Below, one piece after another: positions 1-64,000 of a stretch of DNA of 64,000 bases. The notes beneath the pieces were generated by a model, which made no database searches, was not told the origin of the DNA, and saw only the letters and a program-made list of their open reading frames with translations. The stretch comes from Gemmatimonadota bacterium (lineage in GTDB: Bacteria > Gemmatimonadota > Gemmatimonadetes > Longimicrobiales > Gaopeijiaceae): positions 1-64,000 of the forward strand of contig JADFSR010000005.1 in the NCBI GenBank assembly GCA_022560615.1, given 5' to 3'. Each line of letters starts with the position of its first letter. The first letter of the stretch is position 1. The translations under genes were made by a program, and so were the position numbers.

Positions 1-60
<60 letters not shown>

Positions 61-185
61 GTGTACTTCTTCCAGCAATAGCGCGGGGTTTTCGCCTGCC
101 CCAACCATCGCCCCAAAGGGGGGTGCGCGCACGGTGGGCGAGTTGGGGCCGAATTCACTGCACTTCTCTCAACTGCCGGGCCCCA

Positions 186-325
186 GACGACGCTTAAGAT
201 AGTCTCGGGGTCGGCCTGCTGGTAGGCGGTCTTGAGGGTCACCGCTCGGTGGCCCATTTGCGGCGATACTCGTGGAATAGGCGGCGCGCGCCCCGTTCAA
301 GAAGACCAACATGGGGACGCACCCC
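186..325 (-). pseudogene. tyrosine recombinase (integrase) C-terminal relic
   Basis: On the minus strand one frame reads ARRLFHEYRRKWATER and stops at 239-241. A different frame (238-186) reads LKTAYQQADPETILSVV. Placed end to end these match the C-terminus of phage-type tyrosine recombinases: the H-x-x-R box (HEYRR) and the region of the nucleophilic tyrosine (AYQQAD), with the roughly 15-residue linker between them lost. No N-terminal or core-binding domain is visible upstream. A decayed integrase next to tRNA-Arg on the same strand suggests a former integrative element. The family match is from memory of the motif pattern. Confidence 0.55.
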
Positions 326-457
326 CGCCTGGACATCATCCCGGACCTGTCCGGGCGCACAACCGACGCACTGTGAACCGTCCCCCTCCCTCCTCATGAT
401 CACGCCCGGAACGTGACATGAGGGTGGGCTTGGTGGGTGTAATAATATCTAACATTC

Positions 458-486
458 TTGGCATGACTCCACCGATGTGTTACATA
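458..486 (+). promoter_or_regulatory. possible sigma70-type promoter of the XRE/inositol operon
   Basis: TTGGCA (458-463) is followed after 17 bases by TACATA (481-486), upstream of the XRE gene start at 524. The -35 is close to consensus but the -10 is weak. A locally AT-rich stretch (440-456) lies just upstream. Confidence 0.3.
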
Positions 487-523
487 TCCTTCCCCGAGAG
501 GGAGCGGGCTCAACAACAAAAGT

Positions 524-1828
524 ATGGCCAAGAATCTGAAGAATATCGGTAGTAAGCTCCAGGAAGCGCGGACGTCACGCGGCCTCACCCAGGCTGACAT
601 CGCACCTCAGCTCGGTGTATCACGAGCCACCGTCGCCCAAATCGAGACAGGACGGCGATCCTTGAAGGCCGAAGATCTGCGCCGGCTAGCTGCCTTTTAT
701 GGCTGTAGCCTCAGCGAGCTCCTTCCCCCGGCTTCCGACGACCAGGGAACGGATGGCGTTGCCGAGCTGTTCCGCTCCCATCCTGATCTCGCCGAAGATC
801 AGGGGCCGAGTTCCCTCGCCGGTGTGTGCGCGATCGCGAGAACTCTCACCGATCTGGAAGCAAGACTCGAGATCGACGCCACTGCATACTCGCTTCCTTT
901 GTACCGAGTTGAGCGCGTAACTACGGCGTGGCAAGCGGCGCGGCAAGGATATCGCATTGCAGAGGATGAGCGGCGGCGCCTAGCACTTGGAGAGGGGCCC
1001 ATCCGCTTTCTTGACGAGCTGCTGATTACGTCCGGCGTGCGTTCGGCCAAGGCGACTCTGCCGACCGGAGTCCTCTCGATTTCGATCGCTCAACCGGATC
1101 ACGGGCTTCTTGTTGTGGTCGACAAGAACCTTGGCCTCGCACACCGCCGCTTCAGATACGCACACGGACTTGCCCATCTCCTGTTCGATACCGAAGGGCC
1201 GTGGCGCGTATGCGGTGCTGGCGGAGCGCCTGACTTGGCGGAGGTGAGGGCAGACGCTTTCGCCAGCGCCTTTCTGATTCCCCAGCACGGCCTTCGTCGA
1301 TACGTGGAGACCCTCGGCAAAGAGACGCTGGGACGCGTTGGTCCCACGGTACTCTCGGTGTATTCGGAGGGCGACGGTCGTGACAAGACGGGCGAGAGCC
1401 GTCGTGTGGATGGTCGCCAGCGTAGGGGTCGTCATCCGATGACCTTGTCGGACGTCCTGCGCACGGCTCACTACTACGGCACGAGTCCCAGCGTGGCAGC
1501 ACATCGTTTGAGAAACCTCCGACTATTGACGGACCGTGAACTCGATCAACTCCAGACGATGTTGCAAAGCGAAAAGCGTGCGCCGGTCGACGAGGAACTT
1601 GCGCTGCAGGCGGCACCCCATGAGATGGACTCCCTCTGTTCTCGACTGGCGGAGCTCGCGGCCAGCGCACTCCATCGGGGGCACATCGATACCCCCAGAT
1701 TCGACGAAGTAGCGGATCTCGCAGGAGTTCCCGTGGCAGACCGAGAGCGTCTCTTGGCCATTACTGCCACGCCTCCACAGCAAGAGCGTGAGAGTTCCAG
1801 CCAGACTTCGCATGAAGGAGCGGGATGA
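524..1828 (+). CDS. XRE-family regulator with ImmA/IrrE-like (DUF955) domain, degenerate zinc motif
   Basis: A 434-residue protein. Residues about 11-66 form an XRE helix-turn-helix (LTQADIAPQLGVSRATVAQIE). Residues about 190-260 follow the ImmA/IrrE metallopeptidase-like fold, ending in the family's FASAFLIP segment. The expected HEXXH is HGLAH (214-218), so the catalytic Glu is Gly, and the usual E-A-N third-ligand segment reads R-A-D (242-244). It is therefore probably a non-proteolytic sensor/repressor; in this family the C-terminal domain normally controls the DNA-binding domain or a partner. The last codons overlap the next gene by ATGA, so it likely regulates the inositol genes it is co-transcribed with. 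ATG at 524 gives the full HTH; no well-spaced ribosome site is seen. Confidence 0.85.
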   Translation: MAKNLKNIGSKLQEARTSRGLTQADIAPQLGVSRATVAQIETGRRSLKAEDLRRLAAFYGCSLSELLPPASDDQGTDGVAELFRSHPDLAEDQGPSSLAGVCAIARTLTDLEARLEIDATAYSLPLYRVERVTTAWQAARQGYRIAEDERRRLALGEGPIRFLDELLITSGVRSAKATLPTGVLSISIAQPDHGLLVVVDKNLGLAHRRFRYAHGLAHLLFDTEGPWRVCGAGGAPDLAEVRADAFASAFLIPQHGLRRYVETLGKETLGRVGPTVLSVYSEGDGRDKTGESRRVDGRQRRGRHPMTLSDVLRTAHYYGTSPSVAAHRLRNLRLLTDRELDQLQTMLQSEKRAPVDEELALQAAPHEMDSLCSRLAELAASALHRGHIDTPRFDEVADLAGVPVADRERLLAITATPPQQERESSSQTSHEGAG

Positions 1829-2676
1829 GCGTCACCCGGATCTACAACGCACCGCCGGACGCTCAGGAGATGCTGGTGTTGCTCCGGCGGCTTCACGCGG
1901 AGTCCCCACAGGGTCTCGACCAGATTCGACCTGGACTGGACCAGAGGGAGACCGTCGGTGTGAACGCCAAGGGCGACGACCAGAAGCGCTTCGATGTCGC
2001 TGCTGACGAATGGATCCGACAGTGGCTTTCAGAGCAATTCGAAAGCGGTGTCGTGGAGTCTGAGGAGCGGACGGGCGCGTTCGAGTTTGGGAACGGCAAG
2101 CAAGGCTACCGTTTCATCGTCGACCCGGTCGATGGTTCCGACAACTTCGCGCGTGGCCTGCCGTTGTCCGCCATCTCGCTGGCTATCCTTCCGCGACAGA
2201 CCCGGGTCTCCACTGACCAAGTCATCTACGCGTTGGTGGGTGACGCATCGGGCCCCGCCGCCGCCGTCGCGGCACGCGGAGATGGAGCCTACTCCGACGG
2301 CCGGAGCTTGCGCACATCGGAGACGCGCCGTCTTCGCGACGCTTTCGTTTCCTGTGAGTTGAACCATTGGGCGCCGGGCGCCTCTCTGGCCAAGGTGCTA
2401 GGGACGTGCTCCGGTGTGCGTGTCTACGGCTGCGCCTCACATGCTCTTCGCCTGTTGGCAGAGGGGGCGCTGGATGCCCATGTCGACGTCAGGAACCGAT
2501 TGACGCCCGAGAGTTTTCTCGCGGCCTCGTTACTCGTCACCGAGGCCGGTGGCCACATCTGCCGTGTGGACGGCGGGGCGCTCGGTCCATTTCAATCGCT
2601 GCAGGATCGCACGACACTCGTCGCCGCATCCACGAAAGAACTTTCGGAGGAGATTATCAATGCCCTCGCTGGATAG
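1825..2676 (+). CDS. inositol monophosphatase / FBPase-family phosphatase
   Basis: A 283-residue cytosolic member of the Mg-dependent sugar-phosphatase superfamily. Visible motifs are ESEERTG (metal-binding Glu region, around residue 74), DPVDGSDNFARG (the DPxDGTxNF signature, around 96-107) and the TEAGG loop near the end. The usual W-D metal ligand before the last helix is replaced by P-E-S. Start ATG overlaps the upstream stop as ATGA, with AAGGAG seven bases before it. Its coupling to a cytidylyltransferase/CDP-alcohol transferase fusion suggests it dephosphorylates an inositol phosphate or di-inositol diphosphate product. An FBPase- or PAP-phosphatase-like role cannot be excluded. Confidence 0.85.
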   Translation: MSVTRIYNAPPDAQEMLVLLRRLHAESPQGLDQIRPGLDQRETVGVNAKGDDQKRFDVAADEWIRQWLSEQFESGVVESEERTGAFEFGNGKQGYRFIVDPVDGSDNFARGLPLSAISLAILPRQTRVSTDQVIYALVGDASGPAAAVAARGDGAYSDGRSLRTSETRRLRDAFVSCELNHWAPGASLAKVLGTCSGVRVYGCASHALRLLAEGALDAHVDVRNRLTPESFLAASLLVTEAGGHICRVDGGALGPFQSLQDRTTLVAASTKELSEEIINALAG

Positions 2677-4162
2677 GATTCCACCCGCGGAAACAGCCAC
2701 TCCCCTTGCCGTGATCCTCGCGGCCGGCGAGGGGAGCCGCCTGCGGAAAGTTCGTTCGGCCGTGCCCAAACCGCTTGTCCGCTTGCGAGGCCTTTCGATC
2801 GCTGAGAGATCGATAGCACAACTGCTCACGGCTGGTGTGGAGCGATTTGTCGTCGTTCTCGGCTGTGACGCGGCGCTTGTCCGGCACGAATTCGAGCGCG
2901 TCGCGAGACGACGTCGCTGCCATATCTCTTTTGTCGAGGCTGAGAACTGGGAAAAAGGGAACGGCTGTTCCGCGGTCGCTGCCGCTCCCTTGGTCGGCGA
3001 CGGACCGTTTCTCCTGACCATGGTCGATCACCTGCTATCCACGGAGATGATCCGGCATGTGCTGGCTGACCCACCGGCACTGGACGAAGTCGCGCTCGCC
3101 GTCGATCACGCTACTGAAGACGTGTTCGATCTTGCCGATCTCACAAGAGTGGAGGTGTCCGGAGGGCGCATTGAAGCGATTGGGAACGACCTCGCGACTT
3201 GGAACGCAGGCGATACGGGGCTGTTCTACTGTTCCTCAAGGCTATTCGAAGGGCTGGCAAGAGCGCACAGGCAGGGGAAGTTCTCCTTGACGGACGGGAT
3301 CCGAGAATGCGCTGCCCAAGGAGGGGTTCGTGCGATCGACGTGACCGGTAAGCTTTGGCTCGATGTGGACACGCCGGAAGCCTTTCAGGAAGCGACGCGC
3401 TGGATCGACGCGGCCATGGAGAAGGGGGGAGAAGATGGCTTCATCTCCCAGTTCATGAACCGTCCGGCCTCCCGTCGCCTTTCGGTGGCTCTGTCGAGAA
3501 CGCCCCTGACACCCAATCACATCACGCTGATATCCTTCTTCATGGCGCTGCTCGGCGCCGTCGGCTTGGCCACTACAGACCCGTGGATTTGGATCGCCGC
3601 AGGGATGCTCATTCAGATCGCCTCTATCGTGGATGGGTGCGACGGTGAGATCGCGCGGATCAAGTTGCTTCACAGTCCCCAAGGCGCCTGGCTAGATACG
3701 GTGTTGGATCGGTATTCCGATCTGATGATCGGGCTTGCCGTGACATTCGGGGCTTCACAACTGTACGACGCGCTCTGGGTTTGGCCAGCCGGCTTCGCTG
3801 CAACGGCGAGCTTCCTCATGGCGAGCTATGTTACCAAGGAGTTCCAGATTCGTTTTCGGCGTCCCTATCCCAATGGTCTCCTAAACAAACTCAAGCGCCG
3901 AGATCTTCGCATCTTCGTCATCGCGGTCGGTGCTGTAGTGGGGCACCCGTTTATGGCGCTGCTGGCCGTCGGGTTAGTGACTCACCTTGCCGTGTTCCTG
4001 ATTCTCGTGTCTGGCTGGCAGACCACTCTCGATACATGGCGAGTGCCTACGCCACAAGGCATAGGAACTTCAACGGGCCCATACATCGCAAGTGAGGCAT
4101 ACGACTGGTCGAACACGGACTCTGGGATGAGTCTCGGCCTCGGTTCAAAGGCCGGAGTCTGA
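2660..4162 (+). CDS. bifunctional IPCT/DIPPS-like protein: nucleotidyltransferase fused to CDP-alcohol phosphatidyltransferase
   Basis: A 500-residue fusion. Residues 15-250 are a sugar-phosphate nucleotidyltransferase with the LAAGEGSRLR loop, PKPL at 36-39, and the MVDH/EKGNG pattern of inositol-1-phosphate cytidylyltransferases. Residues 265-480 are a membrane CDP-alcohol transferase with the complete signature D325-G...A332-R333...G342...D346...D350. In Archaeoglobus the same fusion makes CDP-inositol and joins it to inositol-1-phosphate to give di-myo-inositol-phosphate phosphate. ATG at 2660 is chosen because GGAGG lies at 2646-2650 and the N-terminus then begins just before the nucleotide loop; it overlaps the phosphatase gene by 17 bases. 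No inositol-1-phosphate synthase is in the window. The alternative is synthesis of a phosphoinositol lipid or glycan. Confidence 0.85.
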   Translation: MPSLDRIPPAETATPLAVILAAGEGSRLRKVRSAVPKPLVRLRGLSIAERSIAQLLTAGVERFVVVLGCDAALVRHEFERVARRRRCHISFVEAENWEKGNGCSAVAAAPLVGDGPFLLTMVDHLLSTEMIRHVLADPPALDEVALAVDHATEDVFDLADLTRVEVSGGRIEAIGNDLATWNAGDTGLFYCSSRLFEGLARAHRQGKFSLTDGIRECAAQGGVRAIDVTGKLWLDVDTPEAFQEATRWIDAAMEKGGEDGFISQFMNRPASRRLSVALSRTPLTPNHITLISFFMALLGAVGLATTDPWIWIAAGMLIQIASIVDGCDGEIARIKLLHSPQGAWLDTVLDRYSDLMIGLAVTFGASQLYDALWVWPAGFAATASFLMASYVTKEFQIRFRRPYPNGLLNKLKRRDLRIFVIAVGAVVGHPFMALLAVGLVTHLAVFLILVSGWQTTLDTWRVPTPQGIGTSTGPYIASEAYDWSNTDSGMSLGLGSKAGV

Positions 4163-4274
4163 TCCGGGAGGAAGTCTCCTTGGGGCGGCGCCTCGGCGAA
4201 TCGTGGAGCCTGCCACTACCACTCACCTTGCGGCCTGCGGTGTGCTTGGGCACGGTGAATAGGGAGTCCAGCGA

Positions 4275-4440
4275 TGGGCGCGACCCAAGCGCGCCATCCT
4301 ATAGCAGTTTCTGGTTGAGGCGCTTTTCCTCTGCACACTCGCCGGCTTCCTGGGGGTGGCTGCCGGCTACGGCGCCCCGGAAGTGATGACGCGGGTCGCC
4401 GGATGGGATACGGCAGTTCGGCTCGAAGCGGTGATTAGGG
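4275..4440 (+). pseudogene. MacB/ADOP-type ABC permease relic
   Basis: One frame reads W-A-R-P-K-R-A-I-L, stop (4302-4304), then QFLVEALFLCTLAGFLGVAAGYG and later GWDTAVRLEAVI. This is the pattern of the FtsX-like C-terminal domain of MacB/ADOP permeases, where the G-A-R-x-x-x-I-x-x-QFLxEA helix is followed by LxGxxGxxxG and a GWPT-V-S-x-EA-I loop. It is interrupted by an in-frame stop, has no upstream domains, and runs out before the last membrane segments. It fills most of the gap between the inositol operon and rnpB. Confidence 0.5.
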
Positions 4441-4461
4441 GTACGAATAAGCCCACACGGC

Positions 4462-4492
4462 CGGCGCCCGCCGCTTTCGCGGGCGGGCGCCG
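4462..4492 (-). terminator. GC-rich hairpin downstream of rnpB
   Basis: An 11-bp perfect inverted repeat (4462-4472 with 4482-4492) and a 9-base loop, just after the 3' end of RNase P RNA on the minus strand. No run of U follows, so intrinsic termination is only likely. Confidence 0.4.
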
Positions 4493-4498
4493 TCAGGT

Positions 4499-4858
<360 letters not shown>

Positions 4859-4885
4859 GGAGGAATGCTAATGCTTGGCGCTGCG

Positions 4886-5293
4886 TCAGGTAAGCGCGCG
4901 GAGAGCGTCGGCGGGCGTCATGGCAGCTACTGGAGACCGCCGGAAGTCCTTCGTATTCCGAGTGACGATGAACTCCGCCCCGCACGCGCGAGCGGCCGCA
5001 ACCTGCATCGCGTCCTCGAAGTCCCGCATGGGGAGCGAGGTCGCGTAGCGCAGCGCTTCGGTATCCGTGGGGGCGACGGTCACGAAATGCGTTAGGCCTT
5101 CGATGAAGTCCTTCGCGGCCGCGCCGCCTCGCGTGGGCCTGACGAGGTAGTAGAAGTTCGAGATCGTGTGCCAGGCCACGAACGCGCTACGTGGGGCGCG
5201 CTCCAGGTGGTCGAGCAGCTCCGCCGCAGCGTCGGCGTGCGGCGTCCGATCGAGCGCTACATCGAGCAGCACGTCGGTATCGAGCAGAATCAC
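4886..5293 (-). CDS. PIN-domain toxin (VapC-like ribonuclease)
   Basis: A 135-residue PIN domain. It begins ILLDTDVLLDVALDR, where the first acidic active-site residue sits, and carries the later motif MRDFEDAMQVAAARACGAEFIVTRNTKDF with the conserved D...A...I-x-T-x-N/D pattern of PIN nucleases. Such toxins cut RNA in a Mg-dependent way and are neutralised by a cognate antitoxin. The GTG start at 5293-5291 overlaps the antitoxin stop as GTGA, which decides the start. It is the second gene of a minus-strand pair. Confidence 0.85.
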   Translation of the reverse strand: MILLDTDVLLDVALDRTPHADAAAELLDHLERAPRSAFVAWHTISNFYYLVRPTRGGAAAKDFIEGLTHFVTVAPTDTEALRYATSLPMRDFEDAMQVAAARACGAEFIVTRNTKDFRRSPVAAMTPADALRALT

Positions 5294-5511
5294 AGGTACT
5301 TCTTCGCGAGCGCCCGGTAGAGTGGGTCGTTCCCATCGGCGGCCTCGAAGCGACCTCTCCAGCGTGCGGAGAACGACGGCGACTCGTCGCCCGCCATCTC
5401 TCGAAGCGAGTCTTCGACGAGCGAGGACAGCGACACGCCGCGGCCCCGCGCATACCGCTTCGCACGGGGAAGGAGCTCGGAGTCGACAGTAATCGTGAGT
5501 TTCTTTTTCAT
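5290..5511 (-). CDS. antitoxin of the PIN toxin (DUF6364-like)
   Basis: A 73-residue protein starting MKKKLTITVDSELLPRAKRYA, a ribbon-helix-helix-like N-terminus like that of small antitoxins of the DUF6364 type. It continues through ...GVSLSSLVEDSLREM and a charged C-terminal tail (SARWRGRF...LYRALAKKYL) suited to binding the toxin. It is translated first and overlaps the toxin by four bases. A perfect inverted repeat immediately upstream probably serves as its autoregulatory operator. Confidence 0.8.
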   Translation of the reverse strand: MKKKLTITVDSELLPRAKRYARGRGVSLSSLVEDSLREMAGDESPSFSARWRGRFEAADGNDPLYRALAKKYL

Positions 5512-5514
5512 CTG

Positions 5515-5548
5515 ATACGTATACGTGGGATTGATATAGTATACGTAT
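5515..5548 (-). promoter_or_regulatory. toxin-antitoxin promoter/operator inverted repeat
   Basis: ATACGTATAC (5515-5524) and GTATACGTAT (5539-5548) form a perfect 10-bp inverted repeat with a 14-base spacer, ending three bases before the antitoxin start codon. Each arm itself contains the palindrome TACGTA. On the minus strand a -10 like TATACT (5543-5538) lies between and partly in the repeats, with TTGGGG (5566-5561) at 17-base spacing as a poor -35. The arrangement fits repression by the antitoxin or complex. Confidence 0.65.
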
Positions 5549-5605
5549 TCCTCTCCGCTCCCCCAACCTCGCTTCCCCCCTACCCCACCCGTATCCTCCC
5601 CCGCC

Positions 5606-6760
5606 ATGAACTCGCCCGAGTACGACCTCGACGCGGTGCGGAGCCAGATCCCGATCCTGCGCACGCACATCCCGATGAACAACTGCTCGCAGGCGCCCCA
5701 GTGCTCGGCCACGCGCGCCGCCGCGGACACGTATCTGGATTCCTGGAACGAGGCGGGCATGGACTGGGATGCGTGGATCGGCGAGGTCGAAGCCGCGCGT
5801 GCCGAGTTCGCCGCATTCGTCGGCGCGCAGGCGACCGATGTGGCCATCGCGACGTCGGTCTCCCAGGCCACCGCAAGTATCGCGAGCGGGCTCGACTTCA
5901 CCGGCAAACGGTACGGCGTGGTCGCGAGCGGCGGGGAATTCCCGACCGTGGGGCACGTGTGGCTCGCGCAGGAACGCTTCGGTGCCGAAGTGAGCTGGGT
6001 CCCGGTGCGCGACGGCATGATTCACCTCGACGACTACGCGTCCTTGATCGGAGAGCAGACGCTGGTGGTATCCGCGTGCCGGGGCTACTACCAGACCGGC
6101 TTCAAGCAGGACGTCGGCGCCATCGCGGAAATGGCCCACGCCGAGGGTGCTCTGCTCTACGTGGACGCGTATCAGACGCTGGGCACCGAAGTGTTCGACG
6201 CGCCTTCGAGCGGCGCGGACTTCGTCGCCTCGGGCAATCTCAAGTTCCTGATGGGCATGCCCGGCATCGCTTTTCTTTGGGTCAGGCCGGGGGTTGCCGA
6301 GCAGCTCCAGCCCTCGATCACCGGGTGGTTCGGGCGCGAGGACCCGTTCGCGTTCGATGCGCAGCAGCTTGATTGGGGTGAGGGTGCGAGGCGCCTCGAC
6401 ACGGGCACGCCGCCCGTCGTGGAGGCATATGTCGCGCGCGCGGGCATGGCCTGGATGCGCGAGCTCGGCATGGCCGCGATCGCCGACTGGGACGCGCATC
6501 TCGGGCTCCACACCGTGCAGGGCGCACTCGCTCGTGGTATGGAAGTCATGGGGCCGACCGACGAGCTCCATGAGCCCCGAGCGCCCACGACCGCGATCGC
6601 GTGTGCGGACAGCCACGCGGTTGAAGCAAGGCTACGCGAGCGCGGCATCATCGCATCGGCACGCGGGCCCGCGATCCGCATCGCGCCGCATTTCTATAAC
6701 ACGACGGACGATGTGGATCAGGCGCTGGACGCGCTGAGGGAGGTGATGGAGTCGGCGTGA
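5606..6760 (+). CDS. class V PLP-dependent aminotransferase-family enzyme
   Basis: A 384-residue fold-type I PLP enzyme related to cysteine desulfurases, isopenicillin-N epimerases and kynureninases. The PLP-pairing Asp is D187 (LLYVDAYQ) and the Schiff-base lysine is K213 (SGNLKFLMG). No cysteine-desulfurase active-site Cys loop is evident. Its stop overlaps the GTG of a sodium-coupled amino-acid transporter, so a role in catabolism of a transported amino acid is more likely than Fe-S assembly. The substrate is unknown. It is divergent from the toxin-antitoxin pair, about 95 bases away. Confidence 0.82.
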   Translation: MNSPEYDLDAVRSQIPILRTHIPMNNCSQAPQCSATRAAADTYLDSWNEAGMDWDAWIGEVEAARAEFAAFVGAQATDVAIATSVSQATASIASGLDFTGKRYGVVASGGEFPTVGHVWLAQERFGAEVSWVPVRDGMIHLDDYASLIGEQTLVVSACRGYYQTGFKQDVGAIAEMAHAEGALLYVDAYQTLGTEVFDAPSSGADFVASGNLKFLMGMPGIAFLWVRPGVAEQLQPSITGWFGREDPFAFDAQQLDWGEGARRLDTGTPPVVEAYVARAGMAWMRELGMAAIADWDAHLGLHTVQGALARGMEVMGPTDELHEPRAPTTAIACADSHAVEARLRERGIIASARGPAIRIAPHFYNTTDDVDQALDALREVMESA

Positions 6761-8088
6761 GTCAGCGCGAGACCTTCGGCACACGGCTGGGGCTACTCGC
6801 AACGATGATCGGCCTGGCGGTCGGCCTCGGCAATGTGTGGCGGTTCCCATACATGGTCGGGCAGTTCGGCGGCGCAGCGTTCATCCTTCTCTACGTGGCG
6901 ATCGCCGGGCTGATCGGCGTGCCGGCGCTCATGGGCGAATGGTCGCTCGGGCGGCACACACGGCGTGGCACGCTCGGGGCGTACGAGCGAGTGGGCGTGC
7001 CGGGCGGCCGCGGAGTCGGCTGGCTGCTCATCGGAATCGTGTGGTTCGCGGTCGCCTACTATACCAACGCGATCGGTTGGGTGGTGTACCACACGCTGGC
7101 GGAGGTGCTCACCCCGTTCGGCCGGCCGATCGACGCGTCGCGGATCCTCCCGCCCGAGACCGGATTCTCGGGCGTTGCGTTCGGGCTGCAGCTCGGATTC
7201 ACGGCGCTGGTCCTGCTGGCTGAGGCTGCGATCATCCTGCGGGGTGTGCGAGCCGGCATCGAGACAGCGTCCAAGATCATCACGCCCGTCCTCTTCGTTG
7301 TGCTGCTCATCGTAATCGTGCGATCGGTCACGTTGCCCGGAGCGGGCGAGGGCATCCGCTGGCTGCTGGCGTTCGACGCCTCGAGCATCACCCCGACAGT
7401 CGCGATCGCCGCTTTGGGCCAGGTCGTCTTTTCGGTCGGACTCGGCGGCACGCTGATGCTCGTGTACGGATCGTACCTCGGCAGTGACGCCAACATTCGA
7501 TCCGACGCGATTTGGACGGTCGTCGGTGATACCGGCGCGGGGCTCCTGGCGGGTCTTGCGATCTTCCCGGCGGTCTTCGCTTTCGGCATGGAGCCGGGTT
7601 CGGGCCCCGGGCTGCTGTTCGCGACACTGCCGCAGATCTTCGCGCAGCTACCGGCCGGGTGGGTCTTCGGCACACTCTTCTTCGGCGGCTTGTCCGGGGC
7701 CGCGCTTCTATCCGGGATCGCGGCGTTCGAAGTCATCGTCGCCGGCTTCACCGACAGCTTCGCATGGTCGCGCCGCCGCGCCACCTGGACCGTGTACGCG
7801 GTCTCGATCGTCCTCGCGATCCCACCGATGATCAACCTCGAGATCTTCGTGCCCTGGGACCTCACGTTCGGCTCGGGCGGCCAGACGTTTGGAGCGCTCG
7901 TCGCAGTCGTGACCGTTGGCTGGGTGATGAACCGCGCCACGCTCCTCGAGCAGATCGCCGGGGACACGCCTTCGGCGGCCGACCGCGCTCTCATCCACTG
8001 GCTCCGGTGGGTGGTACCGACCGCTGTGATGGCGGCCGCGCTTTGGTGGCTGATCACCGACGTGCTGGGTGCCGCCCAAGGCGTGTAG
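6757..8088 (+). CDS. sodium-dependent transporter, NSS/SNF (LeuT-like) family
   Basis: A 443-residue inner-membrane protein with about 11 hydrophobic segments. The N-terminal TM1 block GLAVGLGNVWRFPYM is the family hallmark, containing the unwound Na/substrate site. TM2 begins FGGAAFILLYV, where the usual NGGG is QFGG. It imports amino acids or related amines with Na+. The GTG start overlaps the upstream PLP-enzyme stop (GTGA), a strong sign of a two-gene operon. TM1 and TM6 features do not by themselves fix the substrate. Confidence 0.9.
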   Translation: MSQRETFGTRLGLLATMIGLAVGLGNVWRFPYMVGQFGGAAFILLYVAIAGLIGVPALMGEWSLGRHTRRGTLGAYERVGVPGGRGVGWLLIGIVWFAVAYYTNAIGWVVYHTLAEVLTPFGRPIDASRILPPETGFSGVAFGLQLGFTALVLLAEAAIILRGVRAGIETASKIITPVLFVVLLIVIVRSVTLPGAGEGIRWLLAFDASSITPTVAIAALGQVVFSVGLGGTLMLVYGSYLGSDANIRSDAIWTVVGDTGAGLLAGLAIFPAVFAFGMEPGSGPGLLFATLPQIFAQLPAGWVFGTLFFGGLSGAALLSGIAAFEVIVAGFTDSFAWSRRRATWTVYAVSIVLAIPPMINLEIFVPWDLTFGSGGQTFGALVAVVTVGWVMNRATLLEQIAGDTPSAADRALIHWLRWVVPTAVMAAALWWLITDVLGAAQGV

Positions 8089-8148
8089 CGGTCCGGCACA
8101 GGCTGCGGCTAGCTTCCTTCCATCTGAGGTACCCCATGGAGAGAACCC

Positions 8149-8688
8149 ATGCATCGTCGTGCTCTTCTCGTCGTCGCTTCGCTGCTTCTCATCGCGCCCA
8201 TCGCAGTCGAGGCGCAGGCGGAGCCGATCGTCATCTACGTCGTTCGCCACGCCGAGCGCGCCGACGACGGCCCCAATTCGGGGTTCACGGGGGATACCAG
8301 CGATCCGCCGATTTCCGAGTCCGGCTGGGCACGTGCACGACTCATCGCGGAGATGCTCGACGATGCCGGTGTGACCCAGGTGCATTCCACGGACTACTTG
8401 CGCACGCGTTCGACCGGCGAGCCGACGGCTGAGGCCGAGGGGCTCGAGATCGAGTCATACGATCCACGCGACCTGCCGGGCTTCGCGGCCCGGCTCAGGA
8501 CGATGCCGGGCAGGCATCTCGTCCTGGGTCACAGCAATACCACACCACAGCTCGTCGAGGCGCTGGGTGGGGATCCCGGCACTGCGATCGAGGCGATGGA
8601 ATACGATCGCTTCTACATCGTTACGATCGTCGGCGGCACCGTGAGCACGGTCCTGCTCCGTTTCGGGGAGCCGTTCGAGGGGCGCTGA
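8149..8688 (+). CDS. exported histidine phosphatase (phosphoglycerate mutase-like)
   Basis: A 179-residue protein with a cleavable signal peptide (hydrophobic segment ending VEAQA). The core begins with the catalytic motif VVRHAERAD (R-H phosphohistidine box). The second catalytic His lies in VLGHSNTTPQLV. This is the histidine phosphatase branch that includes SixA and extracytoplasmic phosphatases; substrate unknown. It starts 60 bases after the transporter and is 8 bases from the next gene, so the four genes may be co-transcribed. Confidence 0.82.
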   Translation: MHRRALLVVASLLLIAPIAVEAQAEPIVIYVVRHAERADDGPNSGFTGDTSDPPISESGWARARLIAEMLDDAGVTQVHSTDYLRTRSTGEPTAEAEGLEIESYDPRDLPGFAARLRTMPGRHLVLGHSNTTPQLVEALGGDPGTAIEAMEYDRFYIVTIVGGTVSTVLLRFGEPFEGR

Positions 8689-8695
8689 GAGAGCC

Positions 8696-10120
8696 ATGTC
8701 GTATGACGCCGTCGTCGTCGGAGCCGGACCGAACGGCCTCTCGGCCGCGATCGAGCTCGCACGGAACGGGCTCTCCGTTCTGCTGCGTGAGGCGACCTCC
8801 ACGGTCGGGGGCGCGGCCCGCACCGAGGAGCTGACCGAGCCGGGCTTTCTTCACGACGTCGGGTCGGCGGTCTACCCGATGGGCATCGGCTCGCCGTTCT
8901 TCAACTCGCTCCCGCTCGAAGAACACGGCTTGCAGTGGGTTCACCCACCGGTTCCGTTCGCCCACCCGCTCGACGGCGGGCGCGCCGTCGTGTTCCATCG
9001 CTCGGTCGGGCATACCGTGACCGTGCTGGGCAAGGACGGGGCAGCGTACCGCCGGCTGGTCCAGCCGTTCGTGCGCAAGTGGCCGACCTTCGTGGATCAC
9101 GTGATGACGACGCCCGTGCGTCCGCCGCGCGACCCGGTGCTGATGGGTCGTTTCGCCCTGCGTGCGATCCAGTCGACGACGGCGCTGGCCTCGAGGTTCA
9201 AGACCGAGGAGGCGAGAGCCCTCCTCGCCGGGTGCGCCGGGCACTCCGCCGTCCGACTGGAGGTCGCTCCTTCGGCTGCGATCGGGATGGTGCTCATGGT
9301 CGCCGGCCACGCGGTGGGGTGGCCCGTTCCGAAGGGCGGTGCCGGCGCGCTCACGGGGGCGTTGGCCTCACTCTTCGAGTCGTTGGGAGGCGTGATCGAG
9401 ACCGATGCCCCCGTCGCATCGCTCGAGCAGCTACCGCCCCGGAAGGCGACGCTGCTCGCGCTCACGCGGGGTCAGGTGGCAGCGGTCGCCGGCGAGCATT
9501 TCCCCGACGGCCACCGAGCTCGGCTCGAGGCGTGGCGGTACGGCCCGGGCGCCTTCAAGGTCGACTGGGCGCTCGACGGCCCGATCCCGTGGCAAGCATC
9601 CGAGTGCGAGCTTGCCGGTACACTGCACCTCGGTGGCTCGCTCGAGGAGATCGCGGCCGCCGAGCGGGCTCCCTGGGAGGGCCGGGTGTCCGACGAGCCC
9701 TTCGTGCTGTTGGCGCAGCCGTCTCGATTCGACGCGACCCGTGCGCCCGAGGGCAAACACACGGCCTGGGCGTATTGCCACGTGCCGAACGGCTGGGAGG
9801 GTGACGCAACCGCCGCGATCGAAGCGCAGGTGGAACGCTTCGCACCGGGCTTCGGCGCGAGGGTGATCGCGCGTCGGATACACGGTCCCGCCGCGCTGCA
9901 GGCATGGAACGCCAACCTCGTCGGTGGGGACATCAATGGTGGCGCGCTCACGATGTATCAGACCTTCGGACCGAGTCGGTGGAAGCTCAGCCCGTGGACC
10001 ACGCCCGTCAGCGACCTCTACGTCTGCTCGGCATCGACGCCACCAGGCGGTGGCGTGCACGGGATGTGTGGATACCACGCGGCCCGAGCCGCGCTGAGGC
10101 GTACGTTCAAGATCCGCTGA
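8696..10120 (+). CDS. FAD-dependent oxidoreductase, phytoene desaturase-like
   Basis: A 474-residue flavoprotein. The N-terminal Rossmann motif is VVVGAGPNGLSAAIELARNG, followed by the GG-x-x-R-T segment (VGGAARTEEL). The C-terminus has ASTPPGGGVHGMCGYHAA, the FAD-contacting tail of the crtI/amine-oxidase-like superfamily. No carotenoid genes accompany it, so the substrate is unknown. GTPs and membranes are not implied by the sequence; it appears soluble. It closes a plus-strand run and converges with the next gene two bases away. Confidence 0.8.
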   Translation: MSYDAVVVGAGPNGLSAAIELARNGLSVLLREATSTVGGAARTEELTEPGFLHDVGSAVYPMGIGSPFFNSLPLEEHGLQWVHPPVPFAHPLDGGRAVVFHRSVGHTVTVLGKDGAAYRRLVQPFVRKWPTFVDHVMTTPVRPPRDPVLMGRFALRAIQSTTALASRFKTEEARALLAGCAGHSAVRLEVAPSAAIGMVLMVAGHAVGWPVPKGGAGALTGALASLFESLGGVIETDAPVASLEQLPPRKATLLALTRGQVAAVAGEHFPDGHRARLEAWRYGPGAFKVDWALDGPIPWQASECELAGTLHLGGSLEEIAAAERAPWEGRVSDEPFVLLAQPSRFDATRAPEGKHTAWAYCHVPNGWEGDATAAIEAQVERFAPGFGARVIARRIHGPAALQAWNANLVGGDINGGALTMYQTFGPSRWKLSPWTTPVSDLYVCSASTPPGGGVHGMCGYHAARAALRRTFKIR

Positions 10121-10122
10121 GA

Positions 10123-10962
10123 CTAGAAGCGCGTCCCGAAAAGCACGGTGAGTCCAAACTCCGGGCTGAACGGCGTCCAGCCGCGTGCGCCGGTGACCTT
10201 GATCCATCGATCGCCGCCGATCACCGCCCCCACCCTCACTTCCCCGAGGTTCTCGTTGCCGCGTCGATCGCGGCTCGACCTCGGATCGTGCTGCCCGGTC
10301 AGCTCCAGGAGGGGGCTCACGAGCCCTCCCTCGTACATGAATGATGCCGCGAACAGGATGGGCTCGATCTGCTCGTGACGTGGGTCGCGCGTGCCGTTGA
10401 CCCCCGCGCCCCCTTCGATCGAAACAGCGAGCGGACCTCGGTGGAAGCGCAGGCCGAGCGTGGCGAAGAAGTCCGCCTGGTCCCGGCCCAAACCCTCCCG
10501 ATTGTCGGTGGTGGGAAGCCGCGTGCCGAAGCGAAGCGCCGCGCCGACCTTGGCATCGTTCCCGGTCAGGCGGATGATCGTCGACACCCGGATATCCCCC
10601 GCATCGCGTCGACTCGAGCCGTCGGGAGGTCGCGTATCCTCGAGGGGCTCCGCGAAGACATGCTGGTCGACGAAGAGACGAAGGAGCGTGCCTGCCAAGC
10701 GTACAGCCACGCGCTCGTACGCCCATGTGGCCTGGAACGCGGCGACCTCGGCTAGGCGGCCCTCGACACCGGCGAGCGAAACTCGCTGACCCGTGTAGAA
10801 GCCCCCACCCACCACGACCGTGCCGCCCGGACGCTCGAAGGTCGACCAGCCCATGGGGTCGAGTGGGCGCAACTGCGCTCCCCCCGGTACGGCAAAGCAA
10901 CCGAGAGCCAGGAGCGAGAGCACACCTGCAAACAGTGCGAAAAGGGGGAGAATTCGGGGCAT
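10123..10962 (-). CDS. predicted outer-membrane / periplasmic beta-rich protein, unknown function
   Basis: A 279-residue protein with a signal peptide (MPRILPLFALFAGVLSLLALG...). The remainder alternates polar and hydrophobic residues in strands (for example VRLAGTLLRLFVD, KVGAALRFGTRLP, FFATLGLRFHRGPLAVSIEGG) and ends in an aromatic residue (GLTVLFGTRF). This is typical of outer-membrane beta-barrels. The start at 10962 is chosen because translation further upstream is Arg-rich and lacks a signal sequence. I do not recognise a specific family. Confidence 0.65.
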   Translation of the reverse strand: MPRILPLFALFAGVLSLLALGCFAVPGGAQLRPLDPMGWSTFERPGGTVVVGGGFYTGQRVSLAGVEGRLAEVAAFQATWAYERVAVRLAGTLLRLFVDQHVFAEPLEDTRPPDGSSRRDAGDIRVSTIIRLTGNDAKVGAALRFGTRLPTTDNREGLGRDQADFFATLGLRFHRGPLAVSIEGGAGVNGTRDPRHEQIEPILFAASFMYEGGLVSPLLELTGQHDPRSSRDRRGNENLGEVRVGAVIGGDRWIKVTGARGWTPFSPEFGLTVLFGTRF

Positions 10963-11090
10963 GGCGACAGCAATATGGCAGCGGCGAAACGGCTCCGTAA
11001 GGCCCGACGGGCTGATCGACTGCTCTGGCGGGGCCCGTGCGACACAAGCAGGTTGTCTCGACTCACTTCCCGCGGATCGGATCCGGACGA

Positions 11091-13007
11091 ATGGCATATC
11101 GCTCAGCCTCAGCACTGCTCGCCCTGCTTCTCCTCCCCCTCGCCGCAACCGCCCAAAACGACGGCGAGTGGCGCGCATACGGAAGCGACGGCGCCTACAC
11201 GCACTACACCCCGCTCGATCAGATCGACGCGTCGAACGTCCGGGACCTCGAGATCGTGTGGCGCTGGAGCGGACGCAACTTCGGTCCGAACCCGTTCACC
11301 CGGACGGAGACGACACCGCTGATGGTCGACGGGGTCCTTTACGCGACCGCCGGCATCACGCGCACCGTCGTTGCGATCGACCCGGGCACCGGGGAGACCC
11401 TCTGGACCTGGCGCATGGACGAGAGTGATCGCCTCCGGGGCGCGCCCCGGGCGAATTCCGGTCGTGGCGTGTCGTACTGGGAGGATGCGTCCGGCAAGGG
11501 GCGCATTGTGGTCGTGACCCCGGGTTACCACATGGCGGCGCTCGACGCCAAGACGGGCATTCCGGTGGAGGGCTTCGGCAAGCACGGCATCGTCGACCTC
11601 ACGGAAGGCCACCGGACACGAGACGGCATCGACATGGCCAGCTCCATCGGGGCCAGTTCTCCGGCATCCGTCGTGGGCGACGTGATCGTGGTCGGATCGG
11701 CGCACCACGTCGGGATGCGGCCGCCTTCCATGGTGAACACGCCCGGCGACATCCGAGGCTTCGACGCCGCAACCGGCGAGCTGATCTGGACGTTCAAGAC
11801 GATCCCCGAAGCCGGAGAGCTCGGGGTCGATACGTGGGAGGATGAGTCCTGGACGTATACCGGCAACGCTGGGGCGTGGGCAGGCATCTCGTACGATACC
11901 GAGACCGGAATCGTCTACGTGCCCACCGAGGCCGCCACCGGCGACCTGTACGGTGGTCACAGGCACGGCATCAATCTCTTTTCGACGAGTCTCGTCGCCT
12001 TGGATTCCAGGACAGGCGAGCGCGTGTGGCACTTCCAGACGATCCATCACGACATCTGGGACTGGGACAACCCGTCCCCTCCGATCCTCGCCGACCTCGT
12101 GATCGACGGGGTCGAGCGGAAGATCGTGGCACTAATCACCAAGCAGAGCTTCGTATTCGTCTTCGACCGCCTGACCGGTGAACCGATCTGGCCGATCGAG
12201 GAGCGCGCCGTCCCCCAGAGTGATACGCCAGGCGAGTGGACGTCACCGACGCAGCCCTTCCCGACTAAGCCCGCACCGTTCGATCGGCAGGGCTTCAGCG
12301 AGGACGACCTCATCGACTTCACGCCCGAGATCAAGGCACGGGCGATGGAGATCGCCAGCGCGTACCGCATGGGCCCGATCTATTCGCCCCCGTCACTGCA
12401 GGAGCACGAGGACGGCACGCGCGGTCAGCTCTCGCTGCCGAGCTCGATCGGCGGGTCGAACTGGGAGGGCGGGGTCCTAGACCCGGAGACGGGATTCCTC
12501 TACATAGGCTCGATGACCAACCCGTCGGTGCTGGCGCTGGTCGAGGGGGGAGACCGCTCCGACATGGACTACATCGCCGGCGGCGGGCGCGCTCAGATCG
12601 CGCGGGGCGTATCGATCGTCAAGCCTCCATGGGGACGCATCACCGCGATCGACCTGACCACGGGCGAGCACGCTTGGATGATCGCCAACGGAGACACGCG
12701 GCCCAACGTGGCAGAAGCCCTCGGGCTGGATCTCGCGGACCTGCCAAGGACGGGGAAGGCGTCCCGCGCGGGGCTCATGGTGACCAAAACGCTCCTCTTT
12801 GCGGGAGAAGGCCTGTCCGGGGACCCGATCCTGCGGGCACACGACAAAGCCACCGGTGAGATCATAGCCGAGCTCGAGCTGCCCAATGCCCAGGGCGGTC
12901 TACCGATGTCGTATATGCACGAGGGCAAGCAGTACGTGTTGCTCGCCGTTGGCGGCGGCGGGGAACCAGCCGAGATCGTGGCGTTCGCGCTGCCCGACGG
13001 GGAATGA
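11091..13007 (+). CDS. periplasmic PQQ-dependent dehydrogenase (quinoprotein)
   Basis: A 638-residue beta-propeller enzyme with a signal peptide ending near ATAQND. It opens with EWRAYGSDGAYTHYTPLDQID, the PQQ-dehydrogenase entry. It contains tryptophan-docking repeats (DLEIVWRWSG, GELIWTFKT, GERVWHFQTIHHDIWDWD) and the HHDIWDWDNPSPP segment of the membrane glucose-dehydrogenase-like branch. There is no N-terminal membrane domain and no CxxCH, so electrons must leave to a separate carrier. The next gene, a cupredoxin lipoprotein overlapping by ATGA, is the obvious candidate. PQQ biosynthesis genes are absent here. Substrate (sugar or alcohol) is unresolved. Confidence 0.88.
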   Translation: MAYRSASALLALLLLPLAATAQNDGEWRAYGSDGAYTHYTPLDQIDASNVRDLEIVWRWSGRNFGPNPFTRTETTPLMVDGVLYATAGITRTVVAIDPGTGETLWTWRMDESDRLRGAPRANSGRGVSYWEDASGKGRIVVVTPGYHMAALDAKTGIPVEGFGKHGIVDLTEGHRTRDGIDMASSIGASSPASVVGDVIVVGSAHHVGMRPPSMVNTPGDIRGFDAATGELIWTFKTIPEAGELGVDTWEDESWTYTGNAGAWAGISYDTETGIVYVPTEAATGDLYGGHRHGINLFSTSLVALDSRTGERVWHFQTIHHDIWDWDNPSPPILADLVIDGVERKIVALITKQSFVFVFDRLTGEPIWPIEERAVPQSDTPGEWTSPTQPFPTKPAPFDRQGFSEDDLIDFTPEIKARAMEIASAYRMGPIYSPPSLQEHEDGTRGQLSLPSSIGGSNWEGGVLDPETGFLYIGSMTNPSVLALVEGGDRSDMDYIAGGGRAQIARGVSIVKPPWGRITAIDLTTGEHAWMIANGDTRPNVAEALGLDLADLPRTGKASRAGLMVTKTLLFAGEGLSGDPILRAHDKATGEIIAELELPNAQGGLPMSYMHEGKQYVLLAVGGGGEPAEIVAFALPDGE

Positions 13008-13645
13008 AGCGTGAGAAGACAGGGGTTGGCCGCCGCGCCCACGTCGCCGTCGGCGTCGGGGTGGCCGTCCTCCTCTGTAGCTGCGCCGATGCCGAGCCCG
13101 ACGCACCTCCGTCGGAGCTGACGCCGTCCGAGGGCGTGTTCGGTCAGGCGCCTGCGGCGCTGGGGGGGATCCCTTCCGTGATCACGCTGGAGACCCAAGC
13201 GCCGCTCGACAGAAGTGAGGCCCCCGAATTCCTCATGGATCAACTCGGACTGCAGTTTTCGCCGCTGCGCCTCTTCGTGCGAGTGGGCGAGCCGGTCCGC
13301 TTCCAGAACAGTGAGTCAATCGCCCACAACGTCCATGTCAGCTCCATGTCCGGCGACTCCACGGTGTTCAACGAGGATACGATGCTCGGCCAGAGTGCGA
13401 GCTTCGTCTTCGACGAAGAGGGTGGTTACGACGTCAAGTGTGATGTGCACCCGGGCATGACCGCGTTCATTTTCGTGACGTCAGCTCCGTATGCGGTCTT
13501 TGCCGAACAGGATGGCGCGTTCCAGCTCTCACGGGTTCCCGCCGGCGAGTATACGCTGAAGGTGTGGAGCGTGGACGCGGCCGCGCGCAGCGAGCAGACG
13601 ATCGTGACGGCAGACGGCGAAGGCACCGAGGTCACGCTGCGGTGA
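13004..13645 (+). CDS. cupredoxin (blue-copper) lipoprotein
   Basis: A 213-residue protein with a lipoprotein-type signal (VLLCSC, Cys about 25-27). The plastocyanin-like domain (about 85-160) has a full type-1 copper set: H108 (IAHN), C146, H149 and M152 in CDVHPGM. A C-terminal beta domain (VPAGEYTLKVWS...) resembles a carboxypeptidase-regulatory-like fold. ATG overlaps the stop of the quinoprotein gene, so this is very likely its membrane-anchored electron acceptor feeding the respiratory chain. Confidence 0.85.
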   Translation: MKREKTGVGRRAHVAVGVGVAVLLCSCADAEPDAPPSELTPSEGVFGQAPAALGGIPSVITLETQAPLDRSEAPEFLMDQLGLQFSPLRLFVRVGEPVRFQNSESIAHNVHVSSMSGDSTVFNEDTMLGQSASFVFDEEGGYDVKCDVHPGMTAFIFVTSAPYAVFAEQDGAFQLSRVPAGEYTLKVWSVDAAARSEQTIVTADGEGTEVTLR

Positions 13646-13666
13646 TCTGACGCAGGCTAGTCCTGA

Positions 13667-13960
13667 CTACGGATTGGAGTTGGTCAGCCGGTCCAGAGGC
13701 GGGTCGGCGCCGTCCTTCCAGTTCCACCACTTGAGAAGCTCGGGGTCCTCGCCGCCTTCCGCGAAATAGATCGCGCAGCGGAACACGTAAAGGACGCAGC
13801 GGTCGAGTTTGGTGCCCTGATGTACGCACAGCCGGTCGTACAGCACGTTCGGATCCCCTCCGACGAGCTGCTCCACGCGCTCGATACCCAGCGCCCTCAA
13901 GTCACCGGCAAGGGCCTCGCCGATGCCTGGAATGACTCTGAGTGGGTCGATGCTTCGCAT
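13667..13960 (-). CDS. helix-hairpin-helix Cdd1/pathogenicity-locus family protein
   Basis: A 97-residue protein with an HhH motif (IDPLRVIPGIGEALAGDLRALGI) followed by the family signature DPNVLYDRLCVHQG and DRCVLYVFRCAIYFA. The family occurs widely in bacteria and is loosely linked to DNA binding; its function is not established. The internal ATG at 13960 fits the usual length; an upstream in-frame ATG at 14017 would add 19 residues of unrelated sequence. Confidence 0.75.
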   Translation of the reverse strand: MRSIDPLRVIPGIGEALAGDLRALGIERVEQLVGGDPNVLYDRLCVHQGTKLDRCVLYVFRCAIYFAEGGEDPELLKWWNWKDGADPPLDRLTNSNP

Positions 13961-14057
13961 CCGGCCGTCCCGACTGCGTAAGTAAGGGCCTCCCGTCCAC
14001 TCGTACCACCGGACCAAGTGGAGTGCGGGAGTGCGGAATCTAATTGACCTAATCAGT

Positions 14058-14079
14058 TTGGTCTAATAGCTTAGACTAA
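14058..14079 (+). promoter_or_regulatory. probable PadR operator
   Basis: TTGGTCTA (14058-14065) and TAGACTAA (14072-14079) form an 8-bp imperfect inverted repeat (one mismatch) with a 6-base spacer. It lies 26 bases upstream of the PadR start, in a locally AT-rich patch. The position and symmetry fit autorepression by the PadR dimer; a GGAG ribosome site follows at 14095-14098. Confidence 0.5.
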
Positions 14080-14105
14080 GATATTTAGTACAACGGAGAC
14101 CTGCC

Positions 14106-14441
14106 ATGAGAAGCTCCCTCGGTGTCGTGCCGGGAACGCTCGATCTGTTGGTGCTCCAGACACTGGCTGCGCAGGCTCCCATGCACGGGTTCGCGATCCT
14201 CGACTGGATCCGTGAGACGACCGATGACGCGCTCGTCGTAGAGGACGGTGCGCTCTACCCCGCCTTGCGCCGGATGGAGAAACGGGGCTGGCTCGAGAGT
14301 AACTGGGGTGTGTCGGAGAAGGGACGCCGGGCCCGCTACTACCGTCTCACCCCCTTGGGCAGCAAGTCCCTCGCGGAAGAAGAGTCGCGCTGGGAGCGGT
14401 ACGTTGAGGCGGTCGCGAAGCTCGCGCGCCAGCGGGCCTAG
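14106..14441 (+). CDS. PadR-family transcriptional regulator
   Basis: A 111-residue winged-helix repressor. It opens with the family entry GVVPGTLDLLVLQTLA, followed by MHGFAILDWIRE, VEDGALYPALRRMEKRGWLES (recognition helix) and the wing RRARYYRLTPLG. GGAG sits seven bases before ATG. PadR genes of this exact length typically precede duplicated orphan permeases in Acidobacteriota and Gemmatimonadota, and here the ADOP gene starts 22 bases later. Confidence 0.93.
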   Translation: MRSSLGVVPGTLDLLVLQTLAAQAPMHGFAILDWIRETTDDALVVEDGALYPALRRMEKRGWLESNWGVSEKGRRARYYRLTPLGSKSLAEEESRWERYVEAVAKLARQRA

Positions 14442-14463
14442 CGAGGGGTCGAGGAATAAGGGG

Positions 14464-17169
14464 ATGGTGCGACCACGGGGTCCTGTTCGCTGGCTGCACC
14501 ATCTCGGCTTCCGACGGCCGCGTCCCGAGGACTCGGTCGCGTGGGAAATCGAGCATCACCTGTCGGAAGTGGTCGACCGACTGGTTGCCGAGGGATGGGA
14601 CGACGAACCGGCGCGTGCGGAGGCCGAGCGGCAGTTCGGAGACCGGCGCCGATACGGACCATCGATGAAGCGGATGGAGAAAGGGAGGGCGGCGATGGAA
14701 CGGCGGACGGAGTGGTGGGACTTCGTGCAGGGGGGCGTATTGGGCGTGTACCGGACGGCCCGCCGCTACCCGGGCTTCGCGATGGCCGTCGTGTTCACAC
14801 TGGCGCTCGGGATCGGCGCCAACGCAACGATGTACGGGATCGTCGACCGGCTCCTCCTCCAGCCCCCTGCACACATCGTCAACGCCGACGACGTGCGGCT
14901 CATTTTCCAGGAGCGGCCGAGCTCGATCACCGGCGAGACGATCACGCAGCCCGGGCTCACCTATCCGGACTACGCCGACCTCAAGGCCCACGACGGACTC
15001 TCGGTAGCGGCGTTTACGAGCACCAGGGAGGAGACCGTCGGCAGCGGAGAGACTGCAACGCGCGCACGTATCGCATATGCGTCGTCCGAATTCTTCCCGC
15101 TGCTCGGCGTGCAGCCGACGTTCGGCCGCTTCTATGGGCCCGACGAGAGTGCAGTCGGTGCGCAGCTCACTGCGGTGCTCGCCGATGAATACTGGGAGCG
15201 GGCCTACGGCTCGGATCCTGGGGTCCTGGGTCGGACGATCGAGCTCGGCGGCAGGACGCACGAGATCATCGGTGTCGCGCCCGCCGGGTTCACCGGTGTG
15301 CACCTCACAGCGGTGGACGTCTGGCTGCCTCTCGAGGCCACGCACGTGGCCAGCAATGGAGTGGACTGGAACTGCCTCGAGAGTCGGGGATGCTGGTGGA
15401 TGAGTGCGGTGGCCCGTCTCGGCGAGGGTATCACTACCGAGGTCGCTGAAGCAGAGGCGACGCGTCTCCACATCAACGCCCGCCGTGAGATGATCGACGA
15501 AGGGCGCTGGTCCGAGGACGCCCGCATCCTCCTCGTTTCCGTCATCGCGGCGGATGGTCCCAACCAGTCGGACGAGGCGCGGGTCGTGCGATGGCTCGCG
15601 GGTGTCTCCGTCGTGGTGCTGCTCATCGCGTGCGCGAATGTCGCGAATCTGTTCCTGGCGCGGGGTACCCGACAGCGCCGCGAGGTCGCGGTGCGGCTCG
15701 CTCTCGGCGTCACGCGTGGCCGGCTCGTCGGCCAGATGGTGATGGAGGCTGTGCTGCTCTCGCTCGTCGGAGGAGGCGTGGCGCTGTTGCTCGCCCGATG
15801 GGGCGGCGAGTTCGTGCGCAGGGTGCTCCTTCCCGGGGTCTTCTTCCCTGACTCGGCCGTGAACGCACGGGTGCTCGGATTTGCGCTTGTGGCGTCGATC
15901 ATCGCCGGCCTCATGGCCGGGCTCGGGCCAGCCCTTCAGGAAAGCCGAGCGGACGTAACGAGCAACCTGGGTGACGCGGCCCGCGGAAGCTCCGGGGCGC
16001 GGTCCCGGCTCCGCGGCTTTCTCACCGTGACACAGGCGGCGCTCTCGGTCGTCCTCCTCGTGGGCGCCGGACTCTTCGCGCGGAGTCTGGGCGAGCTCCG
16101 GGACCTCGACCTCGGCCTGGACGTCGACCGTGTGCTGCTCGCTCAGATCGAGTTCCGCAATCCGAACCTGGAGGAGGCAGAGCAAACGCGACTCTACGAG
16201 GAGGCTGCGCAGGCAGTGACGGGGCTCCCGAGCGTGGAGTCGGCAGCCGCCACATCGGTGCCGTTTCAGTGGGTGTTCTCAAGCCCCCTGAGCGTGCCCC
16301 ATCTCGACTCGATCCCGCGGCTTCCCGGGGGCGGGCCGTACTACTATCCGGTGACGCCGGGCTACTTCGAAACCGTCGGGCTACGTATCACGGGTGGACG
16401 CGCCATAGGCGCAAGCGACGGTCCGGACGACCAGAAGGTCACGGTCGTCAGCGCAACCATGGCCATCACCTTGTGGCCCAACGCCGATCCGCTCGGGCAG
16501 TGCATCTTGATCGGGCGGGATTCGGGGGAATGCACGACGGTGATTGGTGTCGTCGAGAACGCCGCACAGAGGGGCTTCCAGGACGAGGCCGTCATGGCCT
16601 ACTACCTGCCGATCTCGCAGCGGGTTCAGGCTCCGCGCGGGCTCTATGTTCGGACCTCCCCCGAGGCACGTACCGCGGCGTCGGACGTCGCGTCCCTCCT
16701 TCGCAGCTTCTCGCCGGAGGTGCGTTATGCCACCGTCCAGAGCCTCGAGGAGATGCTCGATCCGCAGGCGCGGTCGTGGACTCTCGGCGCGTCGATGTTC
16801 ACGGTGTTCGGCCTGCTTGCCCTCGTACTCGCGGCGATCGGGCTCTATAGCGTGCTCGCGTTCGATGTGGCGCAGCGGACCCGTGAGCTCGGCATCCGTA
16901 CCGCCCTCGGCGCGGAAAAATGGCGGTTGCTCACGAGTGTGCTCTTCCACGGCGGCCGGCTCGCCGTGCTCGGCGTGGTCATTGGCTTAGGTACGGCATA
17001 CCTTGCTGCGCCATTCGCCACGGACCTGCTCTTCCAGGTGTCGCCACGGGACCCCGCAACGTTCGCCGCTGTGGCGTTTGTGCTCATCGCCGTCAGCACT
17101 GCAGCGAGCGTAGTCCCTGGGGTACGCGCGACCCGCGTCGACCCGATGGTCTCGCTCAGGGCCGAGTAG
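14464..17169 (+). CDS. ADOP-family duplicated ABC permease (MacB-like)
   Basis: A 901-residue inner-membrane protein. A soluble N-terminal helix bundle (about 25-62, EIEHHLSEVVDRL) is typical of ADOP. It is followed by TM1 (about 104-125, MAVVFTLALGIGANATMY), a MacB periplasmic domain, a first FtsX permease block, a second periplasmic domain and a second FtsX block ending VPGVRATRVDPMVSLRAE. There is no ATPase in cis or nearby, hence orphan. The start at 14464 gives the standard N-terminus. It is controlled by the adjacent PadR by inference. Substrate unknown; relatives act in efflux or mechanotransmission. Confidence 0.9.
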   Translation: MVRPRGPVRWLHHLGFRRPRPEDSVAWEIEHHLSEVVDRLVAEGWDDEPARAEAERQFGDRRRYGPSMKRMEKGRAAMERRTEWWDFVQGGVLGVYRTARRYPGFAMAVVFTLALGIGANATMYGIVDRLLLQPPAHIVNADDVRLIFQERPSSITGETITQPGLTYPDYADLKAHDGLSVAAFTSTREETVGSGETATRARIAYASSEFFPLLGVQPTFGRFYGPDESAVGAQLTAVLADEYWERAYGSDPGVLGRTIELGGRTHEIIGVAPAGFTGVHLTAVDVWLPLEATHVASNGVDWNCLESRGCWWMSAVARLGEGITTEVAEAEATRLHINARREMIDEGRWSEDARILLVSVIAADGPNQSDEARVVRWLAGVSVVVLLIACANVANLFLARGTRQRREVAVRLALGVTRGRLVGQMVMEAVLLSLVGGGVALLLARWGGEFVRRVLLPGVFFPDSAVNARVLGFALVASIIAGLMAGLGPALQESRADVTSNLGDAARGSSGARSRLRGFLTVTQAALSVVLLVGAGLFARSLGELRDLDLGLDVDRVLLAQIEFRNPNLEEAEQTRLYEEAAQAVTGLPSVESAAATSVPFQWVFSSPLSVPHLDSIPRLPGGGPYYYPVTPGYFETVGLRITGGRAIGASDGPDDQKVTVVSATMAITLWPNADPLGQCILIGRDSGECTTVIGVVENAAQRGFQDEAVMAYYLPISQRVQAPRGLYVRTSPEARTAASDVASLLRSFSPEVRYATVQSLEEMLDPQARSWTLGASMFTVFGLLALVLAAIGLYSVLAFDVAQRTRELGIRTALGAEKWRLLTSVLFHGGRLAVLGVVIGLGTAYLAAPFATDLLFQVSPRDPATFAAVAFVLIAVSTAASVVPGVRATRVDPMVSLRAE

Positions 17170-17195
17170 CGGCGGTACTCCACCGTCAGCGGCCG

Positions 17196-17705
17196 TCACT
17201 CCTCTCGCAGAAGCTCTGCGGGTCCAAGTTGCAGCGCCTTGCGGGCCGGCGTCCAGGTCGCGGCCACCGCGGTGACGACCAGGATGGCGGCCACTGACAG
17301 GAGCGTGACCGGATCGTAGGCGGGGAGCCCGCGCGGCAGACCCCTCACGACGGATCCCACCAGCACGGCCGCTACAGGGCCGACGAGCGCCCCGACGATC
17401 CCGACCGCCTGCGCATCGGTGAGCGGCTCGGATTGGCCGAACTGGACGGAGCGGGATCGGCGCCGCGGCGGGTCCACAAGTCGTGCGACAGCAGCACCTC
17501 TCGATCCGCGGCGGCACCGTCGTCTGCGGGATACCGGCCGCGCGCCGTGCCGGTGCCGAACAGCTCGAAGTAGCGTGGGCCGACGATCTCGAACCACGCC
17601 ACGGCAGGCGGCGCATCGGCGGGTGCCCGATCGAGAACGTCGTCGTCGCAACCCCCACACCGAGCCCGAGCGAGATGCTCGTGACGATGGTACGGTCGCA
17701 TTCGA
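17196..17705 (-). pseudogene. decayed ADOP permease
   Basis: Three fragments in different minus-strand frames line up with an ADOP protein. They are a TM1-like segment SLGLGVGVATTTFSI near 17690-17650, a periplasmic fragment AWFEIVGPRYFELFGTGTARGR near 17605-17540, and an intact C-terminus from DAQAVGIVGALVGPVAA to RKALQLGPAELLREE ending at 17196. Most of the roughly 800-residue protein has been deleted and at least two frameshifts separate the pieces. It is convergent with the intact ADOP and may be an old paralogue. Confidence 0.75.
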
Positions 17706-17763
17706 GTGACGCGCGTGCACCGCCGCTGGTTTAGTGGACAGCCGGTTTATTGTATCCTCCCTC

Positions 17764-19788
17764 ATGAACGGCGAAATCCTTCATCGCCTACGCCGCGAGT
17801 TGCGCCGTTCCACCACGGCCGGACCGCTGGCCCTGGCCACCGCGGTCGGCCTGCTCACCGGGTTGGGCGCCATCGGGCTCCGGTGGATGATTTCCGCAGT
17901 GCAGTGGCTGTTCTTCGATCAGGGCGGCCGCCTTTCCGACGTCTTGGCTCCACTGCCGTGGTGGGTGCCGCTCGTGCTCGCGCCGGCCATCGGCATGGTC
18001 GTGGTGTCCTGGATCGTCCGTAGGTGGGCTCCGGAGGCGCAGGGGCATGGAATCCCGGAAGTCCAGTTCGCCGTGCGACAGCGCGGGGGACGCATCCGTC
18101 CTCGTGTGGCCATCGTCAAGGCGTTTGCGTCCGCGCTCTCCATCGGGTCGGGGGGGTCCGTGGGGCGTGAGGGCCCCATCGTCCAGATCGGTTCGTCCAT
18201 CGGCAGCACGGTGGGCCAAATCGCGGGGATGGGGGCCAGTGAGATTCGGATCCTGGTGGCGGCGGGCGCGGGCGCGGCGATTGGCAGCACGTTCAACGCG
18301 CCAATCGCTGGTGTGCTCTTCGCCATGGAGGTGATCCTGGATGGCTTCGCCTCGCGTTCCTTCGGATTGGTGGTGGTCTCGTCCGTGGCGGCCACCGCGG
18401 TGGTGCAGTCGGCTCTGGGTACGGAACCCTCTTTCAGCCTCGTCGAGCAATTCACTCTGGTGAGCAACTGGGAGTTCGGGCTGTACCTGGGTCTCGGCGT
18501 GATCACGGGCATCGTGGCCCTGGTCTATGTCTGGATGGTGTATCAGGCGGAGGAGCGGTTCGAACGGTGGTCGTTCCCGGCCTGGGCCAAGGCACTCCTG
18601 GGAGGGCTGGCCGTGGGAGTGATCGGGGCCTTCGGGAGCCCCCACATCTTCGGCGTCGGACATGAAGGCGTCGAGCTGGCGCTCGCCGGGGCTCTCGGTG
18701 TCGGAATGATGGCCGCGCTCGTAATCCTGAAGATGCTCGCTACCTCCATCACGCTCGGTGCCGGAGGTTCCGGCGGCGTGTTCGCCCCGGCTCTGTTCAT
18801 CGGGGCGATGACGGGGGGCGTCTTCGGCACCGTGGTCGGTGAGCTGTTCCCCACCGTGACGGCGTCCCCTGGAGCATATGCGCTGGTGGGTGCTGCCGCT
18901 CTGTTCGGCGCGGCGGCCCACGCGCCCATGACGGCGATCGTCATCCTCTTCGAGATGACCGATAACTACCGGATCGTCCTCCCACTCATGTTGGCCGTAG
19001 TGCTGGCGCAGCTCATCGCCTCCCGCCTCCGCCCGGACTCCATCTACTCCATCAAGCTGCGGAGGCTCGGCGGCTTCCGCCCGTCCGCCGGTGAGATGGG
19101 AACGCTCGACATTCTCATCGTGGCGGACGCGATGGGAGAGGAAATAGGGAGCGTGCGCGAGTCCATGGACCTCGACCAACTGGCGGAGCTGGCGCAAGCG
19201 GAGGGCACACGGAGTTGGGTGGTCCTGGACGAAGACGAGCGGCTGGTAGGCATGGTGGCGATGGCGGATCTGGAGCGGTCCATCGTAGCCGGCGCACACG
19301 AGCGAACCGTCGCCGAGGTCATGACCACGGCGGTGGAGACGACTTTTCCCGCCGAGACACTTCGCAAGGCATTCGAACGATTCAGTGCCCTCGGGGCCTA
19401 CCAGATGCCCGTCGTGGATCCGGAGGACCGGAGCCGCGTGGTAGGCGTGTTGAAGCGGTCGGAGATGATCTGGGCGTTCAAGGAACTGGCGGATGAGCAC
19501 CAGCGACTGCTGAAGCGCACGGATGCCCTACCGCTGGACGACGCGGGCGATTCGGTTCACGTGGAGCTCACCGTAACCGCAGCCCACACGGACATATGCT
19601 TCCACCGCATTCGTGAGATCAGCGTGCCCGACCAGGCTCTCGTCGCGCTCCTGCGGCGCGGCGAGCGGGTCGTGGTACCGAGGGGTTTCACACGGGTGGA
19701 GCCCGGAGATGTGCTGACGTTCATCACCACGCGCCGCGACCGGTCTCAGTTGGAAGCATGGATCGTCAGCACCCAGCGCGGGTCGTAG
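17764..19788 (+). CDS. ClC-family chloride transporter with CBS pair and RCK-C domain
   Basis: A 674-residue protein. Residues about 20-440 are the ClC membrane domain with GHGIPEV (GSGIP-like), GSGGSVGREGPIVQIG with the gating glutamate E136, and IAGVLFAMEVI with the internal proton-path glutamate. Both glutamates suggest a Cl-/H+ antiporter rather than a channel. A CBS pair spans about 450-590, and a TrkA-C (RCK-C) domain (VELTVTAAHTDICFHRIREI...GDVLTFITT) forms the end, so gating by nucleotides or ions is likely. ATG at 17764 is preferred; an in-frame GTG 30 bases upstream also lacks a ribosome site. Confidence 0.87.
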   Translation: MNGEILHRLRRELRRSTTAGPLALATAVGLLTGLGAIGLRWMISAVQWLFFDQGGRLSDVLAPLPWWVPLVLAPAIGMVVVSWIVRRWAPEAQGHGIPEVQFAVRQRGGRIRPRVAIVKAFASALSIGSGGSVGREGPIVQIGSSIGSTVGQIAGMGASEIRILVAAGAGAAIGSTFNAPIAGVLFAMEVILDGFASRSFGLVVVSSVAATAVVQSALGTEPSFSLVEQFTLVSNWEFGLYLGLGVITGIVALVYVWMVYQAEERFERWSFPAWAKALLGGLAVGVIGAFGSPHIFGVGHEGVELALAGALGVGMMAALVILKMLATSITLGAGGSGGVFAPALFIGAMTGGVFGTVVGELFPTVTASPGAYALVGAAALFGAAAHAPMTAIVILFEMTDNYRIVLPLMLAVVLAQLIASRLRPDSIYSIKLRRLGGFRPSAGEMGTLDILIVADAMGEEIGSVRESMDLDQLAELAQAEGTRSWVVLDEDERLVGMVAMADLERSIVAGAHERTVAEVMTTAVETTFPAETLRKAFERFSALGAYQMPVVDPEDRSRVVGVLKRSEMIWAFKELADEHQRLLKRTDALPLDDAGDSVHVELTVTAAHTDICFHRIREISVPDQALVALLRRGERVVVPRGFTRVEPGDVLTFITTRRDRSQLEAWIVSTQRGS

Positions 19789-19922
19789 CTCATTCGGCGT
19801 CGGCGCTCCACCTTGCGCGTACCGAGTCGCCCTCGAGAAGGAGATCCGCGCCGACTTCGCAGCCCTCGCGGCCTGAGTGGACGACAGTTGCGCTTCTCGC
19901 ATCGTGGAGGGCGTGGGTTGAG

Positions 19923-21089
19923 TCACACACCCCGCGCCAGCTCAATCACCCGCTGCACGTCCGCATCATCGTTATAAACCCCGATCGAAAAGCGCAGCAC
20001 GCCACTTCGAATCGATAGGCGGACACCGTGTTCCGTGAGGTGTCCGTACAGCTCGTTCATCGCCGGGTCGTCCGCCGTGTAGTGGCGGCCACCCCCGCTC
20101 TCGCCGACCGAGACGATGTGCGCGAGGTCCGCGCCTGGCTCTCCGCCCACGACCGGAAGTCCGAGCTCCAGGAGGCCGGACGCCAGCCTCTCGCCGAGCC
20201 GGCGCACGTGGTGCTCGATGTGCTCCATCCCGATCTCGGCAATCAACGCGAGCGCCGCCTGCGCGGCGGTCGCACCCAGGTAGTTGTAGTTCCCGAGGTC
20301 GAAGCGACGGGCCCCAGGCTGGTAGGTGAGTTCCCCTTCCGCGTACGCGGTCTCGTGCGCCCCTCCGAGGTAGATGCCGTACCGCGCGACATGGATCGGG
20401 ATGAGCTGCTCGGCCACCGCACGACGCACGTACAGGAAGCCGAATCCGTACAGCGCCAGCAGGCACTTCTGAGTCGCGACGGTGAGCGCATCGACTCCCA
20501 GAGCCCGCACGTCCGTCCGGAGCGCACCAATCGACTGGGCCGCGTCGACCAACGTGAGCGCACCCACGCCCCGAGCCCCCGCGACGAGAGCCTGAACATC
20601 CGTGATGAATCCCGGCGCGAAGGAGACGCTCGGGAAGGTGACCACCCGGGTTCGCTCGTCCATCGCCTCCACCATCGCGGCTACGGGCATGCGCCCACCT
20701 TCCGGCGGAATGGCGCGGACCTCGATGCCCCGCAGCCGCTCGAGGTTGTACCAGAGATAGATGTTGTTCGGGTGCTCGAGCTCGGGACACAGAACTACGT
20801 TGTCGCCCTCAAGCCACGGGAGACTCGCGGCGAAGAGGTTCAGGCCCTCGGAGACGTTTTTGGTGATGGCGACCTCGTCCGCGTCTGCGCCTATCAGCGC
20901 CGCCAGGGCCGCACGGGTCTCTTCGACCCTCACACGGAGAGCATCCTTGTCGCTGGTGCCGAGCACACAGGCGTCGAGGTACTCGGTGGCCGCCTGCCTC
21001 ACCGTCTCCGGCACCAGACCCCGGGCAGCCACGTCCAGGTAGACCTGATCGCGGGTCCCGGGGAAGAGCGCTCTCACCTCGTCATTCAC
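19923..21089 (-). CDS. class V PLP-dependent aminotransferase-family enzyme
   Basis: A 388-residue cysteine-desulfurase/isopenicillin-N-epimerase-like protein. The motif VDAAQSIG holds the PLP-contacting D182 and Q185, and TQKCLLALYGFGFLYV carries the Schiff-base lysine K208. EHPNNIYLWYNL is the conserved substrate-side loop. It is the last gene of a minus-strand operon, 15 bases behind a DAACS amino-acid symporter, which suggests catabolism of an imported amino acid. Fe-S partner genes are absent. Confidence 0.82.
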   Translation of the reverse strand: MNDEVRALFPGTRDQVYLDVAARGLVPETVRQAATEYLDACVLGTSDKDALRVRVEETRAALAALIGADADEVAITKNVSEGLNLFAASLPWLEGDNVVLCPELEHPNNIYLWYNLERLRGIEVRAIPPEGGRMPVAAMVEAMDERTRVVTFPSVSFAPGFITDVQALVAGARGVGALTLVDAAQSIGALRTDVRALGVDALTVATQKCLLALYGFGFLYVRRAVAEQLIPIHVARYGIYLGGAHETAYAEGELTYQPGARRFDLGNYNYLGATAAQAALALIAEIGMEHIEHHVRRLGERLASGLLELGLPVVGGEPGADLAHIVSVGESGGGRHYTADDPAMNELYGHLTEHGVRLSIRSGVLRFSIGVYNDDADVQRVIELARGV

Positions 21090-21104
21090 GTGGCCTCCAT
21101 TGCC

Positions 21105-22340
21105 TCACTCCTGTGCCGCACGCCTGGCCTCGGAATGTGCCAGGAGCGATGTGCCCACCACGTCACCCATCACGTTGATCGTCGTGTTCCCCATATCGAC
21201 GAGCCTATAGATACCGCCGACGATGGCCGCGACCTCGATGGGGAGGTTGAAGGCCTGTACGTAGATCAGCGCGATCACGAATCCGCCGCCCGGGATCCCA
21301 CCGGATCCCTCGGAGAGGAGGAGCCCGACGAAGAGAAGGGTCAGGAACGACGCGGCACCGAAGTCGACGCCCGCGGCCTGAGCCGTGAAGAGGAGCACCG
21401 CCCCGAGCATGACAGACGTGCCGTCCTTGTTCAGTTGAGCCCCGAGCGGAAGCGTGAAGGAGTAGAGCGACCTGGGGAGCCGAATCTTCTCGGCGATCTC
21501 GAGAGCGACGGAGAGGGAAGCCAGACTCGACGTGGTCGCGACCGTCGTCGCCCACAGCGGGCCGGTGTCGCGGAGGAACCGACCCGGCCTCCGGTCCGTG
21601 AACGTGCGGAGCAGGAACATGTAGCCCACGAAAATGATGAGCTGGGCGGCGTACACCCCAAGGAGGAACTTCGTCATCGGGCCGATCACCGACGCGCCGT
21701 ACCGTCCGACGGTCACCGCCATCAGAGCCGCGATACCGAGGGGCGCGACGATGAGGATCAGATCGACCAGCCGCCGAAAGAGCGCGGCCAAATCCGAGTA
21801 GGCAGCGCCTAAGCGATCGCGTGCGGTCCCGGTCAGCATGAGCGTCGCGATGCCCAGAAGCACTGCCACGACCACGAGCTGCACGACGTTTCCTTCCGCG
21901 AAGGCCCGGAAGACGTTGGTCGGAACCATCCCCAGGAGCACGTCGCCGATCGAGGGCACGGCGCCGACCGTCCCCTCCACCTGCTCAGTGAGCTGCATGC
22001 CCACGCCCGGCCGGAGCAGAGCTGCCGCCGCAAAACCGAGCGAGAGCGCCACGAGGTCCGTCACCACGTAGTAGCTCATGATCTTCGTCGCGAGTCGCCC
22101 GAACGTGCGTACGTCCGACAGCGCGGTGAGCCCCGCGAGCAAGTTGAAGAACACGAGCGGAATCGCGGCGAGCACGAGCAGCCGGATGAAGAGGTCGCCG
22201 ATGGGCTGGACCACTGTGACGCGCTCGCCGAGAGCCGCGCCCAACACCGATCCGAGCACCATCCCGATGAAGATCCGCGTCCCCAGGCCCATGCCGGAGC
22301 GGCGTTCCGAGGACGGGCCGGGTATCGAGTCCTCGGTCAT
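21105..22340 (-). CDS. DAACS-family (GltP-like) sodium:amino-acid symporter
   Basis: A 411-residue inner-membrane transporter. Hairpin and TM7/TM8 hallmarks are present: LGAQLNKDGTSVM (for the NMDGT motif), EGSGGIPGGGF, and LVDMGNTTINVMGD. In GltPh terms, D394 and N401 are retained but the arginine R397 that binds the acidic side chain is Asn, and D390 is Tyr. In mammalian relatives loss of this Arg accompanies neutral amino-acid transport, so a neutral or polar substrate is inferred here. It starts 19 bases after the S41-like gene. Confidence 0.88.
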   Translation of the reverse strand: MTEDSIPGPSSERRSGMGLGTRIFIGMVLGSVLGAALGERVTVVQPIGDLFIRLLVLAAIPLVFFNLLAGLTALSDVRTFGRLATKIMSYYVVTDLVALSLGFAAAALLRPGVGMQLTEQVEGTVGAVPSIGDVLLGMVPTNVFRAFAEGNVVQLVVVAVLLGIATLMLTGTARDRLGAAYSDLAALFRRLVDLILIVAPLGIAALMAVTVGRYGASVIGPMTKFLLGVYAAQLIIFVGYMFLLRTFTDRRPGRFLRDTGPLWATTVATTSSLASLSVALEIAEKIRLPRSLYSFTLPLGAQLNKDGTSVMLGAVLLFTAQAAGVDFGAASFLTLLFVGLLLSEGSGGIPGGGFVIALIYVQAFNLPIEVAAIVGGIYRLVDMGNTTINVMGDVVGTSLLAHSEARRAAQE

Positions 22341-22359
22341 CGACTCGGCTTCGAACGCA

Positions 22360-23979
22360 CTAGCGGCCCGCCGTCTCCATGCTTGCCGCTCCCATGCGTG
22401 CGCGCACGCGCTCGAGCAGGATCGGGTAGTATGTCTTCACGTTCTTCGCGGTGAGCGGGACCCATTCGTCCAGGGCGGCAGGGTTGCCCTCCTGCACTTC
22501 GCCGTTCGGACGGATGGTGTGCCCGATGGAGTACATGAAGCCGACCACGGGCTGGTCGGTGCCCGGGAACGTGAGGATTTCCTCCCACTCCCAAGTGTTC
22601 GAGTAGCCGCCCGGTGGCATGCCGACGACCGGCCCGAGACCGTTGTCGACGACGATTGAAACGAACTGGTCGAGGTGCGATCCACCGTTCGGCCCAGAGA
22701 TGACTCCGAACGGACCGCGGAAGTGGACCGGAGCGGGCTCGAGCACACCATCCGAGTCCTTCGGGGCATGGGCGAGCTTGAAAGGCACGTCGTTCGAATA
22801 CTCGTCGCCGCGCGCAAGCGCCGGCAAGACGTCCTGTTCGAGCCATTCCATGAGCCAGGTGCCGTCGTCCATCGTCTCGGGCACGCCACCGTCGTTGAGA
22901 TTCCGGGTGGCGAAGTCCGCGCGCTTGTCTTCCACGAAGGGCTCGATCACGTCGCTCAGGCGGAGGTTGCCGAACGTAGTCTTGAAGGGACGGCTTTGCA
23001 GACGCTGGATCGCGTACGCGCCGCGCGACCCCCCTCCGCTCCGGGTTACGTCGACGATCATGGCGTGGTCCAGCAGACCGTCCCGTTCGGCGAGCTCGAT
23101 CAACGCATCAACGTCGGCAACCATAGTCTCACGGAAGCCGCGCCAGACGAGAACGACGAAGCGGGAGCCGTCGTCGGGAAGCAGCAGATCGTACGTAGGC
23201 GTCCTTCGTTCCAGCGATAGGCCAGGGTATCGGGGATCTCCAGACCCGGTCCAGGTGAGGTCGCCAGCAGAGGCAAAGGGGAGCGTGAAGCTCGACTCGC
23301 TGCCGTCCGCGGACTCGACTGTCAGCCGAAGGGCATCCTCCCTGAGCTCAGGCGGAAACGCAGCGGTCGCCTGGGTCATCGCCTCGGCGAGTTTCCAGCG
23401 AAGGCCGATCTTCGTCGAATGACGCATGAACGGAGTCGCGACCTCGTGCCACTCCCCCACCGGCCGTCCGTTGACGGACACTACGCGGTCTCCGACCTCC
23501 GGTAGCTCGGGCCACCGCGCGTCCTCTGCGATGTCGCCCACGAAGTAGCCCGCGCCCTCCGAGTAGTCCGGGAAGACGCGCACGGGTGCTTGCGGTGTCG
23601 GGGTGGCCTCCCCGTCCCAGACATCCAAGCCGGCGTCGTCGTCCGGCCGCAGCCCCCCAGGGAGTAGGTAGAGGTCCAAGTGACGGTCGCGGCGGGCATG
23701 GCTGACCCGCGCGAGCGCATAGTAGAGCTCACTCTCGGTGTCCGCCGATACGACGGTCGCGCGGAGCGCGGCCATATCGTCCAGAGGAGCGAAGCCGAGC
23801 TGCTCGTTCTTGATGGCCGAAAACGACTCCCGGCGCTCGGTTCGTGCGAGAATCGTGTCGAAGAGTGCGGCTCTGAGTTGGGGCGTGCCGACGGCGTCAG
23901 GCTGGCGCTCAACGCACGCGGTCAGGGCCAGTGCCACGACGACCGTGGTGGCCAGCGACACGAGATTCGACTTGATCAT
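22360..23979 (-). CDS. S41-like (tail-specific) peptidase family lipoprotein
   Basis: A 539-residue protein with a lipoprotein signal (ALALTAC). A PDZ-like segment (PEVGDRVVSVNGRPVGEW) precedes an S41-type core: FVVLVWRGF, the strand IVDVTRSGGGSRG, and GVISGPNGGSHLDQFVSIV, where the Ser could be the nucleophile of the usual S-S-A-E block. The catalytic Lys is not identified by eye, so activity is uncertain. It heads a minus-strand operon with an amino-acid symporter and PLP enzyme, suggesting peptide hydrolysis feeding uptake. Confidence 0.65.
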   Translation of the reverse strand: MIKSNLVSLATTVVVALALTACVERQPDAVGTPQLRAALFDTILARTERRESFSAIKNEQLGFAPLDDMAALRATVVSADTESELYYALARVSHARRDRHLDLYLLPGGLRPDDDAGLDVWDGEATPTPQAPVRVFPDYSEGAGYFVGDIAEDARWPELPEVGDRVVSVNGRPVGEWHEVATPFMRHSTKIGLRWKLAEAMTQATAAFPPELREDALRLTVESADGSESSFTLPFASAGDLTWTGSGDPRYPGLSLERRTPTYDLLLPDDGSRFVVLVWRGFRETMVADVDALIELAERDGLLDHAMIVDVTRSGGGSRGAYAIQRLQSRPFKTTFGNLRLSDVIEPFVEDKRADFATRNLNDGGVPETMDDGTWLMEWLEQDVLPALARGDEYSNDVPFKLAHAPKDSDGVLEPAPVHFRGPFGVISGPNGGSHLDQFVSIVVDNGLGPVVGMPPGGYSNTWEWEEILTFPGTDQPVVGFMYSIGHTIRPNGEVQEGNPAALDEWVPLTAKNVKTYYPILLERVRARMGAASMETAGR

Positions 23980-23999
23980 GAGTGCTGCCTACCGCAGCG

Positions 24000-24436
24000 C
24001 CACCCTATCGGAAGTTGAACTCCAGGAATTCCTTCGCTCGGATCCGAGTGCTCTATGTAGAATCCGAATCCATGGTCTCCCCACACTGGCCGTCGGCGCC
24101 CGGCCTGTGCCACCCTACAGGCTAGGCAACTTGTCGCCGGGATTGGGCCGGCAGCTCGGAACGCCAAATCGGGAACGGGAATAAGATATCCGGCTCGAGC
24201 TGGCTCCACTATGACGCGGCGTGTGTCCGGGGATGACGACGCCGGTCCGATGCGCCGGTTCGGTTCAGGACGCCGCAGCCCAGGCCGATAAGGGCCGGAA
24301 AGCCAGTCGCGGCTGGTGTTCGACGCAGGAGTGTATCCCGTCGCCCGACATGCGGCGGAGGCGGCGCGGACGGTAGCCGCGCCTTGATGGCGCGCCTCCG
24401 GCACTCCAAATTGCGCGCTCACGCTGGAGGTGTCGC
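24000..24436. other. divergent intergenic region, no gene seen
   Basis: This 437-base gap separates the minus-strand peptidase operon from the plus-strand amidohydrolase operon and should hold both promoters. A 12-bp perfect palindrome CTCGGATCCGAG lies at 24037-24048, just upstream of the minus-strand start. GGAGG at 24426-24430 serves the 24437 gene. No coding fragment could be recognised. Confidence 0.5.
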
Positions 24437-25915
24437 ATGTCGATCCGTTTCCGCTACGCGTTGACGTTCGCCGTCGCGCTGTCATCCCTTCTCCCCCTCC
24501 GCACGGGGGCCCAGGAGGGCGGGCCGTACGACGTGGTCATCCTGGGCGGCAGGGTCGTCGATCCCGAGACCGGATTCGACGCCGTAGCGAACGTAGGCAT
24601 CCGCGACGACCGCGTCGTGGCTGTGGGCACCCAGTCGATGTTGGGCAACCGGATCATAGACGCGACAAACCTAGTCGTTGCCCCGGGCTTTATCGATCCG
24701 CTCACATCTGTGGGTGCGGCAACCATGCCGAGCGCGCGCTACAAGGTGACCGACGGCGTCACCACGGTGCTCGCGCTCCACGGAGGGCCAGTCGACGTGG
24801 CGGCGCTCTATGACGAGATGGCGCAGCGCGGCGCGCTGCTGAACTACGGCACCAACGTCGGGCACGGGGCGCTCCGACGGGCGGTCGGCCTCTCGTCCGG
24901 AGACGAGGAAGGGCGCGCGATCTCCGCGAGCCCGGAGCAGGTCGAGCAGATCGTCGAGCTCGCCCGCCGGGGGATCATGGACGGCGCGCTGGGGATCGGC
25001 TTCGGACTGCAGTACGTGCCGAGCACCTCCGAAGAGGAGGTCTTCCGCCTCTTCGAGCTCGCAGCCCGGTACGGCGTGCCGTCGCACCTGCATATCCGCT
25101 ACCTGGGAGCGCAGCGGCCGGTCAACAGCGTCAAAGCGATCCACGAGGTCATCGCGACCGCCGCGGCGACCGGCGCATCGGCCCACGTCGTGCACGTCAA
25201 CTCGACGTCGCCCAAGGATATCGACCTGGTGCTCGACCTTCTGGAGGGCGCAGCGGCGAACGGCGTCGACATCTCGGCGGACGCCTATCCGTGGGAGGCG
25301 GGCTCTACCGGACTCGAGTCGTCGGTCTTCGACGAGGGCTTCCGCGAGCGGATGTCGATCGACTACTCGGACATCGAGCTGGTGAGTACCGGTGAGCGCC
25401 TCACCGAGGAGACGTTCCACCGATACCGAGGGGACGAGAACCGTGACGGCGTGATCCTGCACTTCATCCCCGCCGAGACGCTGAGGAAGGCGCTGACGAG
25501 TCCGATCGTCATGGTGGGGAGCGACGGAAGCATCAACGCCCAAGGGCGGGGGCACCCTCGGGGTGCGGGCACGTACGCGCGCTTCATCCGTCAGTACGTC
25601 AGGGAGTGGGGTGACCTCACGCTCCTCGAGGCGATGACCAAGACGAGCTACCTGGCCGCGCTGCATCTGGAGCAGGCTTCCCCGGCGATGCGGCGCAAGG
25701 GACGGCTCAACCCGGGCGCCGACGCGGACATCGTGGTCTTCGACCTGGAGCGCATCAGCGAGCGTGCGACTTACGTGGAGCCGGCGCAGACGTCCGTGGG
25801 CGTTTCGTACGTCCTGGTGAACGGCGTCGTCGTCGTAGACAACGGGGAGCTCGTGGAGGGCGTGCTCCCGGGTCGTGCGATCCGGGGAGCGCCCGGGAGC
25901 CCGGGGGGGCTGTGA
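24437..25915 (+). CDS. exported amidohydrolase (N-acyl-D-amino-acid deacylase-like), HxH motif lost
   Basis: A 492-residue protein with a signal peptide (ending RTGAQE). The small beta domain YDVVILGGRVVDPETG and the later YKVTDGVTTV place it in the D-aminoacylase/D-hydantoinase superfamily. The usual PGFID-x-H-x-H is PGFIDPLTS, so the first metal-ligand pair is absent. Later ligands appear present (SHLHIRYLG, HVVHVNS, MVGSDGS). It could be a one-metal enzyme or inactive. It overlaps the next, intact family member by one base (TGATG). Confidence 0.8.
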   Translation: MSIRFRYALTFAVALSSLLPLRTGAQEGGPYDVVILGGRVVDPETGFDAVANVGIRDDRVVAVGTQSMLGNRIIDATNLVVAPGFIDPLTSVGAATMPSARYKVTDGVTTVLALHGGPVDVAALYDEMAQRGALLNYGTNVGHGALRRAVGLSSGDEEGRAISASPEQVEQIVELARRGIMDGALGIGFGLQYVPSTSEEEVFRLFELAARYGVPSHLHIRYLGAQRPVNSVKAIHEVIATAAATGASAHVVHVNSTSPKDIDLVLDLLEGAAANGVDISADAYPWEAGSTGLESSVFDEGFRERMSIDYSDIELVSTGERLTEETFHRYRGDENRDGVILHFIPAETLRKALTSPIVMVGSDGSINAQGRGHPRGAGTYARFIRQYVREWGDLTLLEAMTKTSYLAALHLEQASPAMRRKGRLNPGADADIVVFDLERISERATYVEPAQTSVGVSYVLVNGVVVVDNGELVEGVLPGRAIRGAPGSPGGL

Positions 25916-27882
25916 TGCAGCGTCGGTGCGCCCGGCTGCTCTCGTTGAGCGGCCTGCTGGCTGCCATCGCGACGACATCGGCGGGGATCAACCCGGCTGA
26001 CGCCTCCGCGCGGCAAGCCCGGTACGACGTCATCCTTCGAGGCGGCACGGTGCTGGACGGCAGCGGCGGTCCACGCTTTGTCGCCGACGTAGCCGTGATC
26101 GATGGCTTCATCGCCCGGGTGGGGGACCTCGCCGGGTCCGAGGCCGAAGCGGACGTGGACGTGCGCGGTCTCTTCGTGACCCCGGGCTTCGTCAATCTCC
26201 ACAGCCACGCACGTGGAAGCGGGCTCCAGCTCGCCGTGAACATGCTCACGCAGGGGGTCACGACCGAGATTCTCAACCCGGACGGCGGAGGGCCGCTCGA
26301 CATCGCGGCGCAGCTGTCCGGTCTGCGGGAATCTGGGTTGGCCCTGAACGTCGGTGCCAACACCGGCTTCAACCGCATCTGGACCGAGGTGGTGGGTCGC
26401 GCCGACCGGCGTGCCACACCGGTCGAGATCGAGCGCATGCGCGACCTCGTCGTCGAGGGACTCGCGATGGGCGCGTGGGGCGTTTCCGCGGGCCTCGACT
26501 ACAAGCCGGCATACTTCGCCACGACCGACGAGGTCGTCGAAGTCGTCAGCGCGGCTGGAGCATGGCGGACCAACTTCACGAACCACGACCGCCTGACACC
26601 GGAGTCCAACTTCAGCTCACGGGTCGGGGTAGCGGAGACCCTCGAGATAGGCAGGCGAGCGGGGCTCGTCCCCATTGTCACGCACATGAAGGCGCAGGGT
26701 CATGAGCAGGGTACCGCGGGGGATCTCATCGATCTCATCGCAGGCTCTGCGGAGCCCGGGAGCGTGGCAGCGGCCGACGCGTATCCCTATCTCGCGGGCC
26801 AGTCGGGTTTGGGCGCACTCCTCATCCCAGGCTGGGCCCAAGAAGGCGGCCGCGAGGCGATGCTCCAGCGGTTCGCCGATGCTGTCTCGCGGACACGCAT
26901 CGTAGAGGAGGTCGAGGCCGCGATGAATGCCCGCTTCGGTGGGCCGGAGGGTGTGTTCGTCACGGGACTCGACGTCGAGCTCACCGCGCTGATGCGTGAC
27001 ATGGGCGGTGTTTCGCCCGGCGAGGCGGTCGTGCGGACGCTCGCCGAGGCGAATCAGGGAGCGATCCTGCGCTTCGGCTCCGAGGCCGACCTCGTGGCCA
27101 TCCTGCAGGGACCGACGACGTCCGTAGCCTGCGACTGCGGCGCCACGGATGGCCGGGCCTCGCATCCGCGCTACTTCGGAACCTACCCGCGCGTTCTGGG
27201 GCGTTACGTCCGGGAGCAGGGGCACCTCACGTGGGAGGACGCAATCCGAAAGATGACGGGCCTACCCGCCACGACGATCGGCATGGCGGATCGGGGCTTC
27301 CTCGCGCCCGGGATGGCAGCCGATATCACCGTCTTCGATCCCGAAACGGTGATCGATCATGCGACGTTCGAGAACCCGACCGCTCCCTCGACGGGGATCC
27401 GCCACGTCCTGGTGAACGGGCGCTTCGCCCTGCGCGACGGTTCGCCGACCGGAGAGACAGCGGGCCGCGCGCTCGTGCGGACCGGCCGGCTTCCGAGCCG
27501 CGCGATGAGCCACGACGTTGCCCGGAGTGTCCGAGCCGAGGGTCAGCTCCAGGTAGTAGGCGGGTCGCCGAGCGGGGTCTCAGTGTCGATCGAGGTCGAA
27601 CAGGCCGCCGGAGAGAGAGCCGCCCGTGGCAGGGTCAGGCTGACGGATACTGCCAGTGGTCTCTCGATCGACGCCGGAGACATGGGTGTGCTCCAGGTGA
27701 CGGAGGGGTGGGCATCGCTCAGCGCCGTGGCCACGGTCGAGGGCGAGGTCCGCCAACTGCTCGTGATCTTCGAGGAAGCGGACCCATCCGCCGACGAGGG
27801 CGCGACAGTGAGCCTGCAACTGGGTGACGACTACCGCGTGAGCGGAGTGATCCCGACGGTCAGGGTCACGGTTGGGCGATGA
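25915..27882 (+). CDS. exported D-aminoacylase-like amidohydrolase with C-terminal extension
   Basis: A 655-residue protein with an N-terminal signal-like segment. It has the intact PGFVNLHSHARGSG motif (HxH) and QGVTTEILNPDGGG, then THMKAQGH and DCGATDGRASHPRYFGTYPR with the catalytic-Asp region of N-acyl-D-amino-acid deacylases. The amidohydrolase part ends near residue 525; about 120 further residues are a beta-rich, non-catalytic tail (VSVSIEVEQAAGERAARG...). ATG at 25915 is used, overlapping the upstream stop; GTG three bases earlier is possible. Substrate probably an N-acyl amino acid or dipeptide. Confidence 0.85.
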   Translation: MQRRCARLLSLSGLLAAIATTSAGINPADASARQARYDVILRGGTVLDGSGGPRFVADVAVIDGFIARVGDLAGSEAEADVDVRGLFVTPGFVNLHSHARGSGLQLAVNMLTQGVTTEILNPDGGGPLDIAAQLSGLRESGLALNVGANTGFNRIWTEVVGRADRRATPVEIERMRDLVVEGLAMGAWGVSAGLDYKPAYFATTDEVVEVVSAAGAWRTNFTNHDRLTPESNFSSRVGVAETLEIGRRAGLVPIVTHMKAQGHEQGTAGDLIDLIAGSAEPGSVAAADAYPYLAGQSGLGALLIPGWAQEGGREAMLQRFADAVSRTRIVEEVEAAMNARFGGPEGVFVTGLDVELTALMRDMGGVSPGEAVVRTLAEANQGAILRFGSEADLVAILQGPTTSVACDCGATDGRASHPRYFGTYPRVLGRYVREQGHLTWEDAIRKMTGLPATTIGMADRGFLAPGMAADITVFDPETVIDHATFENPTAPSTGIRHVLVNGRFALRDGSPTGETAGRALVRTGRLPSRAMSHDVARSVRAEGQLQVVGGSPSGVSVSIEVEQAAGERAARGRVRLTDTASGLSIDAGDMGVLQVTEGWASLSAVATVEGEVRQLLVIFEEADPSADEGATVSLQLGDDYRVSGVIPTVRVTVGR

Positions 27883-28753
27883 CGGGCTCCTAACCATCGG
27901 AACGCAGGACGAGCACGAGGCAACGCCGGCATTGCCGGGGCTCCTCGTCGATCCCGAGTGGTTGGGGGACCACATCGGTGATCAGCGTGTGCGGACTGTG
28001 GATCTCCGGGATCAGGAGGCGTATGCCGGAGGGCACATTCCCGGCGCCGTGCAGCTGGATCTCGGGGACCTCGGCGACAGCCGGGGCGGGTGCGACAACG
28101 TGGTGTTGCCCGCCGCCGATTTCGAGCGCGTCATGGCCCGACTCGGGATCTCCAACCGAGACACCGTCGTGGCATACGATGACCACTGGGGTTTGCCGGC
28201 GGCCCGGCTCGTCTGGGCCCTACACTACTATGGGCATCCGGCGTCCGTTGTGTTGAACGGCGGTTGGGACCGATGGCAGGAGGAGGGACGGCCCATGACG
28301 GACGAGCCCTCACCAAAGAGAACGGGCCGCTTCGAGGCGAGTCCGAACTCCGACGTGTACGCCGACTACGAATGGATCTCCGGCGGCGTGGCTCGCGGTG
28401 ACGTCGTCTTGCTGGACACGCGCACCCAGGCCGAATTCGATCAGGGGCACTTGCCCGGAGCGACATGCTGGGATTGGTTCAACGCGATCCCCGAGGGATC
28501 CTGGGACTGCTCCCGGGACCGTGAAGTGCTTCGGGCAGAGCTGGCGGCGCTCGGAGTCCATCCGTCTGACAAGATCGTTGCCTACTGTAGATCGGGGATG
28601 CGGGCAGCGCACACGTACGTGGTGTTAAAGCACGCCGGTTTCCCGCGAGTACGGTTGTACGACGGTTCTTGGCAGGAGTGGAGCATGAGCGGGAAGCCCG
28701 ATCGTATGAAGGGGATGACGGATAGAGATTCCGGTGCGGACGGCGGCGGATAG
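27872..28753 (+). CDS. two-domain rhodanese-like sulfurtransferase (N domain lacks Cys)
   Basis: A 293-residue protein of the thiosulfate/3-mercaptopyruvate sulfurtransferase type. Domain 1 (about 25-145) has DLRDQEAYAGGHIPGA, but its active-site loop is YDDHWG with Asp for Cys. Domain 2 (about 160-280) has TRTQAEFDQGHLPGA and the active loop YCRSGMRAAHT with the catalytic Cys. This inactive/active arrangement is normal for the family. The only start upstream of the fold is a TTG at 27872, overlapping the previous gene by 11 bases, so the start is uncertain. It opens a sulfur-transfer operon. Confidence 0.85.
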   Translation: MGDDGLLTIGTQDEHEATPALPGLLVDPEWLGDHIGDQRVRTVDLRDQEAYAGGHIPGAVQLDLGDLGDSRGGCDNVVLPAADFERVMARLGISNRDTVVAYDDHWGLPAARLVWALHYYGHPASVVLNGGWDRWQEEGRPMTDEPSPKRTGRFEASPNSDVYADYEWISGGVARGDVVLLDTRTQAEFDQGHLPGATCWDWFNAIPEGSWDCSRDREVLRAELAALGVHPSDKIVAYCRSGMRAAHTYVVLKHAGFPRVRLYDGSWQEWSMSGKPDRMKGMTDRDSGADGGG

Positions 28754-29942
28754 GAATCCCGCGCTTGGGCTGACGGTTTGGGCAACGGCGGCCGTCGTCT
28801 ACGTGGCCGCTCACGCCGTGGACACCGAGTTTTCGATGTTCTGGGTGTTCGGTCTCGCGTTTGGATTCGTTCTTCAGCGAGCGCGTTTCTGCTTCGCGTC
28901 GGCGTTCCGAGACATCTTCCTGCTGGGCCACTCCCGCAACATGAAGGGGCTCCTCCTGGGCCTCGCCGTGGCGTCCGTCGGGTTCGGGCTCGTCATGAGT
29001 CGTCAGGTACCCATGACCTCTCTCGGTGTCTATCCACCCTCGGCCAACGTGCTACCCCTCGGAATCCACACGGGACTCGGCGGACTCCTCTTCGGGGTGG
29101 GGATGGTGCTGGCGGGTGGGTGTGTATCCGGAAGCATCTACCGAATGGGAGAGGGATATATCGCCTCCTGGGTGGCGTTCGCCGGAGTGATGGGTGGCCT
29201 GCTGCTGTCCGCGTACACGTGGAATTGGTGGTGGGAAGCCCACATCGCCGCTGCGCCGCGCTTGTGGCTCCCCCATTGGATCGGGCACCCGAGTGCATTG
29301 CTCGTCACGCTGCTCGCTCTGGCTTGCGTCTACCTGTGGGTCCTGTCGGTGGAACACCGCGCCGGCATGGTCGTCCCTAGGTCGTCGAGAGACCAGCCAC
29401 AACCTGAGAGCGTCTCCGACGATCTCAGATCGGTGGCGCGAATCCTGTTCGTCCAAGGATGGCCCGTGCTCCCCGCGGGGGCGGTGCTGGGCGGCCTCAA
29501 TGTTCTGCTCTTCACGGCCCAAGAGCCTTGGGGCTTTACGGGGGAGGTGTCGCGCTGGTCCATCGGCATGGCCTCGCTCGTCAACGCCGCACCCGGCCCC
29601 CTCGCCGGCGTGGAGGAGCTACCCGGTTGCGTCCTGGTCCCCTCAGACGGACTCTTCTTCAACCATATGTTCTTCCTGGTGTGCGGGATGTGCTTTGGCT
29701 CTTTCGCCGCCGCGGTCGGGGCCGGAGAATTCAAGCTTCGAGTTCCGAAGCGCCCCGTGCGATACGCGCAATCACTCGGTGGCGGGGTGCTCATGGGGTA
29801 CGGCTCCGGGATCGCTATGGGATGCACGATCGGTGCCCTTTTCTCCGCGATCCCCTCGCTGGCGGTGAACGGATGGGTGTTCGGGGCGTTCCTCGCGCTC
29901 GGCGCGTGGATCGGCACTCACATGATCCAGCGGCTCGAATAA
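28734..29942 (+). CDS. YeeE/YedE-family thiosulfate permease (TsuA-like)
   Basis: A 402-residue inner-membrane protein with about ten hydrophobic segments and the duplicated family layout. Conserved cysteine motifs are LQRARFCFASAFRD, VLAGGCVSGSIYRMGEG and, in the second half, MGYGSGIAMGCTIGALFSA, which in TsuA form the path that relays thiosulfate across the membrane. GTG start at 28734 overlaps the rhodanese gene by 20 bases, and TusA follows after 10 bases. That supports thiosulfate uptake coupled to intracellular sulfur transfer. Confidence 0.9.
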   Translation: MRTAADRNPALGLTVWATAAVVYVAAHAVDTEFSMFWVFGLAFGFVLQRARFCFASAFRDIFLLGHSRNMKGLLLGLAVASVGFGLVMSRQVPMTSLGVYPPSANVLPLGIHTGLGGLLFGVGMVLAGGCVSGSIYRMGEGYIASWVAFAGVMGGLLLSAYTWNWWWEAHIAAAPRLWLPHWIGHPSALLVTLLALACVYLWVLSVEHRAGMVVPRSSRDQPQPESVSDDLRSVARILFVQGWPVLPAGAVLGGLNVLLFTAQEPWGFTGEVSRWSIGMASLVNAAPGPLAGVEELPGCVLVPSDGLFFNHMFFLVCGMCFGSFAAAVGAGEFKLRVPKRPVRYAQSLGGGVLMGYGSGIAMGCTIGALFSAIPSLAVNGWVFGAFLALGAWIGTHMIQRLE

Positions 29943-29952
29943 CGGAGGAACG

Positions 29953-30216
29953 ATGGCTAGGACGCCGAAAACGATGGTGAGGACGTTGGACGTGAGAGGT
30001 GAGATCTGTCCCTACCCGATGATGCGGACGGTCAGTGCCCTGAAGAAGCTCTCGACGGACGAGAGGGCGTTGGAGGTGTTCACGGACCACGCACCGGCTT
30101 TGGAGACGATTCCGACCCAGGCCGCCCGCTTGGGCTTCCAGACCGACATCGAAGAGACCGGTGCGTCCGAGTGGCGCATCATGCTTACACGCACTGAAGT
30201 GGTGGAGGGATCATGA
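29953..30216 (+). CDS. TusA-family sulfur carrier protein
   Basis: An 87-residue cytosolic protein with the TusA signature LDVRGEICPYPMMRT, where C19 of the C-P-x-P motif carries persulfide. The rest follows the family (LEVFTDHAPALETIPTQAARLGF). Between a thiosulfate permease and a rhodanese it is the likely acceptor of sulfane sulfur, for example TsuB-like function. Its last four bases overlap the ATG of the next gene. Confidence 0.92.
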   Translation: MARTPKTMVRTLDVRGEICPYPMMRTVSALKKLSTDERALEVFTDHAPALETIPTQAARLGFQTDIEETGASEWRIMLTRTEVVEGS

Positions 30217-31130
30217 CCTACCAACGAACGGCACCGACAAAGCTCCTCTGGATCACGCTTGTGAGCGCCGTATCGGCCTCGTGCTCGAGCGACGGCGGTG
30301 AGGCTGTCGAGCGGGGCTATGCCAGAGATGTCCTGGTCGATGCGGAGTGGATCGAAGCCCACATGGAAGACGCGGCGGTGCGCCTGTTGGAGGTCGGGGC
30401 GAACGCTGAGACCTTCGCGGAGGGGCATCTTCCGGGCGCGTCCTTTCTGTCCATGGGGCGGTTGTCGAACCCCGACCATCCCATCCGCGGCCAGATCGCG
30501 ACGGAGGACCAACTGTCCACGGCCCTCGCCGGCGTCGGCGTCGGACGGGACCAGACCGTCGTCCTGTACGACCGCCGGAATAATCTGTTCGCAGCCAGGG
30601 CCTACTGGGTGCTGAAGTACTATCAGCACGCCGATGTCCGCATCTACAACGGTGGGACGCGCAAGTGGAACGAGGAGGGGCGGACACTGAGCATGGAGAT
30701 GGCGGGGCACGCGCCGTCCAGCTATCAAGCGGGTCCAGCGGACCCGAAGATGCGCACGACCTGGCAGTACGTGATGGACCATACCGACGATTCGTCGACG
30801 CTCTTCTGTGATGCTCGGAGCCCGGACGAACACCTGGGCCGAGACGTCCGAGCGGCGCGGGGAGGCCACATCCCCGGGTCGGTCAACGTGGAGTGGACGG
30901 CGGCGGTCGATTCGGACGGGACCTTCAAGTCCTTCGAGGAACTGGCGGCCTTGTACGGCGGAGCAGGCTTCACGCCCGACAAGCAGGTCATCACATACTG
31001 TCAGAGTGGCCTTCGGGGCGCTCACACGTGGTTCGTCCTGAGCGAGCTCCTGGGCTATCCGAGCGTGCGCAACTACGACGGCTCGTGGGCCGAGTACGGC
31101 AACAACCCGGACAGTCAGATCGAGAGCTAG
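30213..31130 (+). CDS. rhodanese-like sulfurtransferase lipoprotein, two domains
   Basis: A 305-residue protein with a lipoprotein signal (VSAVSASC). Domain 1 (about 45-160) has the EGHLPGA element but an inactive loop (YDRRNNLF, Asp for Cys). Domain 2 (about 180-295) has GGHIPGSVNVEW and the active loop YCQSGLRGAHT. It is thus predicted to sit on the periplasmic side of a membrane, complementing the cytosolic rhodanese encoded at the head of the same operon. ATG overlaps the tusA stop (ATGA). Natural substrates could be thiosulfate or thiols. Confidence 0.87.
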   Translation: MTYQRTAPTKLLWITLVSAVSASCSSDGGEAVERGYARDVLVDAEWIEAHMEDAAVRLLEVGANAETFAEGHLPGASFLSMGRLSNPDHPIRGQIATEDQLSTALAGVGVGRDQTVVLYDRRNNLFAARAYWVLKYYQHADVRIYNGGTRKWNEEGRTLSMEMAGHAPSSYQAGPADPKMRTTWQYVMDHTDDSSTLFCDARSPDEHLGRDVRAARGGHIPGSVNVEWTAAVDSDGTFKSFEELAALYGGAGFTPDKQVITYCQSGLRGAHTWFVLSELLGYPSVRNYDGSWAEYGNNPDSQIES

Positions 31131-31617
31131 ACGCTCAGCCCGTTCGGGTAGGAATCTCCCGTATCGGAAGAGCCGGAGAGCCGAACGATATCTCGGAGAT
31201 CTCCTCGATGTTGCGCGCGCCGTACCGGAAAGGGATCACGGGCCGAACACGGAAGCCTGCGTTTCAAGGCGCAACAGAGCCACGGAGACCTCTACAAGAA
31301 GGTGAGCCATTCCCAGAAGATCATCCGGGAGATCCAGAATCTCTCGCTCCGGCTCTCGGCCCGGCACGCCGGGAATCGCGGGCGCCGCCATCCTGGGTGA
31401 CGGCTCCGTTCGCGGTCCTACCCTGTGTGCCGCAGTTGGACGTGGACGAGGCGGCTCAGAACCTACCTCAAGTTCCGAGACGGGCGAGTCAACACCGCGA
31501 GGCCTGGAGGACCGCAGGCGCTGGCCGTGGTCGTCAGTACAGGACTCAGTCACCTTCGGGACGATGGCGCCGCGGTCGTTGCTCTGGGCGCTTTGGGGCC
31601 CTGACGATTCGCCGCTA
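31131..31617. other. convergent intergenic region, no confident gene
   Basis: A gap of 487 bases between the sulfur operon and hemL, which converge here. On the minus strand a short frame from about 31268 to 31135 ends VIPFRYGARNIEEISEISFG..., and a plus-strand frame around 31230-31400 contains KKVSHSQKIIREIQNL. Both look protein-like in composition but lack starts and a recognisable family, so they may be decayed gene ends. No terminator hairpin with a U-run was seen. Confidence 0.4.
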
Positions 31618-32910
31618 CTACCCCGCGGCGACCGCCTGAAACGCCCTGTCGGCCGCCTCTCGAAGAGTCACGCGCTCGGCGTCTCCGTGCACCGTCGAGA
31701 CGAAGCCGGCCTCGAACGGCGAAGGCGCGAGATAGACCCCGTTCTCCAGCATGACCTGGTAGAAGCGCGCGAACAGCGACCGGTCCAGCCCGGTAGCTGA
31801 ATCCCAGTCCGTGACGGGACCCTCCGTGAGGAAGTAGCCGAACATGGCCCCGACGCTCGACACGGAGATGGGGAGACCGGCTTCGCGCGCCGAGGTTCGT
31901 AGGACCTCGACGGTCGCTTCCGTGGACGCCTCGAGCTGCGACCATGCACCGGGCTCGTCGAGCTCTCGGAGCGTCGAGAGACCCGCCTGCATCGCCAGCG
32001 GATTCCCGGACAGCGTGCCCGCTTGATAGACCGGACCCGCGGGCGCCACGAGATCCATGATCTCGGCACGGCCACCGAACGCTCCGACGGGGAGTCCCCC
32101 TCCGATCACTTTCCCCAGCGTCGTCATGTCCGGCGTGATGCCGAACCGGCCCTGAGCACCACCCGGACCCACTCGGAAGCCGGTCATCACCTCGTCGAAC
32201 ACGAGCAGCGCACCGTGCTCCGAGGTCAGCGCGCGCAGTGCGTCCAGGAAGCCTTCCTTTGGAAGCACGAGCCCCATGTTGCCCGCCACCGGCTCGACGA
32301 TGACCGCCGCGACCTCACCCGGGAACGCCTCGAGGATCGCGCCGACCGAGTCCGCGTCGTTGTAGCGTGCCACCAGAGTGTCTGCGACCGTCGCGGCGGG
32401 CACACCGGGAGAATCGGGCAGGCCGAGCGTCGCCACGCCGGAACCGGCCTGGACCAGGAGCATGTCGGCGTGCCCGTGATAGCAACCAGCGAACTTCACG
32501 ATTTTTGTCCGCTCCGTGAAAGCGCGGGCCACACGCAGTGCGCTCATCACCGCTTCTGTGCCCGAGTTCACCATGCGCACCTTCTCGACCGCGGGCATGG
32601 CGGAGCAGATCCGCTCGGCGAGCTCGACTTCGGCGGGGCAAGGAGCGCCGAAGCTGGTGCCCCCGCGCAGCGTCTCGGTCAGGTCCGCCACGACGCTCGC
32701 GTGCGCGTGCCCGAGAATCAGCGCGCCCCACGACATGACGTGATCGACGTACCTATGGCCGTCCACGTCCACCAGGTACGCGCCCTCGCCATGATCGATG
32801 AAGCGCGGATCACCGCCCACGGCCCGGAACGCGCGGACCGGCGAGTTTACACCCCCGGGAATCCGCTGCAGAGCACGATCGAAGAGTCTTCGAGAACGTT
32901 CCGAGTCCAT
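31618..32910 (-). CDS. hemL: glutamate-1-semialdehyde 2,1-aminomutase
   Basis: A 430-residue PLP enzyme converting glutamate-1-semialdehyde to 5-aminolevulinate. It begins SRRLFDRALQRIPGGVNSPVRAF, the standard hemL entry, and has LLVFDEVMTGFRV and the Schiff-base lysine in TTLGKVIGGGLPVGAFGG. Length matches the family. ATG at 32910 has GAGG about ten bases upstream and lies 10 bases after the hemG/hemY stop, so it is the last gene of the haem operon. Confidence 0.96.
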   Translation of the reverse strand: MDSERSRRLFDRALQRIPGGVNSPVRAFRAVGGDPRFIDHGEGAYLVDVDGHRYVDHVMSWGALILGHAHASVVADLTETLRGGTSFGAPCPAEVELAERICSAMPAVEKVRMVNSGTEAVMSALRVARAFTERTKIVKFAGCYHGHADMLLVQAGSGVATLGLPDSPGVPAATVADTLVARYNDADSVGAILEAFPGEVAAVIVEPVAGNMGLVLPKEGFLDALRALTSEHGALLVFDEVMTGFRVGPGGAQGRFGITPDMTTLGKVIGGGLPVGAFGGRAEIMDLVAPAGPVYQAGTLSGNPLAMQAGLSTLRELDEPGAWSQLEASTEATVEVLRTSAREAGLPISVSSVGAMFGYFLTEGPVTDWDSATGLDRSLFARFYQVMLENGVYLAPSPFEAGFVSTVHGDAERVTLREAADRAFQAVAAG

Positions 32911-32920
32911 CGCCGGCGCC

Positions 32921-34462
32921 TCAGTGCACGTAGTCCATGAGTCGAACGGCGGCCTGCTCGCCGCTGCGAATGGTGTCGGAAATCCCGACGCCGCAGTACG
33001 AACAGCCCGCCAGGAACAAGCCCGGAAGTGCCGCGATCCGCTCCTGGATCGTCCGCACGCGCGCGAGATGCCCGACCGTGTAGCCCGGCATACTGTTCTC
33101 CCAGCGGTAGACGCGCCACCACTGGGGTGAAGCCTCGAGCCCGACGGCGTCTTGCAGCTCGTCGGCAAGCATGGTGAGCAGTCGCTCTTCCCCCTCCGGT
33201 CCGGCCGGTGGCAGGTGGGGCTCGCGGACGAAGCCGCGCAGCAGGACCCGACCGTCCGGGGCACGTCCGGAGAACTTTCGGGAAGACCACGTCACGCCCG
33301 CGACCTTCCGTCCTTCGCACAGCGGGTTCAGGTAGCCGTGTCCCTCCAGGGGGCGAGGGAAGTCCCCGGCGTCGTACGCCGCCGTCACGACGCTCGTCGA
33401 CGTGAAGGGAATCTCGGCAAGCGCCGCGGAGAGGTCTGCCTCGTCGGCCAGGAGGCGCGCGGTCAGCGGCGCGGGAGTCGTGACGACGACCGCTTCGACG
33501 ACGAGCGCGGATCGGCCCTGCAAGTCGAGCGTCCAGCCGTCCACCGAGCGTCGGATCGCCTCTACGCTCACGCCACGGAGTACTTGGAGACATCCGGCGG
33601 CAGGCCCTTCGGAATTGGCTCCCGCGTGGCTATCGACATGCCGCTCGGCTCCCTCGAGCGACGCCTGGAGCGCCTCGATGAGTCGGCCCATCCCGCCACG
33701 CAGCGACAGAAACGGGGCGCCGGCGCGAAGGCCGCTCGTCGACTCGGGCCGCTCCGCCTGGGCCCGCTCACGTGTCTGAACCTTCAAGCCTCGCGTGACG
33801 CTACCGGATTTTCGCTCGGCTTCGACGAGTTCGGGGAACGTCGCTTCGATGCTCAACTCCTCGGGGCTGCTCCCGTACAGTCCTCCGAGCAGAGGCTGCA
33901 TCAACCTCTCGTAGAGCTCGGAGCCGAATCGGCGGCGCACGAAGGACGCCACGGTCTCGTCGCCGTCGGACGTGCGCCTCGGGATCCAAGGCTCCATCGC
34001 GACGCGGGCGCAGCCTAGAGGGCTGAGAATCCCCGAGGTCCACAGCGGGCCGAACTTAGTGGGGACGAGACCCGTGAGCCCGTCGGGAAACGGCACCAGG
34101 ACCCCTGCCCTGCGCACGAAGGCGCGCGGCCAGCCCGGCTCGCTTCCCACGAGCTCATCAGCTAGGCCCAACTCTTCCGCCAGCGCGCGGGCCCACGGCT
34201 TGCGAGCCAGAAAGCTGTCGGCGGCCGCCTCCACGATGAAGCCGTCGAAGGACTCGGTGAGAATCTTTCCCCCAAGCCGTTCGTCTCGCTCGAGCAGGAC
34301 GACGCGCGCATGGAACGGAGCGGAATCCACGGGCTCCGCTTCCAAATGAGCGCCGGGCAGGCGAGCCCCGGGATTCAGCAGTCGGTGCACGACGGTGAGG
34401 CCCGCGAGGCCGCCGCCGACCACCGCTACGGTCGGAGCGTGCGGGGCCTCGGAAGGGGACAC
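32921..34462 (-). CDS. hemY: coproporphyrinogen III / protoporphyrinogen oxidase (FAD)
   Basis: A 513-residue flavoprotein of the HemG/HemY (CgoX) family. The FAD motif is VAVVGGGLAGLTVVHRL at the N-terminus. The family-typical EADSFLARKPWA-like segment (AADSFLARKPWARAL), RRFGSELYERLMQPLLGGLYGSSPEELS and the C-terminal LFLAGCSYCGVGISDTIRSG are present. With HemQ in the same operon it probably oxidises coproporphyrinogen III to coproporphyrin III. GTG start at 34462, 13 bases after hemE. Confidence 0.92.
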   Translation of the reverse strand: MSPSEAPHAPTVAVVGGGLAGLTVVHRLLNPGARLPGAHLEAEPVDSAPFHARVVLLERDERLGGKILTESFDGFIVEAAADSFLARKPWARALAEELGLADELVGSEPGWPRAFVRRAGVLVPFPDGLTGLVPTKFGPLWTSGILSPLGCARVAMEPWIPRRTSDGDETVASFVRRRFGSELYERLMQPLLGGLYGSSPEELSIEATFPELVEAERKSGSVTRGLKVQTRERAQAERPESTSGLRAGAPFLSLRGGMGRLIEALQASLEGAERHVDSHAGANSEGPAAGCLQVLRGVSVEAIRRSVDGWTLDLQGRSALVVEAVVVTTPAPLTARLLADEADLSAALAEIPFTSTSVVTAAYDAGDFPRPLEGHGYLNPLCEGRKVAGVTWSSRKFSGRAPDGRVLLRGFVREPHLPPAGPEGEERLLTMLADELQDAVGLEASPQWWRVYRWENSMPGYTVGHLARVRTIQERIAALPGLFLAGCSYCGVGISDTIRSGEQAAVRLMDYVH

Positions 34463-34475
34463 GCTGGCAGGCCGA

Positions 34476-35516
34476 TCAGCCGACGGCCGCGCCGTTCCAG
34501 GAACGCAGAGTGTCCAGAACCACGGATATGCTGTCGATCGGAGTCGTCGGATTCACGCCGTGTCCGAGGTTGAAGACATGCCCCGGACGCCCGTTCGCGC
34601 GCTTCAATATCTGCTGCACGCGCTCGCGGATGACATCGTGCGGCGCGTAGAGCACCGCGGGATCGAGATTCCCCTGCACGCCTTTGCCCTCACCGACCCT
34701 CGCCCACCCTTCGTCGAGCGGAACGCGCCAGTCGAGCCCGATGACGTCGCCGCCGGCCTCGCTGATATCCTCAAGAAGCTCGCCCGTGCCGACCCCGAAG
34801 TGGATCGTTGGGCGGTCGAGGTCGCTCAACGCCTCGAAGATGGCCGCGCTGTGCGGCTTGATGTAGCGGCGGTAGTCCTCCGGACCGAGATAGCCGACCC
34901 AACTGTCGAAGAGTTGCAGCACCTGGGCGCCGGCGTCGGCCTGCGCGGTCATGTATGCGATCGTCACCGTGACGAGCTTCTCCATGAGTACGCGGAACGT
35001 CTCCGGCTCGTGGTACATGAAGCTCTTCGTCTTGATGAAATTCCGCGTCGGGCCCCCTTCGATCAGATAGCTGGCCAGCGTGAACGGAGCTCCCGCGAAG
35101 CCGATCAACGCGGTGTCCGCCGGAAGCTCTGCGCGCACGAGACCGAGCGCCGCGAGCGTAGGCGCGAGAGCCTCGCGAGGATCGACGGGTCGGAGCGCCG
35201 CGACATCGTCTGATGTTCGTATCGGATTCGCGATCGACGGGCCCACATCGGGAACGAACGTCAGATCGATCCCCATGGGGACGAGCGGCAGGAGGATATC
35301 CGCAAAGATGATGGCGCCGTCCATGCCGAAGCGACGGATCGGCTGGAGCGTGACTTCGGCGGTCAACTCGGGGACAGCGCAGATCTCGAGCAGCGTGTGC
35401 TTCTCGCGCACGGCCCGGTACTCGGGCAGGGAGCGCCCCGCCTGCCTCATGAACCAGGCCGGGGTGTAGTCAACGGGCCGCCGCCTACACGCGGCGACGA
35501 GGCGAGGTTCGCTCAC
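34476..35516 (-). CDS. hemE: uroporphyrinogen decarboxylase
   Basis: A 346-residue cytosolic enzyme that decarboxylates uroporphyrinogen III to coproporphyrinogen III. The signature PAWFMRQAGRSLPEYR is near the N-terminus. The catalytic Asp region is FADILLPLVPMG, with GFAGAPFTLASYLIEGG and a C-terminal FNLGHGVNPTTP. Length is normal. The GTG start overlaps the hemQ stop by four bases. Confidence 0.97.
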   Translation of the reverse strand: MSEPRLVAACRRRPVDYTPAWFMRQAGRSLPEYRAVREKHTLLEICAVPELTAEVTLQPIRRFGMDGAIIFADILLPLVPMGIDLTFVPDVGPSIANPIRTSDDVAALRPVDPREALAPTLAALGLVRAELPADTALIGFAGAPFTLASYLIEGGPTRNFIKTKSFMYHEPETFRVLMEKLVTVTIAYMTAQADAGAQVLQLFDSWVGYLGPEDYRRYIKPHSAAIFEALSDLDRPTIHFGVGTGELLEDISEAGGDVIGLDWRVPLDEGWARVGEGKGVQGNLDPAVLYAPHDVIRERVQQILKRANGRPGHVFNLGHGVNPTTPIDSISVVLDTLRSWNGAAVG

Positions 35517-36223
35517 GGCCAGAGCTCGGTCGGCTGATCGAGGGGGACGTGCATAGCTACATGCACGGGGGCGTCCAGGAGCGTATACGGCCGGGCCGCC
35601 GTCGCGCGAAGCTCGCGCACGAGCTCCGAGAACCTGGGCAGATCATCGGACTCGTAGACCACCACGAACTCGTGGTCCTGCAGACCGGTGGAGTAGAGGA
35701 GCAACTGGGAGATGCCCGAGTAGTTCCTTCCGATCCTGATGTGCTCGTTCATCATCGCCTGACGGCCGGGTTGATGGATCAGATACCACTCGGCCGTCTT
35801 GGAAAACGGATACGCGATGAGGTACGGCAGGATCTCGGAGCTGAACGGGTCGATCCGCCCGGCTTCCCGAGCGCCGCGGTACTGCGTTGCGCGCGTGAAG
35901 CCCCACAGGACGTCGACCATGCTCACGTAGCGCCGGAACGGTCGCAGCGCACTCGAATAAGCATCGAAGAAGTTTTTCGGGTCGGAGTTCTCCTTCATGC
36001 GCACGGCGCACCACATGATGAAGTCCGAACCAACGCGTGTGGGGGAAGTCCGATAGTGCCGGACGCCTTCCGCCACACCGGATGTTGTCTCGGCCCACGC
36101 GACCTGCAGCTTCGCGCGCTCCTCCTCACTCAGGCGCCAGTACTCGTCGGTGAGCGCGAAGACACCGAAATGGTTGAGTGAGCTCTGGAGCTCGTCGTTT
36201 ACGGTGTCGTCTTCCGTAGCCAC
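35513..36223 (-). CDS. hemQ: coproheme decarboxylase (HemQ/ChdC)
   Basis: A 236-residue member of the chlorite-dismutase-like family. The block [11 protein letters not shown] aligns with the ChdC motif Y-P-x-S-K, giving the catalytic Tyr and the neighbouring Lys, and [14 protein letters not shown] supplies the axial haem His. It converts coproheme to haem b, the last step of the coproporphyrin-dependent pathway. GTG start at 36223 is preceded by GGAGGAGG, decisive for the start, and it overlaps hemB by 25 bases. It is not a chlorite dismutase by context. Confidence 0.94.
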
Positions 36224-37200
36224 TGGGCTACCTCCTCCGCATGGTAGGTGATCACGAGGTCGGCCCCTGCCCGCTTCATGCCCAACAGAGACTCCATCAC
36301 CACGGCTTTCTCATCGAGCCAACCCGCCTGGGCCGCCGCCTTGAGCATGGCATACTCACCGCTGACGTTGTACGCGACGAGCGGTAGGGACGGGAACGAG
36401 TCCCGGAGTGAGCGTACGATGTCGAGGTAGACGAGCGCGGGCTTGACCATGAGGAAGTCCGCACCCTGTTCGACGTCCAGCCTCGCCTCGCGCAGTGCCT
36501 CGCGCGCGTTGGCCGGATCCATCTGGTGCGAGCGACGATCCCCGAACGCGGGCGCGCCGTCCGCGGCGTCCCGAAACGGTCCGTAGAACGCCGACGCGTA
36601 CTTCACGGCGTACGACATGATCGGGATCTCGCCGAAACCCGAGCTATCGAGCGCCGCACGGATCGCGCCGACCATGCCGTCCATCATGCCTGAGGGCGCC
36701 ACGATGTCGGCCCCGCTCTGTGCTTGTGACACGGCGATCCGAGCCAGCGCGTCGAGTGTCGGCTCGGTATCGATCGTGTGGTCGTCCCTCAGAATGCCGC
36801 AGTGCCCGTGATCTGTGTACTCGCACAGGCACGTGTCCGCGATGACGACCAGCTCCGGACACCGCTCATGGATCTCCCGGACCGCTCGCTGGACGATGCC
36901 GTCCTCGGCCCAACTCTGGCTGCCCGAAGCGTCTTTGTCGTTCGGGATCCCGAACAGGATCACAGCCCGGATTCCGAGCTCCGCGGCATGTTCAGCGTAG
37001 GCCGCGGACTCCGCGACCGAGCGCCGGAATACGCCCGGCATCGAGGAGATCTCGGTCACGCCATCGCCCTCCTCGACGAAGAGCGGCAGGATCAGGTCCT
37101 CGACATGCAGGCGGGTCTCTCGGACGAGAGCCCGTAGGGCGGCTGTGCGCCGCAAGCGCTGTGGGCGTTGGCTCGTGTGCCGGGGGGAGTCTGGGCTCAT
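36199..37200 (-). CDS. hemB: delta-aminolevulinic acid dehydratase (porphobilinogen synthase)
   Basis: A 333-residue enzyme condensing two 5-aminolevulinates to porphobilinogen. It has the zinc-type triple-cysteine loop [14 protein letters not shown], and the two active-site lysines in [14 protein letters not shown] and [12 protein letters not shown]. The ATG at 37200 overlaps the hemD stop (ATGA), so an upstream ATG at 37230 is not used. The zinc-binding cysteines suggest Zn rather than Mg dependence. Confidence 0.96.
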
Positions 37201-37985
37201 GGTGCAGTCCGTGATGGGTGACGGACCCAACCTTCGTAGGCGCGTAGCGCCTCCACCAGCCCCCGCGAGGTCGACTCCCTCGCCTCGACGTCCACACGTA
37301 CGCCGAGCGCGCGCGCGGCTTCGCTCGTGACGGGACCGACGCTCGCGACGACAGCCTCCTCGATGACACGCGCGCCCGCCACACCGAGAGCCTCGAACAG
37401 CCCTCGGACGGTCGACGGGCTCGTGAAGGTGATCGCGTCGACGCCTTCGTCCAGCGCCTCGAGACCAGCCGCGGTCACCGCCTGCGCCTTGGTGCGATAA
37501 GCGGCGACCGCATCGACTTCAGCGCCCATGTCCCGGAGCAGGCCGGGCAGCGTGTCGTCCGCCAGGTCGGAGCGGGGCAGCAGAATCCGGACTCCGTCCA
37601 TATCGCCCAAAGACTCCGGGATCTGGTCGCCCCGATGGTCGCTGGGTATCGCAGCCACGGTCAGCCCCGCGTCGCTCAACACCGCTCGCGTCGCCGGCCC
37701 CACGGCAGCAAGTCGCAGGTTGGCGACACGCCCCAGGTCCAGCCCCAGCGTAGCGGTGCGCTCCAGGACCGCCCGAGCCCCGTTTGCGCTGGTGAACACC
37801 AGCCAGTCGTACTCCGCGGCTGAGCGCAAAGCACGGTCGAGCGGCCGGAAGCTGGACGGCGGCGCGATCGCGATCGTGGGTACGAGAATGGGCACCGCGC
37901 CCGCCGCCTCCAGAAGCCCGCATATCTCGGCGGACTGGGCTGCGGGTCGGGTCACCACGACCCGGCGCGACTCGAGCGCGTTCAT
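37197..37985 (-). CDS. hemD: uroporphyrinogen-III synthase
   Basis: A 262-residue protein with the poorly conserved HemD fold: two Rossmann-like halves, the first starting [21 protein letters not shown] and containing [16 protein letters not shown], the second containing [19 protein letters not shown]. It closes hydroxymethylbilane with ring-D inversion. It overlaps hemC (ATGA at 37985-37982) and hemB, so position confirms the call. Confidence 0.93.
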
Positions 37986-38899
37986 GCGAGCAGCTCCTGA
38001 GCGCCCAGGCTGAACGCCTCCTCCGCCAATGCGCGCCCCAACTCGAGCGGGTCCTCGCCGACGGACGATACGCGAATGCTCTCGCCACTGTTCAACGCTC
38101 CGACGAAGCCGTGCAGCTCGAGCGGCGCTCCCTCGACGTGCCGAGCCAGAGCGCCAACCGGGAGCGAACAGCCACCCCCTAGCGCGGATAAGAAGGCCCG
38201 CTCCGCGTTCACCTCAGCGCGCACGGCCGGCTCATCGATCAGCGCGAGTAGGGCCCGCACCTCGTGGTCGTCCTCCCGGCATTGGACCGCGAGCGCACCC
38301 TGTCCGGGTGCTGGCAAGAACGTCTCGATGGGCAGGAGCTCCCTCACGTGCTCGGTGAGCCCCAACCGGTTCAGGCCGGCGGCCGCGAGCACGACCGCAT
38401 CGAGCGAGCCGTCGACGGCCTTCGAGACGCGCGTCTCCACGTTGCCACGCACGGGCTCGATCACGAGGTCGTCTCTGAACGCAAGGATCTGCGCGCGCCG
38501 GCGGGGGCTCGAGGTCCCGACCGTCGCACCGCTCGGCAACGAGGCCAGCCCACCCTCATGGGCAGACACGAGTGCGTCGCGCGGATCGTCCCGGCTCAGG
38601 ATGGCGGCAGTCACGATGCCGGTGTTGTCCCGGATGGGAAGGTCCTTCAGCGAGTGGACGGCGACCCCGACCCGTCCCTCGAGCAGAGCCCGGTCGATCT
38701 CGGACGAGAACGCGGCGCCGCCCAGATCGGACAGCACCGCGTCCACTTCGCGATCTCCGAGCGTGGAGAGCGGAAAGGCGCGGGCGTGGAGGCTCGGGGA
38801 CGCTTCGTTCAGCCGTTGGGAGACGTGATCGGTCTGCCAGCGGGCCAGTGCGGACGAACGCGTTCCGAGCAGGAGTTCTCCTCGGAAAACCTTTGGCAT
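37982..38899 (-). CDS. hemC: hydroxymethylbilane synthase (porphobilinogen deaminase)
   Basis: A 305-residue enzyme polymerising four porphobilinogens. It has the GTRSSALARWQTDHV entry, VAVHSLKDLPI, and GTSSPRRRAQI with substrate-binding arginines. The dipyrromethane-cofactor cysteine lies in LGGGCSLPVG. Length is normal. It begins 25 bases after the hemA stop and is translationally coupled to hemD. Confidence 0.96.
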   Translation of the reverse strand: MPKVFRGELLLGTRSSALARWQTDHVSQRLNEASPSLHARAFPLSTLGDREVDAVLSDLGGAAFSSEIDRALLEGRVGVAVHSLKDLPIRDNTGIVTAAILSRDDPRDALVSAHEGGLASLPSGATVGTSSPRRRAQILAFRDDLVIEPVRGNVETRVSKAVDGSLDAVVLAAAGLNRLGLTEHVRELLPIETFLPAPGQGALAVQCREDDHEVRALLALIDEPAVRAEVNAERAFLSALGGGCSLPVGALARHVEGAPLELHGFVGALNSGESIRVSSVGEDPLELGRALAEEAFSLGAQELLA

Positions 38900-38923
38900 G
38901 CTGAGTTGGATTAGAACAGCCTT

Positions 38924-40327
38924 CTAGCTCTCTTCGTCGAGAGCGAAGAGCTGTCGCACAACCTTGGAATACTCGTGGAAGTGACCGTCTGCCGATGCCG
39001 ATCGCAACCGCAGCGACGGTTCGTGCAGGAGCTTCCGCACCAGAGCGCCACTGAAGTGCTCGATGCGGCTCCGGGTTTCAGGGTCGATCCCCTCGAAGTC
39101 GCCGAACAGGCGAGTGATCTCGTTCTCACGCAGCTCTTCGGCCCGCTGCCAGAACGCAGCGAGCACGGGCTGCATGCGTCCGATCGCCCGAGCCTGATCG
39201 TACTGGGCGACCTCCTGCTCGACGATGGCCTCGGCCAGCCCGACCTCTTGGTGCCGGCCCTCGAGGTTGGCGTCACTTATGGCCCGCAAGTCGTCGAGCC
39301 CGAAAAGTCGCACGCCTTCGAGCTCGCCCACCGCCGGCTCGACGTCGCGAGGCACGGCCAGGTCTACGATGATGAGCGGCCGGTCCGGCGCGCGTCCTGT
39401 GATGGCCTGCGCCACGAGGTCACGGGTCAAGATCGGCTCCATCGAGCCCGTGGTAGCGAGCACCACGTCGCTGTCCGGCAGCAGTGTGAAGAGTTCCCCC
39501 AACGGGGCCGCGCTGCCGCCGAAGTCGTCGGCCAACGTACCCGCGTGCTCGGCGCTACGGTTCGCAACCGTCAGCACGGCACCGCCGGCCTTCTCGATCG
39601 ACGCGCACGCCAGTCGTCCGACTTTGCCTGCGCCGACGACCAGGACGCTCTTGCCCTCGAGGGACTCCAGCTCGCGCTCGGCGAGCTCGACGGCCACTGA
39701 GCTGAGGCTTAGGCGTCCCCGGCCGATTCCGGTTTCTGTCCTGGCGCGCCCACTCGCTCGTCGAGCCGCCTCGGCCATCGCGATCAACGCGACGTTCCAC
39801 CCTTCCGTATCGACGGTCCGCGCGAATCCACGCGACACCTGACCCGCGATCTCGTGCTCCCCGATCAAGAGCGAGTCGAGTCCGGCGGCGACTCTGCACA
39901 GATGACGTACGGCGTCGGAGCCGCGATGCACGTAGACGAACGCCTCGGGATCCACGTCCACGGAGTCCGCAGCCTTCAGGAAGATTTCCGCACCGATCGA
40001 ATCAATCATCTCTTCGACCGCGTCGGCCTCCACGGCCAGATAGAACTCCACCCGATTGCAGGTGCTCACGACGGCCATGTTGGACGGCCTGAGGCAGATG
40101 CCGCCATCGCCCGCGTGGACCTCGGAGCCGTCCATCGCCTGCTGCACGATCGTCACGGCGGCTTCCAGGAACTCCATGGGCGCGACCCGTAGGCTCGTTC
40201 CCACGCACAGTTCGACGAGCGCCGGCTCACTGTCGTCGCGGTGCGGCGTGAGGCCCTGGAGCCCTTCCATTTCATCGGATGCCGAATCTACGGCTGCGCC
40301 CAGGCGCGAACGTGCCCGCTCGCTCAT
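38924..40327 (-). CDS. hemA: glutamyl-tRNA reductase
   Basis: A 467-residue NADPH enzyme reducing glutamyl-tRNA to glutamate-1-semialdehyde. The nucleophilic Cys lies in VVSTCNRVEFYLAVE. The VAAGLDSLLIGEHEI block is the classic signature, and the NADPH domain has VLVVGAGKVGRLA. About 35 extra N-terminal residues precede the usual start, but the ATG at 40327 overlaps the hemH stop (ATGA), supporting it. This is normally the regulated, committed step. Confidence 0.96.
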   Translation of the reverse strand: MSERARSRLGAAVDSASDEMEGLQGLTPHRDDSEPALVELCVGTSLRVAPMEFLEAAVTIVQQAMDGSEVHAGDGGICLRPSNMAVVSTCNRVEFYLAVEADAVEEMIDSIGAEIFLKAADSVDVDPEAFVYVHRGSDAVRHLCRVAAGLDSLLIGEHEIAGQVSRGFARTVDTEGWNVALIAMAEAARRASGRARTETGIGRGRLSLSSVAVELAERELESLEGKSVLVVGAGKVGRLACASIEKAGGAVLTVANRSAEHAGTLADDFGGSAAPLGELFTLLPDSDVVLATTGSMEPILTRDLVAQAITGRAPDRPLIIVDLAVPRDVEPAVGELEGVRLFGLDDLRAISDANLEGRHQEVGLAEAIVEQEVAQYDQARAIGRMQPVLAAFWQRAEELRENEITRLFGDFEGIDPETRSRIEHFSGALVRKLLHEPSLRLRSASADGHFHEYSKVVRQLFALDEES

Positions 40328-41319
40328 GATGCGGCGCTCATATGCGCCAACGGCGCCCCGGCGCTGGCGCCCAGCGCGTCGATGACGAGATCCGCCAGCA
40401 CACCACCCATGTCCGGATGATCGTGTGGGGTCGCGACGCGGTGAAATCCCATGCCCAGCTTCTCTACGAACGCCCGCAACTCGAGGTCGATCTCGTACAG
40501 CGTCTCCGACTGTTCGTGGATGAAGCTCAGCGGGACGACCACGACGTGTTCGGCTTCAATCGTCGGCATCATCTTCTCATTCGACGGCTCGGTCCATTCG
40601 ATGGCCCGGTTCGAGTGGTTCTGGTATCCGAGCTCGTACCGATTCACGCCGGCGGCGTCCGCGATCAGTCGGCACGACTCCTCCACGTGCTCCTGATACC
40701 GGCTCCCATCCTCCAGATAGGAGATCGGAGTGCCATGAGCCGAGAAGTACAGGCACACGCCCGGGTCCTGAGCGTCGAGACCGCGCTCGGTCATCAGCGT
40801 TCGGATGCCGCCGGCTCGAAGCTCCACGTACTTCGCATTGCGGTGCCAACCCCCGACGAACGCCGTCTCCACGAGCCAGGAGAGCTTGTCGAGCTGCTCA
40901 CGCACCGTGTCCAGTGCGGCGACCGTCGTGGTCGGGCCGCTGACCGGGTACAGGGGAAGCGCCACCAGTTGCTCGACTCCGCTCTCGCGGCAGCGTTGCA
41001 GCGCGTCCGAGATCGTGGGCGTCGTGAACTGCGTTCCGACGAAGACGTGGGCAGAGTGGCTGCGCGCCTTCAGCGCCGCCTCGAGAGCCTCACCGTGGGC
41101 GTGCGTGTGCGCGTTCATGGGGGACCCGCCGATCTTCTGGTACGCTTCCATGAGTCCGGGTGCACGAGCCTCGGCGAGCTGCCGTGCGCGCTCGGCGCCG
41201 GAACCGGGTTCCAGTCCTCGGTTCGCGAGGAAGATGCGTTCCAGGAAATCGATCACCAGCTCGGGGTCCGACCCCTCAGGCTCGCCGAACGCGAGCAGGA
41301 CGACGCCGAGACGGCTCAC
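40324..41319 (-). CDS. hemH: ferrochelatase (coproporphyrin type inferred)
   Basis: A 331-residue metallochelatase inserting Fe2+ into a porphyrin. The catalytic His is in LYFSAHGTP and the conserved Glu in FIHEQSETLYEID. The N-terminus reads LLAFGEPEG, nearer to the LLAYGTP of coproporphyrin ferrochelatases than to LLNLGGP of protoporphyrin types. No 2Fe-2S C-terminal cysteines are seen. It is the first gene of the haem operon; 246 bases upstream separate it from the antiporter gene and must hold the promoter. Confidence 0.94.
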   Translation of the reverse strand: MSRLGVVLLAFGEPEGSDPELVIDFLERIFLANRGLEPGSGAERARQLAEARAPGLMEAYQKIGGSPMNAHTHAHGEALEAALKARSHSAHVFVGTQFTTPTISDALQRCRESGVEQLVALPLYPVSGPTTTVAALDTVREQLDKLSWLVETAFVGGWHRNAKYVELRAGGIRTLMTERGLDAQDPGVCLYFSAHGTPISYLEDGSRYQEHVEESCRLIADAAGVNRYELGYQNHSNRAIEWTEPSNEKMMPTIEAEHVVVVPLSFIHEQSETLYEIDLELRAFVEKLGMGFHRVATPHDHPDMGGVLADLVIDALGASAGAPLAHMSAAS

Positions 41320-41565
41320 CTATCGGCCCGCCTGTCGATGCTCCGGGTCATGGGCGCGCGTTTCACCGTGTGAAGCCGAGCGCGTGGAATCGGAAGTGCC
41401 ATTCTTGGTGTCGGTCTAATGCGAAGGATGTTTGGCGATCGCAGAGGATCAGAATTATCCATGTATGTCGACGCTAGGGCCAGCCCCCGCAGTAGACAAT
41501 TCGTAGATCTACCTACCCCTCAATTTCGCCACTGGAGGGTGAATGGGCTCCCTGATCACAGTCGC

Positions 41566-44124
41566 TCACTCCGGGAACTCCTCATGGTAGCGCGCGACCG
41601 CGTCCGTAGTCCCGCAGATGTAGAGCGCGTCGTCGGCCAGGAGCCGGAAGGAAGCCGGGAAGTCCATGCCAACGCGGCCGTCCCGCTCCACTGCGACGAC
41701 CGTGCAGGCTGTGCGCTCCCGAATCCGCTCCGCCACCGGGTTCTTGCCGGCGAGCCTCCCTGCGCCGACCCGCACGAGCTTGATATGGGGCTGTAGAGAA
41801 ACGGTCTGCCCCAGGACCTGGCGGGCGAGGAGTTGCCCCGCGACCTGGCTCACAGAGATCGCGAAGTCCACGCCGGCACGCTGGACACGCGCCACATTCT
41901 CGACCAGCGAGACGCTAGCGATGATCGGGAGGTCCGGAGCGTAGTCGCGGAGAACTGTGGCGGCGAAGACCGTTGCGCTGTCCGATTCGAGCGCGAGGAC
42001 GACGACCCGGGCCCCGGCGAGGGGCACACGCTCGAGCACGTCCCGGTCGATGATGTCACCGACGACATGGACACCCGGACGCTCCACCGGATCGACCACG
42101 CACACTTCCTCTTCCACGGCGGTGAGAATCTCCGCGAGCTTCTGCCCGACGGCCCCGAAGCCGATCACAACGATCGTCCCCTCCTGGGTGATGGGCCGGG
42201 CCATCTCGCTGAGCTTCTCGATGCTCTCCGGAGTGCCCACGGCGACCAGGATCGTGCCAGGGCGGATGGTCTCATCCGCGGCCGGGGGCGAGTGCAGCGA
42301 CGCATCCCGCCATTGACCGACGATGTTGCAACCGGTGAGGGAGCGGATCCGGACTTGGGCAAGCGTGCTATTGGCCAGTGGGCTGCCGTCGTGGACTCGT
42401 AGCTCTGCCACCTCGAGGAGCCGACTCAGGGGCCGGATTCCCGTGACCCGCGGACTGATCCTGGCGCTGGCCCTGGAGCACAGAACGGCGGCAAGCACGT
42501 GGGTGGGCGCGAAGGTCGCGCTCGCCCCGGCCAACAGCATCGGGGAGCGCCGGCGGGGGTCCTCGATCATCGCGATGATGGGACCTTCGTACCCCACGTC
42601 ACGGGCGCTGAGCGCGAGCAGCGCGTTGGCACCGTCCCCACCATTCAGGACCAGGGCATGGGCACGGGTCAGTGGCCGGAGGTCCAGCTCCTGCTCCGCC
42701 AAGGTGGCGAGCACCACCTGCTGCCCGCGTTCGTGGAGGCGGCGCGCGACCGCTTCGTCCTCCTCGATCACCACGGAAGCCATGTCCCGGCGCTCGAGCT
42801 CACTGAGTAGCGAATCCACCTCCGGGCCGTATCCATAGACCACCACACCACCGTCCACGTTGGGTAGCGCGAGGGGCAGCCGTCCCTCGAAGCGCTCCAC
42901 CAGCGGAGCGGTGCCGAACTTGTCCGGAAGCAGGACGCCGACGGCGCCCCCTTCGATGCGTGCCGCCCTGCCCTCGAGTAGCACGGAGCACCCCTTCAGC
43001 GCGAGCGGCGTGAACAGGTTCAGGACGAACGCGGTGAAGATCAACACCGAGAAGATGGACGAGTCGATGGCGCCCTGGGCTAGAGCCAGCGCGGCGAGGA
43101 TGAACGCCAACTCGGCACGCCCACACATGCCCACACCCACGGTCAGGGCTTCCCGCGCCGACAGCCCTATGCGCAGCGCCATGCCCCCCGCGCTCACGAT
43201 CTGACCCACGATCACCGCCGTGGTCAGCAAGACCACGAACGCCACGCCCGAAGGGCTGATGTCGAAGGTGATGGAGAAGCCCAGCGACATGAAGAAGATC
43301 GGTCCGAGGAACGAGTAGGCGATCCCGTAGGAGCGATCCGCCACGACCCGGACCAGATTCGGGTGCGCCACCTTCTCCTCGAAGAACAAGCCGGCCAGAT
43401 AGGCCCCCAGGATCATGTGAAGCCCGATGGCCTCGGCGAAGAGGCCCGCGGCGATAGCCACGAGCAGCACGAAGGTGAAGCCTTTGCCTCCTTTGCTTCG
43501 GAAGGGCAGCGTGAAGCGCGGATACGCGAACCGACCGAGCAGCACGGCCAGGCCGAAGAAGGCCACTACCTTCGCCAGCGTGACGACGACGTTCATGGGC
43601 TCGAACGACCCGCCCGACAGCACCCCGACCACGAGGCCGAAGACCACGAGGGTCAGCAGGTCGTCGATCACGCAGCTCGCGACGATGACGCGGGCCAGGC
43701 GCGTATCCGCCAGCCCCAGATCCTTGAGCGTCTTCAACGTGACCACCACCGCGGTGGCGGTCATGGTGAGACCGACGAACACGGCAGCTACCGGATCCAA
43801 TCCGAACGCCGTCGCCACGCCGAAACTGACCGCGAACGGCACGATCGCACCCACCAAGGCAACCCCGAGCGAGCGCTTCAGCGCATCGAAGAATTCTCGG
43901 GGCTGGGTCTCCACCCCGGCGTGGAACATGAGGAAGAAGATCCCGATGTCGGCCAGGAGCGCGATCGCCTCACTGGGCTCGATGAGGCCGAAGACAGCCG
44001 GTCCCACGAGCACGCCGACGATGAGTTCGCCCATGATCGTGGGCAGTCCCAACGGGCGCAGCGTGACCGCGACCAGCCAGATGCCGGCCAGTAGGATCAG
44101 CAGATCGAAGCCGATGTCATGCAT
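41566..44124 (-). CDS. CPA2-family K+(Na+)/H+ antiporter with tandem RCK modules
   Basis: An 852-residue protein. Residues about 1-385 are a 12-13-TM cation/proton antiporter domain (GLPTIMGELIVGVLVGP, FFLMFHAGVE, ASCVIDDLLTLVVF with the paired Asp residues). Two regulatory units follow: RCK-N1 (about 425-540, GGVVVYGYGPEVDS, dinucleotide loop degenerate) with RCK-C1, then RCK-N2 with an intact GFGAVG loop and RCK-C2 to the end. Kef/YbaL-like proteins usually carry only one such unit. It is 98 bases downstream of the metal exporter operon. Confidence 0.88.
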   Translation of the reverse strand: MHDIGFDLLILLAGIWLVAVTLRPLGLPTIMGELIVGVLVGPAVFGLIEPSEAIALLADIGIFFLMFHAGVETQPREFFDALKRSLGVALVGAIVPFAVSFGVATAFGLDPVAAVFVGLTMTATAVVVTLKTLKDLGLADTRLARVIVASCVIDDLLTLVVFGLVVGVLSGGSFEPMNVVVTLAKVVAFFGLAVLLGRFAYPRFTLPFRSKGGKGFTFVLLVAIAAGLFAEAIGLHMILGAYLAGLFFEEKVAHPNLVRVVADRSYGIAYSFLGPIFFMSLGFSITFDISPSGVAFVVLLTTAVIVGQIVSAGGMALRIGLSAREALTVGVGMCGRAELAFILAALALAQGAIDSSIFSVLIFTAFVLNLFTPLALKGCSVLLEGRAARIEGGAVGVLLPDKFGTAPLVERFEGRLPLALPNVDGGVVVYGYGPEVDSLLSELERRDMASVVIEEDEAVARRLHERGQQVVLATLAEQELDLRPLTRAHALVLNGGDGANALLALSARDVGYEGPIIAMIEDPRRRSPMLLAGASATFAPTHVLAAVLCSRASARISPRVTGIRPLSRLLEVAELRVHDGSPLANSTLAQVRIRSLTGCNIVGQWRDASLHSPPAADETIRPGTILVAVGTPESIEKLSEMARPITQEGTIVVIGFGAVGQKLAEILTAVEEEVCVVDPVERPGVHVVGDIIDRDVLERVPLAGARVVVLALESDSATVFAATVLRDYAPDLPIIASVSLVENVARVQRAGVDFAISVSQVAGQLLARQVLGQTVSLQPHIKLVRVGAGRLAGKNPVAERIRERTACTVVAVERDGRVGMDFPASFRLLADDALYICGTTDAVARYHEEFPE

Positions 44125-44222
44125 GCGAGGAATCCCGTACGATGCCGATCACCCGGCGTTGATCATACTTCCGCCGGTCTGGCTCGGCCACACGAACCAG
44201 GAGCTCGTCCATCGTTGTCGGG

Positions 44223-47200
44223 CTACCGGGCTCCCCCGTGACGGAGGTACAGCACCGGCACCACAACCATGTTCAGCGCCAGTGATGTGAGGAGTCCGCC
44301 CAGCACGACGACGGCCATCGGGCTCTGGATTTCGTTTCCCGGCTCCCCACCCGACAGGGCAAGCGGCAACAGAGCGAGCCCTGCGGTCAGCGCCGTCATC
44401 ATGATCGGGCTCAGCCGCTCCATCGATCCCCTGACGACGGCGTCGTAGAGCTCCACGCCTTCGGCCCGCAGATGGTTGAAATGACTCACCATGAGGATGC
44501 CGTTACGGATCGCGATCCCGAACAGCGTGATGAATCCCACGAGCGTCGCGATGTTCAACACTCCCCCGGTGAGCCATACCGCGAAGACCCCCCCGACCAG
44601 CGCCAGAGGCAGGTTGACCATCACGAGGAGGGCTTGCCGAACGGAGCTGAACTCGACCAATAGCAGCAGGAAAACGGCCGCCAGAGAGAGTAGGCTCATG
44701 AGCCCGATGGTGCGCGAAGCCTCCCCAGCAGACTCGAACTGGCCTCCGTACTCCACGTAATAGCCTGCGGGCAGATCGACCACTTCCTGCACTTGCTGGC
44801 GGAGGTCCTCCACCACGCTGCCGACGTCACGGCCCGCCACGTTCGCCTGCACCACGATCTTTCTCTGGACGTCCTCCCTCGATATCGAGTTCGGGCCCAT
44901 GTCGAATCGCACGTCGGCGAGCATCCCGATCGTGACCTGTGAACCGACCGGCGTGTTGACGCGTGCGTTGCGCACCGTCTCCAAGCTCTTTCGGTGCTCG
45001 GCGGAGAATCTGACCACGAGATCGATGGCCCTCTGTTCCTCCAGTATCTGGGACACGACTTCGCCTGCGAGAGCTACATCAACGGCCTGGGCTAGGTGCT
45101 TCGGCGTCACGCCGTAGCGAGCCATCGCTCTCCGGTTCATGTCTATTCGGATCTGGGGCACGTCCGCCTGCTGCTCCATCGCCACATCCACTGTGCCAGC
45201 CACGCCCTGCGCGACCGACTCGATCTCCCTGGCGATCTGGCGCAGTTGATACAGGTCGGGCCCAAAGATCTTCACCGCGATACTGGCACGCGTTCCGGAA
45301 AGCATGTGGTCGATCCTATGACCGATAGGCTGCCCGATGGTGATCTGCGTCCCTGGCACGGCCGCGAGGTTCGCCCGCAACTCCTCGAGCACCACGTCGT
45401 AGTCATAGGCGTCGATGTCGAGGCGCACGTCGATCTCGGCCGCGTTGACTCCCTGAGCGTGCTCGTCGAGCTCGGCTCTGCCGGTACGGCGGGCCGTTTC
45501 GAGCACCGCCGGGTGGTCCAGAAGGATCTGCTCGATTCGGCGGCCCAGCGCGTCCGACTCGTCCAACGATGTACCCGGTACCGTGAGCGCACTGATCACT
45601 AACGACCCCTCTTGGAATTCCGGCAGAAACGAGCGGCCCAGGAAAGGGAAAGTCACCAGTGATGCGACCACGAGTGCCGCGGTACCCGCCATCACACGTG
45701 ACGGACGCCTGAGCACCGGTACAAGCATCGCCCCGTAGACCCGTTTGAGATTCCGTACGACCCAACTCTCTCTTTCCGTCTCCACCGCCTTTGAGCCCGG
45801 CAGTAGGTAGGCCGATAGCGCCGGTGTAACCGTCACCGCGACGACCAGCGAGGCCAGGATCGAGACGATGTAGGCGAACCCCAGAGGCCGGAGCATGCGC
45901 CCCTCGACTCCCGAGAGGAAGAGGAGCGGTATGAACACCACGATGATGATCAGCGTCGCTATCACGATGCTCCTAAGGATCTCCTTGGAAGCGTCGAATA
46001 CAACGTGGGATGCCGGCTTGCGTACGTCCTGAGGCCGTCGCTGATTCTCGCGAAGGCGCCGAAAGACGTTCTCCACGACAATCACCGCATCGTCCACGAG
46101 CGCGCCGATCGCGATCGCCATCCCTCCCAGCGTCATGGTGTTGATCGTGATATCCAGGAGCTTCAGCGCGAGGATGGCGGTGATGAGCGCAAGGGGAATC
46201 GCAAGCACCGAGATGGAAGTGGTACGGACGCTCCAGAGGAACAAGAAGAGGATCACGATCACGAGGATGGCGCCGTCACGGAGCGCTACCAAGACGTTGT
46301 TCACGGCGGTTCGGATGAAGTCCGCTTGCCGGAAGATGCCGCGGTTGATTTCCATTCCATCGGGCAGGGTCGCCTCGATGTTCGTGATCTCTCGATCGAT
46401 CCGATCGGTCAACTCGAGCGTGTTCGTGCCGGGCTGCTTCAGGACGGTGAGGATGACCGCCCTCGCGGCGTTCGCCGATCCCTCACCCAGACGAGTGGCG
46501 GCCCCGATACGTACCTCCGAGACGTCCCCGATGGTAATCGGTGTCCCGTTCCGAGCGGCCACAACGGTGAGAGCGACGTCTTCGAGCGCCTGAACTCGTC
46601 CTGTGGCCCGGATCAAGTACTCTTGTCCGCGGTCCATGAACACGCCGCCGGACGCATTCACATTCGAGCCCTCAGCCGCTCGAACTACCTCCTCGAGCGT
46701 CACGTCGAACGCCGCCAACCGATTTGGATCCACGAGGATCTGATACTCTCGTACCTCGCCGCCGAGTGGAATCACTTGAGCGACGCCTGGGATCGCGAGC
46801 AGGCGCCTGCGCAGGGTCCAGTCGGCCACGGTGCGCATCTCCATCGGCGTCACGGACCCGCTTCCGGTAACCGCGATCAACATGATCTCGCCCATGATGG
46901 ACGAAATGGGAGCGAGGCTCGGCATCCCCACTCCTCCAGGCAAACCCGCAGCCACCAGTTGGAGCTTCTCGTTCACGATCTGACGCGCCCGGAAGATGTC
47001 CGTGCCCCAATCGAACTCCACCCACACGATACTGATGCCCTGCGAGGTGGAGGAGCGAACCCGGCGTACGCCCGTCGCCCCGTTCACGGCCGTCTCGATC
47101 CGGAACGTGACCAGAGCCTCGACCTCTTCGGGGGCCATCCCATGAGCCTCGGTCAAGACGGTCACGGTGGGTGCTGTGAGGTCAGGGAACACATCCACCG

Positions 47201-47303
47201 GCATGCGAAGAGCCGTGATGGTTCCGCTAATGAGAAGCACTCCTGCTGCAACCGCCACGAGGAAGCGGTTGTCGATGGACCACCGAATGACACGGTCTAG
47301 CAT
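44223..47303 (-). CDS. RND heavy-metal efflux pump, CusA/CzcA family
   Basis: A 1026-residue inner-membrane proton-driven exporter with 12 TM segments in the RND layout: TM1 at the N-terminus, porter loop, TM2-7, second loop, TM8-12. [28 protein letters not shown] marks the HME branch. The TM4 motif is [15 protein letters not shown], lacking the D-F-G start of CzcA-type Co/Zn/Cd pumps and nearer to CusA (Cu/Ag) except for the second Asp. Substrate cannot be fixed. It starts 9 bases after the adaptor gene. Confidence 0.92.
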
Positions 47304-47312
47304 CGGACCCTC

Positions 47313-48818
47313 CTAGTGGGCGTGGCCGCCGGCGAAGTCGCCGCCGGAGAGGGAAGCGAGTCGCACCTGATACGCACCAACCGTGACCACCATGTCCCCT
47401 AGTCTGAGCCCCGTGACGATGTGGGTTCGCCTGCCGTCGGTGACGCCGAGCGTGAGAACCCGCCGCTCAAAGGTTTCGCCTCCGGATTGCACGTACGCCA
47501 CCGGCGTGCCGTTGTCATCCAGAATCGCGTCATTGGGGATCGCGATTCCGTTTACCAATCCACCTGTCGGTACGACAGCCTGGGCGAACTGCCCGAACGT
47601 AAGGCGCCCCTGCCCAGCCGCGACCTCGAAGACCACGGGAACGGTCCGCGTCGTGGGACTGATCACGCTCCCCACCGAACGCAGCCGAGCGTCGAAAACA
47701 TCCTGAGAGTCGTCCACAGTGAATAGCGCGTCCGCACCTGCACGCAGGTTGTTCGCTGTCGATGCCGGCACCTGCACCCGGAGCCACGCCCTGGATGGGT
47801 CGACTATGGTAAACAGCGACTCGCCCGCTTCCACGCGTCCACCGGGCACGAAGGTTCGCTCCGCGATCACACCCGACATCGGAGCGCGGAGAGTGAGTTC
47901 ATAGGCACCGTCCGTCCCGCCTCCCATCGCCTCCAGCTCAGCTTCCGCGATCTCGAGGTCGTGGCGAGCCTCCTCGAGGCGTCTGCCCGGGATCGCTCCA
48001 GCCTCGAAGAGTCTCCCATCTCTTTCCACTTCACGCCTCAGTCGCTCCACCCGCCCGCGTGATCGGGCGAAGCCGTCGTCCTGGCTGGTGGGAACCAGGA
48101 CAGCAAGGACTTGTCCCTGACTGACCCGGTCTCCTACAGACGGTGCGTCCCGGTTGGCCACCGCCGGGGCGATCCCGTCAGCCGGCGCACTCAACTGAAC
48201 TAGTGAGCCATCGGGAGGAACGATCTCACCCGGGGCCAGAATAGTGCGTTGAACCGCGTGTTCCGCAGCCGGGTGAACCGCGAACGGGATCACCCACTGT
48301 TGCTCTTTCAGGAACGAGATCCCAGACAGCTCTTCGGCCGCCTCGTGAGCGAGTGCTTCCTCCTCGCTGACGTGGACCACGACGTCTGAAACGACATGTC
48401 GACCGTCTACCTGATGACTCGCCAGGATCAGCTCCACCACGTAGGTCCCCGCTCGCTGAATCACGGGATCCAGCAGAAATATCCCGTCGCGGAGCGGGGC
48501 ATCCACGGTGAAGGTTTCCGCGGCGACTCCGTCCATCATGAAGCGCACCGTGAGCGTCCCAGCACGGATCGGCTGAAAGTCATCTCGATCCGTGAGGTGA
48601 ATCGCCCAGTTTCCGGTCCGTTGCCCAGCAACGAGAAACGGGTATTCGAGGAAGAGCTCGGTACCGTCGACCCATTGCGTCACGACGACCGCGCCGAGCT
48701 CCGGCACCTCTGGGGCGTTCTCGATGGCACCGCAGGCCGTGATCGGTAGGATCAACGACAAACCGGTAGCAGTCCTCAGCACTGTCATTAGCTGTGTGTT
48801 GAGTCGATCGCACGTCAT
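47313..48818 (-). CDS. RND periplasmic adaptor (CusB/CzcB-like) with N-terminal Ig-like domain
   Basis: A 501-residue membrane-fusion protein with a lipoprotein signal (LILPITAC). Residues about 45-160 form a YtkA/FixH-like beta domain (WAIHLTDRDDFQPI...YVVELILASHQVDG). The common linker FLKEQQWVIPF leads into the biotinyl-lipoyl, alpha-hairpin and beta-barrel domains (LSAPADGIAP..., LRAPMSGVIAERTFVPGG). It ends in GGHAH. The ATG at 48818 overlaps the tolC stop and has GGAG eight bases before it. Confidence 0.9.
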   Translation of the reverse strand: MTCDRLNTQLMTVLRTATGLSLILPITACGAIENAPEVPELGAVVVTQWVDGTELFLEYPFLVAGQRTGNWAIHLTDRDDFQPIRAGTLTVRFMMDGVAAETFTVDAPLRDGIFLLDPVIQRAGTYVVELILASHQVDGRHVVSDVVVHVSEEEALAHEAAEELSGISFLKEQQWVIPFAVHPAAEHAVQRTILAPGEIVPPDGSLVQLSAPADGIAPAVANRDAPSVGDRVSQGQVLAVLVPTSQDDGFARSRGRVERLRREVERDGRLFEAGAIPGRRLEEARHDLEIAEAELEAMGGGTDGAYELTLRAPMSGVIAERTFVPGGRVEAGESLFTIVDPSRAWLRVQVPASTANNLRAGADALFTVDDSQDVFDARLRSVGSVISPTTRTVPVVFEVAAGQGRLTFGQFAQAVVPTGGLVNGIAIPNDAILDDNGTPVAYVQSGGETFERRVLTLGVTDGRRTHIVTGLRLGDMVVTVGAYQVRLASLSGGDFAGGHAH

Positions 48819-50101
48819 CGTCGCGTCTCCAGGTCAGTCGTCGCGGGTCGCGAAGCGGCATCGAATCCACCGATCGCACGCTCCAGGTCGTAATAGGCCG
48901 TCCAAAGATCAGCCTTGAGTTGGGCGCGAGCGTTCCGAGCGCCCCAAAGCGCTTCGGCGGCATCCAAGATGTCCAGGAGGCCCATCTCTCCGAGGTCGTA
49001 CGCCACCTGCGCGATCTGAAGGAGATCGGAAGACGCATCCAGCCCATCGTCTGCCAGCAGGTCGGCCCGACGCTTCAGGCTCTCGTACGATTCCATCGCT
49101 CGACGAAGGTCGTTTTCCACCTGCCGCTGGGTCAGACCGAGACGCGTCCGGAAGGTGCCGACGCGTGCCTCGGCGCTCTCCACGGCCCCGGCGTTTCGGT
49201 CGAATAGCGGAATCGGGATCGATAAGCCCAAGAAGGCACCTCTCAGCCCGTCGGACTGACGCTTGTAGCCCCCTGTGGCCGTGACGTCGGGTAGCCGCTC
49301 GGCGCGCCTGAGCCGTACGGCCGCCACCGCCTCCTCTAGCTCCGCCTGGGCGGAAGCGATCTCCTGCCGGCGAGAAGTCAGTTCTCCCGTGACTGGTTCG
49401 AGAATCGGCTCCGGCGGAGTGTCACCGTCGAGCCCCATCGGTGACACCTCGACGACATCTGATTCCGGCAGAATGAGGAGCGCAAGGCTTCGGCGCGCCG
49501 AGGAGCCGCGGATCTCGGCGCCCGCCAATAGATTTTCGTAGCGCGCACGCTCGACGACGATTCGCCTGAGGGCGTAGCGAGAGATGTCCCCTTGAGCCTC
49601 CCGGACCACCGCGCTCCGGGCAGCCTCGCGAAAAACTCCGGCGACCCGCTCGGTCACGGCCAGCACCTCCTCCGCGAGCACCGCCTCCACGTAGGTCCGC
49701 TTCACATCGAACGCGAGGCGGGCGCTGTCGGCGCGTAATCGCGCCTGGGCCGCCCGCACCGCCCATGCCGCCCCTTCAGTCCGGGCGCTCCGCTGGCCTG
49801 GAAGTTCGAGGCGTTGGCTGAGGGTGAAATACGATTCCAAATAGTCGACTGTGCCCCCAGACAGTGGCTCGTGCGTGACACTCGCCGTCGGGTTGGGGAA
49901 GGCTCCCGCCTGTCGGGCAACCCCGCGCGATTCCGCCAGCTGGAGCCTCGCGACGCGGAGGTCGAGGTTGTTGGCTGCGAAGAGGCGAAGCGCCTCATCG
50001 ACAGTCACGCGCCGGCTTGGACTTTGGGCCACCAAGGCTGTGGCCCAAAGCCCGAGGGCGACAGCTAGCACGAGGATTCTGGTCGTGCGATTCACGGTCA
50101 T
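48815..50101 (-). CDS. TolC-family outer-membrane efflux protein (CzcC/CusC-like)
   Basis: A 428-residue protein with a signal peptide (ending ALVAQS). Two TolC repeats are visible by their helices: VTVDEALRLFAANNLDLRVARLQLAESRG at the start and RQEIASAQAELEEAVAAVRLRRAERLPDV in the second half. It forms the outer-membrane exit duct for the RND pump encoded downstream in the same operon. Confidence 0.92.
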   Translation of the reverse strand: MTVNRTTRILVLAVALGLWATALVAQSPSRRVTVDEALRLFAANNLDLRVARLQLAESRGVARQAGAFPNPTASVTHEPLSGGTVDYLESYFTLSQRLELPGQRSARTEGAAWAVRAAQARLRADSARLAFDVKRTYVEAVLAEEVLAVTERVAGVFREAARSAVVREAQGDISRYALRRIVVERARYENLLAGAEIRGSSARRSLALLILPESDVVEVSPMGLDGDTPPEPILEPVTGELTSRRQEIASAQAELEEAVAAVRLRRAERLPDVTATGGYKRQSDGLRGAFLGLSIPIPLFDRNAGAVESAEARVGTFRTRLGLTQRQVENDLRRAMESYESLKRRADLLADDGLDASSDLLQIAQVAYDLGEMGLLDILDAAEALWGARNARAQLKADLWTAYYDLERAIGGFDAASRPATTDLETRR

Positions 50102-50212
50102 GGCTCCTGTATATGCGACGACGGGCCGGCACTGCCGGGTTCGGCAGGCCTCCTAGCGTCTTCGTTCCTATATGTGGGGTTGGGGTCCGAACGCCGAGAA
50201 GCGCTCAGAGAA

Positions 50213-50548
50213 TCAGGAGGGGACCGGCGGAGCTCGTGGAGAAGTCGAAGGCGGAGGTCGCTCGTGAGGCAGCGCGTGGTCCAGCGGTCGCGCCTCAGGC
50301 ACAGCGACAATGGGAGCACTTCGCAGCGCAACCCTGAGGACCGGCATAGCCAAATAGGCAAGCGCAGACGGAAGGCGGCTCGCTTGCTCTGTGAGGATCA
50401 CCCCGTGGTCGTGGTGATCAAGGGCCGTGAACTCGGCGACATCACGCAAGGCGGCGCCGTGATCATGCGACGGGAGACCCGTGCTCAACGTCCCAAGGAC
50501 GAGGATCAGAGTACCTGAAACGAGTCTACCGGATAGCGCACGTCGCAT
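50213..50548 (-). CDS. small exported His-rich protein at head of metal-efflux operon
   Basis: A 111-residue predicted secreted protein: hydrophobic signal segment (SGTLILVLGTLSTGLP), then SHDHG and LDHHDHG, which could bind metal, and a Pro-rich tail. No family is recognised. It lies 111 bases upstream of and in the same orientation as the TolC/adaptor/RND genes, suggesting a metal-chaperone or sensor role. No ribosome site is evident, so the start is uncertain. Confidence 0.5.
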   Translation of the reverse strand: MRRALSGRLVSGTLILVLGTLSTGLPSHDHGAALRDVAEFTALDHHDHGVILTEQASRLPSALAYLAMPVLRVALRSAPIVAVPEARPLDHALPHERPPPSTSPRAPPVPS

Positions 50549-50656
50549 TCGACATCATGGCAGTTGGGGGGAGGGTCGTCAACTCACGACGCTACCGACT
50601 ACGCACTTCTGCTGAGCCGCTACCCCCTGGAGAGCTACGCCTCGCAAGGGGCACAC

Positions 50657-51703
50657 TTACACGGGCACCTGCCGGCAGTGCCTCAGGAATTGGCGATCGG
50701 CGCGTTTCGCTGTCGCGATGTCCTCGAAGAAGGCCTTCAGGTAGCGCACGCTACGGTTCCTTTCACCGTCTTCCAGGTACGGGAAGTCGCGGTAAAGGGC
50801 CATGATGTCGGTCTCGGCCGCGCGAAACCGCTCCAGGATCGGCTCCGGATCGAGGTTGCTGCGACACCACCCCCGGTACATGCGATCCTGAACTCTCTTG
50901 ATGCCGAGCGTCGGATCAGGGGTCGCGTACGGCGCGTCGACGATACCCGAGAAGTCGAAGTCGTACGGTACGGGCAACACGATGCCACCGATGCCCAGCA
51001 CCTCGGTGTTGTGCCCGGCCACGTCGGACCAGTCCGTGTTCCCGATCATGTACTGGAAGATCGCCATGGTCTGGCTGGTGACCGGCTCGAAGATGCCGTG
51101 TGGGAGGTTTTTGCCCTCCGGAATGTCGAAGACCTCGGAACCCATACCGACACGCGCGGCGAGCGCGTCGTCGTCCTCGATGAAGAAAGCGAGGCGCGTG
51201 AACGGGTCATCGGCACCGCTCTCGTCGACGTACGTGATGCGCGCGAGACGCACGTCGAACGACGTCGGTGTCACCATGCTGAATGCGCGGTACACGAGGT
51301 ACTCGTTCAGAACCAACTGTTCGTACGAGTCCCGGTTCGGACGGCACGGGCTCACGATTTTGAGCTTGTCCTGCCCCTCGAACTCGGTGCCCTCGGTCTG
51401 CTTCTTCTTGAGGTTGAGCCTGAGCGGCGGGAAGGTGCAGTTCCGTTTCTCGAGGCGGAAGCGACCGCGCGTACGGAGCTGTGCCTCGATCGTGACGTCT
51501 TCGCCGGCTTCGGTGGTCACCGTGACGGTGGCCGGACGCTCCGGTGATGCGCGCCGGTCGTCCTTCAGCAGCGAAAAGTCCGCGGTGAGCGTGAGCTGGA
51601 TCGCTTCGTCCGACGCAAAGAGCAGCGCGGGCCCGACCTGCTGCGCGGAGGCAGGAAGCGCTATTGCGAGCGCCATTGCCGCCAGAAGTGTCGTTCTCAT
51701 CAT
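50657..51703 (-). CDS. exported CotH-kinase-like protein
   Basis: A 348-residue protein with a signal peptide (ALAIALPASAQQ). The beta-rich first part has IEAQLRTRGRFRLEKRNCTFPPLRLNL, like the scaffold of CotH-type kinases. It is followed by YEQLVLNEYLVYRAF and RLARITYVD, then FQYMIGNTDWSDVAGHN and a VPYDFDFSG motif that resembles the metal-binding DFD region of the atypical kinase fold. Function in this exported context is unknown. Tandem ATGs at 51703 and 51700 follow GGGGG. Confidence 0.6.
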   Translation of the reverse strand: MMRTTLLAAMALAIALPASAQQVGPALLFASDEAIQLTLTADFSLLKDDRRASPERPATVTVTTEAGEDVTIEAQLRTRGRFRLEKRNCTFPPLRLNLKKKQTEGTEFEGQDKLKIVSPCRPNRDSYEQLVLNEYLVYRAFSMVTPTSFDVRLARITYVDESGADDPFTRLAFFIEDDDALAARVGMGSEVFDIPEGKNLPHGIFEPVTSQTMAIFQYMIGNTDWSDVAGHNTEVLGIGGIVLPVPYDFDFSGIVDAPYATPDPTLGIKRVQDRMYRGWCRSNLDPEPILERFRAAETDIMALYRDFPYLEDGERNRSVRYLKAFFEDIATAKRADRQFLRHCRQVPV

Positions 51704-52007
51704 CCCCCACGATCTATCGTTCAACCTCACCACCCCACACTATCCACCTACCTATACGGATACGTCGGCACGTTGGTTCAGTTCGCTTTACCGACTTCCG
51801 TGATACTGTGGGTCAACCATGTTCGTCCACGCTGTACTTGAGTCAGGTCTCCCAGGCACGGAGCGCAGGGCGTCCGGCGCAGGATGATAGTCGGATTCAC
51901 GCAATCGATGCTGCCCGGCGTCAGCCCGGCCAACCCAGAGTCCCCGACCGTGCGGAGAGCCAGCGGGCGAGGAAGCCCATACCGGCGAGGACCGTGTGTC
52001 TCGAGCC
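51704..52007. other. intergenic region, nothing recognised
   Basis: A gap of 304 bases between the CotH-like gene (start at 51703, minus) and the PIN relic. It must contain the promoter of the CotH-like gene at its left end. No coding pattern, RNA or repeat was seen in the rest. Confidence 0.4.
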
Positions 52008-52346
52008 CTACCGCAGGACTTCGAAGGCTCTAGAGCGCCGTGGACCGAACCGGTACACGGCGAAGTCGTTGTCGAAGGAGGCCACGCGGTGCACGCCCAG
52101 CCGTTCCATGACCGCGAAGCTGGTTCGATCGACGAGTGAGAAATCTTGATCCGGGAAGTCCAGGCCCGTCGTCCAAGCGGCCTGCAGGTCGGCAAGCCCC
52201 ACCGGCTCCAGCCGCGCCGCGCCGCTACGGAGGCCGTCCCAGAACGCCTCCGCAGCCTTCCGATGGAGCCGCACCCGGAGAAGGGTCCACGTCTGCCCTG
52301 CGGTCTCGACAGCTGCCAATGCCCCTCGATCCGAAGAAGCGAGCGA
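52008..52346 (-). pseudogene. PIN-domain toxin, N-terminally truncated
   Basis: About 112 residues match the second half of a VapC-like PIN protein: TWTLLRVRLHRKAAEAFWDGL, then DQDFSLVDRTSFAVMERLGVHRVASFDNDFA with the later acidic residues. The first strand with its invariant Asp is missing and a TGA (52347-52349) blocks the frame just upstream. No antitoxin gene is adjacent. It is probably a dead remnant; a TTG start at 52319 would give a 103-residue product lacking the first catalytic residue. Confidence 0.6.
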
Positions 52347-52469
52347 TCACCCCGCCGGGCAGCGGCAAAGCGCGAGCGGAATCTCATCGGCGGCGGCGTG
52401 TCCCCCTCGAGGGCGCCCGCGCAATCAACGAGGAGAGATTGATCGCCGATCTCCAGATCTAGGCGGCTC

Positions 52470-53424
52470 CAGTCGGTTGTCAGGACTCGTCGAAACCCCG
52501 GGCTGCTCGTTCGCAGCTTCGAGAATCTGAAGGCCGTCGACCTGAGCTTCGACCCGGACAACGTGCTCAGCATGCAGATTTTCATGTCCCCCGCACGCTA
52601 CCCCGACGCGGTCGCCCGCAGGGCGTTCATGGCGGATGCCGAGTCTCGTCTGGCGAGGATTCCGGGGGTCGAGAGCGTCGGTTCGGTGAACTCCCTTCCG
52701 CTCGCATCCTTCGATGGGGACGTCACCTTCACCATCGAGGGCGAAGCGCCTCCGGAGCCTGGTGAGCAAATCGTCTGGCTCCGTGGCGACCGTCGGCTGC
52801 TTTGACGCGATGCAGATACGACTCGTGGCCGGACGCGCGTTCGACGCCAACGACAAGCACGACGAAACGCAGGTCATCATCATCAACGAGACGCTCGCCA
52901 ACCGGTACTTCGGGAGCGCGACGGAGGCGGTCGGCCAGCGCCTCAACGTGAACTCGCCCGAGAACGCTGTCTGGCGTCCGATCGTCGGGGTGGTGCGGGA
53001 CATCAAGAACTTCGGGCTCCGCGCAGGCGACCGGAACGCAATGTACGTCCCCTTCAACCAGATCTCATCTGCCTTCATGTTTACGGTCGTTCGTACCGCG
53101 GGCGATCCGCTGACCGTTGCGAGCGCAGTCCGTAAGGAAATCGCTGAGGTCGACGCGACGATCGCGGTGGCGCTGCTCCAACCAATGGAGGATCTCGTGT
53201 TCGACGCATTCGCGACCGATCGCTCTTCGACCGCCCTTCTCACACGCTTCGCGATGATGGGCGTGCGTATCGCGTTCGGCGCGGAGAGCAGCTCCATCCG
53301 TGGACTCGTGATGCGCCGGGCGCTCGGCTTGGCGCTCATGGGCAACGGAGCCGCCGTACTCGCGAACCTCGTGCCCGCGGTGCGAGCCACAAGGATCGAC
53401 CCCATCAAGGTCCTCAGCACATGA
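52470..53424 (+). pseudogene. decayed ADOP/MacB permease
   Basis: From about 52510 the frame reads LLVRSFENLKAVDLSFDPDNVLSMQIFMSP, typical of the middle of an ADOP protein. It runs to EGEAPPEPGEQIVWL near 52785, where a frameshift moves the rest (VGCFDAMQIRLVAGRAFDAN...) to the next frame. The end keeps VVRDIKNFGLR and VPAVRATRIDPIKVLST but has lost the final FtsX membrane helices. No N-terminal half exists. Its stop overlaps the ATG of the M48 gene. Confidence 0.8.
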
Positions 53425-54860
53425 CCACTCTCCTGCGCATGTCGCTCGTCATGATCTTCGCTGGGTGTGCCGTGAACCCGGCCACCGGTCGTCGGGAGTT
53501 CTCCCTCATCAGCGAGAGTCGGGAAATCGAGATGGGACGAGAGGCGGATGCGGACATCTCCGCCTCGCTCGGACTGGTCGATGACCCCGCGCTCCAGAGC
53601 TACGTCTCCGACATCGGGCACCGTCTGGCCGCGGTCTCCGAGCGCCCGCACCTCCCGTGGTCTTTCAAGGTCGTAGACGATCCACTCGTCAACGCGTTCG
53701 CGCTGCCCGGCGGATTCATCTTCGTGACGCGCGGCATCCTCGCCAACTTCGAGTCAGAGGCGGAGCTGGCAGGCGTACTCGGGCACGAGATCGGTCACGT
53801 TACCGCGAAACACTCGGTATCCCAGATGAGTCGGCAGCAGCTCCAACAGATCGGGCTGGGTGTCGGTATGGTCTTCTCGTCCAGGGTCCGTCGCTTCGGT
53901 GACGTCCTGGGCGTGGGCCTCCAACTCATGAACCTCCGTTACTCACGGGGGAACGAGTCCGAGTCCGATGAACTGGGCGTGCGCTACATGACCCGGACCG
54001 CCTACGACCCCGAGTCGATGATCGGAGTCTTCCAGATGCTCGCAACGGTGTCCGGTGGCGAGGGGGAACGGATTCCGCAGTGGCAGCTCACGCACCCCTA
54101 CCCCGAGAACCGCGAGACCGACATTCGTGAGTTGATCGCCGCATCGGGGAGTGCGGCCGGGGGCACGGTGGCCCGAGGTGAGTACCTGGATCGTATCGGC
54201 GGTCTCGTCTACGGGTCGAACCCGCGGGAGGGGTACTTCATCGGCGACCGTTTCGTGCACCCTGACCTCGAGTTCGACGTGACGTTTCCGGAGGGCTGGG
54301 CAGGGGTGAACGAACGCTCTTACGTGGCGGCGTCGAGTCCCGCGGAGGACGCAGTGATGATCCTACGGCTCGCGGAGGACGCCACCGATCCGCGCGCCGC
54401 GCTGCGCTCCTTTCTCGCCCAAGACGGCGTCTTCGGCCGCGGCGTGCGCAACGATGACAGCGACGGGATCTCGGTCAGCCGCGCTACTTTCACCGCCGAC
54501 TCCGGCGACGGCACGCTGCGAGGCGAAGCGGCGTTCATCGGTCTCGACGGGCGCGTATATCAACTCTTGGGGTTCGCAGACGAAGTCACCTGGCGGCAGT
54601 ACTCGGGCGTGGTGGCGACATCTCTCTCGAGCTTTACTCGACTCACGGACCGACGGACGCTCGAGGTGCAGCCGTGGAGGCTGGAAGTGGTGGCGCTGCC
54701 CGAGGATATGTCGCTTCGAGACTTCCACGGCCGGAATCCCGGTCCGGTCTCCGTCGAGGAGCTCGCGAGGTTGAATCGTCTAGCGCCGGACGTCGTAGTG
54801 CCTGCGGGCACGCGCCTCAAGCGTGTCGTAGGCACGACCCTCCCGGGCCAAGCACGATGA
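53421..54860 (+). CDS. M48-family metalloprotease lipoprotein
   Basis: A 479-residue protein with a lipobox (MIFAGC, C16). The zinc site is H122-E-I-G-H126 followed by RYSRGNESESDELG, supplying the third ligand; FALPGGFIFVTRG is the family strand. It resembles BepA/LoiP-like periplasmic proteases that act on outer-membrane proteins. Beyond about residue 260 is a long non-catalytic region (DRFVHPDLEFDVTFPEGW...) ending in a LysM-like stretch (VEELARLNRLAPDVVVPAGTRLKRV). Start overlaps the permease relic. Confidence 0.9.
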   Translation: MTTLLRMSLVMIFAGCAVNPATGRREFSLISESREIEMGREADADISASLGLVDDPALQSYVSDIGHRLAAVSERPHLPWSFKVVDDPLVNAFALPGGFIFVTRGILANFESEAELAGVLGHEIGHVTAKHSVSQMSRQQLQQIGLGVGMVFSSRVRRFGDVLGVGLQLMNLRYSRGNESESDELGVRYMTRTAYDPESMIGVFQMLATVSGGEGERIPQWQLTHPYPENRETDIRELIAASGSAAGGTVARGEYLDRIGGLVYGSNPREGYFIGDRFVHPDLEFDVTFPEGWAGVNERSYVAASSPAEDAVMILRLAEDATDPRAALRSFLAQDGVFGRGVRNDDSDGISVSRATFTADSGDGTLRGEAAFIGLDGRVYQLLGFADEVTWRQYSGVVATSLSSFTRLTDRRTLEVQPWRLEVVALPEDMSLRDFHGRNPGPVSVEELARLNRLAPDVVVPAGTRLKRVVGTTLPGQAR

Positions 54861-54875
54861 ACTAGGGTCGGAGTT

Positions 54876-55406
54876 CTAGTTTCCGGTCTCTTCCGTATTC
54901 GCGGCGACGTACGCGGCCGCGAATTCCGCGATCTTGCCGTCGATCGCGCCCTCGAGCGCGGCGGCCGCGTCGTCGAAACTCGCGATACCGATCTCGGTGG
55001 CGTACCAGGTGACCGCTTCCGGGAGCGTGACCTGGGTGTCCCGAATCATCTGCGCGGACTGTTGCACGCGCACCGACACCCCGTACGCGAGCATCCCCGC
55101 GGTTCCCTCGCCCGCCCCCGTCACGCACTCGACGGTGATCCGGAACTCCGGCAGCCCCGCATTCTCGAGCATTTGCTCCTCGGTGAGCACATCGACGCTA
55201 GCCTCGATGAGCTTCAGCGCGGACTCGGCCAGGAGCGAGGAGGCCGTCACACCGGCGCTCTCACACGCCCCGTCGGCCTCGGCCCGGACGAATACACCGC
55301 CGAGGCCCTCCAAGGTGTACCGGTTCCATTCCGTGTCCTGAGCTTCCAGGCCCACGGGGATCGTAAGAACCGTCAGCGCGGCGAGCGCGGACAGGTACCG
55401 TTTCAT
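54876..55406 (-). CDS. exported protein of unknown function
   Basis: A 176-residue protein with a signal peptide (YLSALAALTVLTIPVGLEAQ). The mature part alternates strands and helices (RYTLEGLGGVFVRAEADG, FRITVECVTGAGEG) and has two cysteines that could pair. ATG at 55406 is preferred over an upstream start because it places the signal sequence at the N-terminus. It may be the last gene of the exported-protein cluster; no family recognised. Confidence 0.6.
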   Translation of the reverse strand: MKRYLSALAALTVLTIPVGLEAQDTEWNRYTLEGLGGVFVRAEADGACESAGVTASSLLAESALKLIEASVDVLTEEQMLENAGLPEFRITVECVTGAGEGTAGMLAYGVSVRVQQSAQMIRDTQVTLPEAVTWYATEIGIASFDDAAAALEGAIDGKIAEFAAAYVAANTEETGN

Positions 55407-55435
55407 GTTCGCTCCGACTGCGTGCGGTACGGGTC

Positions 55436-57373
55436 TCAGTTCCCGCGACCCTCTCCGCACGACCTGCACTCGTGGTTGTTTTTCGAACCGAGCTTCTCGA
55501 GCAGCGCGACGGTCGCAGGATGCGGCTGCGCGCGCTGCTCGGGGCTGTTCGCCATGTCCGCGGTGGTTTGTCCGCGCCGGCTGATCAGCGTGACGTCAGC
55601 GCCCTGACTGACCAGGTAGAGAATCGTCTCGCTGTCACCGCGCGCCGCAGAGTGGTGCAGCGCGGTGAAACCGTCTTGGTCGCGCAGGTTGGGATCGACG
55701 CCCAACTCTTCAATGAAGTACTTCATCGAAGGCAGCCACCCGTCGGGCACGCTGCGGTGCTGCTGCGCAACGCGGGACGTGCCGAAGCCGACGCCCGCCG
55801 CCGCGTGCATCGGATGGATCCCGAGCCCTCCAACGGGAATCGGTGCCAGTCCGGAAGGATCGACAGGCTCCGGCTCGTCGTTCACCGGGTTGTTCGGAAT
55901 GTCAGGATCCCGGTTGAAGCGCCGGCGGGCGGGAAGCTTGATCGTCCAGACGTCGGGGTCGGCACCGTACGCCACGAGCAGCTTCATCGCGTTCACGTCG
56001 GTGGCGTAGGCTGCGCGCCAAAATGGCGTTGCGCCCGTGAAGTCCACACCCATGCGCCCTGCGTTGTACGCTGCGTACCAGATATGCGTTGTGGTGCGCT
56101 GGTTCGGATCGGCGCCGGCCTCGAGCAGAGCTCGAGTGAGGTCCAGATACGACGTGGACTGCCCGCGAAACGCTCCCGGCTGCGGATACCACGTGCGCAG
56201 CGACCACTCGATGTTCAGCGTCGCGAAAAGCGGACCCGCTCCATCGTCGCTGACCAAGTTCGGATCCGCGCCGTGCTCAACGAACTCCTCGGCCAAGTCG
56301 TAGTGTCCGTTGATCACGGCGACCAGAAGCGGGCTCGACTCGTCACCGCCGGTGACCTGGTCGATGTCCGCCCCGGCAGCGACGAGGAGCTGGGCAGCAT
56401 TAACGTGGCCCTCGCGTGCCGCGTAGTGCAGCGCGGTGAAGCCACCCTGCTTCCCGATCTGCTCGATGGACGAGAGCGCGCGTATGGGCGGCTCGTCTGT
56501 CTCGTCCGGGTCGGCTGTCTCGTCCGGATCGGCTGTCTCGTCCGGGTCGGCTGTCTCGTCCGGGTCGGCTGTCTCGTCCGGGTCGGCTGTCTCGTCCGGA
56601 TCGGCTGTCTCGTCCGGGTCAGGCGTCTCGTCCGGGTCGGGCGTCGCCGCTGCGGCTTGCGCACGTTGCGGCGGTCCACCACGCCCACCTCGGGCCTCAG
56701 GACGCTGATCGGGCGGCAGCTCGGCGTCGCGCACACGGGTGCGCCGGGCGCGGTCCTCGTTGTTGGCGTTCGAGATCTCCTCGTAGTCCTTGACGTCGGT
56801 CGCCGCGGACAGATCCGCGCCGGCGTCGATGAGCGCCTGCATCGCGGCGGTCGAGTTTCCAACGGCGGCGAACATCAGAGGCGTGCGGCTCGAGCGGGAA
56901 TCGCGCGAGTCGACCTCCGCGCCGTGCTCAACGAGGACTCGGATGGCCTCGGCCGAGTTGGCTTGAGCTGCAAAGTGAAGCGGGCTGACTCCAGTGTTTG
57001 TGAAGCCGTTGGCGTCAGCCCCTCCTTCCAACAGTGCGCGTACAACGTCGCCGTGCCCGTTCCGGCTGGCCAGGTGCAGCGGCGTATAGCCACCGAGTCG
57101 GGTGGTCGGCTTCACGGTCGCGCCGGCATACAGGAGCACTTCGACGATCTGTACGTCGTCGTTCATCGCAGCCCAGTGCAACGCTGTCGTGCCATCCGCC
57201 TGCGCACCGTTGGCGTCCGCACCGTCACGCAGGAGTGTGCGAACGGCCTCGAGATCGCCGCGCTCGGCGGCGTCCGCAACCGGCGAGTCAGCCGGTGTGC
57301 CCGCCACGAGCAGTAGGCTCAAGGCTACAATCGATCCCATGTGGAAACCGACCTTCATTCGTGCTGCCGACAT
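55436..57373 (-). CDS. exported ankyrin-repeat protein with DPDET tandem repeat
   Basis: A 645-residue protein with a signal-like N-terminus (GSIVALSLLLVAGTPADS). At least eight ankyrin repeats are visible, for example GTTALHWAAMNDDVQIVEVLLYAGA, GYTPLHLASRNGHGDVVRALLEGGA and, near the end, GFTALHHSAARGDSETILYLVSQGA. Between the fourth and fifth groups a basic/Gly segment leads into an acidic spacer of eight DPDET units (about 245-290). It starts at an ATG with GGGAG upstream, 27 bases after the DUF1552 gene, in the same operon. Likely a periplasmic protein-binding scaffold. Confidence 0.85.
   Translation of the reverse strand: MSAARMKVGFHMGSIVALSLLLVAGTPADSPVADAAERGDLEAVRTLLRDGADANGAQADGTTALHWAAMNDDVQIVEVLLYAGATVKPTTRLGGYTPLHLASRNGHGDVVRALLEGGADANGFTNTGVSPLHFAAQANSAEAIRVLVEHGAEVDSRDSRSSRTPLMFAAVGNSTAAMQALIDAGADLSAATDVKDYEEISNANNEDRARRTRVRDAELPPDQRPEARGGRGGPPQRAQAAAATPDPDETPDPDETADPDETADPDETADPDETADPDETADPDETADPDETDEPPIRALSSIEQIGKQGGFTALHYAAREGHVNAAQLLVAAGADIDQVTGGDESSPLLVAVINGHYDLAEEFVEHGADPNLVSDDGAGPLFATLNIEWSLRTWYPQPGAFRGQSTSYLDLTRALLEAGADPNQRTTTHIWYAAYNAGRMGVDFTGATPFWRAAYATDVNAMKLLVAYGADPDVWTIKLPARRRFNRDPDIPNNPVNDEPEPVDPSGLAPIPVGGLGIHPMHAAAGVGFGTSRVAQQHRSVPDGWLPSMKYFIEELGVDPNLRDQDGFTALHHSAARGDSETILYLVSQGADVTLISRRGQTTADMANSPEQRAQPHPATVALLEKLGSKNNHECRSCGEGRGN
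56499..56642. repeat. 18-bp tandem repeat (8 copies) inside the ankyrin gene
   Basis: Eight direct copies of GTCTCGTCCGGGTCGGCT with one or two substitutions (copies 2 and 6 have A at position 11; copies 7 and 8 end in AGGC/GGGC). On the coding minus strand each encodes A/P-DPDET. The near-identity of copies suggests recent slippage, and any change of copy number stays in frame. Confidence 0.92.
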
Positions 57374-57399
57374 ATCGCGCTCCCGCTCGGGATCGGTGC

Positions 57400-58788
57400 T
57401 CAGACCGAGAATGTGCCCGTGCTGTTGCCGAAGGAGTCCAGGTCGTCCAGGCCCATCCCGTGCAGGAGGTCGAGGAAGACGTTGGCCATCGGGGTGCCAA
57501 TGGGCGCGCGCAAGTGCTCGCCGCCCTTCAGCAAACCGTTCGCGCCGCCCACCAGGAAGAGCGGACAGCGGATGTGATTGTGAAGATTGCTGTCGGCCAT
57601 CGCGGAGCCGTACATGACCATTGTCTTGTCGAGCAGATTCGCGTCGCCCTCCTGATAGTCCTGCAGCTTCTGCAGGAAGTACGGAATCATCGACACGTGG
57701 TAGGCGTTGAGCTTGGCGAAGTTCTCGACTCGATCCTCGCGGCCACCGTGGTGCGAAGCCGAGTGGAACGGCGTCGTGGTGCCCGCCTCGGGAAATACCC
57801 GCGGCGAAGCGTCGCGACCCAGCTTCAGCGAGAAGACGCGCGTGGTGTCCGCGATGAAGGCGAGCACCTGGAGGTCGAACATCAGCTTCACGTGCTCTTC
57901 GAACGAGTCCGGGACGCCGACGGGCGCCTCGGGAATCTCACGCTCGTCTCCGCCTGAGTTCCGTGCCTCGGTCCGCTGAATGCGCTGCTCGAGCTCCCGG
58001 ATGTTGTTCGCGTACTGGTCGAGCCGCTGTTGGTCCTCCGGACCCAACTTACGCCGCATCAGCTTCATCTCGCCCAGTACCCAGTCGAGAATGCTGCCGT
58101 CCGTCTGAAGCCGCTGTGCCCGTTGCTCCGGTGTTCCTCCGGCGCCGAACAGCTGCTCGAAGACGGCTCGCGGGTCGCGGATCATCGGGAGCGGTTCCGT
58201 CGGCGACGCCCAGCTGATCGTGTCCGTGTAGACGCACGCGTAACCGTACGCGCAGCCGCCGGCCTGATCCACATTCTCGATCGAGAGCTGCATCGAGGGG
58301 ATCGGAGTATCCCCACCGAAGCGTTGCGCGAAGATCTGGTCGAACGAAATCCCGCTGTAGACGTCGGAGCCCTCGGTCTGCTTCGGGTGGGCCTGCGTCA
58401 GGAAAACAGCGGTAGTGCGGAAGTGGTCACCACCGATCTCCTTCGCGGCCTTCGCGTCCGCCTCGCGACAATCCGTGTCGGACACGATGGTCAGATAGTC
58501 ACGGAACGGCTCGAGCGATTTCATGCTCGTGGGCGAGAGGTCGAAGTCACGCCCCGTCTTGGCCGGCGACCACAGGTTGAGCGAAGCGCCGAGATCGTTG
58601 CATCCGGCAGCCCCGTGCACCTGCTCGATGCACACCAGCCGCGTCTTGTCGGCAGCCCTGCCCGCCTCCGTCGCCGCCCGCAGACGGTTCGCCGGAACCA
58701 TGGCATCGAGGAGAGGAAGACCCACGGCCGCACCCATGCCGCGAAGCATCGTGCGCCGCGAAATGTGCATTCCGGTGATGTAGTTCAT
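57400..58788 (-). CDS. DUF1552 domain protein with Tat signal
   Basis: A 462-residue protein. A twin-arginine motif (SRRTMLRG) and hydrophobic stretch at the N-terminus indicate Tat export. The body follows the DUF1552 family: ADKTRLVCIEQVHGAAG, SLEPFRDYLTIVSDTD, SIENVDQAGGCAYGYACVYTDTISW, and a C-terminus with VMYGSAMADSNLHNH and NVFLDLLHGMGL. The family resembles sulfatase/DUF1501-type folds but its activity is unknown. It follows the DUF1592 gene by 42 bases, the usual partner of DUF1552. Confidence 0.9.
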   Translation of the reverse strand: MNYITGMHISRRTMLRGMGAAVGLPLLDAMVPANRLRAATEAGRAADKTRLVCIEQVHGAAGCNDLGASLNLWSPAKTGRDFDLSPTSMKSLEPFRDYLTIVSDTDCREADAKAAKEIGGDHFRTTAVFLTQAHPKQTEGSDVYSGISFDQIFAQRFGGDTPIPSMQLSIENVDQAGGCAYGYACVYTDTISWASPTEPLPMIRDPRAVFEQLFGAGGTPEQRAQRLQTDGSILDWVLGEMKLMRRKLGPEDQQRLDQYANNIRELEQRIQRTEARNSGGDEREIPEAPVGVPDSFEEHVKLMFDLQVLAFIADTTRVFSLKLGRDASPRVFPEAGTTTPFHSASHHGGREDRVENFAKLNAYHVSMIPYFLQKLQDYQEGDANLLDKTMVMYGSAMADSNLHNHIRCPLFLVGGANGLLKGGEHLRAPIGTPMANVFLDLLHGMGLDDLDSFGNSTGTFSV

Positions 58789-58830
58789 CGCTTCGGACCT
58801 CGCTCGAGGTTACGTAGTCGGTTCAACAAG

Positions 58831-61263
58831 TCAGTTCTGGCCAGCCTGATCGGCCACGGTCGCCCGCGCCGACAGGAACGCAGGGCTCTGCGCGACGCCG
58901 AGCACGAAGGAAGAGACCCTATAGTCGTTCTTGGCCGCTTCACGCGTGATCGAACGGATCGTAGGCATATCGTAGTACTCGACGCGACGGCCCAGCGCGT
59001 ATGCCATCAGGTTCTCGGTAAAGACTCTGAAGAACACTTCACGGCGGCTGAGCAGCGCGTTACGGAGGTCCCCCGGACCGTTCAATGGCGTCCCGTCGTA
59101 GAGCTCGGACGCCGGATCGACGAGGTTGCCGCCGTCACGCGCCCGCCAGGCCCCGGTTACGTCGAAGTTCTCGAGCGCCAATCCGATGGGGTCGATCACC
59201 TTGTGACACGACTGGCACGCGGGGTTGGCCCGGTGTTCCTCCATGCGCTCGCGCACGGTGAGGAAGCGCCCGTCGGTCGCGTCCGCGGTCTCTTCGAACG
59301 CGGGCACGTCCGGGGGCGGGGGCGGCGGCGGAGAGCCGAGCAACACTTCAAGGACCCACTTGCCGCGAAGAACCGGCGACGTGCGGTCGGGGTGCGACGT
59401 CAGCGTCAGAATGCTGCCGTGCCCGAGCAGACCTCGACGCGTCTCGTCCAGGTACGAGACCTTCTGGAATTCAGGACCCGTCACACCGGGAATCCCGTAG
59501 TGCCGCGCGAGACGCTCGTTCACGAACGTGTAGTCGGCGGTCAGCAGCTCGAGCACGGACCGGTCTTCCGCCACGAGGTGCGCGAACAGGAGCTCGGTCT
59601 CGCGGTGCATCGCGTCCGCGAGTGTTTGATCGAAGTACGGATAGGTGAGTGCGTCGGGCTGGACCTTGTCGAGATCTTGGAGACGGAGCCACTGAGCCGC
59701 GAAGCGAGTCGCGAGGGCCTCCGCCCTGGTGTCGACCAACATCCGCCGCACCTGTCGTTCGATCTCCGAGGAGTTCGAAAGGTCCCCGTCCTCCGCGAGT
59801 CGCAGCAGTTGCTCGTCCGGCGGCATGCCCCAGAGGAAGAAAGAGAGCCGGGACGCCAAATCTATGTCGCTGATGCGATAGATGTCACCCGGCCGCACGT
59901 TGTCGGGCCGCTCTTCCATACGGAAGAGGAAGTGCGGGCTGGTCAACATGGCCTGGAGCGCCGTGCGGATGCCGCCCTCGAAGCCGCCGTCGGCCGCGCC
60001 GCGATCGTAGAACGTCAGCAGACCGTCAACGTCGTTCTGCTGCACGGAACGCCGGTACGCTTTCGCGGCCATGCGTGCGACGATCTCACGAGCACACGGC
60101 CGAGCCTCATCCGGTGAGGTCGGGCGGCAGCTGAAGACGATGCGACGCGTGGGAGTTTCCGACACGCCCGTGACCTCGAACGGGCCCAGGACCGTCATGC
60201 GCTGGAGATGCTGCTGCGTCGTCACACCCAGCCCGACACCGATCTGTCCGTCTGCGAGCGTATGGTCGATTGGCCGGATCAGGTCGTCCACGGCACCCTC
60301 GTACTGGCGCACGAAGGCAGCCGTCACACGCTTGGGCCCCGCGGTGACCTGGATAGAGTCCGTCCGGATGTTCAGACCCGAGGGCTCGGACTCCGACATC
60401 CACCGGTCGACGGGCAGTAGCGCCACCCGTTCACCGTCGATCGAGACCTCGATCTGCTCATAACCGTAGGGCCGAGCGAAGACCTCACCCTCGACCGCGG
60501 CGTACGGCATGATGTGGAAGACGTACTTCCCATCGGCCGGAAAGTTGTGCACCACGGACAGCCCACCACGCGTTCCGAACGGCGCACCCTCGACCCGCTC
60601 CCTCTGGGACTGAACTCGGGGAACGCGGTAGATCGTATTGCCGACCTCGGCATCCGGGTCTCCGAGAGCGACGCGAACGATCTGTCCGGCCGCCCGCAGG
60701 TAGCCTTCCATGACAGTCGTCGACGGCATCTGCACGTCGGCGATGTTGTCGAAGTTGGCGCTCTTGGTATCGAGGGGCAGGAAGCTGCTCACGTCCACGT
60801 CGATTCCGAGCACGTCGCGAACCGCCCCTCGGTACTCGGCCCGGTTGAGCCGCTGGAACGTGCGCGCGCCGGGGTTCGGGTTCCGCGCGGCAGCCCGATC
60901 GACGATGGTCTCCAACTCCCTCGCAACCGCCTGGAGCACGGCTTCTTCCGGCCGCCGGGCTCCCGAGGGCGGCATCATGCCCACGCGGAGCTTCCGAATC
61001 ATCCTCTCGACGGCCTCGGCATTCTCCGGCGCGTTCGCGACATCGAAGCCTTCCAGTACGAGCTCGCCGCGCCGCATCCGCTCGCTGTGGCAGCGGGTGC
61101 AGTATTGGTCTACTACGGCGTTCGCACCCTCATAGCTGCTGGGAACCGGATGCGCGGTCGTGGCGAGCATCCCGGCCGAAGAGGGCTGACCCGGCCCGGT
61201 GCAGGTAGCGAGCGCTACGCCCAGGCATGCGACCATCGGGATCGCAAGTGAGGATTTCCTCAT
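58831..61263 (-). CDS. DUF1592/DUF1588/DUF1587-type haem-c lipoprotein
   Basis: An 810-residue exported protein with a lipoprotein-like signal (GVALATC). A planctomycete-type cytochrome c motif C55-T-R-C58-H lies near the N-terminus and a second CQSCH near the C-terminus. Between them are the DUF1587 (FQRLNRAEYRGAVRDVLGI), DUF1595, DUF1592 (ADYTFVNERLARHYGIPGV) and DUF1588 (RTSPVLRGKWVLEVLLG) segments and a C-terminal DUF1585 region. It is presumably a periplasmic or surface redox enzyme subunit; substrate unknown. Confidence 0.9.
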   Translation of the reverse strand: MRKSSLAIPMVACLGVALATCTGPGQPSSAGMLATTAHPVPSSYEGANAVVDQYCTRCHSERMRRGELVLEGFDVANAPENAEAVERMIRKLRVGMMPPSGARRPEEAVLQAVARELETIVDRAAARNPNPGARTFQRLNRAEYRGAVRDVLGIDVDVSSFLPLDTKSANFDNIADVQMPSTTVMEGYLRAAGQIVRVALGDPDAEVGNTIYRVPRVQSQRERVEGAPFGTRGGLSVVHNFPADGKYVFHIMPYAAVEGEVFARPYGYEQIEVSIDGERVALLPVDRWMSESEPSGLNIRTDSIQVTAGPKRVTAAFVRQYEGAVDDLIRPIDHTLADGQIGVGLGVTTQQHLQRMTVLGPFEVTGVSETPTRRIVFSCRPTSPDEARPCAREIVARMAAKAYRRSVQQNDVDGLLTFYDRGAADGGFEGGIRTALQAMLTSPHFLFRMEERPDNVRPGDIYRISDIDLASRLSFFLWGMPPDEQLLRLAEDGDLSNSSEIERQVRRMLVDTRAEALATRFAAQWLRLQDLDKVQPDALTYPYFDQTLADAMHRETELLFAHLVAEDRSVLELLTADYTFVNERLARHYGIPGVTGPEFQKVSYLDETRRGLLGHGSILTLTSHPDRTSPVLRGKWVLEVLLGSPPPPPPPDVPAFEETADATDGRFLTVRERMEEHRANPACQSCHKVIDPIGLALENFDVTGAWRARDGGNLVDPASELYDGTPLNGPGDLRNALLSRREVFFRVFTENLMAYALGRRVEYYDMPTIRSITREAAKNDYRVSSFVLGVAQSPAFLSARATVADQAGQN

Positions 61264-61397
61264 TCCTGGCAGCTCCTGGAAGTCTCTTGAACCACGGTCC
61301 CTCCGTTAGGTCCCCCGCACGCGCGAGGCAGACCACTGACAACGTACGATAATACGTTGTGTTGCGGCAATTTTTCCAGGGCTCGTGTGTGGCGTCC

Positions 61398-62852
61398 TCA
61401 ACTCCCATCCCCATCCGAGATCGGGCGGACGGCCTTGAGCACCTCGCGGGTGAGGTCCCATCGGTTGAAGCCCTGACGGCCGTAGTCCAGTCCACGACGC
61501 ACGATCACCAGGTCGTGCGAGGGGACCACGATCACGTACTGACCTCGGTTCCCTGAGGTGGAGTAGGCGCTTTTCGGCACGTCGTTCCGATCGTCCGGCA
61601 CGAGCCACCACTGTCCCCCGTAGTGGTTTCCCCGCTCCGCGGTCGCCGGAGCCGGCGTGCGCACGAAGTCGATCCATTCGTGGGAGAGCAGCCGCTCGCC
61701 GTCCCACACGCCGTCTTGCAGATAGAGCATCCCGAAGCGCGCGAGGTCACGCGCATTGGTGTAGACCTGGCTGCTCATGATGAAGTCGCCGAAACGGTCC
61801 ACGCTCATCAGCGTGTTGCGCATGCCGATGCGGTCGAGCAGCGCCTTGCGCGGATACTCGAGGTAGGCCTGGTCGTCGCCGATCGCGCGCTTCATAGCGA
61901 GGACCCCGAGCAGCGTGTCGTAGTTCTCGTAGTCCCAGCTCGTGCCCGGCTCCCGTATCAGCGCCCGGCTCAGAGCCCCGCGCACGGAGCTCGCGCCCGC
62001 CCAGTATGCCAGGCCCGACCCGGTGGCGTATTCCAGGCCCCGACTGTCCACGGTGTTGAGCCCACTCGACATGTTGAGCACGTGTCGTAGCGTGATCGCG
62101 TGCCTGGGATCCGTCTCGGGCGAGGCCTGTCGCGGCAGCCACTCGAAGCCGAGGGACTCGTCGAGGCTGAGGCGCCCATCGTCGGCCATCATGCCCATGA
62201 GGGTCACCGCGAGGCTCTTGGCGGTCGACCATGTGCGCGTGCGGGTAGACATGTCGAAGCCGTCCGCGTACCGCTCATGAACGATGTCCCCACCCTGCAC
62301 CACGATCAGACTGAGCGTGACCTGCTCCGGCGACTCGCGCTCGAACGCCCAATCGGAGGCAGCCTGCAATGCGACCGGGTCGAGGTTGGAGGGGAGCGTC
62401 TTGTCCGCCACCCAGTCGCCTTCCGGCCACGGGATCGTGGCAGCGTCTCCTGGAAGCGGAGGTGTGTCGATGATCGGTAGGTCGTCGATGTCCTCGAAGG
62501 TCTGATCCGGCGCGAGAATCACGCACCCGATGCCTTGCCGGAACGCCGCGCGCATGATCGGCGTGCCGCCCGATGCGCCGATCGCTACGGCCTTTCGGTC
62601 CCAGTCGACCTCGTAGTCACCGCCGCGGGGTGTGCCGACCGGCTGGCGGAGGTACTTGAGCTCCTTGTCGAAGACCTGCTCGAGCGTCCGATTCGACGTG
62701 AACAAGCCATTGCACATGAAGATCGCCTGTTGGCCGTGCTGGATCATGTCCCGTTGCGCGCGCCAGTAGTCGTACGACTCCTGCTGCTGGGCGTGGCTCG
62801 GCGCGGGAAGCAAGAGCGCGGCGGCGAAGAGGATCGTGGTCATGCGATTCAT
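61398..62852 (-). CDS. exported serine hydrolase (beta-lactamase/class C-like)
   Basis: A 484-residue protein with a signal peptide (LLLPAPSHAQ). The serine-hydrolase core has S209-T-A-K212 (SxxK), Y308-E-N310 (YxN) and a C-terminal TSGNRGQYVIVVP that replaces the KTG triad. The N-terminal 150 residues are a separate region typical of this exported subfamily. It may hydrolyse esters or peptides rather than beta-lactams. ATG overlaps the stop of the upstream copper/haem protein gene (ATGA). Confidence 0.85.
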   Translation of the reverse strand: MNRMTTILFAAALLLPAPSHAQQQESYDYWRAQRDMIQHGQQAIFMCNGLFTSNRTLEQVFDKELKYLRQPVGTPRGGDYEVDWDRKAVAIGASGGTPIMRAAFRQGIGCVILAPDQTFEDIDDLPIIDTPPLPGDAATIPWPEGDWVADKTLPSNLDPVALQAASDWAFERESPEQVTLSLIVVQGGDIVHERYADGFDMSTRTRTWSTAKSLAVTLMGMMADDGRLSLDESLGFEWLPRQASPETDPRHAITLRHVLNMSSGLNTVDSRGLEYATGSGLAYWAGASSVRGALSRALIREPGTSWDYENYDTLLGVLAMKRAIGDDQAYLEYPRKALLDRIGMRNTLMSVDRFGDFIMSSQVYTNARDLARFGMLYLQDGVWDGERLLSHEWIDFVRTPAPATAERGNHYGGQWWLVPDDRNDVPKSAYSTSGNRGQYVIVVPSHDLVIVRRGLDYGRQGFNRWDLTREVLKAVRPISDGDGS

Positions 62853-64000
62853 TCTGGACTCCCCGGGTTTCGCTGCGACCCCGTCGGCCCGAAAAGTTCC
62901 TCCGGGATCTTCTCCCCTGCCACGAACCGCCTCGGCTCGACCTCGGTGTAGGACATGAAGCCGTAGCCCATTTCGTCCGTTGTGGGCCGTCCCCAGCCCA
63001 CAGCACGGTCCGGGTTCGGGTTGTGGGGGTTGCCGGCCGAGTTATCCCACCAGAGCGTGAGGTCGATCTTGGTTCCCGCCGGGGCGAGGACAGGCTCGTT
63101 CAAGATGTACGTGTGCTGCCAGTTGAAGTCGTAGCGCGGTACGTGCAACAGCGTCTCCTTCTCACCGCCCGGCAGTGTGATCTCGTACAGGGCGGCCTTG
63201 CCGCGCAGGTGCATGTGCGGGAGCATCCACAGGATATTCACGTCCTTCTCGAACGTGTGCTCACTACGGAAGGTGTAGTTGGGATCGTTCGCCGGGATCT
63301 CGAAGCGGAACATGCCCAGGGACTGGCTCTGGACTACGTGGTCGATGATCTCGCCCGGCGCGTAGAAGACGATCGCCGCAGACGTCTGGTCCCAGACCGC
63401 GGTGCCTTCGCCGGGCGTCTTGTGGTAGTGCATGCTGAACGTCACGGTCGTGCCTTTGCGCAACACCGTCCCGTACCCGTCGGGAAACACGCGCGGCGCA
63501 TTGCCCGGCGCGATGCCGCCGATGGGGCTCGCTATGACGTGGTGGACCGCGGAGCTGCCGGCGCGGAACTCCACCGCCTTGACCCATCGATCTTCCGGAA
63601 GCATGTCCGCGGTGATCGGCACTTCGAAGTCGATGTACTGGTCCTCGATCGTATCGTGAACCAGGTACGGCTCCGGTAGCCGCACGATCAGGTCCGGTTC
63701 GCCGATCGACCAGCCGTTCGTCGCCATGTTGAACTCCGCCGCCGGCGGCGCGTCGGCCGGATCGCCGGCAAGGGTCCCGGACCGGGCCCAGGCCAGTAGT
63801 GTCGCGATCTCAGAGTCCTCGAGCACGCGCTCGTTCGAAAAATCTCCCTTGTGCTCACGGGCCGCATGCCACGGGGGCATCCTTCCGGTGCGGACCGCGC
63901 GCGCGATGCGGGGAGCCCATTCCTTGGTCGTCTCGTAGCTGGTGAAGGCCACGGGCGCGACCATGCCCCCGAGATTCTGTCCGCTCTCCATGTGACAGAC
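62849..64000 (-). CDS. haem-c / PHM-like copper monooxygenase-fold protein (partial)
   Basis: At least 383 residues, N-terminus cut by the window end. The frame continues past the ATG at 63991 as V-C-H-M-E-S-G-Q, so that Met is internal and the C-H is the end of a haem c motif, with a distal Met likely in VRTGRMPPWHA. The rest resembles type II copper ascorbate-dependent monooxygenases: AVHHVIASP, TFSMHYHKTPG and ILWMLPHMHLRGKAALYE, which carry His/Met copper-ligand patterns. Similar proteins neighbour DUF1592/DUF1552 genes in other soil bacteria by general knowledge. Confidence 0.75.
   Translation of the reverse strand, partial: VCHMESGQNLGGMVAPVAFTSYETTKEWAPRIARAVRTGRMPPWHAAREHKGDFSNERVLEDSEIATLLAWARSGTLAGDPADAPPAAEFNMATNGWSIGEPDLIVRLPEPYLVHDTIEDQYIDFEVPITADMLPEDRWVKAVEFRAGSSAVHHVIASPIGGIAPGNAPRVFPDGYGTVLRKGTTVTFSMHYHKTPGEGTAVWDQTSAAIVFYAPGEIIDHVVQSQSLGMFRFEIPANDPNYTFRSEHTFEKDVNILWMLPHMHLRGKAALYEITLPGGEKETLLHVPRYDFNWQHTYILNEPVLAPAGTKIDLTLWWDNSAGNPHNPNPDRAVGWGRPTTDEMGYGFMSYTEVEPRRFVAGEKIPEELFGPTGSQRNPGSPE

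Follow-up and report, generated by a model that had tools for sequence, protein, structure and literature searches.

Does a short operon in a bacterium that is probably not a hyperthermophile direct the synthesis of di-myo-inositol phosphate (DIP), and if it does, where do its precursor and the operon itself come from? This solute is known mainly from heat-loving microbes and has long been taken to indicate life in hot marine settings. The question is raised by three overlapping genes near the start of the window, by which we mean the whole stretch of DNA analyzed here, 64,000 nucleotides of contig JADFSR010000005.1 of a Gemmatimonadota bacterium (GCA_022560615.1; G000 among our genomes). An earlier note, made from the sequence alone, had read these genes as a regulated DIP-like operon and DIP as a solute mainly of hyperthermophiles. 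The latter view needs amending: according to the available parts of four publications, DIP genes outside hyperthermophiles are already on record (PMC7265257, PMC8397731, PMC10773090, PMC12262181), and the first two indicate, in the same portions, that deep-sea archaea have weakened DIP as a marker of hot life.

Organization of the operon

The three open reading frames lie where the earlier note had placed them and belong to the families it had named (Table 1). The XRE and IMPase genes overlap by an ATGA at 1825-1828 and the IMPase and fusion genes by 17 bases, and the Pfam domains, all above their gathering cut-offs, are HTH_3 (E 3.9e-15) and Peptidase_M78 (4.6e-9) in the first frame, Inositol_P (1.5e-25) in the second, and NTP_transf_3 (7e-13) and CDP-OH_P_transf (1.1e-10) in the third. 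This arrangement is not due to chance, since the identical gene order recurs in two genomes of the host's own family (G007 and G001, at 78-89% protein identity) and in a Krumholzibacteriota MAG (55-58%). The host's genome has no match to reverse gyrase above the cut-off, which supports the reading of a probably non-hyperthermophilic bacterium. A growth temperature of 54 C, estimated from the window by IVYWREL, was set aside as crude and unreliable because spurious long ORFs had been counted. The window's contig starts inside a tRNA on the minus strand, as identified with Rfam; ARAGORN returned no tRNA in the window or in eight other loci.

Table 1. Features of the operon, its promoter and its right-hand boundary (window coordinates)
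Feature	Coordinates	Strand	Basis
Imperfect inverted repeat GTGTAA-N7-TAACAT preceding the -35 element; candidate operator	437..455	+	Similarly placed in an alignment of 7 upstream regions
-35-like element TTGGCA (TTGACA in several relatives)	458..463	+	Upstream alignment
Third half-site TGTTA (478-482) overlapping -10-like TACATA (481-486)	478..486	+	TGTTA in 7/7 upstream regions
XRE-family regulator with M78 (ImmA/IrrE-like) domain, HExxH reads HGLAH	524..1828	+	Pfam, alignment, fold search
IMPase-superfamily phosphatase, candidate for phosphorylated DIP (P-DIP)	1825..2676	+	Pfam; signature in 30/30 linked copies
Fused IPCT/CDP-alcohol transferase	2660..4162	+	NCBIfam NF041135, 260.6 bits; PDB 4mnd, E 1.2e-49; Foldseek 4mnd, E 2.7e-26; tree
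Copy of a dispersed host repeat, contributing the final ~20 codons and stop codon of the fusion gene; probable right-hand junction of the cassette	4102..4188	+	8 other genomic copies; alignment
RNase P RNA, right-hand neighbour, outside the cassette	4495..4858	-	Rfam RF00010, 290.8 bits

The fusion protein

The proposal that the third product is IPCT/DIPPS-like is supported by sequence, predicted structure and our tree (which leaves out L082 and L083 as duplicates, and L024, split by runs of N): the protein groups with DIP enzymes and not with non-inositol cytidylyltransferases, the outcome that the earlier note had named as contrary to its reading. Nucleotidyltransferase and CDP-alcohol transferase domains are joined in a single chain, whose best PDB entry by both sequence and predicted fold is the IPCT-DIPPS of A. 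fulgidus, 4mnd (30% identity in the Foldseek match); the further top relatives in both comparisons are AF2299, the second fold match, and the inositol-1-phosphate cytidylyltransferases of A. fulgidus and T. maritima. NF041135, a model named for Thermococcales, is the top NCBIfam family, with a score short of its 580-bit equivalog cut-off; relatives from ANME-1 and Desulfobacterales that have an adjacent ino1 likewise stay under 300 bits. This score was dropped as a discriminator because paralogues with lipid-related neighbours score alike, at 229-268 bits.

At the level of residues, the signature D-x2-DG-x2-AR-x8-G-x3-D-x3-D is present at positions 325-350, and every Asp and Gly of this CDP-alcohol transferase motif is retained in 42 of 42 sequences. 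The fusion also has R414 and R417; the latter, part of RDxR, occurs in 82 of the 87 alignment rows with a residue at that position and is missing only in the five rows of the lipid-neighbour paralogue clade, from which it separates the window. The accessible text of PMC4634129 presents R153 and R191 of the R. salmoninarum PIP synthase as basic residues for the acceptor phosphate; R417 was matched to R191 by eye only, and the counterpart of R153 shows no clear conservation.

The linked phosphatase

The second product had been called an IMPase-family phosphatase, which is correct for the superfamily and needs refining below it. The window protein has the metal motifs SEE and DPVDGS (of the form SEE plus DPxDG[ST]), and two motifs are common to all 30 linked copies. 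Where the [WP]xDxAA[AG]-type motif would have its third Asp, the window has Ser and all 30 linked copies have Ser or Asn; L159, a further IMPase of this genome, retains WDFAA. By these sequence criteria, the linked phosphatase is a distinct IMPase subfamily without the canonical third Asp. In 30 of 80 loci its gene directly adjoins that of the synthase; the 80 were the best-ranking among at least 566 relatives, are skewed towards the window and give no measure of prevalence. In one genome (G024) the phosphatase body has been lost in frame. To our knowledge, the phosphatase step of the DIP pathway has so far only been inferred, and a subfamily adjoining the synthase gives this step a concrete gene, whose product we propose as a candidate enzyme for the terminal phosphate of P-DIP.

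The regulator and its promoter

Both domains of the XRE/ImmA-like regulator described earlier are present, but its M78 domain has lost the catalytic Glu: the motif reads HGLAH in seven of seven cassette regulators, and HEYAH or HEYGH in three of three non-cassette homologues. A fold search returned CapP, DdrO, PprI and the M. tuberculosis regulator 6cz6, with partial coverage and with only the CapP match passing E 0.001. Close copies of the regulator occur in 4 of 59 genomes, the host's included, and these are the same four that hold a close fusion. We dropped a toxin-antitoxin reading of the gene (spr1629 repressor/antitoxin model, 39.6 bits versus 335) because its partner genes are metabolic.

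The core TGTWA-N7-TAACA has a single occurrence in the 4.5-Mb genome, at this promoter, and a reversed control pattern also occurs once; the inverted-repeat score exceeds shuffles in only five of seven regions, with a pattern drawn from an alignment that contains the window. The XRE/M78 protein may bind the repeat and the half-site at its own promoter and so control the operon. As the catalytic Glu is missing from its M78 domain, it would probably respond allosterically to a ligand or stress state instead of cleaving a repressor.

Loss of ino1 from the operon

The reported lack of an inositol-1-phosphate synthase gene (ino1) holds for the window's operon but not for the genome, which has one ino1 away from it (G000:C13:72640-72978). 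The absence is a secondary loss of a gene formerly in this operon lineage, because two close relatives have XRE, ino1, IMPase and fusion together and three (L023, L069 and L024) keep scars of ino1. Consistent with an IPCT/DIPPS-like fusion, ino1 often adjoins related loci: an ino1-type gene lies near the fusion in 38 of 87 loci (the 80 above plus seven, of which L060 and L061 share their genomes with L082 and L083), and it stands beside IPCT and P-DIP synthase genes in L072 and L073. It is in the operon in 12 of 30 genomes and elsewhere in 13 of the 15 whose pair is without ino1 and whose upstream DNA can be seen; in two genomes with the phosphatase-fusion pair, ino1 was not found. All three enzymes stand together in 11 of the best 80 of at least 566 relatives, and 23 of these 80 loci have neither the phosphatase nor an operon-type ino1 nearby, in some because the contig ends.

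Stress-type neighbours were also seen, namely MscS in L074, L086 and L089 (further off in L069 and L087) and Hsp20, which adjoins the fusion in L059 and L060/L082.

Probable mobility and boundaries

The cassette appears to have moved as a unit, since its DNA is 81-89% identical among relatives whose flanks are unrelated, and the ino1 genes of G007 and G405 reach only 75 and 67%. Together with its own switch, it seems to pass among bacteria that are not related to one another, some of which come from mud of the cold deep sea. On the right, similarity to near relatives stops at 3968-4055, and the eight other genomic copies of the host repeat align over a longer stretch than the element in Table 1. 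No transposase or integrase is among the three genes of 419-4055; in L073 the cassette has an rve-type transposase immediately to its left, and in L087 a phage integrase is located some 3 kb to the left of the phosphatase. Integration at tRNA sites was set aside, with one tRNA only (Rfam) among ten relatives' loci, located in L072 some 0.5 kb to the right of the cassette.

Discussion

Taken together, we consider it likely that the operon is a self-contained, horizontally moving cassette for DIP synthesis. The chromosomal ino1, a gene observed in the host, would supply inositol-1-phosphate; judging from homology and residues, the IPCT domain would turn it into CDP-inositol, which the CDP-alcohol transferase domain in the membrane would join to a second inositol-1-phosphate to give P-DIP, from which the diverged IMPase-like protein would take the terminal phosphate. 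The regulator, seated on the inverted repeat and half-site, would control the whole operon according to the ligand or stress state it reads, and the solute may help the cell to withstand salt, pressure or heat. Originally the cassette would have included ino1, with the gene lost where the host has its own copy.

A CDP-inositol route to inositol phospholipids has been reported for Rhodothermus. The fusion could similarly transfer a CDP-inositol head group to diacyl- or dialkylglycerol, which we regard as unlikely. CDP-inositol-dependent lipid routes have been proposed in the available portion of PMC9246714, and a paralogous fusion in G007, G003 and G008 neighbours MlaC- and MMPL-like genes, in two of them flippase-like genes too; however, that clade splits from the window's clade in the tree and is without the SY and RDxR residues that the window keeps, the cassette holds no lipid gene, and a lipid acceptor needs no linked phosphatase. 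The departure of the window phosphatase's active site from canonical IMPases would also suit a fusion with a different acceptor for CDP-inositol, be it some other soluble alcohol or sugar phosphate, yielding glycero-phospho-inositol or a capsule precursor, or free myo-inositol that the phosphatase provides. AF2299 uses CDP-glycerol (PMC4634129), and in an older DIP scheme an IMPase yields free inositol for the last step (PMC1224877), as far as the consulted parts of both papers go. We find such acceptors quite improbable, given that RDxR suggests a phosphorylated one and that ino1 is the only further pathway enzyme gene recurring beside the fusion among those tested for (ino1, MscS and Hsp20).

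The spread across phyla could itself be an artefact of mis-binned contigs, with a cassette from a single lineage: the hosts are draft genomes, mostly MAGs, named as submitted, and several contigs are short. This too seems unlikely. Within one family, G000 and G007 (99% and 95% complete) share cassette DNA at 89% with unrelated flanks and an ino1 at 75%, whereas against the same-genus G001 the order is reversed (cassette 85%, ino1 89%), and in L069 the GC content is 51% on both flanks versus 58% in the cassette.

Returning to a mobile DIP cassette, we hold it possible, without calling it probable, that it supplies an osmolyte or piezolyte regarded as typical of hot habitats to bacteria from several phyla, both mesophiles and inhabitants of deep-sea sediment. 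It would bring its own P-DIP phosphatase, representing a new subfamily of IMPases, and a peptidase-dead XRE/M78 switch for sensing stress directly or via an inositol metabolite. If true, a mobile bacterial cassette would further weaken DIP as a marker of hot life and offer a wider range of hosts for learning which stresses the solute counters, and a dedicated switch with a defined candidate operator would offer a way into the control of DIP synthesis.

Comparison with known systems

The A. fulgidus IPCT/DIPPS (4mnd) shares the two-domain fusion and its motifs and is the best match by sequence and fold; the window differs in its bacterial host, its linked phosphatase and regulator, and its C-terminal tail. 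In the Thermotoga maritima DIP operon TM1418-TM1419, ino1 adjoins the IPCT and P-DIP synthase genes, a likeness to L072 and L073; here, in contrast, a phosphatase and an XRE/M78 regulator stand in the same stretch, the window's operon no longer has ino1, and the cassette appears to be mobile. PprI-DdrO, CapP-CapH and 6cz6-type proteins have HTH and M78-like folds as well, but peptidase chemistry is not expected of our regulator because HGLAH replaces HExxH.

Hadal Thaumarchaeota carry an IPCT/DIPPS-IMPA-AsnC genomic island which, in the accessible part of PMC7265257, resembles our locus in its merged IPCT/DIPPS, nearby IMPase, transcriptional regulator, small size and cold deep-sea organism, and differs in being archaeal and in having a regulator of another family. 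The putative CDP-inositol lipid cluster of Bacteroides vulgatus likewise has a nucleotidyltransferase and a CDP-alcohol transferase near ino1; unlike the window, it has them as separate genes, with a HAD hydrolase, a proposed lipid product and, in the available sections, no IMPase or XRE/M78 protein described (PMC9246714). The Thermotoga regulon paper concerns inositol catabolism, as far as its available text goes (PMC3750489). In the accessible portions of the literature on DIP, DIPPS or CDP-inositol, on ImmA/XRE with compatible solutes, and on DIP regulation or horizontal transfer, we came across no DIP operon of a bacterium that includes an XRE/M78 regulator. That cold-living organisms can carry DIP genes was known before; the bacterial regulator, the phosphatase subfamily, the loss of ino1 and the movement of the cassette are new here.

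Locus and host

Our analysis found the three overlapping genes that the earlier note had described as an XRE/ImmA-like regulator, an IMPase-family phosphatase and a fused IPCT (inositol-1-phosphate cytidylyltransferase)/CDP-alcohol transferase. The regulator belongs to the XRE family and has an M78 domain, the phosphatase falls in the IMPase superfamily, and the third product fuses a nucleotidyltransferase to a CDP-alcohol transferase. Together the genes are probably a working di-myo-inositol phosphate (DIP) operon that carries its own switch. The window covers the first 64 kb of a contig of 181 kb, part of a 99% complete draft genome of 4.5 Mb. The view of the host as probably non-hyperthermophilic agrees with a search of this genome for reverse gyrase, which gave no match above the cut-off, the best one covering only the C-terminal topoisomerase part.

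We compared 80 loci with fusion relatives (the best of at least 566, leaning towards the window), or 87 with seven more. In 17 of the 80, the isolate code takes a form known from sites in Challenger Deep sediment (PMC8938466); among the 87, MscS genes lie near the fusion relative in five and Hsp20 genes in three, L060 and L082 being one genome. Three MscS genes, in MAGs titled Bacteroidetes, Zixiibacteriota and Krumholzibacteriota, share 81-85% mutual identity and each lies within 7 kb of a DIP-type phosphatase-fusion pair; this channel may travel too.

Features of the window and of related loci
Locus	Feature	Position	Strand
Window	tRNA, left of operon	contig start inside it	minus
Window	Candidate operator	437-455
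Window	Operon	524-4162	plus
Window	Regulator	524-1828	plus
Window	Phosphatase	1825-2676	plus
Window	Fusion	2660-4162	plus
Window	Dispersed repeat (about 90 bases or more), likely right junction of cassette	4102-4188
Window	RNase P RNA	right of operon
Window	VapBC-like PIN-domain toxin and small antitoxin (by eye), just right of RNase P RNA	about 4886-5510	minus
L024 (G024)	In-frame phosphatase deletion, fusing ino1 remnant to its last codons	1297-1382
L027 (G007)	Paralogous fusion and neighbours	5974-13333
L069	MscS	3-461
L087	MscS	3787-4491
L074	MscS	8821-9528
L073	rve-type transposase, left of four-gene cassette	2065-3384
L073	Copies of sequence repeated beside the transposase, directly right of cassette	8378-8646

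The fusion protein and its acceptor

The top NCBIfam model for the fusion is Thermococcales IPCT/DIPPS (score 260.6 bits, short of the 580 required), and the closest solved structure is A. fulgidus IPCT-DIPPS (4mnd). An AlphaFold2 model built from 42 sequences (mean pLDDT 89.9) ranked 4mnd first (445 columns) and AF2299 next, with the cytidylyltransferases of T. maritima and A. fulgidus after them. Comparison by structure and phylogeny, proposed earlier as a check on this product, gave IPCT-DIPPS as the top match and set the paralogues of the likely lipid locus in a separate clade.

Every one of the 42 sequences keeps the Asp and Gly residues of the CDP-alcohol transferase motif. Aligned by eye, the final Arg of RDxR corresponds to R191 of PIP synthase, an acceptor-phosphate residue (PMC4634129), and it is present in 82 of the 87 rows that have a residue there (91 rows in total, four gapped); the rows without it (L025, L026, L027, L062 and L118) form a single clade. 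This pattern, with the Arg found in the window and missing only in the clade with the likely lipid locus, supports, without proving, that the window protein uses a soluble inositol phosphate as acceptor. In the same-family genome G007, the RDxR-lacking paralogue L027 lies beside MlaC, MMPL, a flippase-like gene and a second CDP-alcohol transferase, likely a lipid locus. The neighbourhoods of L025 and L026 resemble it by eye, and the three look like a distinct locus of the host's family for making and trafficking inositol lipids.

The linked phosphatase

The phosphatase adjoins the fusion in 30 of the 80 scanned loci. All 30 copies longer than 200 residues (29 loci and the window) share the motifs [ED][LM]NH and DAHxDxRxRxTxE[SN][FY]xA, with Ser/Asn where PH1897 and L159, one of the two other IMPases of the host genome (L159 and L160), have Asp. 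Copies with this signature sit on different branches of the fusion tree (Rhodospirillaceae-type, Zixibacteria/Eisenbacteria-type and window-type). Such conservation points to the linked gene as a candidate dedicated phosphatase for phosphorylated DIP; in an older scheme, an IMPase makes the free inositol for the last step (PMC1224877). Two cases speak against a dedicated phosphatase: G024 retains just both ends of the gene, and L078, within the clade, has ino1 (the inositol-1-phosphate synthase gene) and the fusion, with the phosphatase missing.

The regulator and its candidate operator

Close regulator homologues (78-91% identity) occur in four of the 59 searched genomes of the order, host included, and the same four hold a close fusion. 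The M78 motif is HGLAH in all seven cassette regulators, and HEYAH or HEYGH in the three non-cassette homologues. An AlphaFold2 model from nine sequences was moderate (mean pLDDT 75.9); against the PDB, CapP alone passes E 0.001, and the matches ranked below it include DdrO, PprI and M. tuberculosis 6cz6.

Seven upstream regions have in common an inverted repeat and a box resembling TTGACA, with a TGTTA half-site lying over the -10. When each 100-base region was base-shuffled 1000 times, 0 to 7 shuffles reached the inverted-repeat score in five of the seven. The repeat of L074 does not stand out (81 of 1000), and for L073 the count was 326, but the stretch scored missed its site, at -122. The pattern TGTWA-N7-TAACA has a single genomic match, as does the reversed control. 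Judged from sequence, the XRE/M78 protein is a predicted autoregulator dedicated to the operon.

Loss of ino1

The absence of inositol-1-phosphate synthase claimed in the earlier note holds for the operon and not for the genome, which has ino1 on another contig; 58 of the 59 genomes, host included, have one. Operon-type ino1 is found in 38 of the 87 loci, ino1, phosphatase and fusion together in 11 of the 80, and XRE-ino1-IMPase-fusion in one stretch in L072 (UBP10 UBA1149) and L073 (Acidobacteria N074bin37). Remnants of ino1 precede the phosphatase in L023 (25 bases, 96%) and L069 (76 bases, 84%), and what remains of it in L024 (43 bases, 86%); none was found there in the window or L022.

Our search by genome covered 30 genomes, that of L087 excluded, and identified operonic ino1 in 12, one with a second copy. 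Where the pair lacks operonic ino1 and upstream DNA is visible (15 genomes), 13 have ino1 elsewhere; the search found none anywhere in the genomes of L084 and L103. Where a contig end cuts the upstream DNA (L068, L070, L077), one of three has ino1. In two cases, L072 and L079, coordinates were used to check that the ino1 found is the operonic copy.

Movement of the cassette

Cassette DNA identity between the window and G007, G001 (the host's genus) and L071 is 86-89% in the boundary comparison (G001 also given as 85), and 81-87% for other close relatives. Similarity begins just upstream of the candidate operator or near the regulator gene start and stops within the fusion's C-terminal tail, which is disordered; the flanks do not match between window and relatives. 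In the window this tail continues into a dispersed host repeat with eight further copies, which may be part of a gene present in several copies.

The tree pairs the window with G007, not with same-genus G001 (support 99/91). DNA identity to G001, G007 and G405 (L071) is 89%, 75% and 67% for the host's ino1, and 85%, 89% and 86% for the cassette. These comparisons give good support to transfer within the family. The window sits in a nine-member clade of Gemmatimonadota and MAGs titled Bacteroidetes, Acidobacteria, UBP10 and Deltaproteobacteria, and transfer between phyla rests on draft bins. The transposase and repeats of L073 have a composite-transposon-like layout.

Comparison with known systems

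DIP genes are reported in cold-living Thaumarchaeota (PMC7265257, PMC8397731, PMC10773090) and SAR116 bacteria (PMC12262181), so their presence outside hyperthermophiles is not new. The earlier impression that a dedicated regulator is new agrees with the literature searched, where we found no report of such a regulator in bacteria, nor of the phosphatase subfamily, ino1 loss or cassette movement; these four, not found in print for bacteria, are the new part. The Thaumarchaeota DIP island, by comparison, carries an IMPase together with an AsnC regulator (PMC7265257).

Follow-up and report, generated by a model that had tools for sequence, protein, structure and literature searches.

The locus described here raises the question of what a run of exported haem, copper, and hydrolase proteins does in a Gemmatimonadota bacterium, and whether its members belong to one system. 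The window, the 64,000-nucleotide stretch of DNA that was analysed, covers positions 1–64000 of contig 5 in a 4.5 Mb genome of 105 contigs. Open reading frame calls, together with the extended contig, give a minus-strand run of six genes for exported proteins from 64159 to 54879. The order is PHMc (a cytochrome-c/PHM-like copper protein), SerH (a serine hydrolase), PSD (a two-haem DUF1592 protein), DUF1552, ANK (an ankyrin protein), and HYP. PHMc and SerH overlap by 4 bases, and the subsequent gaps are 134, 42, 26, and 29 bp. The earlier note had named the first five genes as a closely spaced run on one strand. All of them are found in the claimed order, with matching Pfam families for SerH, PSD, DUF1552, and ANK; the run is real, and a sixth gene for a small exported protein (55406–54879) is also part of it. 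Extension of the contig past 64000 places the start of PHMc at 64159 and reveals its full haem motif and lipoprotein signal. The open reading frames directly upstream of PHMc lie on the plus strand, and thus no further same-strand gene is seen immediately before it.

The neighborhoods of close DUF1552 relatives were scanned in one genome per species (84,980 species), yielding 79 loci. The relatives of the locus are uncultured Gemmatimonadota, some of them named Longimicrobiales or BD2-11. Among the 59 loci with both flanks present, to which the count was limited, PSD, DUF1552, and ANK follow one another on the same strand in 52, five have ANK only, and two have neither. The triad is also present in all six loci from other families or classes of Gemmatimonadota. 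This genome has eight DUF1552 genes, each with PSD upstream and six with a co-directional ANK downstream; one of the remaining two has a nearby ANK on the opposite strand and the other has none. A Novosphingobium plasmid contains the triad once. Pairwise distances of the three proteins correlate at r 0.88–0.91, compared to at most 0.16 in shuffles, with a contribution from species relatedness, and five modules within this genome alone give r 0.60–0.76. PSD, DUF1552, and ANK are kept together and diverge together across the phylum. In a sample of 150 genomes of the phylum, 55 contain the DUF1552 family PF07586, and PSD/DUF1552 copies reach 12–13 per genome.

HYP (54879..55406, minus strand; 176 aa), here a fourth member of the unit, belongs to no Pfam or NCBIfam family. 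It follows ANK in 34 of 35 close-orthologue loci; the 28 more distant loci all lack it there. Four loci labelled as Gammaproteobacteria (L081, L086, L087, and L097) were considered as cases of cross-phylum transfer and rejected. The genome of L081 has the contigs and coordinates of a same-family Gemmatimonadota genome, and the four loci therefore provide no evidence for wider spread.

In contrast to the triad, PHMc and SerH are not co-conserved with the locus. Neither is encoded on the same strand within 6.5 kb upstream in any of 60 testable relatives, and the single five-gene system of the earlier note therefore reduces to the conserved unit PSD-DUF1552-ANK. Apart from the present locus, both genes lie upstream of the triad only in the same-genus genome G001. 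SerH orthologues of 73–75% identity in four other genera are on contigs without a DUF1552 match. Since PHMc and SerH are absent upstream in the 60 relatives and SerH orthologues occur elsewhere, the two genes are most likely local additions that joined the locus in this lineage, as judged from gene neighborhoods.

PHMc occupies 62852..64000 of the window on the minus strand and encodes 436 aa. Its start codon lies 160 bp beyond the window, so that only the 'VCH' of its haem motif falls inside; in the extended contig the motif is CQVCH at residues 52–56. The putative copper ligands are H206, H207, and H244 together with H315, H317, and M397, with codons from 63542–63544 down to 62969–62971. Among 16 relatives the five histidines are invariant and M397 is nearly invariant. 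The haem residues C55 and H56 are also kept in the 16 relatives, and one truncated open frame lacks the first haem cysteine. No Pfam family exceeds its cut-off (PF03712, E 0.079). The PHMc family profile, on the other hand, matches dopamine beta-hydroxylase (4zel, E 2.4e-4) with the histidine ligands aligned, and the methionine ligand is assigned from its position and conservation. The earlier note had made its proposal depend on the copper ligands, and all six PHM-type ligands are intact. The PHM-like assignment of PHMc stands as a prediction from sequence: all its copper ligands are aligned or conserved with PHM and dopamine beta-hydroxylase, and it differs from these enzymes by an N-terminal haem-c domain. 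The genome contains more than 10 cytochrome-c/PHM genes, and in some of these a simple pattern check does not find every copper motif. At least 10 other PHMc paralogues sit at loci without a PSD/DUF1552 match. No PHMc relatives were found in the plasmid records searched.

SerH (61401..62852, minus strand) is an exported member of the beta-lactamase/6-aminohexanoate-dimer-hydrolase family. Its PF00144 domain carries both the SxxK motif (S209-x-x-K212) and the YxN motif (Y308-x-N310). PF00144-type hydrolases also occur near modules C34 and C29, which could hint at SerH as a regular neighbor, but such genes are many in the genome. The gap between SerH and PSD (61264..61400, minus strand) contains a promoter-like TGGAAA-18-TATTAT at about 61378–61349, and no terminator-like site was found there on the minus strand. 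Two promoter-like sites are found in the region versus 1.0 expected by chance, and the gap is partly conserved in G001. The site is weak evidence that the core PSD-DUF1552-ANK has its own promoter.

These observations bear on the possibility of a single oxidative system made up of all five proteins, with PSD passing electrons to PHMc, PHMc hydroxylating or cleaving an extracellular polymer, and SerH hydrolysing the product. The intact copper ligands and haem of PHMc, the tight same-strand spacing, and the presence of the same arrangement in a second species of the genus are in line with it. Moreover, the X183 domain of Cbp2D from Cellvibrio japonicus can reduce an LPMO, itself a copper monooxygenase (PMC8981238). 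However, the missing upstream PHMc and SerH in all 60 relatives, the PHMc paralogues at loci without PSD/DUF1552 matches, the haem that PHMc already has of its own, and the 134-bp gap with a promoter-like site ahead of PSD make such a five-protein system quite unlikely.

Within the conserved unit, PSD (58834..61263, minus strand) is a protein of 810 aa. The five PSD/PSCyt3 domains DUF1587, DUF1595, DUF1592, DUF1588, and DUF1585 are above the Pfam cut-off in the expected order, and a weak PSCyt1 is also present. The first haem motif, CTRCH (61101–61087), is accompanied by MMPP (60978–60967), and the second, CQSCH (59217–59203), lies inside DUF1588. The two haem-c sites are more than 620 residues apart, and both motifs are present in every full-length relative. 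The protein had been described as a two-haem lipoprotein; the haems hold, whereas the lipoprotein status is doubtful, as the Cys21 lipobox L-A-T-C is poor and many orthologues lack the cysteine. The structure model (pTM 0.76) predicts a jelly roll at residues about 204–362 (60178..60654, minus strand), a region without Pfam annotation. This domain is closest to CBM36/CBM6/CBM35, with 2dcj_B as the best match (Z 9.8, rmsd 2.6, 104 residues), and the CBM-type matches are confined to residues 203–365. Jelly rolls of the TNF/C1q type match slightly below the CBM matches, at Z 7.4–8. Foldseek gave the PSD model a single match below 0.001, BIRC6 (prob 0.47, TM 0.09), which was discounted as a spurious similarity between helices. 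In the PDB, sequence searches started from individual PSD and DUF1552 proteins or from profiles returned no relatives, and a profile search with the N-terminal haem domain of PSD gave no X183 match.

The layout of PSD has known counterparts in the X183-X132 proteins Cbp2D and, in Teredinibacter, TERTU_2913 and TERTU_3803 (PMC8981238, PMC12542752, PMC10916295). Cbp2D is composed of CBM2, an X183 cytochrome, X132 with CxxCH, and DUF1587, and is required for growth on insoluble cellulose (PMC12542752). Compared by published architecture, PSD shares with this type a CxxCH cytochrome domain ahead of DUF1587 and, after it, a long domain that contains another CxxCH. In contrast, it lacks CBM2, X158, and FN3, has an internal CBM36/6/35-like jelly roll, and is encoded beside DUF1552 and ANK. 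A search of the genome for LPMO_10 found none, and PSD is therefore unlikely to supply an AA10 enzyme here in the manner of Cbp2D.

The pairing with DUF1552 is also known elsewhere. In a 2017 study of Verrucomicrobia, PSCyt3 genes usually adjoin a partner family of unknown function; the text of the study names DUF1552, though not in the passage on this adjacency (PMC5615132). The pairs of Planctomycetota and Verrucomicrobiota resemble the present one in the PSD domain set, the adjacent partner, and the many copies per genome; ankyrin goes unmentioned in the accessible text of that study, whereas the third gene here regularly encodes an exported ankyrin protein. A 'starch-binding protein' of Pseudoalteromonas pPBSW1 (L222) carries cytochrome c and DUF1587/1595/1592/1588/1585 and is followed by DUF1552. 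It differs in that three CBM26 stretches and a PQQ glucose/sorbosone dehydrogenase are fused into the same chain, and it has no adjacent ankyrin gene. Sphingobium herbicidovorans has the order DUF1592-DUF1552-cytochrome c'-cytochrome b561, and Planctomyces SH-PL62 has DUF1587, DUF1592, and DUF1552 followed by a 3-keto-disaccharide hydrolase. The pairs of Sphingobium and Planctomyces lack an ankyrin neighbor, and ANK is thus not essential everywhere. The term 'undescribed' in the earlier note is correct only in part, since PSCyt3 genes beside a partner family (PMC5615132) and a PSD-like architecture in Cbp2D (PMC8981238, PMC12542752) had been reported. In the literature searched, mostly without subscription papers, DUF1552 is mentioned in only two papers and DUF1592 in two, and no description of an ankyrin partner of PSD-DUF1552 was found. 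The PSD-DUF1552 pair is known, and its ankyrin partner appears to be new.

DUF1552 (57403..58788, minus strand) has the Tat signal RRTMLRG and matches Pfam HXXSHH (PF07586) at 291 bits against a cut-off of 30, with the HxxSHH motif present. Its model (pTM 0.81, mean pLDDT 70.6, with a low-confidence loop around H122) matches sulfatases at Z up to 14.7, with Z values around 14 for ENPP and MCR-1. An alkaline-phosphatase/sulfatase fold is thus predicted for DUF1552. The residues H122, H342-x-x-S345-H346-H347, H403, C179, and C185 are invariant across paralogues down to 38% identity. In the alignment, position 55 (E55), where the strand-1 metal Asp would be expected, is variable and not Asp. No Ser, Thr, or Cys nucleophile is read at the sulfatase-like position, and His122 is roughly there; these equivalent positions are assigned from sequence reading. 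DUF1552 therefore resembles the alkaline phosphatase/sulfatase superfamily in predicted fold and differs in that the first Asp and the nucleophile are not conserved, with an invariant histidine set instead. The five invariant histidines may form one metal site, a reading weakened by the mean pLDDT of the model and the low confidence around H122.

The fold could alternatively be taken to mean that DUF1552 is a plain sulfatase- or phosphatase-like hydrolase, with PSD as an accessory binder whose haems serve stability or sensing. Sulfatase genes are often neighbors of PSCyt genes in freshwater Verrucomicrobia, according to PMC5615132, which agrees with such a role. The variable E55 position, a histidine about where the nucleophile is expected, and the strict retention of both PSD haems leave a plain hydrolase improbable.

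ANK (55439..57373, minus strand) is a protein of 645 aa with an export signal and Pfam ankyrin repeats. It has an acidic DPDETA repeat linker, encoded by an 18-bp tandem repeat at 56489–56640 (8.4 copies). AnkB of Pseudomonas is a periplasmic catalase helper, and by analogy the triad might defend the envelope against oxidants, with PSD as a di-haem peroxidase-like enzyme and ANK as its helper. The adjacency of a di-haem protein and an exported ankyrin protein is consistent with this, and a DUF1552 gene is in a table of a Rhodopirellula stress study (PMC2754498). However, the PSD sequence profile has no di-haem peroxidase match in the PDB, and the copy numbers of up to 12–13 and the starch-binding and sugar-dehydrogenase fusions suit substrate diversity better, so that oxidant defence is quite unlikely.

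The best explanation, held tentatively and at a little under an even chance, is that PSD, DUF1552, and ANK form an oxidoreductase complex that acts outside the cytoplasm on carbohydrate-like compounds, with PHMc and SerH as later additions. The role in electron flow and sugar conversion is inferred for PSD-DUF1552 from the Pseudoalteromonas, S. herbicidovorans, and Planctomyces contexts and from Cbp2D. DUF1552 would be folded and loaded with metal in the cytoplasm, exported by the Tat route, and serve as the metal-carrying catalytic or substrate-processing subunit. PSD would bind the substrate via its jelly roll and pass electrons from the active site to haem 2, then to haem 1, and on to a cytochrome, while ANK would hold or mature the complex. 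Sugars or other oxygen-rich compounds are the likely substrates, and PHMc and SerH may share substrate or electrons with the triad in this genus. Against this explanation, the literature yielded no DUF1552 protein for which a substrate, a metal, or electron transfer had been measured. The oxidative attack proposed in the earlier note retains its export, haem c (three motifs in all), copper ligands, and the carbohydrate link of the DUF1592 protein, and loses its single system. A bolder form of the complex, which we regard as unlikely, is a new class of extracytoplasmic oxidoreductase. Its sulfatase-like fold would have been remodelled around a histidine metal site for redox chemistry, wired to a carbohydrate-binding di-haem PSD, and assembled by ANK, with paralogues in one genome serving different substrates.

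PSD and DUF1552 proteins are frequent in Planctomycetota and Verrucomicrobiota, and an established function was found in the literature for none of them. The fixed third partner, the predicted fold with a histidine site, the carbohydrate-module-like domain, and the sugar-dehydrogenase fusion now make the function of the PSD/DUF1552 proteins testable.

The exported ankyrin-repeat protein of the run contains an acidic DPDETA linker encoded by an 18-bp tandem repeat of 8.4 copies (window 56489-56640), and is 645 amino acids long in this genome compared with 671 in the same-genus genome. More than ten paralogues of the cytochrome-c/PHM-like protein are present in the genome and spread over many contigs (loci L036-L047), several of which lack one or more copper motifs by a simple pattern check; LPMO_10 is absent from the same genome. 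The Pseudoalteromonas plasmid pPBSW1 (locus L222, 775-8599) has a 2157-aa fusion protein comprising three CBM26 stretches, a PQQ sugar dehydrogenase, cytochrome c, and the domains of the two-haem PSD protein, and DUF1552 comes after it.

The DUF1552 loci L081, L086, L087, and L097 look Gemmatimonadota-like, and their public MAG records carry a Gammaproteobacteria label. The L081 genome has contigs and coordinates identical to those of a same-family Gemmatimonadota genome, and thus its label seems to be wrong.

Elsewhere in the window, a near-complete, co-directional haem biosynthesis cluster on the minus strand (34479-41319) consists of URO-D, a chlorite-dismutase/HemQ family member, HemB, HemD, HemC, HemA, and ferrochelatase. 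Tandem RND efflux genes on the same strand (44223-50101) encode an AcrB-family pump, an HlyD/CusB-type adaptor, and an outer-membrane efflux protein. The short plus-strand ORF at 52714-53424 matches the MacB periplasmic core domain only partially, at profile positions 96-203, and is probably a truncated permease gene. Outside the window, 2.7 kb upstream of the run, the plus-strand ORF at contig 5 positions 66833-68458 (L029, 12833-14458) looks by eye like a GMC-type oxidoreductase.

The run is flanked by a plus-strand gene for a BepA-like M48 peptidase (window 53421-54857). In another genus (L183, 7882-10860), the orthologue of the exported serine hydrolase likewise adjoins a similar-looking M48 gene, and the hydrolase and M48 genes may form an old neighbourhood.
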